Below the pieces are notes generated by a model, which saw only the letters and a program-made list of their open reading frames with translations, did no database searches and had not been told where the DNA came from. From Pseudomonadota bacterium (lineage in GTDB: Bacteria; Bdellovibrionota; Bacteriovoracia; Bacteriovoracales; Bacteriovoracaceae), in contig JAIYDC010000028.1 of NCBI GenBank assembly GCA_027487685.1, positions 1-40,457 on the forward strand: a DNA stretch of 40,457 nt. Reading direction: 5' to 3'. The position numbers and the translations under genes are program-made. Shown here in pieces: positions 1-40,457 of this stretch (positions are counted from its first letter, which is position 1; the number at the start of each line of letters is the position of its first letter).

Positions 1-60
1 CCCTATCTCGGCGGCCGCGGCAACATTTGTAACGAGGAGGCCTATAAGGAAGAATTTCAT
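1..60 (-). CDS. start of an exported protein, cut by the window edge
   Basis: Only the first 20 codons are visible. They read MKFFLIGLLVTNVAAAAEIG, a short signal peptide with a hydrophobic core and an Ala-rich cleavage region. The ATG at 60-58 overlaps the TGA of the upstream membrane-protein gene (59-57) in an ATGA arrangement, the same translational coupling seen at other junctions in this operon. A GAGAG ribosome site lies just upstream. It is therefore probably the fifth gene of the polysaccharide operon and acts outside the cytoplasm. Its function cannot be told from this fragment. Confidence 0.6.
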   Translation of the reverse strand, partial: MKFFLIGLLVTNVAAAAEIG

Positions 61-1568
61 GAGTTTCTCTCAGAGTTAATGCTTCGTCTTCCTACCACAA
101 GAAGACCCCCAAGGAAAAGGACTCCTGTGAAGACATCCCGGATAAGCCGCCACGGATCGGGCAGACCCTTGGACAGCGGTCCCTCGGTGATACGGGGAGC
201 GGCCATCTTCGGGTTACGGTCATAAACCCTGAAAGTTTCGTCGTCGAAGACGAGCTGAAGGCCTTTTGGGGGAGAGAAGAAGTAGCGCTCCTGGTAGCGG
301 GCGAGGGTATCCACGGCCGCCCGCCCTTTAGGGATCTCAACCACCAACCGGCCAATTCCCTGAAAATTTCCGAGGATTAAGCGTTGCCGAAAGTTGACTC
401 CGCCGGGACGAAGGATCTCGTGCCGGTTGGGAGCACCTAGGGTCATTAGAGTGTGCCGGGGAGAGAGGATCATCACCTGACCTTCAACTCCCGCCCGCAC
501 CCATGCTTGCAGGGCATGCCAACTCGAACCACGGATGGCAGGAGATTGATGAACCGTTACGGGGGAAAGCCACGCCGCCGCTGAGAAGCTTACCGCGGCG
601 AGGAGATGAAACAGCGACAGTTGCTGGCGGTTAAGAAACTCCAGACCGGCGCCAATGGCCGTCATCCCGAGGATCGCCTCTAGCGAGAACTCTTTCCCAA
701 GGGCGGATGCAAACACGTAGGCCAAAATCCCCAGAACGGGTGTCTTTAAGCTAAAAATACGCGCCATGACCGACCTTCCCCATGGCATGGCCAATACGGG
801 GATTAACGGAAGGAAAGGCAGCCAGGGAAGAATTTCGAAATTCAGAGAAAGGGTTACGGGTGACATGAAGGCGAGATCCCCTGGAGCTAGGTGGTAGAGC
901 CAGCCGAGGTAGAAGAGTCCTGAGAGTGCTGCAGCGGCAGGAAAAGTTAAAACCAAAAACCCGCCAGAAACAGATTCTCGAAAAAGATCGCCGCGGATAA
1001 GGATCGGTACTAACGCGAAGAGAGCGAGAGCGTAAGCGATGCCTAGGGCACCGGAGAGGACGAGGAGTGCGCTAGAGAAGCCCATTAGGAGAACACCTCG
1101 GCCCAGGTTTCCCGCGTTTGCCTCCAGGAGGCCTTTAGTGAAGAGCCAGAGGAAAATGAGCAGCAGGAGGGCCAGTGGGTTTGAGGTGAGAACTTCGAGG
1201 GCCTCAGGATGCGACAGGCAGAGAGTGATGAGAAGCAGGCGCAGGCCGAGCTGGCCCATGGCCTCGACCCGGAAAAGGTTTATCGCCAAGAGGAAAGTAA
1301 AGGTCCCGAGGATCAAGACATAGGGAAGGAAAAAGCTTTCCACTCCAAAGAGCTTCATCAGAGGCCCAAGTAGGTTATGAAACGCCAGAGGAGCATTCGA
1401 GAGGTAGGAGGCAAAGCCCAAGGGATCTGCAAGGGCAGGACCCTGAACTCCCCAAAGTCTTAACTCAAGGGCCGGGAGGAAGAAGCGCTCACGGAGTTCG
1501 AGACCTGCGGCAACGATACCGAAGAAAAAAGTCGCCAGGAAAAGGGCACTCCCGATTCTAGGACGCAT
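57..1568 (-). CDS. polytopic inner-membrane protein of the polysaccharide operon
   Basis: A 503-residue protein with roughly ten or more hydrophobic segments spread over residues 1-340, then a soluble region (about 345-470), and a last hydrophobic segment near 480-495. The layout of many N-terminal membrane helices followed by a periplasmic tail resembles polytopic GT-C-type glycosyltransferases or polymer-modifying membrane proteins, but I see no diagnostic motif and do not recognise the family. The start ATG at 1568 lies inside the end of the GT2 gene (11-base overlap), so the two are translationally coupled. Context suggests a role in assembly, modification or export of the glycan made by the upstream synthase. 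That role is inference. Confidence 0.75.
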   Translation of the reverse strand: MRPRIGSALFLATFFFGIVAAGLELRERFFLPALELRLWGVQGPALADPLGFASYLSNAPLAFHNLLGPLMKLFGVESFFLPYVLILGTFTFLLAINLFRVEAMGQLGLRLLLITLCLSHPEALEVLTSNPLALLLLIFLWLFTKGLLEANAGNLGRGVLLMGFSSALLVLSGALGIAYALALFALVPILIRGDLFRESVSGGFLVLTFPAAAALSGLFYLGWLYHLAPGDLAFMSPVTLSLNFEILPWLPFLPLIPVLAMPWGRSVMARIFSLKTPVLGILAYVFASALGKEFSLEAILGMTAIGAGLEFLNRQQLSLFHLLAAVSFSAAAWLSPVTVHQSPAIRGSSWHALQAWVRAGVEGQVMILSPRHTLMTLGAPNRHEILRPGGVNFRQRLILGNFQGIGRLVVEIPKGRAAVDTLARYQERYFFSPPKGLQLVFDDETFRVYDRNPKMAAPRITEGPLSKGLPDPWRLIRDVFTGVLFLGGLLVVGRRSINSERNS

Positions 1569-3390
1569 CTTTTACCAACTGCTTTGTCATCTTGGAGAGG
1601 CCATGCTGAGTTTTTTCCCAGTAAAAAGGATTCGTGAAGAGCTGCCAAAGACCCTTCACTGCGGCCCGCGAGAGCATAAGCCAATACAGCGGGGTCGAGA
1701 GGGCCCAGGGTATAAGGTGGTACTTCTTGCGCTTGAATACACCGACCATTTGGATGTAGATAAAAAACGCGTTCCCGAGAAGAAGGTTTAACAGCGAGAG
1801 GTAGAGAAGCGGCTCGATGAACATGGGATCAAAGACGTCGGTTCCCGAGATGAGCCAGTAGCCAAAGACACCATAGAGGAGCGGGGTCACAAGGGCCGTC
1901 AGGAAGGTTCCGCCGATGAAGAACTGGAACGAAAAAAAAGCTCTGTGTCCGATCTTGTTCCAAAGTTTTAAGGGCGCTCGCATGTGGACGAGGTAGGTCT
2001 GCATGTACCCTTTAATCCAGCGTGAGCGCTGACGGATCCAGTTCCCATAATTGGTATTCGCCTCTTCGAGGGTGGTTGAGTTCACCACTCCTACGGTGTA
2101 GCCAAACTGGGTGAAACGGATTCCGAGATCAGCATCTTCGGTGACGTTGAAGGGATCCCAGCCACCTACGGCGCGCAGGTAGTCGGTGCGAAAGTGGTTC
2201 GAGGTGCCACCCAGAGGGATGGGAACATTGAGCCGCTCAAGTGCGGGGAGGTAGAAGTCAAACCAAAGAGAGTATTCCATGGTAAACATCCGTGTGAGCC
2301 AATTCTCTTCGTCGTTAAAGAAGTTCAGTCGTGCCTGAACCACCGCCAGGTTTCGAGGACCCTGGCCAAAGACCCAGTAGGCCTTCTTAAGCTGATCCGG
2401 CTCTGGTTTATCTTCGGCGTCGTAGATGGTCAGGTACTCACCCCGGGCGAACTGGAGTGCGTAATTGCAGGCCTTGGGTTTTGTCTTCGGATGAGACTTC
2501 GGGACAACAACGATTTCCATTCTCTCCCCGAGACACAGTTCGCGAGCACGGGCCTGGGTTTCATGGTCGTCTTCTTCGAGCACAAATTTGATGTCGAGTT
2601 TTTCTTTGGGATAGTCGAGCTCCGCCAGAGAGCGCACGATGATCGGCAGAACTTCTGGTTCTTTGTACATGGGTACCAGGATGGTGTAGGTCGGAAGCTC
2701 AGCTTCCTTAAGTTGTGCCAGGTCTTGAGGTCTGACCTTCATGTCCACGGATCGGTGGGAGCCTTTCCATGCCAGCATGAACTTAAAACCAAAGCTTACG
2801 ACAAGAAAGATGGTCACAAGGACGTTCACCGCTAGAAGGAAGCTCCATGGAGAAAGGAAGAGCCAAAAGAGTGATGCGCTGGTCAGGATGTAGAGGGCAA
2901 TGAGTTGCTCTCCGACGATGACACGGGCTGCGGAGTAGTGGGGATATGAGGAGGCGAGAGCGTAAACCGATAGGTGGGAGAGGTGCTCGCGAAGACCCAC
3001 GTGGAGGTGATAGAGGAGTTGGAATCGCGACGTCACGATCAGTTCTACTTTGTCCCCAAATACGGTCTTGAGTCGCTTTACTTTCTCGGTTGTAACATCG
3101 GCCACTGCGAGCTCGGTTTCCGAAAGGGGAAGAACAAGCTCATCAAGGCAGCGCCTGGCCTCCGGCGCCGTCAGGTGTATGAGAGTGATGGTATCAGGAA
3201 GTTTTTCTCGGTAGCGCAGTCCTAGCTGGGACGCAAGGGCCCGATCCAGTTCCTCTGGTCTCAAGATACCTTCCTGAACGAAGATCTGACCCAACTGGAC
3301 TCCTCGCTGGCGCTGAAGCTCGAGCGCCCGAGTAAGGTCCTCTAGGGTTATCTTTCCCTGAGCGGAGAGGATCTCCCCTAAACGACTCAT
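1558..3390 (-). CDS. GT2 polysaccharide synthase with N-terminal MshEN (c-di-GMP-binding) domain
   Basis: A 610-residue inner-membrane processive glycosyltransferase. Residues 3-26 and 32-55 form two tandem 24-residue motifs of the MshEN/T2SSE-N type (RLG..L...G......L...L..Q), known to bind c-di-GMP. The first copy is perfect; the second has Q for R at position 1 and F for L at position 6. Two membrane helices follow (about 150-205), then a GT2 domain with the acidic motifs DAEDKPEPDQ and VTEDADLG and the QRSRW (QxxRW) signature of processive synthases, then several C-terminal helices. DAEDKPEPD and GGTSNHF resemble NfrB, which carries its MshEN domain at the other end. The ATG at 3390 overlaps the upstream stop as ATGA; a GTG 18 bases earlier is possible. 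It is probably the catalytic subunit of this operon, switched on by c-di-GMP. The sugar product is unknown. Confidence 0.88.
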   Translation of the reverse strand: MSRLGEILSAQGKITLEDLTRALELQRQRGVQLGQIFVQEGILRPEELDRALASQLGLRYREKLPDTITLIHLTAPEARRCLDELVLPLSETELAVADVTTEKVKRLKTVFGDKVELIVTSRFQLLYHLHVGLREHLSHLSVYALASSYPHYSAARVIVGEQLIALYILTSASLFWLFLSPWSFLLAVNVLVTIFLVVSFGFKFMLAWKGSHRSVDMKVRPQDLAQLKEAELPTYTILVPMYKEPEVLPIIVRSLAELDYPKEKLDIKFVLEEDDHETQARARELCLGERMEIVVVPKSHPKTKPKACNYALQFARGEYLTIYDAEDKPEPDQLKKAYWVFGQGPRNLAVVQARLNFFNDEENWLTRMFTMEYSLWFDFYLPALERLNVPIPLGGTSNHFRTDYLRAVGGWDPFNVTEDADLGIRFTQFGYTVGVVNSTTLEEANTNYGNWIRQRSRWIKGYMQTYLVHMRAPLKLWNKIGHRAFFSFQFFIGGTFLTALVTPLLYGVFGYWLISGTDVFDPMFIEPLLYLSLLNLLLGNAFFIYIQMVGVFKRKKYHLIPWALSTPLYWLMLSRAAVKGLWQLFTNPFYWEKTQHGLSKMTKQLVKDAS

Positions 3391-4193
3391 AGAGAAAACT
3401 CTTTCCACCAGGTGGTGAACAGCGCTTGCCCTTGTCCTACGTTTCGTCCGGCGACGTCTTGGAGGAAACCAACCTGGATCGCTTCACCCGAGCGGTAGCG
3501 CCAGGCCACACTTGGCCCGACCTTCAAGAGGTCATAGTCGGTGGCGACCGTGGGGTTGGTGTTGGAACTTAAACCATCGTCGTTTTGAAGACCTTTTGTG
3601 TAGGAGACATGACCAAGTAAGAGTAGGGAGCGGAAGTTTTTTCCAAAACTCAAGTCTCCCCGGAGCTGGTCTGCGGGAGTCGAGAAGCGCTTCCTAAATC
3701 CGGCTTCAAAGGTGATGAAGTCAAGGCCAGCTAACTGATAGATGTCTTGAAGGTAACGAAGTTCTAGATCGTGCTGTCGGTTTCCAGGTCCCGGATCCGA
3801 TCTCCGTGAATAGGCCGGCGCAGTTGCGATGAGTTGAACTGCCCGGGCCCCGGAGAGGTCTCGCTGGAAGCGGTAGCGTAGTCCAAGACCCTGGTCACCG
3901 CTCCCGGTGAAGCTTCGATTGGTATCCGAATCCTCGTAACGAAGTCGGTTGAGTGCCGCTCCAGAGGCCAGGACAGCAAGCTTTTCCCGAATGGTGTAGA
4001 CCGCATAGTACGTGAGCTCGCTTTTGGTGAACTTCCCAGAGTTTCCAAAGGAGTCTCGGTCGCCATTTGCATCGAACTGAGTTTTGGCCGCGTAGGTATT
4101 CATGCCTAGGAAGAGTTGCCCCTTTCCCAAAGGCGGAATATCGGCCGCGGCGAAGCTTAAGGCCGATGCTAGAATCAGGAGAATCCCAATCAC
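3387..4193 (-). CDS. outer-membrane beta-barrel protein of the polysaccharide operon
   Basis: A 268-residue exported protein. It starts at GTG 4193, which overlaps the TGA of the BcsB-like gene as GTGA. That start places the hydrophobic signal sequence (IGILLILASALSFAAAD) at the N terminus; longer upstream starts would put a non-signal stretch in front. The rest alternates short amphipathic strands with polar turns (for example ELRYLQDIYQL, LLLLGHVSYTKG, AWRYRSGEAIQVGFL), as in an outer-membrane beta-barrel. There are no TPR repeats, so it would be a minimal counterpart of BcsC or PgaA exit pores. The export-pore role is inferred from position between a BcsB-like subunit and the synthase. Confidence 0.75.
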   Translation of the reverse strand: MIGILLILASALSFAAADIPPLGKGQLFLGMNTYAAKTQFDANGDRDSFGNSGKFTKSELTYYAVYTIREKLAVLASGAALNRLRYEDSDTNRSFTGSGDQGLGLRYRFQRDLSGARAVQLIATAPAYSRRSDPGPGNRQHDLELRYLQDIYQLAGLDFITFEAGFRKRFSTPADQLRGDLSFGKNFRSLLLLGHVSYTKGLQNDDGLSSNTNPTVATDYDLLKVGPSVAWRYRSGEAIQVGFLQDVAGRNVGQGQALFTTWWKEFSL

Positions 4194-5959
4194 TTGAACT
4201 TTTTCCCAAGCGCAAGGAAGGCAAGAGTGAGGGCCACCCAGGCAAGCCCAAGAAGAAGGTAGCGCCATTCTTCAAGGAAGGTTAAAAACGAGGGCCCCTT
4301 ACCATGGCGCGCGACTCGCTCTCGAAGTTCTCGAGTCGCCCCAAGGGCCTCCATTCGCTCCGCTCCAAAAGCAAGTAGGTCGTGGTGATCGGGGGAGAAG
4401 CCCGGTGCCCGAGTCACAAAGGGCCCTCCGAAGGCCTCAACCGTAAGGGTTGGAGTTTCATCCTCGAGGCCCGCAGTCACAAGAGTTACTCTCCGCAGAT
4501 TGGAAACGGAAAGCTTCCGGGAAGCCAGAAACTGAAGCACGACGGGATCAGTAGTCTTGGGTTGAAGAAGGCGGATTCTGCGAGGCGCAGATCCTTCGGT
4601 GGACGAAAAGCGAATGCGGTCGACGTTCAGGTCAAAGGACTTCCGGAGCCAGGCGAGCTGGTGGAGCCAGCGCAGATCAATGGCGGAGGTCTTAGGCACA
4701 ATAACCTCAAGGTCCGTATCGACTCGGGCAAAACCAACGAAGTCCGCACCGGTTTCTGTCGGCGCTGCGTACTCCAACGCCGAGTCCTCCAGGAGCCTCA
4801 GGTCGAAGTTCCTACCGTAGTCTTGGCCACACTTGCCGGCCAGGTCGTTGCGGCGCACCTCAAGCCGAAGGGTACTAGGCCATTCCGGCAGCCGCTCTGG
4901 CAAAAGCACCTGGTGGTACTGAGGAAGTTCGGAGTCGAGAAGGGAGATCACCCGCAGAAGTTCTTCTCCGAGGTAGACGTATAGAGCGGCCGGGCGTTGG
5001 CCGAAGCTCGGTGCTGTAGTGAGAGACAGGTGAAGTTTAGTAGGTGTCTCCGTGCGGCCAGGAAGTTTAGGAAGGTTCACTGACCAGCTGCGGCCACTGG
5101 CCGTGGGTTCACCCGTCGCAGAGAGTCCTAGTTCGTTTCTCGCGAGCCAGGTCCTGGGCACATCATCTGAGAGTGTTAGGGATGGCATCAACCTTGCCTG
5201 AAAAAGACCTCCGATGTCACCTAGAAAAGGAGCGGCACTAAACGAAGCCTTCAGAGGAACGTTGAGGGTGTGAGTGCCGTTGGTGGTGCGTAGTTCGATT
5301 TCTGATCCAGAATCAGTGAGGGTGATCTCGGCCTCCGCTAGAGGTGCTACAAATTCGACGCGCCCACCGGTGCTTTGGACGATCGTTATGAGTTGGAGAA
5401 GAAGTTTCATTGTTTCGGGCGATCGGTCGGCAGGAACGGCTATCCGTACGACTTGTGGAAGAGTTAAGAAAAAGTCTTCTACAGTGAGTTCCGAATCATT
5501 AAGGACCAATTCGAGGGCAGTGCGCTCAGTCACCCGAACTAGGCCCTCACCGAGCCGCTGGTCGAGACAGGGATCTTCTGAGACAATGTTAACGAATTGG
5601 AAATCGAAGCGACCGTACTTTGCGGCAAGAGAAGTCTTTGGCAAAGGTAGGGTCAGCGAAGTTTTAACGAATTCAGACCCGTCGGTGCCTTTGAGTGGAA
5701 CTTGCGCCAAGGGAACTCCCTCTAAAAAAACCTTAACCATGGATGGCGATTTCAGGAGAGGAGAACTTTCGAGGTCAAGCTTAAGGGCAGCGGAGGAGAT
5801 CCTACCGGGCGAGGGCAACCGCAAGTAGACGGATGCCGTTGATTTTCCTTCCCGAGAGATCAGACCGTTGGGATAGCCTTTTTGTGCAAGAGATTGAGTG
5901 TGCGTCACGGCAAAGCACAAGGTCGGCGCGAGCAAAGCCAGCAGCAGAAAGGACTTCAT
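4190..5959 (-). CDS. BcsB-like periplasmic subunit of a polysaccharide synthase
   Basis: A 589-residue protein with a signal peptide (MKSFLLLALLAPTLCFA) and a single C-terminal membrane helix (about 565-586) followed by GKKFK. This is the topology of BcsB, the periplasmic partner of cellulose synthase. The body is beta-rich with repeated carbohydrate-binding-like segments and two Cys-containing patches (EDPCLDQRLG near 130 and GKCGQDYGRNFDLRLL near 375), as in BcsB-type proteins. The start is set by ATG 5957-5959 with AGGAG five bases upstream and a sigma70-type promoter. It is the first gene of the operon and overlaps the next. Its likely role is to guide the glycan across the periplasm from the GT2 synthase. 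Similarity is at fold and layout level, so the polymer need not be cellulose. Confidence 0.78.
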   Translation of the reverse strand: MKSFLLLALLAPTLCFAVTHTQSLAQKGYPNGLISREGKSTASVYLRLPSPGRISSAALKLDLESSPLLKSPSMVKVFLEGVPLAQVPLKGTDGSEFVKTSLTLPLPKTSLAAKYGRFDFQFVNIVSEDPCLDQRLGEGLVRVTERTALELVLNDSELTVEDFFLTLPQVVRIAVPADRSPETMKLLLQLITIVQSTGGRVEFVAPLAEAEITLTDSGSEIELRTTNGTHTLNVPLKASFSAAPFLGDIGGLFQARLMPSLTLSDDVPRTWLARNELGLSATGEPTASGRSWSVNLPKLPGRTETPTKLHLSLTTAPSFGQRPAALYVYLGEELLRVISLLDSELPQYHQVLLPERLPEWPSTLRLEVRRNDLAGKCGQDYGRNFDLRLLEDSALEYAAPTETGADFVGFARVDTDLEVIVPKTSAIDLRWLHQLAWLRKSFDLNVDRIRFSSTEGSAPRRIRLLQPKTTDPVVLQFLASRKLSVSNLRRVTLVTAGLEDETPTLTVEAFGGPFVTRAPGFSPDHHDLLAFGAERMEALGATRELRERVARHGKGPSFLTFLEEWRYLLLGLAWVALTLAFLALGKKFK

Positions 5960-5982
5960 ATGATCTCCTGAATTTTAATAAA

Positions 5983-6012
5983 ATTTTATGAGTGTGGTCG
6001 TAGAGCTGTCAA
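5983..6012 (-). promoter_or_regulatory. sigma70-type promoter of the polysaccharide operon
   Basis: On the minus strand a perfect TTGACA (-35, 6012-6007) is followed after 18 bases by TAAAAT (-10, 5988-5983). The BcsB-like start codon lies about 24 bases downstream with AGGAG at 5969-5965. The promoter sits between the tRNA-Arg gene and the operon, so the operon need not depend on tRNA transcription. Confidence 0.6.
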
Positions 6013-6046
6013 TCAAATCGCCAGACTGAATCGAGGGCAACAAAGA

Positions 6047-6122
6047 TGGTCACCCCACCCGGACTTGAACCAGGAGCAAAACCTTAGGAAGGTCTCGTTT
6101 TATCCAGTTAAACTATGGGGTG
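6047..6122 (-). tRNA. tRNA-Arg(CCT)
   Basis: A 76-base cloverleaf including encoded CCA. The acceptor stem CACCCCA pairs perfectly with TGGGGTG, discriminator A, then CCA. The D stem is GTTT/AAAC. The anticodon stem AGACC/GGTTT closes the seven-base loop TTCCTAA with anticodon CCT, which reads AGG. The T arm is CCTGG-TTCAAGT-CCGGG. The gene lies upstream of the polysaccharide operon on the same strand. Confidence 0.93.
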
Positions 6123-6232
6123 AACAGCACTAGGCTAGCAAACAATTTCGATTTTAGATATGGCCAATTTTCTCCGGCGGAAGTGTTGACCCTATCAATA
6201 CATCTTTAAGAGATTGAACGGATAACCTCCCG

Positions 6233-8581
6233 CTACTTTTTAACCTGAATATTTTTAAGTCCTGCGAAGGCATTGTTCTTAAACTGCGGTCCTGTTGGTT
6301 GCTGAGGTCTTGATTCCGGACGGGGCCCACCACCACCTCGGCGAGAGTTGGGACCAGTACCCGTACCCGTGACTCCCTCTGTCTGAGAATCGGTCTTGCA
6401 CGACAGAGAAATCCGGCGCCGGTCCATATCGATCCCCAGCACACGCACCTTAAGTTCTTGCCCCACTTTAAGCACATCCATCGCATTTTCTACGAACCTG
6501 TCACTCATCTCCGAAATATGTAGAAGCCCATTCTCTTTGATGCCAATGTCGACGAAGGCGCCAAACATGGTGATGTTTGTGACTTGCCCCTGGTACCATT
6601 GGCCAATTTTGAGGTCCTTTAAATCTGAGATACCCTTGGTGAACTCCACTGATTTAAAAGCTGTCCGCGGATCCTGGGAAGGTGCCTTGAGGCACTTCAC
6701 AATATCCCCGAGAGTGATCTCGCCAATCTTATCTTTTAGGGCCCGATCAGTGGCAAGTTCGTTCTGGAGCGCCTCATCGGTGAGAAGATCTTTGAGATCC
6801 TTCTTCTTGCTGGTCACCCATTCATCGAGTACCGGATAGCGCTCTGGATGGATGAAGGTGCCATCCAGAGGATGGGGTCCGTTGTAGATCCGGAGGAAGC
6901 CGGCGGACTGTTCAAAGACCTTCTGTGAGAAGCGAGGAATTTTCAGGAGCTCGGTGCGGGACGTAAAGCCCTTGTTGGCCTCCCGGTACTTGACCACGTT
7001 CTGCGCTACTGTGGCGCCAATGCCGGAGACATAGGACAGGAGCGGGGCTGATGCGGTGTTCAGATCAACGCCCACGAAGTTCACGCAGGACTCGACCACG
7101 GCTTCGAGGTTATTCTTGAGCTGGACCTGGTTCACGTCGTGCTGGTACTGGCCTACGCCAATGGATTTAGGGTCGATTTTTACTAGCTCCGCCAGAGGAT
7201 CCTGAAACCTTCGGGCGATGGAAATAGCACCCCGGACGGTGACGTCCTTATCTGGGAACTCCTCTCGGGCGATATCAGAAGCCGAGTAGATTGAGGCCCC
7301 AGACTCGGAGATCATGGTGGCCTTGACTTTGCCGTCTTTCACTTGCTGGATATGGGACTCGATGAACTCCAGGGTTTCACGCCCGTAAGTCCCGTTCCCA
7401 ATTGCGATGTACTCAACCTTGAACATGTCGATCATTTTCGTAATGATCTGGGCAGCACCGACTTTGTCATTACGTGGCTCATGGGGGTAGACGACGTGGT
7501 CCCCGACAAATTTTCCATTGTCATCCACGATGACGAGCTTGCATCCGGTACGTATTCCGGGATCCACACCGAGGACGGCCTTGGATCCAAGGTAGGGCTG
7601 AAGGAGAAGATTCTTAAGATTGATGCCAAAGACGGAAATTGCTGCAGTGTCTGCAATTTTTTTAAGTTCGTTTTTCACCTCGAGGTCGAGGGACGGTTGA
7701 ATATAATTGGTAAAGGACTTCTCGGCGCACTTCTTTAGAATCTCGAGGTTACCTAGTTTGTCCTTGTTTGGGAAGAATTGTTGCTCGATGAGGCCAATGC
7801 CCACCTCGGGGATAATCTCTGCATCGACCTTCAGGATTTTTAGGTTCATCCCTCGGCGCATGGCCATATACCGGTGGGAGGCCTTAGGATCTTTGATCTT
7901 AGCGAGGGGTTCCGAGAATTCAAAGAAGTCTTTAAACTTCGACGCATCCTCGATTTTCTCTCCGTCCTTCCTGAGGCCCGCTTTCATGACGCCTGAGTCC
8001 CAGAAGGTGTGCCGAATTTTCTCTTTGAGTTCGAGCTGATGAGAGAACGTTTCGATCAGGATATCGCAGGCACCGGTGATGGCCTCCTGGACATCCTTAA
8101 TTTTTCCGGCCGTCGGTTTTACAAACTTCTCATCGAGCTCTGCCATGAGTGTCCGGATATCTTTTTCTCCTGTGAGGATCATCTCTGACAGGGGTTCCAG
8201 GCCATTCTCTTTGGCGATCATCGCCTTGGTTTTTTTCTTTGATTTATAAGGAGCGTAGATGTCTTCGAGTTGGGTTAGTGTTGCGGCCACTTTGATCTGT
8301 CGTTCTAGCTCCGGCGTCAAGGCTTCCATCTTTTTGATGGCATCAATGATATAGGCGCGGCGCTTTTCAGTCTCTACGTACTCATTATAGCTCTCCTGAA
8401 TATCGCGGATTTGGACCTCATCGAGGTTTCCAGTCACTTCCTTTCGGTAGCGGGAGATGAAAGGGATGGTACATTCTTCTTCGAAGAGAAGTTTACACGT
8501 GGCCATGACTTTCGCCGGGGTGATCCCCAGTTTTGTGGTACAAAAAATCATTGCGTTCGGATCGAGTGTCTGCGCGGCCAT
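6233..8581 (-). CDS. tex: Tex family RNA-binding transcription accessory protein
   Basis: A 782-residue cytoplasmic protein matching the Tex family in length and domain order. It has an N-terminal helical region (TKLGITPAKVMATCKLL, then FISRYRKEVTGNLDE), a YqgF/RNase H-like domain (VLGVDPGIRTGCKLVIVD), helix-hairpin-helix motifs (VSGIGATVAQNVVKYR and the LLKIPRFSQKVFEQ segment) and a C-terminal S1 RNA-binding domain (GAFVDIGIKENGLLHISEM). A low-complexity Gly/Pro/Arg-rich tail of about 45 residues follows S1, which is a lineage-specific extension. The ATG at 8581 has AGGAG about ten bases upstream and begins MAAQTLDPNAM; the open frame continues upstream but without homology. Tex proteins bind nucleic acid and affect transcription. 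The precise role in this organism is unknown. Confidence 0.95.
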   Translation of the reverse strand: MAAQTLDPNAMIFCTTKLGITPAKVMATCKLLFEEECTIPFISRYRKEVTGNLDEVQIRDIQESYNEYVETEKRRAYIIDAIKKMEALTPELERQIKVAATLTQLEDIYAPYKSKKKTKAMIAKENGLEPLSEMILTGEKDIRTLMAELDEKFVKPTAGKIKDVQEAITGACDILIETFSHQLELKEKIRHTFWDSGVMKAGLRKDGEKIEDASKFKDFFEFSEPLAKIKDPKASHRYMAMRRGMNLKILKVDAEIIPEVGIGLIEQQFFPNKDKLGNLEILKKCAEKSFTNYIQPSLDLEVKNELKKIADTAAISVFGINLKNLLLQPYLGSKAVLGVDPGIRTGCKLVIVDDNGKFVGDHVVYPHEPRNDKVGAAQIITKMIDMFKVEYIAIGNGTYGRETLEFIESHIQQVKDGKVKATMISESGASIYSASDIAREEFPDKDVTVRGAISIARRFQDPLAELVKIDPKSIGVGQYQHDVNQVQLKNNLEAVVESCVNFVGVDLNTASAPLLSYVSGIGATVAQNVVKYREANKGFTSRTELLKIPRFSQKVFEQSAGFLRIYNGPHPLDGTFIHPERYPVLDEWVTSKKKDLKDLLTDEALQNELATDRALKDKIGEITLGDIVKCLKAPSQDPRTAFKSVEFTKGISDLKDLKIGQWYQGQVTNITMFGAFVDIGIKENGLLHISEMSDRFVENAMDVLKVGQELKVRVLGIDMDRRRISLSCKTDSQTEGVTGTGTGPNSRRGGGGPRPESRPQQPTGPQFKNNAFAGLKNIQVKK

Positions 8582-8702
8582 GGTGAACGTGTCTCCTGTG
8601 AGGTATGCAAAAAATCCTGGACTCAAAGGGTAACGAGACCGAGTGGAAATTGGCAAGAAGTTGTGAGAAGATGTGAGGGGAATTAAATGAAAAGGATTTG
8701 CA

Positions 8703-9698
8703 TTGACGACTCTGGCCATCATAGGTAGTGGGATCGCGGGGAGGAGTCTTGTTTACTCTCTTGCTCGGGAGGGTAAGCTTCTGGAGAAAATTGTTCTTTT
8801 TTCCTCCGACCATATCACTTCTCCATGTACTTTTAATTCCACCGCGGTAGCAGCTCCCAGAGGAGTTACCAAAGGTCACTCCGCACTCGGGGATCTCTTG
8901 GTTGAGGGACTGGCAGAACTCACAGAGCATGTCAGGACCGATCGGCCTTTGGGCGTGACGGCCATAACCCAGTACAACGCTGCAATGGAAAATCTTGACG
9001 TCTTCTCGAAACGCTTCCCGAGGGGGACGGAGTCCAGGGAATTTTTCCGCGCGGCAACCTATACCGCTGAGGAACCTGCTTTCCTCTTCGACACCCGCGC
9101 CTATGGAGATTGGCTCCTCTCCTATGCACGGGCCTTCTATGGGACTCGGCTAGAAGAGGTTTCAGAGCTTGTGACAGGTATTCGGAATACTTCTCCTGTA
9201 GGTCTCACCACACTTCAGGGGCGAGTGGACTCTTTTGACCGTGTCGTCTTTGCTGGAGGCGCCTACAACCGCTTCTGGAAGTCTCTGGCACCTGATACGG
9301 AACTTGCGACTTCGCGACCGGTACAGGGGAGCTACCTCGAGTATCAAAACGTATCCTGGGATCGCCCCTCATTTTCTCTTACTATCGAAGGAGATACGAT
9401 CGTCTGGAACCGCGCCCTACGTCGTCTGTTCGTCGGCTCTACGACCGAGGAACTCGGGCACCTTTTTCCTCCGCTAGGAGATCTGCGTTCCATGCACCAA
9501 CGTTTGGTTTCACGGGTCGTGCTTCCTCTGCCGAGTTTTGAAGAGGGTCTCATCAGGGTCGGCCTGCGGGAGAAGGCCAAGCGTCGTGCCCCCTATCTTG
9601 TCGAGCGAGGTGGGCTAGTCTTTATGGGAGGCCTCTATAAAAATGCCTTTACGGTGTCGCTGAAGATCTCCAGGGCCCTCGCTCGTCAGCTCCCTTAG
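8703..9698 (+). CDS. FAD-dependent oxidoreductase, DAO family
   Basis: A 331-residue protein that opens with a Rossmann FAD/NAD-binding motif, LAIIGSGIAGRSLVYSL (GxGxxG). A second flavin-site segment lies in the middle (FDRVVFAGGAYNRFW), and the C-terminal region (GLVFMGGLYKNAFTVSLKIS) resembles the closing FAD-contact segment of D-amino-acid-oxidase-like enzymes. The likely start is TTG at 8703, six to seven bases after AAAGGA; no ATG lies before the GxGxxG motif. Substrate cannot be told. It is divergent from tex and its last 50 bases overlap the convergent pyroglutamyl-peptidase-like gene. Confidence 0.8.
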   Translation: MTTLAIIGSGIAGRSLVYSLAREGKLLEKIVLFSSDHITSPCTFNSTAVAAPRGVTKGHSALGDLLVEGLAELTEHVRTDRPLGVTAITQYNAAMENLDVFSKRFPRGTESREFFRAATYTAEEPAFLFDTRAYGDWLLSYARAFYGTRLEEVSELVTGIRNTSPVGLTTLQGRVDSFDRVVFAGGAYNRFWKSLAPDTELATSRPVQGSYLEYQNVSWDRPSFSLTIEGDTIVWNRALRRLFVGSTTEELGHLFPPLGDLRSMHQRLVSRVVLPLPSFEEGLIRVGLREKAKRRAPYLVERGGLVFMGGLYKNAFTVSLKISRALARQLP

Positions 9699-10431
9699 CT
9701 CGCTTGTAAAACTCTGAAAGACACCCATCCTCTCGGTGGCGCTCACGGAGAATCTGAAGATCTATCTTCCGAACTGGAAGCCGTGCAGAAGCTTCGGTGG
9801 CGGCAGCAGCGGCGATCATTTTTTCCAAGGCCACAATACTTTCCTCGTTCTTCCGATCAAGATTCCGACAGTCATTGGACGGCACGTGGATGAAACCAAA
9901 GCGCTGTTCGGGATAGCGCCAGGCATACTGGTAGGCCACGTTGTTACACACAAAGCTTCCAGCATCGTTAGAAACAAAGACCATCCGGCGCTCCCTGGGT
10001 GAGAGCGCGCAGTACATTTGTGCCAGTGGATAGCGAAGGCCTAGTTCCTGTGGGCCATCTGGATTGATGGGACTCGACTTCCGCATCACTCCGCTATTGT
10101 CCGGACCGAACGAGTGGTCAAGGTTTCTTCCCATGATCTCGGCCTTAAGGTTACAGCCTGTTTCTCCGAGACCTAGCACCAGCGATGGAACGGAGGGAAG
10201 CGAGCGTACGCAATCCTCGATTTGCCCGAAGGAGCGCTCAAAAACCGTCTCGAGTCCACAGAGCTGAACTGTGACTTCTGGGTTATTCCGGAAGCGGGCC
10301 TCCAGCGCTCGGGCGACTCGTTCTGAGTTGTTAAAGGAGGCACCACCAAAGGCGTCGAAAAAGCTCACGACCACCAGGGATTTAGCGTCTACCGTTGCTG
10401 AGAATAGAAGCATCAGAAAAACCATATTCAT
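9649..10431 (-). CDS. exported pyroglutamyl-peptidase-like (C15) cysteine peptidase
   Basis: A 260-residue protein whose body matches pyrrolidone-carboxylate peptidases, which remove N-terminal pyroglutamate. It has VSFFDAFGGASFNNSERVA (family SGFEPFGG..NPS), GLGETG with Glu90, VSNDAGSFVCNNVAYQ with nucleophile Cys162, and GFIHVPS with His182. All three catalytic residues are present. A hydrophobic N terminus ending in an Ala-containing site (MNMVFLMLLFSATVDAKS) looks like a signal peptide, whereas family enzymes are usually cytoplasmic. The C-terminal tail of about 50 residues is extra and Arg/Lys rich. The gene overlaps the 3' end of the convergent FAD oxidoreductase by 50 bases. Confidence 0.85.
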   Translation of the reverse strand: MNMVFLMLLFSATVDAKSLVVVSFFDAFGGASFNNSERVARALEARFRNNPEVTVQLCGLETVFERSFGQIEDCVRSLPSVPSLVLGLGETGCNLKAEIMGRNLDHSFGPDNSGVMRKSSPINPDGPQELGLRYPLAQMYCALSPRERRMVFVSNDAGSFVCNNVAYQYAWRYPEQRFGFIHVPSNDCRNLDRKNEESIVALEKMIAAAAATEASARLPVRKIDLQILRERHREDGCLSEFYKRAKGADERGPWRSSATP

Positions 10432-10572
10432 GGACTGTTCTTCTCACCTTTTCAGATTCTAAGAAAGAGTATGCGGAATTTTTTTCCACCTGCCGATGAG
10501 CACCTAAAGACACATCAACTTGGAATTTAGGAACCGATGAGATCAATATCCACTCTAACCAAAGGATGGCCT

Positions 10573-11238
10573 ATGAAAAAATGGGTTTTTTCTATGGCAC
10601 TTTTTGCAACCTTGGGTCTCCATGATACACAATCCCAGCTCATGCTCTCGCATGACCACAGTCCTCCTCCTGGGCTTTTCGTATCGGGAGACTCGCAGTA
10701 CCTGGATCCAGCGTCGATCGAAACCCGCGTTCTACGGGTGCAGGGGATGCAGATCGAGGGCTTTTCTGGGGCCTCTCTACAAAAGCTCCAGGCCGCTTTC
10801 GTTGTACTTGAAGAGGCGGTAAACACTGAGGAATTTAAGGAACGCGTACTCAATTTTAAGAACTCTAAAGGCCAGCGTGCTTTCGCTTCCAACAAGGGTC
10901 TGACGAACGAACAGATCTATGAGCAGTTCATGGAAGGCCGCGAGACACTTCAGCCAGAGACCGTCGGTGAGATGAATTTCTACCTTCGACTCTACCACCG
11001 CCGGTGGTCCAGAGTAATCGGTTTTACTTCGGCGACAACGAATACGATAAGTATCAATTGGCGCTTCTTCCGAAATTATGAACCGGCCGATGTCGCGGCC
11101 AATCTCGCCCACGAATGGACCCATAAATTGGGATTTGATCACCGGTCGGCCAGTGAATACGATTCTGCCCCTTATGCCATTGGGTATATCGCGGGAGACA
11201 TTGCCAGGAAACTCAGGTCAAAGTCCCTTCACGAATAA
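10573..11238 (+). CDS. exported zincin metallopeptidase-like protein with HExxHxxGxxH
   Basis: A 221-residue protein with an N-terminal signal-like segment (MKKWVFSMALFATLGL) and one clear motif, HEWTHKLGFDH at about residues 180-190. This is the extended HExxHxxGxxH zinc site of metzincins: three His ligands and the catalytic Glu. The helix leading into it (ADVAANLAHEWTH) is typical. I see no classic Met-turn; YDSAPYAIGYI occupies the expected region. The start is ATG 10573 after AAAGGATGG. The gene is convergent with the second transglutaminase gene, only two bases separating the stop codons. Likely an extracytoplasmic peptidase; the substrate is unknown. Confidence 0.72.
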   Translation: MKKWVFSMALFATLGLHDTQSQLMLSHDHSPPPGLFVSGDSQYLDPASIETRVLRVQGMQIEGFSGASLQKLQAAFVVLEEAVNTEEFKERVLNFKNSKGQRAFASNKGLTNEQIYEQFMEGRETLQPETVGEMNFYLRLYHRRWSRVIGFTSATTNTISINWRFFRNYEPADVAANLAHEWTHKLGFDHRSASEYDSAPYAIGYIAGDIARKLRSKSLHE

Positions 11239-11240
11239 GA

Positions 11241-12467
11241 TTATTTAGAGAGCTCGAACAGTCGCTCCACCACCCGTGAAAGCGGCTGTCCTCTTTTAGC
11301 CGAGATTTTCGAGAGTTCTACCGTTGAGGTGGAGACGCCTCTCTTTTCGGCATCCGAGAGCGGATAAGTTCGGTCATTCGGCGCCCAGATGAAGTCCGGC
11401 AGATTCTTTGAGAATGACTCACCCCGGAGGATGTTATTGCGGGAGTCGAGCTCAAGATCGTAGACATAGCTCTTCGTCAAAACCTTATCCATTAAGGGAC
11501 CATCGGTGTCACTGAGATTCGCTTCCCGCATGTCCCGGAAGTTCACGGTGAGCTTCACTCCCACAATGAAAGCTGTCTGCGGATGCCGGCGGCCAGGTCT
11601 GGCAAAGCGGCTTTTCTTATCGAACGATTCCTTTACTGCTTCGAAGTCTTGAGACTCCTCATCATCGAAGACGTTATAGTAAGTCACCTGATAGCTCTCG
11701 ACGGGATAATTCCAGACTTCTCCACCGGGAGAAACATCGGCGATGAAGGTTTTCTTGAGCTTCCCGACACGGGTCATAAGAGCACGGTGAAAGGTTCCTG
11801 GATTGGTTTCATCACAGGCGCCAGTGAACGTGCCAATTACTGGTCGGCAGCGTTTTCCGATGAAGATAACCGGCCCCTGAGAGCGGGCGTACATCTGTGA
11901 ACCCAAGGCTTTGATGTCTTCCGGGAAGAAAGTCAGTGATAGACCCTTTGGTGTGACAAGAGTGACGCTCTTGCGAGGTCTAGGCATCTTTTGGGAGGCG
12001 GAGGCCCAGCCGTCGCAAAGACCACGCCAGGTCTTCACATTTCCATTCAGGTTGCCTTTTTCTCCGAGCTCCCAGGCGTATTTTGTGAGGGTCATTTCTT
12101 CATCACCGACCAAGAGGTCGTACTTCTCTGCGGGTGAAAGTTCGTTCTCACGGCCGGTAAAACTATAGAGAGGAAGTTTCAAATAGAGCTCATGGTGCTT
12201 GTCCCACTGGGCTTTCCCTTCCAGGAGGAGTCTCAGTTCCGGTGCTCGGTAGCGGACACCAAGGGATCCCTGGTACGTAGGCCAGTATGATCCAGACCAT
12301 AAGTCTAAGTTCGTTTGTCCTCTATCAAGGCCCAGCCTCGCTGCTTCGGTAAGGGAGCGGATTTCCCTCTGACCTTCAAACAGAGGAGTCGGGTCCTCTT
12401 CGGTCTTGGCCGTCTGCCCAAAGGCAGCGGCAGAGGCGAGGGCCGTGAGTAGTACTAGCGTTTTCAT
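11241..12467 (-). CDS. exported elicitor-type transglutaminase, shorter paralog
   Basis: A 408-residue protein with a signal peptide (MKTLVLLTALASAAAFGQ). It is homologous to its upstream neighbour: both have GxYWPxYQG, SPAEKYDLLVGD-like, C-x-GWA, FFPEDIKAL, TFHRALMTRVG and FIADVSPG blocks in the same order. The likely Cys-His-Asp triad is Cys151 (GLCDGWASA), His227 (PGTFHRAL) and Asp244 (FIADVS). The CxGW block and block order match the transglutaminase-elicitor family described from Phytophthora and vibrios, enzymes that form glutamyl-lysine isopeptide bonds. It follows the longer paralog by six bases and is surely co-transcribed. Substrates would be extracytoplasmic. Family assignment is from motif memory and is good but not certain. 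Confidence 0.75.
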   Translation of the reverse strand: MKTLVLLTALASAAAFGQTAKTEEDPTPLFEGQREIRSLTEAARLGLDRGQTNLDLWSGSYWPTYQGSLGVRYRAPELRLLLEGKAQWDKHHELYLKLPLYSFTGRENELSPAEKYDLLVGDEEMTLTKYAWELGEKGNLNGNVKTWRGLCDGWASASQKMPRPRKSVTLVTPKGLSLTFFPEDIKALGSQMYARSQGPVIFIGKRCRPVIGTFTGACDETNPGTFHRALMTRVGKLKKTFIADVSPGGEVWNYPVESYQVTYYNVFDDEESQDFEAVKESFDKKSRFARPGRRHPQTAFIVGVKLTVNFRDMREANLSDTDGPLMDKVLTKSYVYDLELDSRNNILRGESFSKNLPDFIWAPNDRTYPLSDAEKRGVSTSTVELSKISAKRGQPLSRVVERLFELSK

Positions 12468-12473
12468 CAGATC

Positions 12474-14147
12474 CTACCTTCGCGACTCGTTCAGGAGTGT
12501 TTCAATAACGTTGATCAGCGGCTGCGGACGTGGGTAGCGGAATTCGCACTCGACCATGATGGGTGCTCCTCCGTTTTCAGGGAACACTGGGCACATCGGA
12601 GAGACACCCCAGTAGCGCTTGGATTCCTCATAAACGAAGCTGTGTGCGCCTCGAGCGGCCGGCGCAAAGTCTCTTGGAGGAAGAGTACTGCGAGAAAAGT
12701 TCCATGTCGGGAGAGAGAGTGGCCTGAAGTATTCTTTCCAGTCCCGTGGGACTACCCAGAAAAAGTCCGGCTGGTTGGTCTTGGTATTGATCACCCCCGG
12801 CCCCCCTTTGCGGGCCACGCGCCACTGGCCTCCGACCACTTTCCCACGCCAGTCTAGCTCGAGGTCATAGGTAAAGCTGAAGTCGGAGATCTTGTCATCC
12901 GCCGGGCCGTTAACTTCGGCCTTCCTTGCATATTCCCAATCGACATACTTGAGTTTGACTTCGACACCCACGATGTGAGTAGCCTCTGTATTTCTCGAGT
13001 TCCGGAATGGATCCTTATCGCCGTAGACAGAGCGGGAAAGTACAGACTGGGCGAGGGGGCCCTCTTTTCCGGTCCTCGGGTTAAAGTAGTAGAGTTCATA
13101 CCCAGAGACCGGCTGATTCGCGATCGCGGCTTCGGCAGTTTTATCCACCACGAAGCTTCTGCCCTCGATCCCGAGAATGTTGATCAGGGAAACATGGAAA
13201 ATTCCAGGGTGAACGTCCGCGCAGCGTGGGAGAAGAGTCACGTCATCACGATCTTTAACTAAGTCGATGTAGCGGCCGTTACTATCTTTGTCTGGATTTT
13301 TCTTATTGCAACGGTTTCCTTCGAAGATCACGTTTGATTGGAGTGTGGAGTTCGCCCACATAAGCGAGATAAGGGCCTTGATGTCATTCGGGTAGAATGG
13401 CATCCGTTTGCCATTAGGAAGAGTGACAGTGACGGTACGCTCAGGTCGTGGAGTGTGTCCTGCTGCGACTGCCCAGCCGTGGCAGATGCCTTCCCAAAGC
13501 GCCATTCTTTTATTCACGCTAGGAATGCGGTGGCCATCTGGAAGATTGATTGCCGAAAGGAAACCCCATTTCTTCTCATTCCCCCACTTCTCGGCATAGG
13601 CCCATACTTTGTTGGTAAGATCGAAGCTGGTGTCCCCTAGGAGAATGTCATACTTTTCAGAGGGTGCAAGCTTAGCCAGTGCCTCTTCATCGAGCTGGTA
13701 TATTTGAGGATGCACCTTCTCTGCGCGCTTCTTATAGTCACTTACGTTTTTCTTCCAATCGAGGTTGCGGCGAATTGAGAAGATAAATGTATCAAGATCT
13801 TTGTCTTGATACGTATTCCCAACCATACCCTGGTACAGAGGCCAGTAAGGCCCACCCCAGGGCTGAATTTTAGTATTGGCACGATTTAGGCCCCGCCGCT
13901 CCATCTCAAAAACGTTGGAGAGGTAGTTTTCACCTTCATTGAGTGCGGTGAGACGGGCCTTAATATGGTCCGTTGAGTAGGGTTTGAAAGGGTAAATTGA
14001 CTTGTTCGGTTCACTCACTCTGCCGGGATCCTTGCAATCCTGAGTCTCCTCGTCACAGTCGTCCTGATCAGCAACCATCTGGGCGTGTCCATGGCCCGAG
14101 AGGACGGCGAGAGTCAGGGACATCATGAGATAGTGCTTGGTCTTCAT
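12474..14147 (-). CDS. exported elicitor-type transglutaminase, longer paralog
   Basis: A 557-residue protein with a signal peptide (MKTKHYLMMSLTLAVLSGHGHAQ) followed by an acidic Cys-containing linker (DQDDCDEETQDCKD). The catalytic region carries Cys222 (WEGICHGWAVAAGH), His318 (HPGIFHVSL) and Asp335 (SFVVDKT), in the same block order as the downstream paralog. It has extra loops, including a Cys-rich insert near 280-310, and an extra C-terminal region of about 100 residues (WKEYFRPLSLPTWNF onward). The start ATG at 14147 has a strong ACGGAGG site. Likely role: cross-linking proteins or peptides in the envelope or outside the cell. It is separated from the barrel gene upstream by a hairpin and is probably its own transcription unit with the second paralog. 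Confidence 0.76.
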   Translation of the reverse strand: MKTKHYLMMSLTLAVLSGHGHAQMVADQDDCDEETQDCKDPGRVSEPNKSIYPFKPYSTDHIKARLTALNEGENYLSNVFEMERRGLNRANTKIQPWGGPYWPLYQGMVGNTYQDKDLDTFIFSIRRNLDWKKNVSDYKKRAEKVHPQIYQLDEEALAKLAPSEKYDILLGDTSFDLTNKVWAYAEKWGNEKKWGFLSAINLPDGHRIPSVNKRMALWEGICHGWAVAAGHTPRPERTVTVTLPNGKRMPFYPNDIKALISLMWANSTLQSNVIFEGNRCNKKNPDKDSNGRYIDLVKDRDDVTLLPRCADVHPGIFHVSLINILGIEGRSFVVDKTAEAAIANQPVSGYELYYFNPRTGKEGPLAQSVLSRSVYGDKDPFRNSRNTEATHIVGVEVKLKYVDWEYARKAEVNGPADDKISDFSFTYDLELDWRGKVVGGQWRVARKGGPGVINTKTNQPDFFWVVPRDWKEYFRPLSLPTWNFSRSTLPPRDFAPAARGAHSFVYEESKRYWGVSPMCPVFPENGGAPIMVECEFRYPRPQPLINVIETLLNESRR

Positions 14148-14279
14148 AGTACCTCCGTTAGAGAATATGTGCTGTGGTGTATCAAAGTTGTGAATTGATT
14201 TCGAGATCTTTCGGCCAGATTAGTAAAGAATACAATCCTCGGTGACGGGCCATTTTGAATCTGAGGGGATGGATGAAAG

Positions 14280-14301
14280 AAGGGCCCCGTAAGAGGCCCT
14301 T
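14280..14301 (-). terminator. hairpin terminator after the ATP-grasp/barrel operon
   Basis: A perfect 7-bp stem (AAGGGCC/GGCCCTT) with an 8-base loop lies 29 bases past the stop of the barrel gene. It is followed on the minus strand by the moderately T-rich CTTTCATCC. It would separate the ATP-grasp operon from the transglutaminase pair. Confidence 0.55.
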
Positions 14302-14329
14302 GGATGGAACTTTGAGAAAAGGAAAAGGT

Positions 14330-15352
14330 CTAGAAGCGCAGGGTAAGGTCGGCACCGAGGGCGCTGGTCTCCGGTCTAAACTTCAGCAGCGTCTGGGTGA
14401 AAAGCCCCACGGATTTCAGAAAACGGATTTTCTGAGGGAAGTAACTTAAGGTCAAGCGAGCGCGGTCTGAGAGGTTGTTATTGAAGTCCTGCGAACTCGA
14501 TTGAACACCCCGCTGATCCCAGTCGAAGGTGACGACGGATCCGAGCATCCAGCGGTCACTGAAGCGGTAGTTCAGGTAGGGACCTCCGGAGACGATCATG
14601 GTCTGAAGCGGCGTCGGTCTTCCGCCGAATTCCACCGGGAAAGGAGGTGCTTTGACGTTGTTTTGGTAATACATCCGATAGATCTGGCCCATGAGACCTG
14701 CGCTCCAGCTGACACTTGGGAGGTTGAATGCAAAAGACTGGGCCACAACCCAGGCCCAGCGCATTTCGTCATCTTTTGAGATGTTGGATGTGGGGTGCTC
14801 ATAGGAGAGTGTTGTGTAGAGTGTGCCGAAGGACAGGGACAGCGAGGGTATGTTGACGTAGGCCCGAGCATTGAAGAAGAGCCAGTCTGAGGTATTGGTA
14901 TAGACTTCCCCTCGGTCGTTTTCGTTCCTGACTTCTCGGGTGTAGCCATTGACCGCAGAAAGGGTCGTGCCGATGGCCCAATCCTCGGTAATCTGGTGGC
15001 GGAGATTTAAGGCATGGAAGGATTGCAGCGGGGCACGTCCGGTCCCTGGAGAGTCAATGCCCTCTTGGAAGACGTTGTAGGTCTCGGATCCTGATCCCAC
15101 TGGGGTTGGACCCAGAAACTGCTGGTAATAGGAAAGGGAGGTGTTCTCCAGAAGCCGACGTCCCAGGTCTTTCTTTGGCATCGAGCGCAGGAGGATTTGT
15201 CCCGGGGTGTTCTGATTCTGACTCTGGTAGCTGCCTTGATTATTAACCTGGGCAAAGACCGGGTCGTTTGAGCTTTGAGCGCAGACAGTGCCGGCCGAAA
15301 GGGCACCAACGGCGAAGAGCAAGGTCCGAAGGTTGAAGACTCTAGTGATCAT
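14330..15352 (-). CDS. outer-membrane beta-barrel protein in the ATP-grasp operon
   Basis: A 340-residue protein with a signal peptide (LLFAVGALSAGTVCAQ) and a body of alternating amphipathic strands rich in Tyr, Trp and Phe (ARAYVNIPSLSLSFGTLY, GPYLNYRFSDRWMLGSVV). It ends LTLRF; the terminal aromatic residue is the classical outer-membrane barrel insertion signal. An N-terminal periplasmic stretch (about 25-75) is rich in Gln and Asn. The start overlaps the upstream stop by four bases (ATGA). Likely a 10-14-strand porin or transporter. Its fixed place in this operon suggests it moves or anchors something made or processed by the cluster, which is inference. Confidence 0.8.
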   Translation of the reverse strand: MITRVFNLRTLLFAVGALSAGTVCAQSSNDPVFAQVNNQGSYQSQNQNTPGQILLRSMPKKDLGRRLLENTSLSYYQQFLGPTPVGSGSETYNVFQEGIDSPGTGRAPLQSFHALNLRHQITEDWAIGTTLSAVNGYTREVRNENDRGEVYTNTSDWLFFNARAYVNIPSLSLSFGTLYTTLSYEHPTSNISKDDEMRWAWVVAQSFAFNLPSVSWSAGLMGQIYRMYYQNNVKAPPFPVEFGGRPTPLQTMIVSGGPYLNYRFSDRWMLGSVVTFDWDQRGVQSSSQDFNNNLSDRARLTLSYFPQKIRFLKSVGLFTQTLLKFRPETSALGADLTLRF

Positions 15353-17568
15353 AGTTTGGTCCCGGCCGTATTTTTGTTCGCGGCAATGTTGAGGTTGTCG
15401 AGCTTCTCACGGTCGGAGAGAAATTCTTTAAGGTTATCGATGACGATCATCCGCTGGCTGGATTCGATATCCTTGCCCAGCCGATTCTTGATCTCTTCGC
15501 GGATTCCCACATATTCGAGGGTCAAATTGTGGAGAAGAGTTTCGTAGAGCAAAGAAACTTTAGTGCGAGCTAACACCTCGGTCGGAGTCAAGAGCTGGCC
15601 CGAAATGTCGCGCTTGAGAAGGAGGGCGAGTTCCTCTCGTTTGGCCGAATACACGGACTGGAGTACCCAGACGGTATTTCGGACGGACCAGATGTACATA
15701 TTAAGGCCCATGTTTGAGGCCTCTTCTGCCTTCGAATTCTGAAGGAAGAGGATCTCCCATTGCCGCTTCATGTAGCCACGGAACTCTTTGGTATCGAAGA
15801 CGTCTTTTTGTTTAAAAAGGTCGGAGTTGGCCACCAGATTGCGTAGAACAGTACCGGTTTCTTTTCTGTTCTTGGCATAGTGTTCTGCTAGGGCGCTGAT
15901 CCTCTCGTGGCCCGCAGGGCGCTTAAGGTTTTTGTAACGCCATGAAAGGATATTGGTCATCTCTTCCATGAAGACAAAGGCCCGACCTACATAATAGTCG
16001 TTTCGCTTTTGCTCCCGATCCTGATCGAGCATGACATAGATCTGGTCGAGAATGAAGCGTCCCATCCGGTCCCAAAGATAGAGCTGGAGCTGCTGGGTCC
16101 GATTGATCTCATTGAAGAGATACTGCTTCATCTTGGGAGAGAGATTGGGGTTCTCACCTCTAAGTTTAAAAATGGCCTGTGAGTAGCGCTCGAGTTCTTC
16201 CCAAGTGGCCTCGACCTGGATGGGAAAGTTGTACTGGGTCTCCAGCTGCTCGAGGCGTCCCATGCGTGAAGCGTATTCGATGTTCTCTTCGTAGGCGATT
16301 TGAAGCTGCTTAAAGTTACTCATCCGCTCGGCCCAGGTCGTTCTATTCACGGCTTCAGAATCCGTCGTTAGAAGCATATTCATGTGGGCCGGGGTTATCT
16401 GTTCGGTTGCGCCGTCTCCCAAGTTCACGACGTACGGTTTCGCGGCCCCCGTGGTCATAGGTGACTGGTAGATGATGTTTCCCAGAGGAAGCAATGGTTG
16501 AGTTGACGCTTGGGGGGCGGCCTGAGCTACGGACACAGTGTCTTTAACGAGGTCCGTGTTAACGGCGGCGATCGCCTGCTGAGATCCTAGGTCACTAGCG
16601 ATCTTGTCGGAACCTTCAAAGAGGCGACCCACTCCGGTTTTCGCCTCGAGATAGGCGGCACGAACTCGGCCCACCGCCTGCATGGCATGAGGATTCATCG
16701 GCATGGTAATGAAGTAGTAGGTAAAAGGGCCATAAACGGCAAGAGCAATCGAGTAGCCCAGATTGTTTCGGACCGTCTGAAAAAACCAGATGATCTTTCC
16801 GACAGTATACCGGTAGAAGAGACCATTGAAGTTATCTAACGGTCGTTCCACGAACCGGGCCAGGAAGCTCTCTGTATTGCGGAAGAGAAGACTAATTTTA
16901 AAGGCGAGTTTTGAGTAGCGATGAGCGCGGATCTTCGTTCCCATAATTTGGTCACGCTCTTTCCGGAGGTTTCCGAAAACAAGTTGCCGCTCTTCCCAGG
17001 TGAGTACGGGGTCAAGCTCCGCGGCGAGGATTTTATGGTAGACCGCTTTGATCGCTGAATCTTCCACTTTCTTTCGGATCGGAAGCTCAATCGTCGGAGA
17101 CCGGTCAAGTGAGCGCAGGAAATTCTCCACGCCGTGAACCAATGCGGTCTGGGAGCGCCCCTCAGCAGCATTCTTATATTCGAGAGAGAGGTAGTTATAG
17201 AGGTGGTTCAGGATTGGGCAGGAAAGATCCATCTCGTGGAAGTCAACGACCACGGCCTTAAGCGCTTCACGGTCGGCGGAGAAAGTAAGCCCACCCTTGA
17301 TATTGAAATAGTCATGCCGCTCTTGTGTCACCCCGTCCTGCCGAATAATCCGTTTCAAAACGTATCCAGTTCCTCCCAGAATGAGTCCCACCAGAAGCTG
17401 TCCCTCGATGCCGTCTTCATGGTATTCAAAACCACTCAGACCGTTCTGGAACTGAAGCCTTGAGACAGTGCCGTTGATCTCATAGCTGCGCTGCCCACCG
17501 TCCTGGAGAATTGTCTCCAGAAATGGCAGCAGCTCTTCAACGTCCGTAGTCAGGAATTCGTGCTTCAT
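15349..17568 (-). CDS. large helix-rich membrane-associated protein of unknown function
   Basis: A 739-residue protein I do not recognise. It starts at ATG 17568 (MKHEFLTTDVEELL) after AAGG; the frame is open further upstream but that part runs into the Gln-repeat end of the previous gene. The N-terminal third has a mixed alpha/beta region (to about 130). A hydrophobic segment near 275-300 (LGYSIALAVYGPFTYYFI) looks like one membrane helix or hairpin. A low-complexity Ala/Gln/Thr linker follows (about 330-390). The C-terminal half is long charged helices (about 430-720), possibly coiled coil. There is no signal peptide, so it probably spans the inner membrane between the cytoplasmic ATP-grasp protein and the outer-membrane barrel. 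It lies 13 bases after the ATP-grasp gene in the same operon. Confidence 0.7.
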   Translation of the reverse strand: MKHEFLTTDVEELLPFLETILQDGGQRSYEINGTVSRLQFQNGLSGFEYHEDGIEGQLLVGLILGGTGYVLKRIIRQDGVTQERHDYFNIKGGLTFSADREALKAVVVDFHEMDLSCPILNHLYNYLSLEYKNAAEGRSQTALVHGVENFLRSLDRSPTIELPIRKKVEDSAIKAVYHKILAAELDPVLTWEERQLVFGNLRKERDQIMGTKIRAHRYSKLAFKISLLFRNTESFLARFVERPLDNFNGLFYRYTVGKIIWFFQTVRNNLGYSIALAVYGPFTYYFITMPMNPHAMQAVGRVRAAYLEAKTGVGRLFEGSDKIASDLGSQQAIAAVNTDLVKDTVSVAQAAPQASTQPLLPLGNIIYQSPMTTGAAKPYVVNLGDGATEQITPAHMNMLLTTDSEAVNRTTWAERMSNFKQLQIAYEENIEYASRMGRLEQLETQYNFPIQVEATWEELERYSQAIFKLRGENPNLSPKMKQYLFNEINRTQQLQLYLWDRMGRFILDQIYVMLDQDREQKRNDYYVGRAFVFMEEMTNILSWRYKNLKRPAGHERISALAEHYAKNRKETGTVLRNLVANSDLFKQKDVFDTKEFRGYMKRQWEILFLQNSKAEEASNMGLNMYIWSVRNTVWVLQSVYSAKREELALLLKRDISGQLLTPTEVLARTKVSLLYETLLHNLTLEYVGIREEIKNRLGKDIESSQRMIVIDNLKEFLSDREKLDNLNIAANKNTAGTKL

Positions 17569-17581
17569 ACTTACCTTGCAG

Positions 17582-20500
17582 CTATTGCTGCTGTTGCTGT
17601 TGCGTCTGGTTGTAGCTGTTCCCAAGAGAGATCGTCGACAGGATCGGCCGTAGGGTAATCGACCGGTTAAGGTCGAGTTTCCGGGCGAAGCTTACACCAT
17701 AGAACTGATGGTTTCCGATTGCTGTCAAGGCCTCGTAGTCGGGACGGGCCTTGCGGATGGCGCGCTTGATCTTGGTCTCATTAAGTTTGATCTGTCTTCG
17801 GTTCGCCGAAGGAAGAGCAGAGCGGATCTCATCCCAACCGATCTCCAGGCCCAACTCCTTGGCGAAGGTGATGTTCTTGGCGTTCTCCAGTGCGGGAATA
17901 ACTTCCTGGAGTGCTTTGACCTTGACCTGGTTTGAGTTTGGCATCATGTAGCCAAAAAGCGAGCCATACTTGTCGAGGACGGCATCATAGTCTTCGCGGG
18001 AAGAATTGATGCCTGTGCGGATCTCAGTGATAAGGTCCGTTAAGAAATAGGGGACAATCCGATCGGCAAGACCATAGAGCGGCTGCCGCTCGACGGAGAT
18101 ATCCACGTTAAGGCCTTCAAGGCTGGCCGCGGAGACCCCGAGGAAGTTACCGTAGAAGTTCAGGAAGTACGCCTGGGCAATGGCGCCGTCTGAAAGGGCC
18201 TTGGCCTCCATCTTTGTCGTCTCTTCGATTTGATGATAATGGATGACCTCGTGGCCCGCGGTATAGATCTGTGTTAACGGATCAAGCTCTTTCCTGATCC
18301 AGATGAAAATGTCTGAATCAGAGAAAAGGCCGTGGGACTTTCGCTTCTTGGCAAAACACTCGCCGGCGTCCTCACGCGCAGATAGATGCGCTTCCCGGAT
18401 CTTTTTGGTTGAGAGGATTGAAATTTTGTTCGGTGTCAATTCATTGGTGAAGATCTCCTCGAGGGCGAGGCCTTGTTTCTTAGCAAACTGCTCGAGGTTA
18501 TACATAGCATAGGGCATGGCCGGCATGAGTTCGATCAGGTCTTTCACTCCGACCCGGCGAGAGTTCATGATTTCTGTCATGCGGGCAAGGAATGGGAACT
18601 CCTGGAAGTGAGCAGCGCGCTTTTGAGCGATGAAGGCCTCCCGGTCTCGGACCGGGAGTTTCTTGGCCTCTCCATCGACGGCGAGCCATGCCGCACGGGC
18701 CGCCCGAACATGGGATGGAATATAGTCCGATTCGGTCAGAAGCTCGCCGGTGGCGAACTCCCGCTGAGAGGCATTTGCAAAGCCCGTCGCCTTGGTAAGT
18801 GAGGCCTCCGAGAGGCCGAAGGTTTCAAACTTCAACTCCGGGTGGACCGCCTCTGGCGAGAAAAGCTTGGCAAACTCAATCGCTTTCTCAGAGTTCTGGA
18901 GGCGCTCCCGGACTGTAGACATAAACGCTTCAATGAGCTTCATCATGTTGCTGGCCGTTTTACCGGCGATGGATTCACGGCGGAACGAGGCTTCGATGGA
19001 ACTCCGAAGCACTGAGAGAAGAGCGTTGAATTCCTTTTGGAGCTTAACGTCTTCACCGGCACGGTCAATGAGTGCGGCCCTGAGGTCACGCAGGATCTTC
19101 CTATCATGCTTGCGATGTTCGGTAGTGTAGTTTTGGTAAACGATGTCTTGATCTAGGACCAGGAGCTCGTCCATCAGGTCGCGGAAATCCTTTGAGAGTC
19201 TGTTTTTTCCTTCGAGCTTGGCCAGCATTTGAACCAGCCGAAGCTGATTTGTGTTTATTTTTTCGAAGTAGGCAGAGATCTCGGTCTTCGCTTGCTTAGT
19301 CTCGAGGACGTCGATCACTTTGTAGATCGGCTCAATTGCACGCGGATTCAAAAACGAGAGGACTTCCCGGCATTGAGTCTTAAGTGAAAGAGTTAAGCCG
19401 AGGAGGGTATAGCTATCGGCGGTGCCATTCTTCAGGTGATTGTACATCTCCGAGGCAAGGCGGCCTACCTGAATCAGTTGGGCAGCGACGAACATTGGAA
19501 GGTGCGTCTGAAGAGGAACCGGGGCTTTGGGACGGATGAACTCTGCCGCACTCACGGCCTCAGGTGAACCCACGTCGTCGACCACGACGAACGGGGCGTA
19601 GCCGCCGCCTTTAGACGTATTGACGATCGAACTCATCGGTCCTTTCTCTTCCGGAGCGTATCGGACCAGAGCATTGTGAGTCATCTTCGGAAGTGCTTTT
19701 GCTCCGCCACCGTAAAAGACCCAAAGGCGAATATCGGCCGCGAGGTTAGCAAAACGTGATCCTTGCTTGTCCTTCATGGCCACAGGGATCCGCGCGATTT
19801 TAACGAGTTTTTGATAAGCGTAATGACCAGGGTTTTTCCGTATCATCTCCATCACGTCTTTCTTCTGGTTCTCGGAGAGAGTCTTCATGATGTAGATTCC
19901 GGATCCGCCGGAAAGATTCGGCGCTTTGATGACCCAATCTTCCATGTTCTTTTCGATGATTTTGACAGACTCGGCCTTTGGCGGAAGTGTATCCGGAGGA
20001 GTGATCTTGGGCCCATTGGTCTGTAGACCGAGCTCCCGCAGCTTCGGTGCGAAGAATTTCGGCGCGTAGGTGGTGAGGGCCGCCAAAATGATTTTGTTGT
20101 CGAGGATGCGGTTAAGGCCACCCATATAGATGCGCTTGCCGATGATGGCCTCCAGAAGACCTGGCACGGCGTAGTCGCTCTGGAGTGGGATGGGGTCTCC
20201 ATTCACGTCGAGAACTAGCGGAGCTTCTCCTTCCTGCCCGAGCTTGAGTGAATCCCGCAGGAAAATCGGCTCGTTCGTATCGGGATCCCGAAGGAAGATA
20301 CCTTTATCGATATCAAAAAGAGCAGAGTCGGCATTAATCCGAGAGTAGATGGCAGTGACAATCGGGTTTGAGCCGTTGATTGTACGCAGGCGGATGTAAC
20401 CCTTTTCATCTTGAAAGAGTTGGACCGGATCTGCGTAAACCAGACCCGAGTAGGCGGCAAGATTATGAATTTCCGGAGCGGCACCATTCATTCCCCCCGG

Positions 20501-21346
20501 TGGGAGTATGACCTGGATCCCGTCCTTGATGCTGGTCCAGTCCTCTCCAAGAGAGCGGTAGGTTTCGGCCAGCACAGAAAAGTGATCGTTCGGGAGTAGC
20601 CGACCTAAACTCTCGAGGACTTCAGGATTCTGCTCGTAGTGGCCCTCAAGCACGTTCATGTTGTTTGAGGCGCCGCTTGGTGCGCCGGCGTTAAGCTCAA
20701 GGATTCTGAACGGGAGCTGAGAAGGAAGCTTTTCGAATTTCTTGGATTTCAGGATCTTCTCGAAATTCTTCGATTGCTCAACATAGTCTTCGATCAATAC
20801 GAGGTCGAGTCCAACATTATCAAAGAAGGGATACTTCTTCATGTTCGGGTGATGGAGTTGAGGGAAGTAGTTTGGCGAATCGATGATGGCCTGGATAAAG
20901 ATATTCCGGATTTCCAACGGCAGAGATTTAACAAATGGTGAGTCTTTGACGGATTTGGCACCGTAGATATCCTGGATCACACAGCGGAGGGAGACGATGA
21001 GAGCTTGCGCTGCTTTTTCGATGGTATTAAAGACTGATTTCTGGAGGGGGACTATAGTCGTTGTGCATGGGACAGTGAAGATCTTATAGTTACCTTCTGA
21101 ATCAGACTTCTGAAACGTCAGGTCCCGTTTGCGGATGAACTTGGTAAGATTTTGCGACTCTTTAAGATGAACGGCGACCTCCCGTGAGAGAAGGTTTTTC
21201 ACTAGCCCACGAGAGTGGCTGTATGGCGCCCGTTTCCTTCGGGAGGAAAAGATATAGTTGGCGACATCGACTTTAACTGATCCGATGAAACCCTGGTTGG
21301 GGTTGTACGGACTGAGCTTCTTTCGAGCGTTTTTAACTTTAATCAC
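17582..21346 (-). CDS. circularly permuted ATP-grasp ligase fused to helical region and HExxH peptidase-like region
   Basis: A 1254-residue cytoplasmic protein. Residues about 130-600 match the circularly permuted ATP-grasp family (COG2308 type): ELNAGAPSGASNN (217-229), WVIKAPNLSGGSG (471-483, glycine-rich nucleotide loop), DIRLWVFYGG (538-547) and SSIVNTSKGGGYAP (572-585, the family VNSSxGGGSKD block). Such enzymes use ATP to form peptide or amide bonds. Residues about 610-850 are all helical and may be an alpha-E domain, the usual partner of these ligases. Near 1020-1070 lies LDPLTQIYTAGHEVIHYHQIEE with HExxH (1032-1036) and downstream acidic residues, as in a zinc peptidase. The protein ends in six Gln. 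GTG start at 21346 with GGAGAGG five bases upstream. It leads an operon with a membrane protein and an outer-membrane barrel. Confidence 0.8.
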   Translation of the reverse strand: MIKVKNARKKLSPYNPNQGFIGSVKVDVANYIFSSRRKRAPYSHSRGLVKNLLSREVAVHLKESQNLTKFIRKRDLTFQKSDSEGNYKIFTVPCTTTIVPLQKSVFNTIEKAAQALIVSLRCVIQDIYGAKSVKDSPFVKSLPLEIRNIFIQAIIDSPNYFPQLHHPNMKKYPFFDNVGLDLVLIEDYVEQSKNFEKILKSKKFEKLPSQLPFRILELNAGAPSGASNNMNVLEGHYEQNPEVLESLGRLLPNDHFSVLAETYRSLGEDWTSIKDGIQVILPPGGMNGAAPEIHNLAAYSGLVYADPVQLFQDEKGYIRLRTINGSNPIVTAIYSRINADSALFDIDKGIFLRDPDTNEPIFLRDSLKLGQEGEAPLVLDVNGDPIPLQSDYAVPGLLEAIIGKRIYMGGLNRILDNKIILAALTTYAPKFFAPKLRELGLQTNGPKITPPDTLPPKAESVKIIEKNMEDWVIKAPNLSGGSGIYIMKTLSENQKKDVMEMIRKNPGHYAYQKLVKIARIPVAMKDKQGSRFANLAADIRLWVFYGGGAKALPKMTHNALVRYAPEEKGPMSSIVNTSKGGGYAPFVVVDDVGSPEAVSAAEFIRPKAPVPLQTHLPMFVAAQLIQVGRLASEMYNHLKNGTADSYTLLGLTLSLKTQCREVLSFLNPRAIEPIYKVIDVLETKQAKTEISAYFEKINTNQLRLVQMLAKLEGKNRLSKDFRDLMDELLVLDQDIVYQNYTTEHRKHDRKILRDLRAALIDRAGEDVKLQKEFNALLSVLRSSIEASFRRESIAGKTASNMMKLIEAFMSTVRERLQNSEKAIEFAKLFSPEAVHPELKFETFGLSEASLTKATGFANASQREFATGELLTESDYIPSHVRAARAAWLAVDGEAKKLPVRDREAFIAQKRAAHFQEFPFLARMTEIMNSRRVGVKDLIELMPAMPYAMYNLEQFAKKQGLALEEIFTNELTPNKISILSTKKIREAHLSAREDAGECFAKKRKSHGLFSDSDIFIWIRKELDPLTQIYTAGHEVIHYHQIEETTKMEAKALSDGAIAQAYFLNFYGNFLGVSAASLEGLNVDISVERQPLYGLADRIVPYFLTDLITEIRTGINSSREDYDAVLDKYGSLFGYMMPNSNQVKVKALQEVIPALENAKNITFAKELGLEIGWDEIRSALPSANRRQIKLNETKIKRAIRKARPDYEALTAIGNHQFYGVSFARKLDLNRSITLRPILSTISLGNSYNQTQQQQQQ

Positions 21347-21674
21347 TTTGACCTCTCCGGAATGTAAGCGAGCGAATGAATTTCCAAATTAAGGGAAGTG
21401 TAACCAAATGAGCAGTGCGCTGCATTAACAACCCCCGTAGTGAGTAATAACTACACGAGTGGTTGGCAAATCATGTCTTTTGAATTCCAAAACCCCAGTC
21501 CGGCAGATGCAAATCTGGTGACAGAGGAAGAGGAGCCTTAATTTAGATACTTATGTGAATTGATGCGCTTGCAATGAGGACATATGTCTAGAGTTTGGGC
21601 AATTTGGTACAAGAAGCAACTTACCAATTTTATTGATTTTTTTATTGAGTTTAAACCCACTGACCTGCTCTAAA
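21347..21674. other. 328-base intergenic region between the ATP-grasp operon and the histidine kinase gene
   Basis: AT-richer than its surroundings. It must hold the minus-strand promoter of the ATP-grasp gene, but I see no convincing -35/-10 pair. It also contains a short plus-strand reading frame (21473-21541), listed separately, and T/A-rich runs near 21631-21655 just past the kinase stop codon without a clear hairpin. A weak GTAGT/ACTAC inverted repeat lies near 21437-21455. Confidence 0.4.
21473..21541 (+). CDS. possible 22-residue acidic peptide, divergent from the ATP-grasp gene
   Basis: The frame reads MSFEFQNPSP and ends TEEEEP before TAA. The strongly acidic C terminus is of interest because ATP-grasp ligases often act on acidic peptides or add acidic residues. 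Against it: there is no good ribosome site (TGGTTGGCAAATC precedes the ATG), the frame is very short, and it is on the strand opposite to the operon. This may be chance. Confidence 0.15.
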   Translation: MSFEFQNPSPADANLVTEEEEP

Positions 21675-23111
21675 TTAAGAGCCATTTGCAGGAAACTTGA
21701 CCCTGAACAAGCTCCCCCTGGGTTGGAGATTCTCATGTCGTATGGTCGCGTTATGGATCTGTGCGATCTTAGCAGCAATGGATAGCCCAATTCCGCTCCC
21801 AGGGATCTGGCCTGTGCCGCGCCGGAACCGAGTCCCCACGATCTCTATAAAAGTATCGCCTGGTAGACCCGGACCCTCGTCCTTTATGCATACCTCTGTC
21901 TGACCTTGCGCCCGTTTAATGGCAATCTCAACGATGCTTTCATCCGGCGAGTACTTGATGGCGTTATCAAGCAGGTTTTCAAACACCGCATCCAAAAGTT
22001 GGCGCTCCGCCGGCACCTCGAGTTCCCCAGGGCCCAAGGCCTCATCTATATTGAAACGAATCGTTGTCCGCTTTTCCCGCGCCTTGGCCTGAAGCCGTGC
22101 TGACGTTGTCAGGAGGAGGTCATCGAGGCGAACCGGGTGGAAGATGACTGGGACAACGTCGGCCGAAACGCGAGAAACAAGGAGCATGTTCTTGACGAGC
22201 TCGATCAGCCGTTGAAGCTCCTCACGAAGGGAGAGGTGAAATCGCTTGATCTCTTGAGGTGAGCGTTCTTTGGCCTCCAGGACGTCAAGTTCACCCTTGA
22301 TGATGGCCAGGGGAGTGTTCAGTTGGTGGCTGGCGTTAGCAACAAAGTTCTCCTGAGCTTCGAAGGCCGTCTCGAGGCGCGCCAGAAGACTATTAAGCGT
22401 ATTAGTGAGTTCCTCTACTTCATCTCCCGTATCCACCATCGGAAGACGCAGGGAGAGATTCTGGGCCGCAATAGAGTTGGCGGTGTTACTTAATTGGCGG
22501 ATCGGCGCTAGGGCGTTTCCGGTGATCATAAATGAAATAAAGCTAGAACCCAGGATCATGATCGGGATCATGAAGACCGTTACCAGTAGATGATTCTTCT
22601 CTCGATCGAGGACTGAGTCAAAGGAGGTCGCTACTTGGAGGATCGCGGCTTTCCCCTGAATATTTGTGATCTTCATGTTCACGCCACGGTAGTTTACACC
22701 ATCACTTTCGAACGTTAGCAGACGGTGAGTATAATCCTGCTTGAGAGGAAGCTCCGGATCATAGGGAATCATCAGAAGGGGTGCTCCGGGGGCCCGCATG
22801 ATAACCTTTCCGGAAATGTCCCGGATGGCGTAGCGGGTTTGCTTAAGGATAAAGGGAAAGACTTTTTCAACCTCTGAGCGAGGCACCTCAATAGTCATCC
22901 CGGCCCCGGCCTTATCCACAGTGAGATGATCTGAAAGGTCGATGGCCAGGTTGATAAGATTTGAATCAAAATCGGCGCGTCCTGAATCAAAGTATTCTTT
23001 GGTGATGACATAGGAGAATACAACCAGGACCAGCCCGAAGAGGGTCGCGTAGACCAGAGTAAGGCGGAAGCGAATCCCTTTAAGGTGCTTATTCCAGCTT
23101 GTTGAGGACAT
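21675..23111 (-). CDS. sensor histidine kinase, OmpR-partner type
   Basis: A 478-residue inner-membrane kinase. It has a first membrane helix (about 14-36), a periplasmic sensor region (about 37-170), a second helix (VTVFMIPIMILGSSFISFMI), then a HAMP linker (APIRQLSNTANSIA). The dimerisation domain carries the phospho-acceptor His in ANASHQLNTPLAII, and the ATPase domain has the N box (DAVFENLLDNAIKYS), G1 (IKDEGPGLPGD) and G2 (GSGIGLSIAAKI) motifs. All catalytic motifs are intact. It overlaps the end of the response regulator gene by 23 bases and is co-transcribed with it. The stimulus is unknown. Confidence 0.95.
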   Translation of the reverse strand: MSSTSWNKHLKGIRFRLTLVYATLFGLVLVVFSYVITKEYFDSGRADFDSNLINLAIDLSDHLTVDKAGAGMTIEVPRSEVEKVFPFILKQTRYAIRDISGKVIMRAPGAPLLMIPYDPELPLKQDYTHRLLTFESDGVNYRGVNMKITNIQGKAAILQVATSFDSVLDREKNHLLVTVFMIPIMILGSSFISFMITGNALAPIRQLSNTANSIAAQNLSLRLPMVDTGDEVEELTNTLNSLLARLETAFEAQENFVANASHQLNTPLAIIKGELDVLEAKERSPQEIKRFHLSLREELQRLIELVKNMLLVSRVSADVVPVIFHPVRLDDLLLTTSARLQAKAREKRTTIRFNIDEALGPGELEVPAERQLLDAVFENLLDNAIKYSPDESIVEIAIKRAQGQTEVCIKDEGPGLPGDTFIEIVGTRFRRGTGQIPGSGIGLSIAAKIAQIHNATIRHENLQPRGSLFRVKFPANGS

Positions 23112-23763
23112 AGCCCTGGCCCACCACAGTCTTCAGGATTTTCTTTGGGAAAGGGACATCTATTTTTTTCCGGAGGTGGTTAACGTAGACGTCGATTACG
23201 TTTGAGTCTGGGTCGAAATCCGTCCCCCAGACCTGACGAGCGATTGCGTTTCGATCAAGCACTCGGTCCACGTTCCGGAGAAAGATCTCCAGAAGGGTAA
23301 ACTCCTTGGTTGTGAGATCAATGCGGATCCCTTCTCTTGTCACCCAGCGGCCTATAAGGTCCATAGTCACTTCACCGTTCTTGAGTTGGGCCTTGTCGTC
23401 GACTTTTCGGCGAAAAAGTGCCCGTACTCTGGCGAGAAGCTCTTCGAATTCGAAGGGCTTGGTCAGATAGTCATCGGCACCAGCGTCCAGACCCTGGATT
23501 TTGTCTTTGGTCGTTGAAAGGGCGGTGAGCATGAGGATGAACCCTCGATGACCCCCGATTCGGAGTTCTTTGGCGAAGTCCACTCCACTTTGGTCGGGGA
23601 GCATCACATCAAGAATCATCAGATCGAAGCGCTGAGTCTTCATGAGCTCCCGGGCCAACGCTGGGGACTCGGCCGTCTCAACCTGATAGCCCTCTTCACG
23701 GAGACCTTGTTGTATAAGTGCGGCGACTTTTTTTTCGTCTTCGACGACAAGGATATTAACCAT
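23089..23763 (-). CDS. OmpR/PhoB-family response regulator
   Basis: A 224-residue two-domain regulator. The receiver domain starts NILVVEDEKKVAALI, with the phospho-acceptor Asp in LMILDVMLPDQSG, the conserved Thr/Ser position (MLTALST) and Lys in DYLTKPFEFEELL. The winged-helix DNA-binding domain ends with NVIDVYVNHLRKKID and the wing segment KTVVGQGYVL. The start is ATG 23763 (MVNILVVED) with CGAGG upstream; an upstream extension lacks homology. It is the first gene of a two-gene operon with the histidine kinase, and its 220-base upstream region is shared with the divergent LysR-type gene. Confidence 0.95.
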   Translation of the reverse strand: MVNILVVEDEKKVAALIQQGLREEGYQVETAESPALARELMKTQRFDLMILDVMLPDQSGVDFAKELRIGGHRGFILMLTALSTTKDKIQGLDAGADDYLTKPFEFEELLARVRALFRRKVDDKAQLKNGEVTMDLIGRWVTREGIRIDLTTKEFTLLEIFLRNVDRVLDRNAIARQVWGTDFDPDSNVIDVYVNHLRKKIDVPFPKKILKTVVGQGYVLNKLE

Positions 23764-23884
23764 ACTAACCTCGCTGATGAAATCACACTTAAAATTAAGT
23801 TTTAGGAGTTTCCGTGTCAACGCCTATTGCTCTGAAGCTCCACTACAGGGAGCAAGTTAAATTTCATTCCTTTGCTTCAAAAAA

Positions 23885-23932
23885 GATCGATCATTTAATG
23901 TTATTGATCGAATACTCATTATCGATTTATTA
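23885..23932. promoter_or_regulatory. cluster of ATCGAT-type palindromes in the divergent regulator region
   Basis: Three related motifs lie close together: GATCGATC (23885-23892), TATTGATCGAATA (23902-23914, near-palindromic) and TTATCGATTTA (around 23919-23929). They lie just upstream of a candidate -10 TACTAT (23950-23955) for the LysR-type gene, where LysR regulators usually bind to control themselves and a divergent gene. Binding is inferred. Confidence 0.35.
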
Positions 23933-23983
23933 GAATAATGTTTTTAGCATACTATAGGTTAGACGCTAACAAAGGATTTCTCG

Positions 23984-24871
23984 ATGACCAAATGGATCAA
24001 TTATCACCACCTTTTCTACTTCAAGACCATCGCCGAGCTGGGGAGCATTTCTAAGGCCGCAGAGAAACTTCTTCTGGGTCAACCGACTCTCAGTGCCCAG
24101 CTTAAGCAATTCGAAGAAAACCTTGGGGTTCAGCTGTTCGAGCGGCAGCACAAGAGGCTTATCTTAACCGAGCATGGGAAAATCGCCTTAGAATATGGCA
24201 AAAACATTTTTAGCCTCGGCGACGAAATGTATGAGGCGCTCCATGACCGGATGCGGCCTTCGAAGATGAATATTTCTATTGGCGCTCTCGACAGTATCCC
24301 CAAACAGGTCATGCTCCAGCTGACACAGACGGCACTTAAGGTCGCGCCCTGTAAGATTACCCTGATCGAAGGGAAGTTCGACGATCTTATCCGGGAAATT
24401 CGAGCCCACAAGGTGGACATCGCGGTCACCAATTTCTTCCCGCGCAGCGAGGCCACCAAAGGCCTCTTTCACCGCTCTCTCTCAAAGCGTCCCGTCTCCA
24501 TCTATGGTGCGCCTCGGTTCCTTAACCTTGCTAAAAAATTTCCGGAGTCTCTGGAGGGACAGCCCTTCGTTCTCCCGACCTTCGAGAGTCAGTTGCGCTA
24601 CGACATCGAGCACTGGCTCAAGCTCACGGGTCTCAACGTCGACGTGATAGCAGAAACTCAGGATATTGCGCTCAAAAAACTCATGTGCACAGGCCAGCTG
24701 GCAATGATCCCTGCTTCACTACCCACAGTTCAGCGTCAGGTTGAGGCACGGGAGTTGGTGGAGATTGGAAAAGTCCCGGGAGTCTTCGAGGAGTTCTTTC
24801 TCATTACATCCGAGCGAAAGATCTCAAATCCGATCGCCCAGGCACTGATGAAAAACTATGTCATAGCCTAA
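23984..24871 (+). CDS. LysR-family transcriptional regulator, NhaR-like
   Basis: A 295-residue DNA-binding regulator. The N terminus WINYHHLFYFKTIAELGSIS with KAAEKLLLGQPTLSAQLKQFE is the LysR winged helix-turn-helix, and the NYHHLxYF opening is typical of the NhaR subgroup, which responds to sodium and pH. The linker helix follows (LGVQLFERQHKRLILTEHG), then a two-lobe effector domain (MNISIGALDSIPKQVM onward). ATG 23984 with AAAGGA seven bases upstream. It is divergent from the two-component operon. No nhaA antiporter lies in the window, so the target is unknown. Confidence 0.9.
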   Translation: MTKWINYHHLFYFKTIAELGSISKAAEKLLLGQPTLSAQLKQFEENLGVQLFERQHKRLILTEHGKIALEYGKNIFSLGDEMYEALHDRMRPSKMNISIGALDSIPKQVMLQLTQTALKVAPCKITLIEGKFDDLIREIRAHKVDIAVTNFFPRSEATKGLFHRSLSKRPVSIYGAPRFLNLAKKFPESLEGQPFVLPTFESQLRYDIEHWLKLTGLNVDVIAETQDIALKKLMCTGQLAMIPASLPTVQRQVEARELVEIGKVPGVFEEFFLITSERKISNPIAQALMKNYVIA

Positions 24872-25099
24872 GGTGCTTCCGGAAATGCCACCGGGGGATT
24901 TCAAGGACGAAGGTTGAGCTTTTACCGTGCACGCTCCCGACTCGGATAGAGCTGCCGTGAGATTCGATGATTGATTAGAAAAATCTTATCGCCTCTCTTT
25001 GGTCCGCCGAATGGAGGATGTCATTAGAGGAAGTTTTCACTACCCCTTTCATGAGTAGGGAACTATTGAGAGATGATTCGAGAATCCCCAATACTTGGT

Positions 25100-25810
25100 C
25101 TACATATCCATTTGAAAGTTAAATTTTTGGGCCTTTGCTCGGACGAATGGCAAGAGATGCTCCTCAATGGGTAAAACCAATTCTCGCTCTATATTCAGAA
25201 CCCTCCCATCTGTTAAGGCCAGCCTGTAAGTTGCAGCAGCTCCTAAAGTGCCTTTGGGACCTGAGGAATGGCCAGAAATGGTCCAAGATTGTATCTCCCT
25301 CCAATGCACTCGAACATATCGTTCAGCTGGTTGAGGCGAAGGAATTGGTCTATGCAAGATAAGGAGATCAGAAAAAAGAAAACAATCCTCACGTAAGATG
25401 AATTCTTGTCCTTTTGTTTGTAATAAACCTTCCTCAAGCCACATTTTTTGTCGTTGAAAGTGTTTTTTTAAGAACACACTCAGCACGGGTGACATAAACA
25501 GTGGCAATCCGGCAAAAGCAGGTGAAGCGTTTAGTGCAACGCAAATGGGGAATGCTGCCATACACCCTACTACCGAAAAACTGACTCCCGAAATCCAAAC
25601 ATGGCGGTCCATATTTACGACGTTAAAGGACTCTCCAAATTTTGGAATCGAAAGGATGATCTCTTCTTTCGAATCAACCGATTGTGCACGATTGACTTTT
25701 GAAGGATCAAGTTTGCGGTGAGATTGAAGAGAAATGAACTTGAGGTAAATCGAAGTCACAAAAAGTATAACTAAAAAAATGATCCCGGCGCCAACTACGA
25801 TATCGTTCAT
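25100..25810 (-). CDS. small membrane protein of unknown function
   Basis: A 236-residue protein with one N-terminal membrane helix (VVGAGIIFLVILFVTSIYL), a polar stretch, and two more hydrophobic segments at about 70-105 (WISGVSFSVVGCMAAFPICVAL-like and AGLPLFMSPVLSVFL, read separately). A cytoplasmic region of about 120 residues follows (VRVHWREIQSWTI, TYRLALTDGRVLNIE) that looks like a PH-like beta domain: the HWREIQSW / Y-L-DGR pattern recalls bacterial membrane-attached PH domains. That resemblance is weak. It lies alone, convergent with the LysR-type gene. Function unknown. Confidence 0.65.
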   Translation of the reverse strand: MNDIVVGAGIIFLVILFVTSIYLKFISLQSHRKLDPSKVNRAQSVDSKEEIILSIPKFGESFNVVNMDRHVWISGVSFSVVGCMAAFPICVALNASPAFAGLPLFMSPVLSVFLKKHFQRQKMWLEEGLLQTKGQEFILREDCFLFSDLLILHRPIPSPQPAERYVRVHWREIQSWTISGHSSGPKGTLGAAATYRLALTDGRVLNIERELVLPIEEHLLPFVRAKAQKFNFQMDM

Positions 25811-25958
25811 AACAACTCCACACTGAAGGCGTAGCTTACACCCCAGATTGATGAAAGCGGGTCAGTTGACATAACAATGCAGTGTCGCTTCGGGGGAGTG
25901 CGGCACAGGCCTTGGATCGTGTCATTCATGGGGTACAAAGTTCAGGCAGCGTTAAAAA

Positions 25959-26035
25959 TGGTAGCAACGGGCAGAATTGAACTGCCGACCCCAGCGTTAT
26001 GAATGCTGTGCTCTCACCAACTGAGCTACGTTGCC
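25959..26035 (-). tRNA. tRNA-Met(CAT), elongator type
   Basis: A 77-base cloverleaf with encoded CCA. Acceptor GGCAACG/CGTTGCT (one G-T pair at 1-72), discriminator A. D arm GCTC-AGTTGGTGA-GAGC. Anticodon arm CAGCA-TTCATAA-CGCTG, anticodon CAT; the lowest pair (31-39) is an A-C mismatch. T arm GGCAG-TTCAATT-CTGCC. The overall sequence resembles bacterial elongator tRNA-Met more than tRNA-Ile2 or initiator. Confidence 0.9.
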
Positions 26036-26100
26036 CCGACAAAAAAGTAGTGTCATACTAGATTTCCTAATACTGTCCGTCAATATTATTAAATGTTTGT

Positions 26101-27450
26101 ATGATGAAAAAATTGAGCCCTCGTTCCTATCAATCACTCTTTTTAAAGCACCTCTGGCGCTTCCTCAGTCGCGTTGTGGCCCAGGCAGAGCTTGCAGGAA
26201 ATCATGCTGTTGCAGTTTCTGGTGGCCCTGATTCGATGGCCTTGTTGTGGGTTGCGATTCGCTTGCGCCAAGAAGGGAAGCTCGGACCGGTTCGGGCCAT
26301 CTTCGTCAATCATCAAACGCGGGAGGGGCAGCACCAAGAAGGGGAGCTGGTGCGTCGCTTTTGCGCTGACCAAGGGATACTCTTCACCGAACTCCTGGCC
26401 ACAAACCTTCGCTTCCCTGGCGGGAACTTTGAGGCGCGCGCCCGACGGGAACGCCGTAGACTCTGCCTTGAGGCCCTGGGGTCCCAGGAGCTTCTTTGGA
26501 TCGGCCACCACCTGGACGATTCTTTCGAATGGAACTTTATGCAACGGCACCGATCCGCGCAGGTGGGATCAGCTCTGGGGATACCAGTGCGAAACCATAA
26601 GATCGTGCGGCCTTTATTGTGTGTGTCTCGGGCGCAGATCGAGCGGCTGGTTAAAATCTCTGGTCTTCCTTCAGCACTTGATCCGACCAACTCCGATGTG
26701 CGTTTTGACCGCAATTACGTTCGTGGGGTGATTGCGCCACTGATCCGTGCGCGCTACCCAAAATACCTCAAGCTTTATGCCCAATCGGCTAACACCCTAG
26801 CACAACTTCTCAATGTAAGTCTCCTTGCCCCTCGCATTGAGCCCATTTGTACCCACGGCTTTGAAAACGGGGTGGCCCTCGAGGGAAAGTGTTTCTCCTC
26901 ATCTCAGATCCAGTCCCTGATCCATCAGTACTCGCTGAGTGATAGGGGAGAGATCAGCACGCCAGTGGATCGTATGCTTCTGGCGATCGAGAACCGAAAG
27001 AAAGGACCGTTCCACTTCAGCGGTGGCGTTGAGGCCTACTACTCCCCCGGACTGCTGCTCCTTTACCGTCGTGGTTTCGTGACCGCAGACTCCGAGATCT
27101 CCGCTGTTTTAAGACAACTCTCAACTCCAGAGCTGGAGGCAATGGGGGGGTGTACGAAAGTTGAACTCCAAGCAGCTTGGGATAGTCTTTTACAGCGACC
27201 GGACGCTCTGTCCCATCTTCCGGGTCTGGTTCTGGTCCTTGATACGCCCGCCATTCGGAAGACGCTTAACACCTCAGTCTACGATCCGCTATTTCCCGAA
27301 GTCTCGAAGATCTGTCAGGAGAAGGGTCTGCGTTTCGTGACATTTCGGAAATGTCTCGACACGTGGACGCAAAAGCAAGAGAGGTTGCCTGAAACGCTCG
27401 GGCTTGTGCCGTTGTATAACCTTTCTAATCTCTTTACTTCCCAACGATAG
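26101..27450 (+). CDS. tilS: tRNA(Ile)-lysidine synthetase
   Basis: A 449-residue enzyme that converts C34 of tRNA-Ile(CAU) to lysidine using ATP and lysine, so that it reads AUA rather than AUG. The PP-loop ATP-binding motif AVAVSGGPDSMALL is near residue 40. HQTREGQHQEGELVRRFC, the GNFEARARRERR and LWIGHHLDDSFEW motifs and DPTNSDVRFDRNYVR follow in family order. The C-terminal half is divergent. Several ATG codons start the frame (26101, 26104) and none has a clear ribosome site. ftsH follows 72 bases later, as in many bacteria where tilS and ftsH are neighbours. Confidence 0.93.
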   Translation: MMKKLSPRSYQSLFLKHLWRFLSRVVAQAELAGNHAVAVSGGPDSMALLWVAIRLRQEGKLGPVRAIFVNHQTREGQHQEGELVRRFCADQGILFTELLATNLRFPGGNFEARARRERRRLCLEALGSQELLWIGHHLDDSFEWNFMQRHRSAQVGSALGIPVRNHKIVRPLLCVSRAQIERLVKISGLPSALDPTNSDVRFDRNYVRGVIAPLIRARYPKYLKLYAQSANTLAQLLNVSLLAPRIEPICTHGFENGVALEGKCFSSSQIQSLIHQYSLSDRGEISTPVDRMLLAIENRKKGPFHFSGGVEAYYSPGLLLLYRRGFVTADSEISAVLRQLSTPELEAMGGCTKVELQAAWDSLLQRPDALSHLPGLVLVLDTPAIRKTLNTSVYDPLFPEVSKICQEKGLRFVTFRKCLDTWTQKQERLPETLGLVPLYNLSNLFTSQR

Positions 27451-27467
27451 CGGACTTTCGGTATAAT
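27438..27467 (+). promoter_or_regulatory. candidate promoter of ftsH
   Basis: A perfect TATAAT (27462-27467) preceded by TTCCCA (27438-27443) with an 18-base spacer. It overlaps the last codons of tilS and lies about 55 bases before the ftsH ATG, giving ftsH its own start of transcription. Confidence 0.5.
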
Positions 27468-27522
27468 CAATTGAATCGATTTCCAGTCGGTTATTCCTAA
27501 TGCTACAAAGAAGGTTTCTATC

Positions 27523-29418
27523 ATGAGAAAACAACAGAAAACTTTAATGCTTTGGATCGTTGTTATTTTGATCATGGCCTTTGTTATGAAGGTCCTCGAG
27601 CAAAAGACGGTCACGGCAAAGAATATTAACTTTAGTAACTTCATCACCGCTGTCGAGAAGGGAAACATCGAGCAAGTGACGTTCCAGGGTGATAACACCA
27701 TCCAGGGGAAGTTCAAGTCGGGCTACGAGAGTGGCGCTTACTTCGAGCTTACGGGGAACACCGGAGATGAAACGTTCCGGATTTTAAAGGGCGCTGGGAT
27801 CATTCCTAACTATAAGCGTGAAGAAAAGCAGGGCTTCCTCGCGACTCTTCTTATTAACTGGCTCCCGATGATTCTTCTGTTCGTCTTTTTCTTCTTCTTC
27901 CTGCGCCAGCTTCAAAGCGGTGGCGGCAAGGCCATGAGCTTTGGGAAGGCGCGAGCTAAGATGCTGACGGAAAATGATAAGCGCATGACCTTCGTGGACG
28001 TGGCCGGTGTCGAAGAGGCCAAAGAAGAGCTAGTTGAAATCGTCGACTTCCTGAAAGATCCGAAAAAGTACACTTCTCTCGGTGGTAAGATTCCGAAGGG
28101 GTGCCTCCTCGTTGGCCCTCCAGGTACTGGTAAGACTCTTCTAGCGCGGGCAGTGGCCGGTGAAGCGGGAGTTCCCTTCTTCTCGATCTCTGGTTCCGAC
28201 TTCGTAGAAATGTTTGTGGGCGTTGGTGCCTCCCGCGTCCGAGACTTGTTTGAGCAGGGTAAAAAACACGCCCCATGCATCATCTTCATCGATGAGATCG
28301 ATGCTGTCGGTCGCCACCGTGGCGCCGGTATGGGCGGGGGCCATGATGAGCGTGAACAAACCTTGAACCAGCTCCTGGTTGAAATGGATGGCTTCGAATC
28401 CAACGAAGGCGTCATCATCATGGCGGCCACGAACAGAATCGACGTTCTTGATCCTGCACTTTTAAGACCAGGCCGCTTTGACCGTCGTGTGACCGTTGGC
28501 CGTCCCGATGTCCGGGGTCGTCACCAGATCCTTAAAGTCCATACCCGAAAAACTCCTCTTGCCAATGATATCGACCTCGAGATCATCGCTAAGGGGACTC
28601 CGGGCTTTACCGGTGCTGACCTGGCCAATCTTGTGAACGAAGCAGCGCTTTTAGCGGCCCGTGATAGTAAAAAGGCCCTGGCCATGGCCGACTTTGAGAA
28701 CGCCAAAGACAAGGTCCTTATGGGTGTTGCTCGGAAGTCTATGATGATCTCTGAGAAAGAAAAGAAACTGACAGCTTACCACGAAGCGGGCCACACCCTG
28801 GTAGGGATGAATCTTCCTTACACAGATCCGATCCATAAAGTGTCGATCATTCCTCGCGGCCAGGCCTTAGGAGTGACTCAGACTCTTCCGAATGAAGACA
28901 TGCTCAACCTCTCGAAAGAGAAAGGAGAGAACTTTATCTCCTTCCTCATGGGTGGCCGGATCGCCGAAGAACTTGTTTATGGTGAGATGACCAACGGGGC
29001 TTCCAATGATATCGAGCGGGCGACTGATCTTGCGCGTAGTATGGTTTGTAACTGGGGCATGTCCGAGCGCTTAGGGCCTATTAACTACGCCAAGCAAAGC
29101 CCTTCTCCGATGTATGGTGAAGGAGTTTCCTTCTCTGACGAGACCTCGCGGAAGATCGATATGGAGATCTCCAATTTTGTTCAAAAGAACTACGAAGTTG
29201 CTAAACGCATTCTTCAGGACAACATGGACTCCCTTCACCGCGTGACTGAAGCTCTGGTGGTGTGGGAAACTCTCGATGCCGAACAAATCCGGCAGATCAT
29301 CGCCGGTAAGGACATAGGTCAACCCGTCATGACAAAGAAGCCGACCGATACGCCTCCCTCTGGAACCGTCGTTGGGGCCAACCCACTTTTCGGCGGCGGG
29401 GAACCGACTCCAGCGTAG
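27523..29418 (+). CDS. ftsH: ATP-dependent zinc metalloprotease FtsH
   Basis: A 631-residue membrane AAA+ protease. It has an N-terminal membrane helix ([15 protein letters not shown]), a periplasmic domain of about 80 residues ([18 protein letters not shown]), and a second helix ([15 protein letters not shown]). The AAA domain has Walker A GPPGTGKT, Walker B IIFIDEID, the pore motif [15 protein letters not shown] and the SRH region RPGRFDRRV. The zinc protease domain has HEAGH. The pattern and length are standard. ATG 27523 with AAGAAGG upstream. FtsH degrades misassembled membrane proteins and short-lived regulators. The C-terminal tail is Pro/Gly/Thr rich. Confidence 0.97.
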
Positions 29419-29425
29419 TTGTGGC

Positions 29426-30217
29426 TTGAAGCTGCTACCTTTAACACTTAAACGAATGGGGGTGATGAATTTCACCCCCGATTCTTTTTCAGATGGTGGC
29501 GAGCTCAAGCTTCTATCCCACTTACAGGCCAGGATGAAGGCCTTTGGAGCGATCGACGCTCTTGATGCCGGGGCCGAATCTACCGCACCGATGAACGCGC
29601 CCATCACCGCCGATGAGGAGTGGAGGAGGCTCGAGAGCTTTCTGCCTATTCTTAAGTCCTTGCCTTGCGCCATCAGTATCGACTCCTACCACCCGGAGAC
29701 GATGGAGAGACTAGCGCAGCTGTGGCTTCAGGAGAAGATCGGAGTAAAGCTTTTCTGGAATGATGTTTCGGGAAAGTTTGACCACTTCGCAAAGTCCTTC
29801 CTCGCACTCTCTGATCAGTTCCACTATGTCTTCTGCCATAATCGAGCGCCGACGCGAGAATTAACCGGGAAGCACATGGAGTTTCTTTCTCCTCTAGAGG
29901 GAGACGATTTTCTAGCGGATCTTGCGAGTTACTTCAGTCCTCATGCCCACCCTCGTGTGATCTTCGACCCGTGCCTCGGCTTCTCGAAGACCTTTGATCA
30001 AAACTGGTACATCCTTGACCACTTCCGTGAACTCCAAGAGGCCACTAGGCATGACCGCTGGCTTTTAGGGTTTTCCCGGAAGTCTTTTCTTCGGAAGCGC
30101 TTTAACTTAACTCTCAACGACCGCGAAGAACTGGATCGGATGCATGGAGAAGTGCTTAGTTCCATCCCCATGATGGGAGAGGTTTGGATTCGGACCCATC
30201 GGCCTGAGCTTCTGTAA
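29426..30217 (+). CDS. folP: dihydropteroate synthase
   Basis: A protein of about 264 residues that joins pterin pyrophosphate and p-aminobenzoate to make dihydropteroate in folate synthesis. Recognisable motifs: MGVMNFTPDSFSDGG, DAGAESTAP (family D-GGESTRPG), ISIDSY, NDVSG, FDPCLGFSKT (family DPGxGFGKT), LLGFSRKSFL and IRTHRPE (the R-x-H near the C terminus). The Arg and Gly of the ESTRPG loop are replaced. The start is uncertain: TTG 29426 gives the usual short lead to MGVMN; TTG 29372 inside ftsH and ATG 29456 are alternatives, and none has a strong ribosome site. It follows ftsH directly, a conserved order. Confidence 0.88.
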   Translation: MKLLPLTLKRMGVMNFTPDSFSDGGELKLLSHLQARMKAFGAIDALDAGAESTAPMNAPITADEEWRRLESFLPILKSLPCAISIDSYHPETMERLAQLWLQEKIGVKLFWNDVSGKFDHFAKSFLALSDQFHYVFCHNRAPTRELTGKHMEFLSPLEGDDFLADLASYFSPHAHPRVIFDPCLGFSKTFDQNWYILDHFRELQEATRHDRWLLGFSRKSFLRKRFNLTLNDREELDRMHGEVLSSIPMMGEVWIRTHRPELL

Positions 30218-30229
30218 CTGCCCTCGAAT

Positions 30230-30248
30230 ATTGGTGTTACTCACCAAT
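30230..30248. terminator. hairpin between convergent folP and scramblase genes
   Basis: A perfect 7-bp stem ATTGGTG/CACCAAT with loop TTACT, 13 bases after folP and 18 bases before the stop of the convergent gene. There is no T tract on either side, so it may be a weak bidirectional terminator or a barrier to antisense reading. Confidence 0.4.
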
Positions 30249-30265
30249 TCATGATGCCAGTTAGT

Positions 30266-30904
30266 TTAGTTGACCAAATCTCCTAAATCCGTCTTGTTGT
30301 TTTCGAAGTAGATGATGTCGACCATGATGCAGGTCGCGAGCATGAGGACCTGGGTCTCGGGTGCCAGGCCTGGTCGAAAAGACACAACAAAATTATCTTT
30401 GTCAGTGAACAGCTCATTCAAAGCACCGGACCACTTCTTTTGGATTCTCCCCAAAGATCGATCGTGGTGAAAAAACTCGAAGGTCCAGAAACGGAAGAAA
30501 GAGCTGTTGATCCGTGCCAGCTCTTGTCCTTGAGGACCGATGATGTCGAACTTTTTCCGAAACAGAGCGAACCGCTGCTCCAGAGTTCCCAGGATCTGAC
30601 CTCTCTCGTCGGTGACCATGAGAGTTTTAAAAAACCAACGGAAGGGGAAGTGCAGGTGAAACCTCGGAGATCGGCCTTCGTCGAAGATCACGACTTTAAA
30701 GCTGCGCCAATGGCCCAGGATCTGCCTCAAAAGAGTTCCCCCCAGACCTGAAGCCTCTTCGGCAGCATAGAGGATAGATGCTCCCTGATCGTCCAGGATC
30801 CGGTACTTATTCCGCGTCTCAAGGCCCAGGAACTCGAATGGTTCACGCACTTGGCGGACGTGGAGGTTTTTGTAGCTTTGAAGGCGTAGTAAGAGATCAC
30901 TCAT
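30266..30904 (-). CDS. scramblase-family (LURP1/tubby-like) protein
   Basis: A 212-residue protein similar in pattern to phospholipid scramblases: NKYRILDDQGASILYAAEE near the N terminus, alternating short strands (PRFHLHFPFRWFFKTLMVTDERGQIL, read as two pieces), FDIIGPQGQELARI, GRIQKKWSG and a closing hydrophobic helix before FENN (MLATCIMVDIIYF). This is the twelve-strand tubby-like barrel with a buried C-terminal helix. Eukaryotic members move lipids or bind membranes; the bacterial role is unknown. A -10 box ends six bases before the ATG, so the mRNA may be leaderless. Confidence 0.8.
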   Translation of the reverse strand: MSDLLLRLQSYKNLHVRQVREPFEFLGLETRNKYRILDDQGASILYAAEEASGLGGTLLRQILGHWRSFKVVIFDEGRSPRFHLHFPFRWFFKTLMVTDERGQILGTLEQRFALFRKKFDIIGPQGQELARINSSFFRFWTFEFFHHDRSLGRIQKKWSGALNELFTDKDNFVVSFRPGLAPETQVLMLATCIMVDIIYFENNKTDLGDLVN

Positions 30905-30910
30905 GGACCT

Positions 30911-30939
30911 ATCTTACCGAGGCGCCCTCTAGGGTGCAA
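30911..30939 (-). promoter_or_regulatory. promoter of the scramblase gene, placed for a leaderless mRNA
   Basis: On the minus strand TTGCAC (30939-30934), a 17-base spacer, then TAAGAT (30916-30911). The ATG begins six bases after the -10 box, which would place the transcription start at or next to the A of ATG. An AGG lies between but too close to serve as a ribosome site. Confidence 0.5.
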
Positions 30940-30958
30940 TTTCTTTCCTAAGGCGCGG

Positions 30959-30988
30959 TTTACTCTTTGAGCGAATCGTTTGTATAAT
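30959..30988 (+). promoter_or_regulatory. promoter of the VOC-like gene, placed for a leaderless mRNA
   Basis: TTTACT (30959-30964), an 18-base spacer, then a perfect TATAAT (30983-30988). The likely start codon ATG 30995 begins six bases after the -10 box, the same distance as on the divergent strand. No ribosome site fits between. Confidence 0.55.
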
Positions 30989-30994
30989 TCTCCT

Positions 30995-31393
30995 ATGCGC
31001 CTCTCAGGACTCACGCTGGAAACCGTTTACTTTGAAGACTATCTTTCGTTTCTCACGGAAGTGCTTGAGCTTGAGCTGTTTGAGCTGACGGATATTTCTA
31101 TGCGTCTCGACCTCCAGGGTACCTGGCTTGAAGTGAAGAATGTTCCAACCGCCCCCTACCTCGTGGCAAGTAACGTTGAGTTCCTCCTTGACGGTGGAGA
31201 GTTTGATGCCCTCGCTCAGAAAGTCAGTTTTTTCTACTACCGGCGTGGTGCTTCGCGCTTTCTCTTTCTGGGAAGCAATGAAGAGCGCTGTGAATTAGTT
31301 GATCCTGACGGCCGTGTCTGGCGCTTTAAACTCGATCGGCCCGAGCCACTCCTTCCTTTGAAGGTCTCTGATCTTGCTGTAAGGAACTTTTAG
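30995..31393 (+). CDS. small VOC (glyoxalase-like) fold protein
   Basis: A 132-residue protein starting MRLSGLTLETVYFEDYLSF. The pattern of a beta strand with partly exposed acidic residues, a helix (YLSFLTEVLELELFEL), then further strands ending LVDPDGRVWRFKL resembles vicinal-oxygen-chelate proteins (glyoxalase/bleomycin-resistance fold), whose second halves often end ExxDPDGxxxxx. Metal ligands are not certain, so it may be a non-enzymatic member. An upstream in-frame ATG at 30980 lies within the -35/-10 region and is unlikely. Divergent from the scramblase-family gene. Confidence 0.6.
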   Translation: MRLSGLTLETVYFEDYLSFLTEVLELELFELTDISMRLDLQGTWLEVKNVPTAPYLVASNVEFLLDGGEFDALAQKVSFFYYRRGASRFLFLGSNEERCELVDPDGRVWRFKLDRPEPLLPLKVSDLAVRNF

Positions 31394-31462
31394 TTCTCTT
31401 CGCTACTACTTTCTGGAATGATCCCCTCAAGTATTCTGCCATCGTTGGAAAGGGGATCTTTG

Positions 31463-32335
31463 ATGAAAGCTTTTGTTACTCTTACCATGTCATTTTTCCT
31501 TTTCAGCTCGATCGCTCTGGGCCGCTCCTCCAAGGTTGAAGTGATCTATGGCGAGGATAATCGCCGAGACGTCTATGATTCGTCTGACTCGATCTTGGTC
31601 GAACTCGCCCGCTCTACCGCAGCGATGATCAGTCCCGCTAACCTGCGCATTGGGGCGACTGAGGTGATGATTTCTGCAGCAACACTCCAGTCTCGCGGCA
31701 TCTGTGCCAGTGAGCGCTTCTCTCGCCAGATCTCGGCCGCGAACTGCTCAGGTTTCCTGGTTTCACCCACGCTTCTCGTCACGGCGGGCCACTGTATTCA
31801 GAACGAAGCGGAATGCGCTGCTAACCGCTGGGTCTTTGATTACCGAGTCAATTCAGAAGATCAGGGAACCGTGAATGTTCCTCGAACTTCTGTCTATAGC
31901 TGCAAGAGGATTATTTCCCGAGCACTGGATGAAGTGAGTAAAGAAGATTTTGCGGTGATTGAACTCGATCGACGTGTCATGGACCGGGCCCCACTGGCCT
32001 TCCGCCGTGAGGGGCGTGTGACTCCCGGGACGGCCCTTGCCGTGATCGGGCACCCGACAGGTCTTCCAACCAAGATTGCTGACGGGGCCACGGTCCGAGA
32101 GCTTCAAGACACATTTTTCGTGGCCAACCTCGATACTTATGGCGGTAACTCCGGCTCGGCGGTGTTTAACCAACGGACCGGTGAGGTCGAAGGAATCCTC
32201 GTGCGCGGCGAGAACGATTACGTTTCTGATCCCGTCCAGGGCTGCCAGGTGTCCAACCGCTGTGCTATTGGCGATTGTCGGGGTGAGGATGTAAGCTCCA
32301 TCACCACCATCTCCGCCCTTAAGCACCTGCGCTAA
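31463..32335 (+). CDS. exported trypsin-like (S1) serine protease
   Basis: A 290-residue protein with a signal peptide (FVTLTMSFFLFSSIALG). The chymotrypsin-fold catalytic triad is complete: His110 in LLVTAGHC, Asp162 in KEDFAVIELD, and Ser230 in YGGNSGSAVF. Pairs of Cys (NCSGFLVS..AGHC, CQVSNRC, GDC) suggest disulfides. The GNSGSAV form with an E/V-rich family pattern is closer to glutamyl-endopeptidase/V8-like than to digestive trypsin. ATG 31463 follows AAAGGGGA. A subtilisin-type protease gene follows, separated by a terminator-like hairpin. Confidence 0.9.
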   Translation: MKAFVTLTMSFFLFSSIALGRSSKVEVIYGEDNRRDVYDSSDSILVELARSTAAMISPANLRIGATEVMISAATLQSRGICASERFSRQISAANCSGFLVSPTLLVTAGHCIQNEAECAANRWVFDYRVNSEDQGTVNVPRTSVYSCKRIISRALDEVSKEDFAVIELDRRVMDRAPLAFRREGRVTPGTALAVIGHPTGLPTKIADGATVRELQDTFFVANLDTYGGNSGSAVFNQRTGEVEGILVRGENDYVSDPVQGCQVSNRCAIGDCRGEDVSSITTISALKHLR

Positions 32336-32362
32336 AAAAATCATAAATTCTCAAATGACAGG

Positions 32363-32394
32363 AAAGGTCCGTATCTGTAGGCCCTTTTTGTTTG
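32363..32394 (+). terminator. rho-independent terminator after the trypsin-like gene
   Basis: The stem AAAGG-T-CC pairs with GG-C-CCTTT around a 9-base loop, with one T-C mismatch, followed by TTTTTGTTTG. It ends the protease transcript before the subtilisin-like gene. Confidence 0.55.
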
Positions 32395-32450
32395 ACGATC
32401 AAAGAATCGGTCACGGAGAATAAGATATTAACTCTTCAAGGAGAACAGAG

Positions 32451-33782
32451 ATGAAATGGATTTCAATGTTGTTCGTCATGAGCGGGCTATCCGCAGCAAA
32501 TGCTGCCACGATCGCAGTTATTGACTCAGGTCTCGACTACAAGCACGAAAGAATCGTTCCGAACCTCTGGACGAACCTCAATGAGGTGGAAGACCGCCGC
32601 GACAACGACGGTAACGGATACCAGGACGACGTCCACGGCTGGAACTTCGCCGAGCAGAATGGCCGGATTATTGATTATAAGTACCTCGGAACCTTTTCTC
32701 CTGATTGCAAAAAATACTTCGACGTTCAGGGGAAAATCTTCCTCGGGAAGGCGACTGAGACTGAAATTCAATGGATCCGCGAGAAGATCAAGGATACGAA
32801 GTTCATTCAGGAACTCTCAAAGTTCGGAAACTTTGTCCATGGCACACACGTTGCTGGGATTACAGTTGAGAACTCATTAAATAAGGTCATGGGCGTTAAG
32901 CTCATCCCGACTGAAGTGACTCCGTTCTTCAAGGGCCTTGCTAATAAGTCTTCATCAGTGGACCGTTGGGCCCTCCTCGAGCGGGCCTTCGACACTCTCG
33001 CGGGCGAACAGATGAAGCTCCTCACCGATATCGGCCGTTTCGTAAACTCCCATCAGGTCGACGTGGCCAATGGTTCCTTCGGTACTGGGTTTAACCAGGC
33101 GAAGGTCATCACAGATCTCGCGTACCGTGCGCTCTTTTTCAAGAAGCCCACGCCAGAGGATTCGGCCCGCGCCGCTAGGCTCTTCATCAACGCTCTCCTG
33201 AAGGCAGGCCAGGGCTTCGTCGCCGCCGCTCCTGAGACACTTTTCGTGTTCGCCGCTGGCAACGACGGCCTCTCGAATGACGAGTTCGGCACTTCTCCGG
33301 CGAATATCCGCGCTGATAATTCCATCACCGTCGGTGCGACTTACGAGAATCGCTTCTTCGCTCCGTTCTCAAACTTCGGTACCCGTACAGTCGACGTGGC
33401 CGCTCCCGGCATGCTCGTGACTTCGGCCATTCCAGGTAATGATACACTCGCAGTTTCCGGAACATCGCAGGCCGCTCCATTTGTGGCCAACGTGGCGGCG
33501 CAAATTAAGGATGCCAACCCGAAGCTTATGCCGAAAGAAATTAAGGCCATTCTTCTTGGTACCGTAGATGTGAAGAGCTTTCTTAAAGATAAAGTCTCTA
33601 CCGCCGGCATCGTGAACTCTGAGCGGGCCGTTATCGCCGCACAGATGTCACGGACTGAGGGAGTGGCTTCTGCGATTGCTAAGTCTCGGATCCAGGTTCA
33701 GGATGCTGAAACGACTGGTGCTCCAGGCTCTAACCCTTCTGCAGTTGCTCCGCTTCCACTTTTCCCGATGTTTACTCTTTAA
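32451..33782 (+). CDS. exported subtilisin-like (S8) serine protease
   Basis: A 443-residue protein. A signal peptide (MKWISMLFVMSGLSAANA) runs directly into the first catalytic strand TIAVIDSGLDY with Asp25. His133 is in VHGTHVAGI, the oxyanion Asn271 in FAAGNDG, and Ser339 in SGTSQAAPF, so the active site is complete. There is no room for the usual I9-type propeptide. The Asp-to-His segment has an insert of about 60 residues (65-125), and a helical insert of about 100 residues lies between the His and Asn regions. The tail is Pro/Ala/Gly rich. AAGGAG precedes the ATG. Together with the previous gene it forms a pair of secreted proteases, each with its own terminator. Confidence 0.92.
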   Translation: MKWISMLFVMSGLSAANAATIAVIDSGLDYKHERIVPNLWTNLNEVEDRRDNDGNGYQDDVHGWNFAEQNGRIIDYKYLGTFSPDCKKYFDVQGKIFLGKATETEIQWIREKIKDTKFIQELSKFGNFVHGTHVAGITVENSLNKVMGVKLIPTEVTPFFKGLANKSSSVDRWALLERAFDTLAGEQMKLLTDIGRFVNSHQVDVANGSFGTGFNQAKVITDLAYRALFFKKPTPEDSARAARLFINALLKAGQGFVAAAPETLFVFAAGNDGLSNDEFGTSPANIRADNSITVGATYENRFFAPFSNFGTRTVDVAAPGMLVTSAIPGNDTLAVSGTSQAAPFVANVAAQIKDANPKLMPKEIKAILLGTVDVKSFLKDKVSTAGIVNSERAVIAAQMSRTEGVASAIAKSRIQVQDAETTGAPGSNPSAVAPLPLFPMFTL

Positions 33783-33803
33783 TTATTCATTCTAGTTTCT
33801 CAG

Positions 33804-33823
33804 AGGGCACCTTCGGGTGCCCT
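33804..33823 (+). terminator. hairpin terminator with TTCG tetraloop
   Basis: A perfect 8-bp stem AGGGCACC/GGTGCCCT closed by the very stable TTCG tetraloop, 22 bases after the subtilisin-like gene. The following bases are not T rich, so termination may rely on hairpin strength. Confidence 0.6.
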
Positions 33824-33906
33824 TCACCACCATAGACACTATTCTTAATGTAAAAAACTATTTACCTGTCTCTTCTGAGATTACCTGTTCAAGATATAAC
33901 GATTGT

Positions 33907-34103
33907 ATGGCCAAGGAATCAAGAGGGAAGCTCAAAAGAGAATGATCTATTTCTTGCAAAGGTTTTTAAAGTCATACTGGTCAAAGAGTAAGTGTGCCAA
34001 GGTCAGTAAAATTCTCCATCACCGCATTGATGAGTTCTCGACTGATCGATTGATTGCACTTTATTCAAAGCTTGACCCTGATTTGAAACTTAAAGTTGGA
34101 TAA
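33907..34103 (+). pseudogene. possible remnant of a HTH (XRE/HigA-like) regulator
   Basis: One frame starts MAKESRGKLKRE and stops at 33943-33945. An overlapping frame continues to TAA at 34101-34103 and ends with AKVSKILHHRIDEFSTDRL, resembling the DNA-recognition end of XRE antitoxins (VSxIxxGKIDxFSxDRL) plus the usual short tail (ALYSKLDPDLKLKVG). The front of the HTH domain is missing or scrambled. I read this as a frameshifted, partly deleted regulator. It could instead be a short intact gene using TTG 33903 or ATG 33942. Confidence 0.4.
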
Positions 34104-34111
34104 CTCACTAG

Positions 34112-34469
34112 ATGGAAAAAACGCTCGTTATTTTAGGAACAAACAGAGATGACTCCAATACGCTAAGAGCTTTAAAGGATCATCTTCCTTTTGCAGGATA
34201 TGAGCTCATAGAGTTGCATAAACTTAAGCTCCAACATTACACATACGACAGAGACATGAAGCCGAATGATGATTTTCTTTGATAGATTATCAGACCTCAT
34301 CTCAACGTCTAAGCCTATAGGTAGGGCCTTATCAGGTAAATCAGTTTACCTCTTCAGTACAGGTAGCGACTTGGAACTGCCTGATGGGTTTGAAGTTCCT
34401 TTCAAGAGAACCTCGGATTACTTTGAGATGAAATATGTGAAGTCTATTTATGTCTCAGTTAAAGACTAA
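34112..34469 (+). pseudogene. NAD(P)H-dependent FMN reductase with internal deletion
   Basis: The first frame (ATG 34112, stop 34280-34282) gives MEKTLVILGTNRDDSNTLRA and ends DMKPNDDFL, the N-terminal third of a flavodoxin-like FMN reductase. The next frame, overlapping from about 34266 to 34469, gives IFFDRLSDLISTSKPIGRAL and on to PDGFEVPFKRTSDYF, the family's C-terminal half. The middle part, which normally holds the flavin-contact motif (PVYWxxxSG) and about 25-30 residues, is absent. The junction falls at a shared ATTTTCTT, pointing to a short-repeat deletion that also changed the frame. The protein is certainly broken. Confidence 0.7.
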
Positions 34470-34634
34470 GTCCTGGGGCGAGTAGGGCCATATGATCAGT
34501 AAATGGCAGCAAACTTCTGTAACGAGCGGTAAATAACAAAGAAAGGAACAGTCTCGTCTTCACTCTCAAAATCTTGAAAAGACCTTGATCTGAGAAGCAA
34601 TTAGCCCACTTCGGCTTGGTCTGAATTTTTAATG
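34470..34634. other. non-coding tail of the decayed region
   Basis: No reading frame with protein-like character, no tRNA fold and no repeat is visible here. With 33783-33906 it forms the non-coding margins of the two gene remnants. Confidence 0.4.
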
Positions 34635-34670
34635 AGAGAGCGACCCCCGGAGGGGTTGCTCTCTTTTGTT
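34635..34670 (+). terminator. strong rho-independent terminator
   Basis: A 13-bp stem (AGAGAGC, one G-T pair, A-T and four C-G pairs) around the tetraloop CGGA, followed by TTTTGTT on the plus strand. It lies 165 bases after the broken FMN reductase and 50 bases beyond the stop of the convergent symporter. The T tract points to the plus strand, though the stem could also slow minus-strand readthrough. Confidence 0.75.
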
Positions 34671-34716
34671 GTGCTAGGGAAAAGGATTAGTCACTTTGCG
34701 AGACTTGAAAGGCATG

Positions 34717-36090
34717 TTACTTATAGGCCTTGATCTGACCACTCTTAAGCTTAGCAGTATATTCATCAAGAGCGATCTTAACTTTCGGAAGAAGGATATA
34801 GCAGGCCATCATATTCGGGAGTGCCAAAAGGCCATACACAGCATCCGAGAGGTTCAGGACAATGTTGAGTTGGGCGATGGCACCTACGAAGATAAAGGCG
34901 ATGAAGACATAGCGATAAACCGGAATGAAGCGGTCACCGAAGATGAAAGTGATGCCCTGCTCGCCGTAATACTCCCAAGAAATGATCGTGGAAAAGGCGA
35001 AGAGGGTAACAGTTGCTGTGACGATCCAGCGTCCTGCCGGCCCCATGACCGACTCAAATGCGTAGGCGGTCATCTCTGAGCCCACGCCAACTCCTTCTGC
35101 TTGCCATGCACCAGTGAGAAGAAGAGCGACGGCGGTAATGGTACACACGACAATCGTATCAACGAAGGGCTCGAGGAGAGCGACGATTCCTTCCTGGACC
35201 GGAGTCGATTTCGCGGCTGAGTGGGCCATGGCAGATGAGCCCATACCGGCCTCGTTTGAGAACGTGGCCCGGCGAATACCCATGATGATGACTTCTTTGA
35301 ATGCGGCGCCAGCGAAACCACCGACGGCGGCCGTTCCAGCAAAGGCACCTGCGAAGATCTGGGCAAACATGCCTGGGATCATTTCGTAGCGAGCAATCAG
35401 GATCCAGATAGCACCAAACAGGTAGAGACCAACCATCGCTGGGACCATTTTCTCTGTGACCTGACCGATGCGCTTAATTCCACCGATGAGGATGAGGGCC
35501 GCGCCTATGCAGAAGACAACGCCAGAGACCCATTCAGGAATGCCGGCCGATGTTTTAAGGACTGCCGCCATTTGGTTACTTTGGAACATGTTGCCAGCGC
35601 CGAAAGAAGACAGAACCACAAAAGCCGCATAAAGCCAGGCGATAGGATAGAATTTCTTTGAGAGGGCGTTCTTGATCACGAACATCGGTCCACCGTGGAC
35701 ACTGCCTTTTTCGGTCACGTCCCGGTAGGTGAGCGAGAGGGTCACCTCAGTGAACTTGGTGCACATGCCAATGAAACCTGCGACCCAGAGCCAGAAAACC
35801 GCTCCCGGACCCCCGAGGGAGACGGCAACAGCAACTCCGGCGATGTTACCAAGACCTACAGTGGCGGAGAGGGCCGCGCAGAGGGCCTGGAAGTGTGAGA
35901 TTTCACCCTTGTTGCTCGGGTCGTCGTATTTCCCGGAAATGATTTGGATGGAGTGCTTAAAAAAGCGGATCTGCGGGAAACCAAAATAGATCGTAAAAAA
36001 GACTCCGGATCCAACGAGAAGAAGGACCAGGGGGACACCCCAGACAACGCCAACAAAGTCGGCGGTGATCTGTTCGATGGTTTGTAGCAT
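34717..36090 (-). CDS. alanine/glycine:cation symporter, AGCS family
   Basis: A 457-residue inner-membrane transporter that imports alanine or glycine with Na+ or H+. Family motifs are clear: FGFPQIRFFKHSIQII, HFQALCAALSATVGLGNIAG, GGPGAVFWLWVAGFIG with the KFTEVTLSLTYRD segment, HGGPMFVI, RRATFSNEAGMGSSAMAH and ISWEYYGEQG. Ten or more membrane helices are present, matching the family length. The start is ATG 36090 with a perfect AAAGGAG eight bases upstream; an upstream in-frame extension adds only a non-conserved peptide. It stands alone as a transcription unit. Confidence 0.95.
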   Translation of the reverse strand: MLQTIEQITADFVGVVWGVPLVLLLVGSGVFFTIYFGFPQIRFFKHSIQIISGKYDDPSNKGEISHFQALCAALSATVGLGNIAGVAVAVSLGGPGAVFWLWVAGFIGMCTKFTEVTLSLTYRDVTEKGSVHGGPMFVIKNALSKKFYPIAWLYAAFVVLSSFGAGNMFQSNQMAAVLKTSAGIPEWVSGVVFCIGAALILIGGIKRIGQVTEKMVPAMVGLYLFGAIWILIARYEMIPGMFAQIFAGAFAGTAAVGGFAGAAFKEVIIMGIRRATFSNEAGMGSSAMAHSAAKSTPVQEGIVALLEPFVDTIVVCTITAVALLLTGAWQAEGVGVGSEMTAYAFESVMGPAGRWIVTATVTLFAFSTIISWEYYGEQGITFIFGDRFIPVYRYVFIAFIFVGAIAQLNIVLNLSDAVYGLLALPNMMACYILLPKVKIALDEYTAKLKSGQIKAYK

Positions 36091-36264
36091 TTGTGCTCCT
36101 TTCAAAAAATAGCTTATCAAATCATTTCAGCATTAAACGCGATTGCTTGTCTAACCTATTCTTTGAATCTTATCTCGCCGGCCGGCATTTGCCGTCGAGG
36201 GTCTTCCCATCTGCAAGTGGTCACTCCTATCTTCCTCTTACACTAATCTTAAAAGGGAGAATGC

Positions 36265-36858
36265 ATGAAACAGTACCTACTCGCCTCCGTCTTAGGTTTA
36301 TCCTTCATCAACGGGGCCCTCGCCAACCCTGCTGGAATGAGTGTTGAGCGCTCTGAAGGTGGAAAGAGTTACTTTAATGTTTTTCTCACCGGAAGCGCGG
36401 ACCTGAAAGACGGAAAATTTCCTGGCTGGTGCGCAGACTGGGACCGAGCGATCGAGCAGAACAGAACCTACGACTACCGATTCTACTCTAGCTACAACCA
36501 GAACCTACCGGCCGGACTGGTGGACCATCCGGAATATCTCGATGAGGTCAACTGGATTGCCAATCAGAACTTCGTTGGAAAAGACGCTGGGACCGGCCTA
36601 GGCATTACCACGTCGGGGGACGTTCAGCTCGCGATCTGGACCTTGATCGATGACAGTTTCAATGACTCCACAGTAGGGCCTTATTCCCAGGCGCGAGTCG
36701 ATCGGATCGTTGAGCTTGCGAAGAAAAGCGGATCTGACTTCCACCCTCATTGCCGCCAGGAGGTGGTGATCGTGCTGGACCCGGGAACGCCTCAGTCTGT
36801 TCTGGTTGAGATTCCGATGAAGCACTTCAAGAAGTGCGTCGTGCCGGAGGAAGGCTAG
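36265..36858 (+). CDS. exported protein with thioester-domain-like Cys and VQLAIW motifs
   Basis: A 197-residue protein with a signal peptide (MKQYLLASVLGLSFINGALA). The mature part has FPGWCADWDRAI with Cys56, FYSSYNQNLPAG, WIANQNFVG, and GDVQLAIWTLIDDS with Gln121. A Cys in a G-x-C-x-D-like context followed about 65 residues later by Q-x-AIW is the layout of thioester (TQXA-like) domains, where Cys and Gln form a reactive internal thioester used for covalent attachment. Such domains are best known from Gram-positive adhesins; similar sequences occur in exported proteins of other bacteria. Two further Cys (163, 191) could form a disulfide. ATG 36265 after AAAAGGGAG. Its end overlaps the convergent gene by four bases. 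Confidence 0.65.
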   Translation: MKQYLLASVLGLSFINGALANPAGMSVERSEGGKSYFNVFLTGSADLKDGKFPGWCADWDRAIEQNRTYDYRFYSSYNQNLPAGLVDHPEYLDEVNWIANQNFVGKDAGTGLGITTSGDVQLAIWTLIDDSFNDSTVGPYSQARVDRIVELAKKSGSDFHPHCRQEVVIVLDPGTPQSVLVEIPMKHFKKCVVPEEG

Positions 36859-37535
36859 GGTGCAGTCCCATAGAAATTGAAGAATCGTCGGAGGGCATCG
36901 TCGAAAGTCGGTGACGCTCTCCGGGCCATCGTCATGGGAAGAATATACCGCTCGCTTGTGAGGGGCCAGCGCCCGCCCCAATGGGCACAGGCCAGCACCT
37001 CAAGACTTCCCGGGTTTTGGCAAATGGCGCAAGCTTCGAGTTCAATAGACTCGAAACTTTCCCAACCAAAAGGGGCATCAAAAAGAGTGGCGGTTTTTTT
37101 CTCTACTTCGGTAGACGCTCCATCCGCCGATTCGTCGGAATTAGGCCAGCTGTCACGGTAGAAGGGGGAGCAGAGCATTTCCGGACGACACCGGCCAGCA
37201 TCGTGATCAATGAAAAAGCCTCCCTCGATGCCAGGGGCCGCAACGGTCTTGATTATTGTTCTATGACTTTGGCCACTTCCCATCTCCCAGGGATAGTCGG
37301 TGTCGGCGTCCACACGCACGCGGGCAGTCTGAATGAAGCTCAGGCGCTCACACGTCGGTGCCGCGGAGTTTGGCGTAAAGCTCACTAGACCCCTCAGGGC
37401 ATCTCCACCGGTATCGTTGATGGCCCAGGCGACCTCCGCGCGGATTTCTCCGTAGTCGAATTTTTCCGACACCTGGGCCCACATGTGAGTCCAAGGAACA
37501 AGACATAAGAAAACGGACAGGATTCGGATCATCAT
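36855..37535 (-). CDS. exported Cys-rich protein of unknown function
   Basis: A 226-residue protein starting MMIRILSVFLCLVPWTHMWA, a signal peptide; an upstream start at 37568 is possible but puts a polar segment before it. The mature part has nine or so Cys residues (PTCERL, GRCRPEMLCSPF, LEACAICQNPG, VLACAHW), suggesting several disulfides and a periplasmic or secreted location. The pattern of strands and polar turns suggests a beta-rich fold. I do not recognise the family. It lies 62 bases past the stop of the NamZ-like gene on the same strand, with a small AGTCTT/AAGACT hairpin between them, and is convergent with the thioester-like gene. Confidence 0.65.
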   Translation of the reverse strand: MMIRILSVFLCLVPWTHMWAQVSEKFDYGEIRAEVAWAINDTGGDALRGLVSFTPNSAAPTCERLSFIQTARVRVDADTDYPWEMGSGQSHRTIIKTVAAPGIEGGFFIDHDAGRCRPEMLCSPFYRDSWPNSDESADGASTEVEKKTATLFDAPFGWESFESIELEACAICQNPGSLEVLACAHWGGRWPLTSERYILPMTMARRASPTFDDALRRFFNFYGTAP

Positions 37536-37596
37536 TAGGCGAAGCTTACCGCTTTCGAGTCTGCACACAAGTCTTCGTGTAAAGACTCCCCGATGA

Positions 37597-38787
37597 TTAA
37601 TAGATCAAGATGGATGCCCGTTGATCGCGGTACTCACTCTGGCCTTTTTTCATGATCGCCTGGTACTCCTCTTCGCTACCCCGGCGCTCGACCCAGTGGC
37701 GGAGTTCGTCAGTCCCGTTGATCAGATCCACCGGCATCTTATGGAACTCATATTCATAGGGCGGCTGTTTCCATGCAAAATCACTTCCGAGTTCCAAGTA
37801 CAGCTCCCGGAGGAGGTACTGGCACAGGCGCCAGGGCTCAAAGGTCTTCCGGTCGGTGACGTGGATCTGGTAGCCCCCGCAAGGCCTTCCCATATGTTTT
37901 TGGAACGTCGGTAAAAAGACCAGAGGTCGCAGCACGAAGCCTTGAAGCTTTGCTGCCTTAAGTACTGGTTTTAGCTTTTCATGGAAGCCGAAGGCCTCGA
38001 GCTTGGGGTGGCCGAGGATCTCTAGGGACCTGGTTGTTCCACGGCCCTCGGAAATGTTTGTGCCCTCATAAAGAACTGTGCCGACGAAGGTGTAGGCGGC
38101 CTCGATGGTAGCGAGGTTGGGCGAGGGGAGGACCCAGGGAAGCTTGGTGTCTTCAAAGCTCATGTGGCGCTCGTAGCCACGCATTTCGACCACCGTGAGG
38201 GCACAGTTCCCTTGGGCCCAGTACTTCTGGTGCATCCGAGCGACTTCACCCATCGTCAGGCCATGGCGGACTGGAATTGGATGTCGGCCAACGAAAGAGG
38301 CGTAGTGCTTGTCGAGGACGTTGCCCTCAAGAGTTTCAGCGTCAATGGGGTTCGGCCGGTCGAGGATCACGACTTCGATGCCTTTTTTCTGGCAAGCGTC
38401 CAGAAGGAGAGTCATGGTGTAAATGTAAGTATAGATCCTAGTCCCAACGTCCTGAAGGTCAACGAAAACGTGATCGAGGCCCTCGAGCATTTCATCCGTC
38501 GGGATTCTGGTCTCAGAGTAGAGCGAGTAAACCGGCAGCTTAAAGTAGGGGTGGAGGTAGTGTTTGGTCTCGACCATGTTGTCTTGAACGTCGGTCACGA
38601 AGCCATGCTGGGGCCCGAAGATTTTCGTGAGGCGGGGCCCAAAAACGCGCTGGAGCGCATGCAGGCCGTGCTCAAGATCCTTGGTAACGGAAGCACTGTG
38701 GCAGAGGTAGCCGATCTTTCCCTTAAACTTGTCCTGCAGAGATTTTTCTTCTAGTAAACGCTCTAACCCGGTGGAAACCACGGCCAT
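37597..38787 (-). CDS. namZ: NamZ-like (DUF1343) exo-beta-N-acetylmuramidase
   Basis: A 396-residue protein matching the DUF1343 family, shown in Bacillus and Bacteroidetes to remove terminal N-acetylmuramic acid from peptidoglycan fragments. Family blocks: IGYLCHSASVT, KIFGPQHGF with the following VQDNM, PVYSLYSETRIPT, VFVDLQDVGTRIYTY, VILDRPNPI, RHGLTMGEVA, WVLPSPNLATIEAAYTFVG, EGTNISEGRGTTR. All look intact. There is no signal peptide (MAVVSTGLERLLEEK), whereas characterised members are secreted; this one should act in the cytoplasm, likely in cell-wall recycling. The ATG at 38787 has no strong ribosome site. Divergent from thyA. Confidence 0.9.
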   Translation of the reverse strand: MAVVSTGLERLLEEKSLQDKFKGKIGYLCHSASVTKDLEHGLHALQRVFGPRLTKIFGPQHGFVTDVQDNMVETKHYLHPYFKLPVYSLYSETRIPTDEMLEGLDHVFVDLQDVGTRIYTYIYTMTLLLDACQKKGIEVVILDRPNPIDAETLEGNVLDKHYASFVGRHPIPVRHGLTMGEVARMHQKYWAQGNCALTVVEMRGYERHMSFEDTKLPWVLPSPNLATIEAAYTFVGTVLYEGTNISEGRGTTRSLEILGHPKLEAFGFHEKLKPVLKAAKLQGFVLRPLVFLPTFQKHMGRPCGGYQIHVTDRKTFEPWRLCQYLLRELYLELGSDFAWKQPPYEYEFHKMPVDLINGTDELRHWVERRGSEEEYQAIMKKGQSEYRDQRASILIY

Positions 38788-38947
38788 AATTACTCCCGTA
38801 AAATGCTTTTAGGATATTCTAGGCAGTATTTTGAATTCAATCAATGAGAGATCATTGTCAATTTTTTGGCAGACAAGCTTCCCTTGTACAGGATCTGGTA
38901 GCTCTGCTACTATTTTTCATCATAGGACAACTATCTGGAGGGTACAG

Positions 38948-39742
38948 ATGAAGCAATACCACGATCTCATGCGCCGAGTGCTTGCCGAGGGTATTCGGAA
39001 GGATGATCGAACCGGTACTGGAACCCTCTCTGTCTTCGGTCACCAGATGCGCTTTAATCTCGCAGAGGGGTTTCCGCTGGTAACGACGAAGAAGGTCCAT
39101 ACGAAGTCCATCATCCACGAGCTCCTCTGGTTCCTCAAAGGTGAATCCAATATTAAGTACCTTAAAGATAACGGGGTCTCTATTTGGGATGAATGGGCCG
39201 ACACCAACGGAGAGCTGGGTCCGGTTTACGGCGTCCAGTGGCGGAGCTGGAAAACAAACGACGGTCGCACCGTTGACCAGATCCGAAATCTCATCGAGAT
39301 GATCAAGAAGAACCCGGATTCCCGGCGCCTGATCGTTTCCGCTTGGAACGTGGCGGACGTCGAGAAGATGGCACTGCCTCCGTGCCACACGATGTTTCAG
39401 TTCTACGTGGCCAATGGAAAGCTCTCTTGCCAGCTCTATCAGCGCTCTGCCGACATTTTCCTCGGCGTGCCGTTTAACATTGCAAGCTATGCTCTCTTGA
39501 CCCATATGGTGGCCAGAGTGACGGGGCTTGAGGTCGGCGACTTCGTCCATACCTTCGGGGACGCGCACCTTTACCTCAACCACCTCGAGCAGACACAGCT
39601 TCAGCTCTCAAGGGAGGAGTTTCCTCTGCCTGAATTGTGGGTCAATCCCGAAATAAAAGATATTTTCGATTTTAGTTTTGAGGACTTCGAGGTCCGGAAC
39701 TACCTGGCACATCCTCACATCAAAGCACCGGTGGCGGTTTAG
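38948..39742 (+). CDS. thyA: thymidylate synthase
   Basis: A 264-residue enzyme, the same length as Escherichia coli ThyA. It methylates dUMP to dTMP using methylene-tetrahydrofolate, yielding dihydrofolate. Motifs include [25 protein letters not shown], the catalytic Cys in [12 protein letters not shown], and [19 protein letters not shown] followed by the nucleotide site [12 protein letters not shown]. The start is ATG 38948 with GGAGGG seven bases before it; a longer frame upstream is not protein-like. folA begins one base after its stop, so dihydrofolate made here is recycled by the next gene product. Confidence 0.98.
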
Positions 39743-39743
39743 T

Positions 39744-40235
39744 ATGCGCATTTCATTCATTGTTGCCAAATCTCAGAATAACGTTATTGGTGTGAACAAC
39801 CAGCTTCCCTGGCACCTGAAGGACGATCTCCAGAACTTCAAGAAGATCACTATGGGGCATCACATTCTTATGGGCCGAAAAACTTTCGAGTCGATCGGTA
39901 AGCCTTTGCCAGGCAGGATGAGTCTCGTCGTCTCATCGGAACCGCGAGCTAACCAAGAGTCGGTTCTCTGGTTCACATCGATCTTCCGGGCCATCAAGCA
40001 GGCGGAACGGAGTGGGGAGACAGAGCTCTTTGTTATCGGCGGAGAAAAGATTTTCCGCTCTGCACTTTCTCTCGTTGATCGCATCTATTTAACGGACGTA
40101 AAGGCCGACATCATCGGGGATGCATTTTTCCCTACGCTCTCACTCAAAAATTGGAAGACCGTTTCTGAAGAAAGTTTCCCTTTAAGGGCCGGGAACGATT
40201 ACGAATTCATCTTCTCGATCCTCGATCGAAAGTAA
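39744..40235 (+). CDS. folA: dihydrofolate reductase
   Basis: A 163-residue enzyme that reduces dihydrofolate to tetrahydrofolate with NADPH. Family motifs are in order: ISFIVAKSQNNVIGVNNQLPW with the substrate-binding LKDDLQNFKK (read as two pieces), HHILMGRKTFESIGKPLPGR, LFVIGGEKIF and RIYLTDVKADIIGDAFFP. The catalytic acidic residue follows LPWHL as in other chromosomal enzymes. The ATG at 39744 lies one base past the thyA stop. A strong terminator follows the gene, closing the thyA-folA operon. Confidence 0.97.
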   Translation: MRISFIVAKSQNNVIGVNNQLPWHLKDDLQNFKKITMGHHILMGRKTFESIGKPLPGRMSLVVSSEPRANQESVLWFTSIFRAIKQAERSGETELFVIGGEKIFRSALSLVDRIYLTDVKADIIGDAFFPTLSLKNWKTVSEESFPLRAGNDYEFIFSILDRK

Positions 40236-40254
40236 CTGATAGTCGACCGGAAAA

Positions 40255-40290
40255 AAAGGATCACCCAAGGTGGTCCTTTTCCTGTTTTGT
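40255..40290 (+). terminator. rho-independent terminator of the thyA-folA operon
   Basis: An 11-bp stem AAAGGATCACC/GGTGGTCCTTT (one T-G pair) with loop CAA, followed by TTTCCTGTTTTG. It begins 20 bases after the folA stop. The A run before the stem makes it able to act in both directions. Confidence 0.75.
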
Positions 40291-40410
40291 TTCAAAACCA
40301 TCTTGCGCAAAACATATAACTCGAAAGCTGCGGCGAGTTAGATTATATTCTCCTCACAAAACAAACGGGAATCAAAAGATTCTCATTCAAAACATCCTGA
40401 GGAGGATAAC

Positions 40411-40457
40411 ATGAAAACTTTCTTATTCGTTGCTCTCATCGCTCTTTCTGCCACTGC
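40411..40457 (+). CDS. start of an exported protein, cut by the window edge
   Basis: The ATG at 40411 follows a perfect GAGGAGG ribosome site at seven bases. The visible 15 codons read MKTFLFVALIALSAT, the start of a signal peptide. The 130 bases upstream, after the folA terminator, hold a candidate -10 TATATT near 40345, though no good -35 is visible. Function unknown. Confidence 0.7.
   Translation, partial: MKTFLFVALIALSAT

Follow-up and report, generated by a model that had tools for sequence, protein, structure and literature searches.

The gene at positions 17582..21346 (minus strand) of the 40,457-nt window, the whole stretch of Bacteriovoracaceae DNA that was analyzed, encodes in one 1254-aa chain a predicted circularly permuted ATP-grasp region followed by a helical bundle, an HExxH domain and a glutamine tail. 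We interpret the product as a ligase-peptidase-like fusion of Bacteriovorax-group predatory bacteria, in which the HExxH part is probably a zinc-dependent cutting domain. Because the chemistry of ATP-grasp enzymes is established and is here joined to a putative zincin, we propose that the protein both builds and trims a peptide modification attached through an amide bond, a reading to which we assign a probability of roughly 0.5. A published description of this architecture was not found in the papers searched. A first-pass annotation of the window had proposed a single chain with a ligase, an alpha-E-like region and a zinc peptidase; the ligase was confirmed, the peptidase-like part is retained as probable only, and the alpha-E part was not recovered. 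That annotation made no mention of an obligate partner gene, an invariant glutamine C-terminus or an apparently exported sister clade, all of which are described below.

The fusion gene and its ATP-grasp half

The open reading frame begins with GTG, is preceded by a ribosome-binding site (ggagagg) and runs for 1254 codons, as expected of a genuine gene. V1, encoded by the GTG, is conserved among close homologs, and complete homologs in genomes of the phylum have open frames of 1216-1309 aa. The motifs on which the first-pass annotation was based were all found in this frame where it had placed them, with APSGASNN at residue 222, IKAPNLSGGSG at 473, DIRLWVFYGG at 538 and IVNTSKGGGYAP at 574, while the HExxH of GHEVIHYHQ corresponds to H1032-E1033-V-I-H1036.

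Judged by sequence comparison, residues ~28-591 (19574..21265, minus strand) are a circularly permuted ATP-grasp, as had been claimed. The fusion protein exceeded the curated Pfam cut-offs for both CP_ATPgrasp_2 (PF14403; 1.1e-17, 64.5 bits vs. 32) and CP_ATPgrasp_1 (PF04174; 9.5e-10, 38.4 bits vs. 23.1). In addition, a profile of canonical COG2308 proteins, built from Bacteriovoracaceae (G125), Deinococcus and alpha-, beta- and gamma-proteobacterial plasmid proteins, matched the fusion family with 99.1% probability in hhalign (E 4e-19, 462 columns). The LELNAGxPSG, YSRxNxD and DNK motifs of the fusion family align with canonical LEDNxRxPSG, YRRIDDD and DDK, and the VIKAPNLSGGSG lysine, DxR and NTSKGGG align with VVKEVGGAGG, DLR and NSSQGGG. 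No active-site residue varies across the 42-member alignment of the fusion family, and the motifs occur in the permuted order. The sole confident sequence relative of the protein in the PDB was 3n6x (5.8e-7), which is annotated as a putative glutathionylspermidine synthase.

The C-terminal half and its known counterparts

The HExxH motif (18239..18253, minus strand) lies in a zincin-like core that we delimited at residues 975-1080 (18107..18424, minus strand), where AF2 predicts the strands ISIL, ECF and IFIWI and then a long helix bearing the motif. All 42 full-length homologs, including those with only ~39% identity, carry HExxH, compared with 0.035 per protein expected from composition, and we therefore consider that it is not a chance occurrence and is under selection. 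Invariant in the 42-member alignment are H1032, E1033, H1036, Q1039 and E1047, and likewise E1148 and E1154. E1047 (18206..18208, minus strand), which falls 11 residues past H1036 and on the same predicted helix in both AF2 models, is a possible third ligand on the basis of its conservation.

Profile and structure comparisons were consistent with this assignment to varying degrees. DUF6782 (PF20573), a putative metallopeptidase family, was the only Pfam family to match 23 of 23 members, with a best value of 4e-4 that is below its cut-off (15.9-17.2 bits for the fusion protein vs. 27). As in the fusion protein, an HExxHxxQ follows a strand in DUF6782; however, in its clear member (L125) the glutamate of E-A-D-A is far downstream of HExxH, whereas E1047 is close to it. 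A profile of 13 HExxH proteins matched the fusion C-terminal region with 90.8% probability (E 1.2e-6), in a comparison biased toward a match because the set, nearly all of it picked by weak DUF6782 hits, was centered on HExxH. Five column-shuffled controls gave 0.5% or less, and masking the three motif residues left 2.8%, so that the match is mostly motif-dependent. When the HExxH domain was modeled alone (330 aa, AF2), the pLDDT was 63 and Foldseek returned nothing significant. VIA with the same model gave weak neighbors (Z ≤ 4.0), but among those on its short list are 1oz9, 7zoc (collagenase H), 5giv (M32), 1pwp, 3ce2, 3cqb (HtpX) and 4qhg (selecase), which are HExxH zinc enzymes. When the C-terminal profile was searched against PDB sequences, the only hits were chance matches to kinases. 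Given the conserved HExxH, the predicted strand pair before it and a set of weak structural neighbors rich in HExxH zinc enzymes, the modeled region is likely to have a zincin-type fold. The earlier description of the region as peptidase-like is probably right in view of the motif, the predicted strand pair with its helix and the profile match, tempered by the motif dependence of that match, the low Z scores and a third ligand that is only a candidate.

Alternatively, an active ATP-grasp ligase may carry a C-terminal half that acts as a substrate-recruiting, partner-binding scaffold; HExxH would then either bind a metal structurally or be the remnant of a decayed zincin devoid of hydrolase activity. 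We regard this as a possible but less likely explanation. The C-terminal half gave no significant structural match, E1047 shares the HExxH helix in both models, and HExxH is missing from a stand-alone relative (L093) and from several sister-clade proteins, all of which would be compatible with a scaffold; the catalytic glutamate E1033, however, is invariant in all 42 homologs, a constraint not expected of a site with a structural role only.

Between the ATP-grasp and the HExxH domain lies a helical region (residues 614-870; 18737..19507, minus strand). The AF2 model of residues 606-1254 (23-row alignment; mean pLDDT 82.8) contains a helical bundle at residues ~618-817 (model residues 13-212; pLDDT mostly 82-96), in agreement with the long helical region noted previously. 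Foldseek found no significant match to this 649-aa model, and VIA matches to model residues 9-221 were generic helix bundles (Z ≤ 9.0). The proposed relation to alpha-E did not survive: there was no Pfam match to Alpha-E (PF04168) anywhere in the host genome, and a profile-profile comparison (hhalign) of residues 606-870 with ten alpha-E proteins gave 0.2% probability. By eye, AAQLIQVGRLASE in the fusion protein resembles the alpha-E opening GELYWLGRHVERA of L106, a likeness unsupported by the profile comparison, and at the sequence level we rejected an alpha-E identity for residues 606-870. The two points on which the fusion claim had been made to hinge therefore came out differently, with an undetectable alpha-E relation and an HExxH probably situated within a zincin-type core. 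Across the phylum, alpha-E was found in 1 of 291 genomes (G125), within a canonical operon; this genome, from the same family as the host, has a three-gene operon of CP-ATP-grasp, alpha-E and transglutaminase (L106/L124).

PMC6376114 and PMC12239564 cite Iyer et al. (2009) for the CP-ATP-grasp/alpha-E/transglutaminase operon (COG2308). The fusion locus resembles it in having a homologous ATP-grasp with retained active-site motifs and, sometimes, transglutaminase genes nearby. It differs in lacking an alpha-E gene or detectable domain, in the transglutaminase family concerned (TGase_elicitor), in its fused HExxH region and in its obligate new partner. In LZK74_31380 of Sinorhizobium meliloti (802 aa), a single chain likewise carries a helical domain after the ATP-grasp, but there the helical domain is a recognizable alpha-E and there is no HExxH region. 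In Caballeronia, genes for a CP-ATP-grasp, an alpha-E protein, a "putative zinc-binding metallopeptidase" and a transglutaminase form an operon, so that ligase and metallopeptidase are encoded together, although as separate genes and with a peptidase that begins with a zinc ribbon and whose HExxH lies in another sequence context. RimK/RimB and RloC/RloA also pair an ATP-grasp ligase with a peptidase (PMC12239564), but these are separate proteins, the ligases are not circularly permuted COG2308 members and the peptidases are aspartic. The operon analogy drawn in the first-pass annotation was apt: the canonical operons in our data include one that adds a zinc metallopeptidase gene and another that contains an ATP-grasp-alpha-E fusion. 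Public records already contain both of these arrangements; for the present ligase-HExxH chain, the literature searched yielded no description.

These parallels might indicate that the protein is a divergent form of the canonical CP-ATP-grasp/alpha-E/metallopeptidase system condensed into one chain, in which the helical region is an alpha-E past sequence recognition and the whole protein does the same job as those operons. The helical region does directly follow the ATP-grasp, and the order is that of the Sinorhizobium fusion and of the Caballeronia operon with its zinc metallopeptidase gene. We nevertheless consider this unlikely, as neither Pfam nor profile-profile comparison gave an alpha-E signal, the transglutaminases nearby belong to another family and a long branch separates the protein from canonical ones in the tree.

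The chain ends in YNQTQQQQQQ (residues 1245-1254; 17585..17614, minus strand). All 42 full-length homologs terminate in QQ, mostly as YNQTQQ with a variable number of extra glutamines, and the variants YHQSQQ, YNSAQQQ and YNNIQQ all retain terminal glutamines. The coding pattern of the tail occurs once in the host genome, at the fusion gene. The glutamine run (17585-17602, minus strand) is encoded by CAA/CAG repeats and differs in length among close relatives, so its length may shift by slippage. A fixed C-terminus of this kind suggests that the tail is recognized or modified.

Partner gene, genomic context and distribution

The gene that follows (15349..17568, minus strand; ~739 aa) belongs to no Pfam family, and its ATG at 17568 is 13 bases past the fusion stop codon. 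The search for the same architecture in other genomes that had been suggested recovered the fusion gene in 58 of 369 genomes of the phylum. The partner is present in 58 of these 58 genomes and in 0 of the 311 others, co-occurrences that are not independent events because of shared ancestry. The two genes stay adjacent despite rearranged orientation (L055, L094, L095, L102-L105). A third cassette gene (14330..15352, minus strand), which overlaps the partner by 4 bases and usually comes next in relatives, encodes a 340-aa protein with a signal peptide and, by eye, an outer-membrane-barrel-like C-terminus. Beyond it are two genes for secreted transglutaminase-like proteins of the TGase_elicitor family (12474..14147 and 11241..12467, both minus strand; PF16683, 9.8e-36 and 6.5e-30, respectively). 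Of 26 loci, 12 had such genes close to the cassette and 14 lacked them, some loci being short, and their link to the cassette accordingly looks looser.

Several other genes of the window were noted. A small secreted protein (10537-11238, plus strand), found beside the transglutaminase genes in close relatives too, contains HEWTHKLGFDH, which fits the metzincin zinc consensus HExxHxxGxxH. A pyroglutamyl-peptidase-like gene (9649-10431, minus strand; PF01470, 4e-17) is retained near the cassette in the genus and is worth noting in the vicinity of glutamine tails and transglutaminases. Positions 57-5959 (minus strand) encode a BcsB-like protein, a family-2 glycosyltransferase and unknown proteins, possibly an exopolysaccharide locus. 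Immediately upstream, and in the same orientation in several relatives, is a two-component system (sensor kinase and OmpR-type regulator; 21675-23820, minus strand), a possible regulator of the cassette.

Fusion genes occur full-length in several families of the phylum, and the relatives include Bacteriovoracaceae, Halobacteriovoraceae and Oligoflexia. The C-terminal profile matched in 59 of the 369 genomes, comprising the 58 with the fusion and one (G353) with a stand-alone relative only. The latter (L093, 8678-9433, minus strand; 251 aa) has YELIY in place of HExxH and lies beside two TGase_elicitor genes, and we read it as an inactive free-standing copy. Phage records contained no match to the fusion protein, plasmid records yielded canonical ATP-grasps only (over residues 213-612), and a defense-system library gave nothing above chance.

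A PF14403 search revealed a sister clade of further long CP-ATP-grasps in the same phylum. A hydrophobic, signal-type N-terminus was found in 11 of the 12 sister-clade proteins in our tree (L149-L154, L156-L160; 782-1176 aa), with a peak N-terminal hydropathy of 1.9-3.3 vs. at most 1.4 in the fusion family, and these proteins are apparently exported ATP-dependent ligases. Five of the 12 (L149-L153) have an HExxH at residues 875-923, a position similar to that in the fusion family, and two of the three HExxH-containing sister lineages have glutamine-rich ends (QGTQQQQ, HIQSQQ). In a maximum-likelihood tree of ATP-grasp domains, which carried long-branch warnings, the sister clade and the fusion family were grouped (100/100) apart from canonical proteins. 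Given this grouping and the HExxH in both clades, a common ancestor of the two may already have had the ligase-HExxH fusion, which was then lost in some descendants. Alternatively, HExxH may have been gained independently in each, since the C-terminal halves are not alignable (no homology detected between the two by profile comparison, 2.6%).

Proposed activity and significance

ATP-grasp enzymes form an acyl phosphate and then an amide. From the presence and conservation of the domains, the co-occurrence with the partner and the conserved tail, which the data do show, we infer both activities of the fusion protein, its substrate and its envelope role as follows. The protein would be a cytosolic ligase-peptidase whose ATP-grasp half spends ATP on converting a carboxylate into an acyl phosphate and then couples it to an amine, so that a peptide or protein acquires an amide or isopeptide bond. 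The zincin-type half would hydrolyze peptide bonds in the same substrate, either exposing the acceptor or trimming or removing the modification. The glutamine tail could serve for docking or as a substrate, and either the enzyme itself or the transglutaminases encoded nearby might modify it. The product would probably serve an envelope assembly to which the partner (15349-17568) and the outer-membrane-like protein (14330-15352) also contribute. A more specific version, which we hold to be quite unlikely, is that the ATP-grasp adds residues to or through its own (or its partner's) glutamine-ended tail and the fused zincin trims them, with the exported sister clade running the same chemistry outside the predator cytosol, perhaps on prey ATP. 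It is improbable that the ATP-grasp half is a pseudo-ligase that forms no bond and in which nucleotide binding has only a switching or scaffolding role, leaving the peptidase, if active, as the working part: every active-site motif residue is retained, although the one canonical member studied in the literature searched, from an Anbu operon, is known only for the release of phosphate from ATP, with no ligase product reported (PMC6376114).

The biochemistry of CP-ATP-grasps in the literature searched is limited to that phosphate release by one member.

Operons encoding CP-ATP-grasps are widespread. With its strictly co-inherited partner and fixed glutamine terminus, a ligase-peptidase in one chain would offer handles on what this chemistry modifies, namely a tail for mass spectrometry, a partner for pull-down and two separable active sites. 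For the apparently exported sister clade, a further question is how ATP-dependent ligases could work outside the cytosol of a predatory bacterium.
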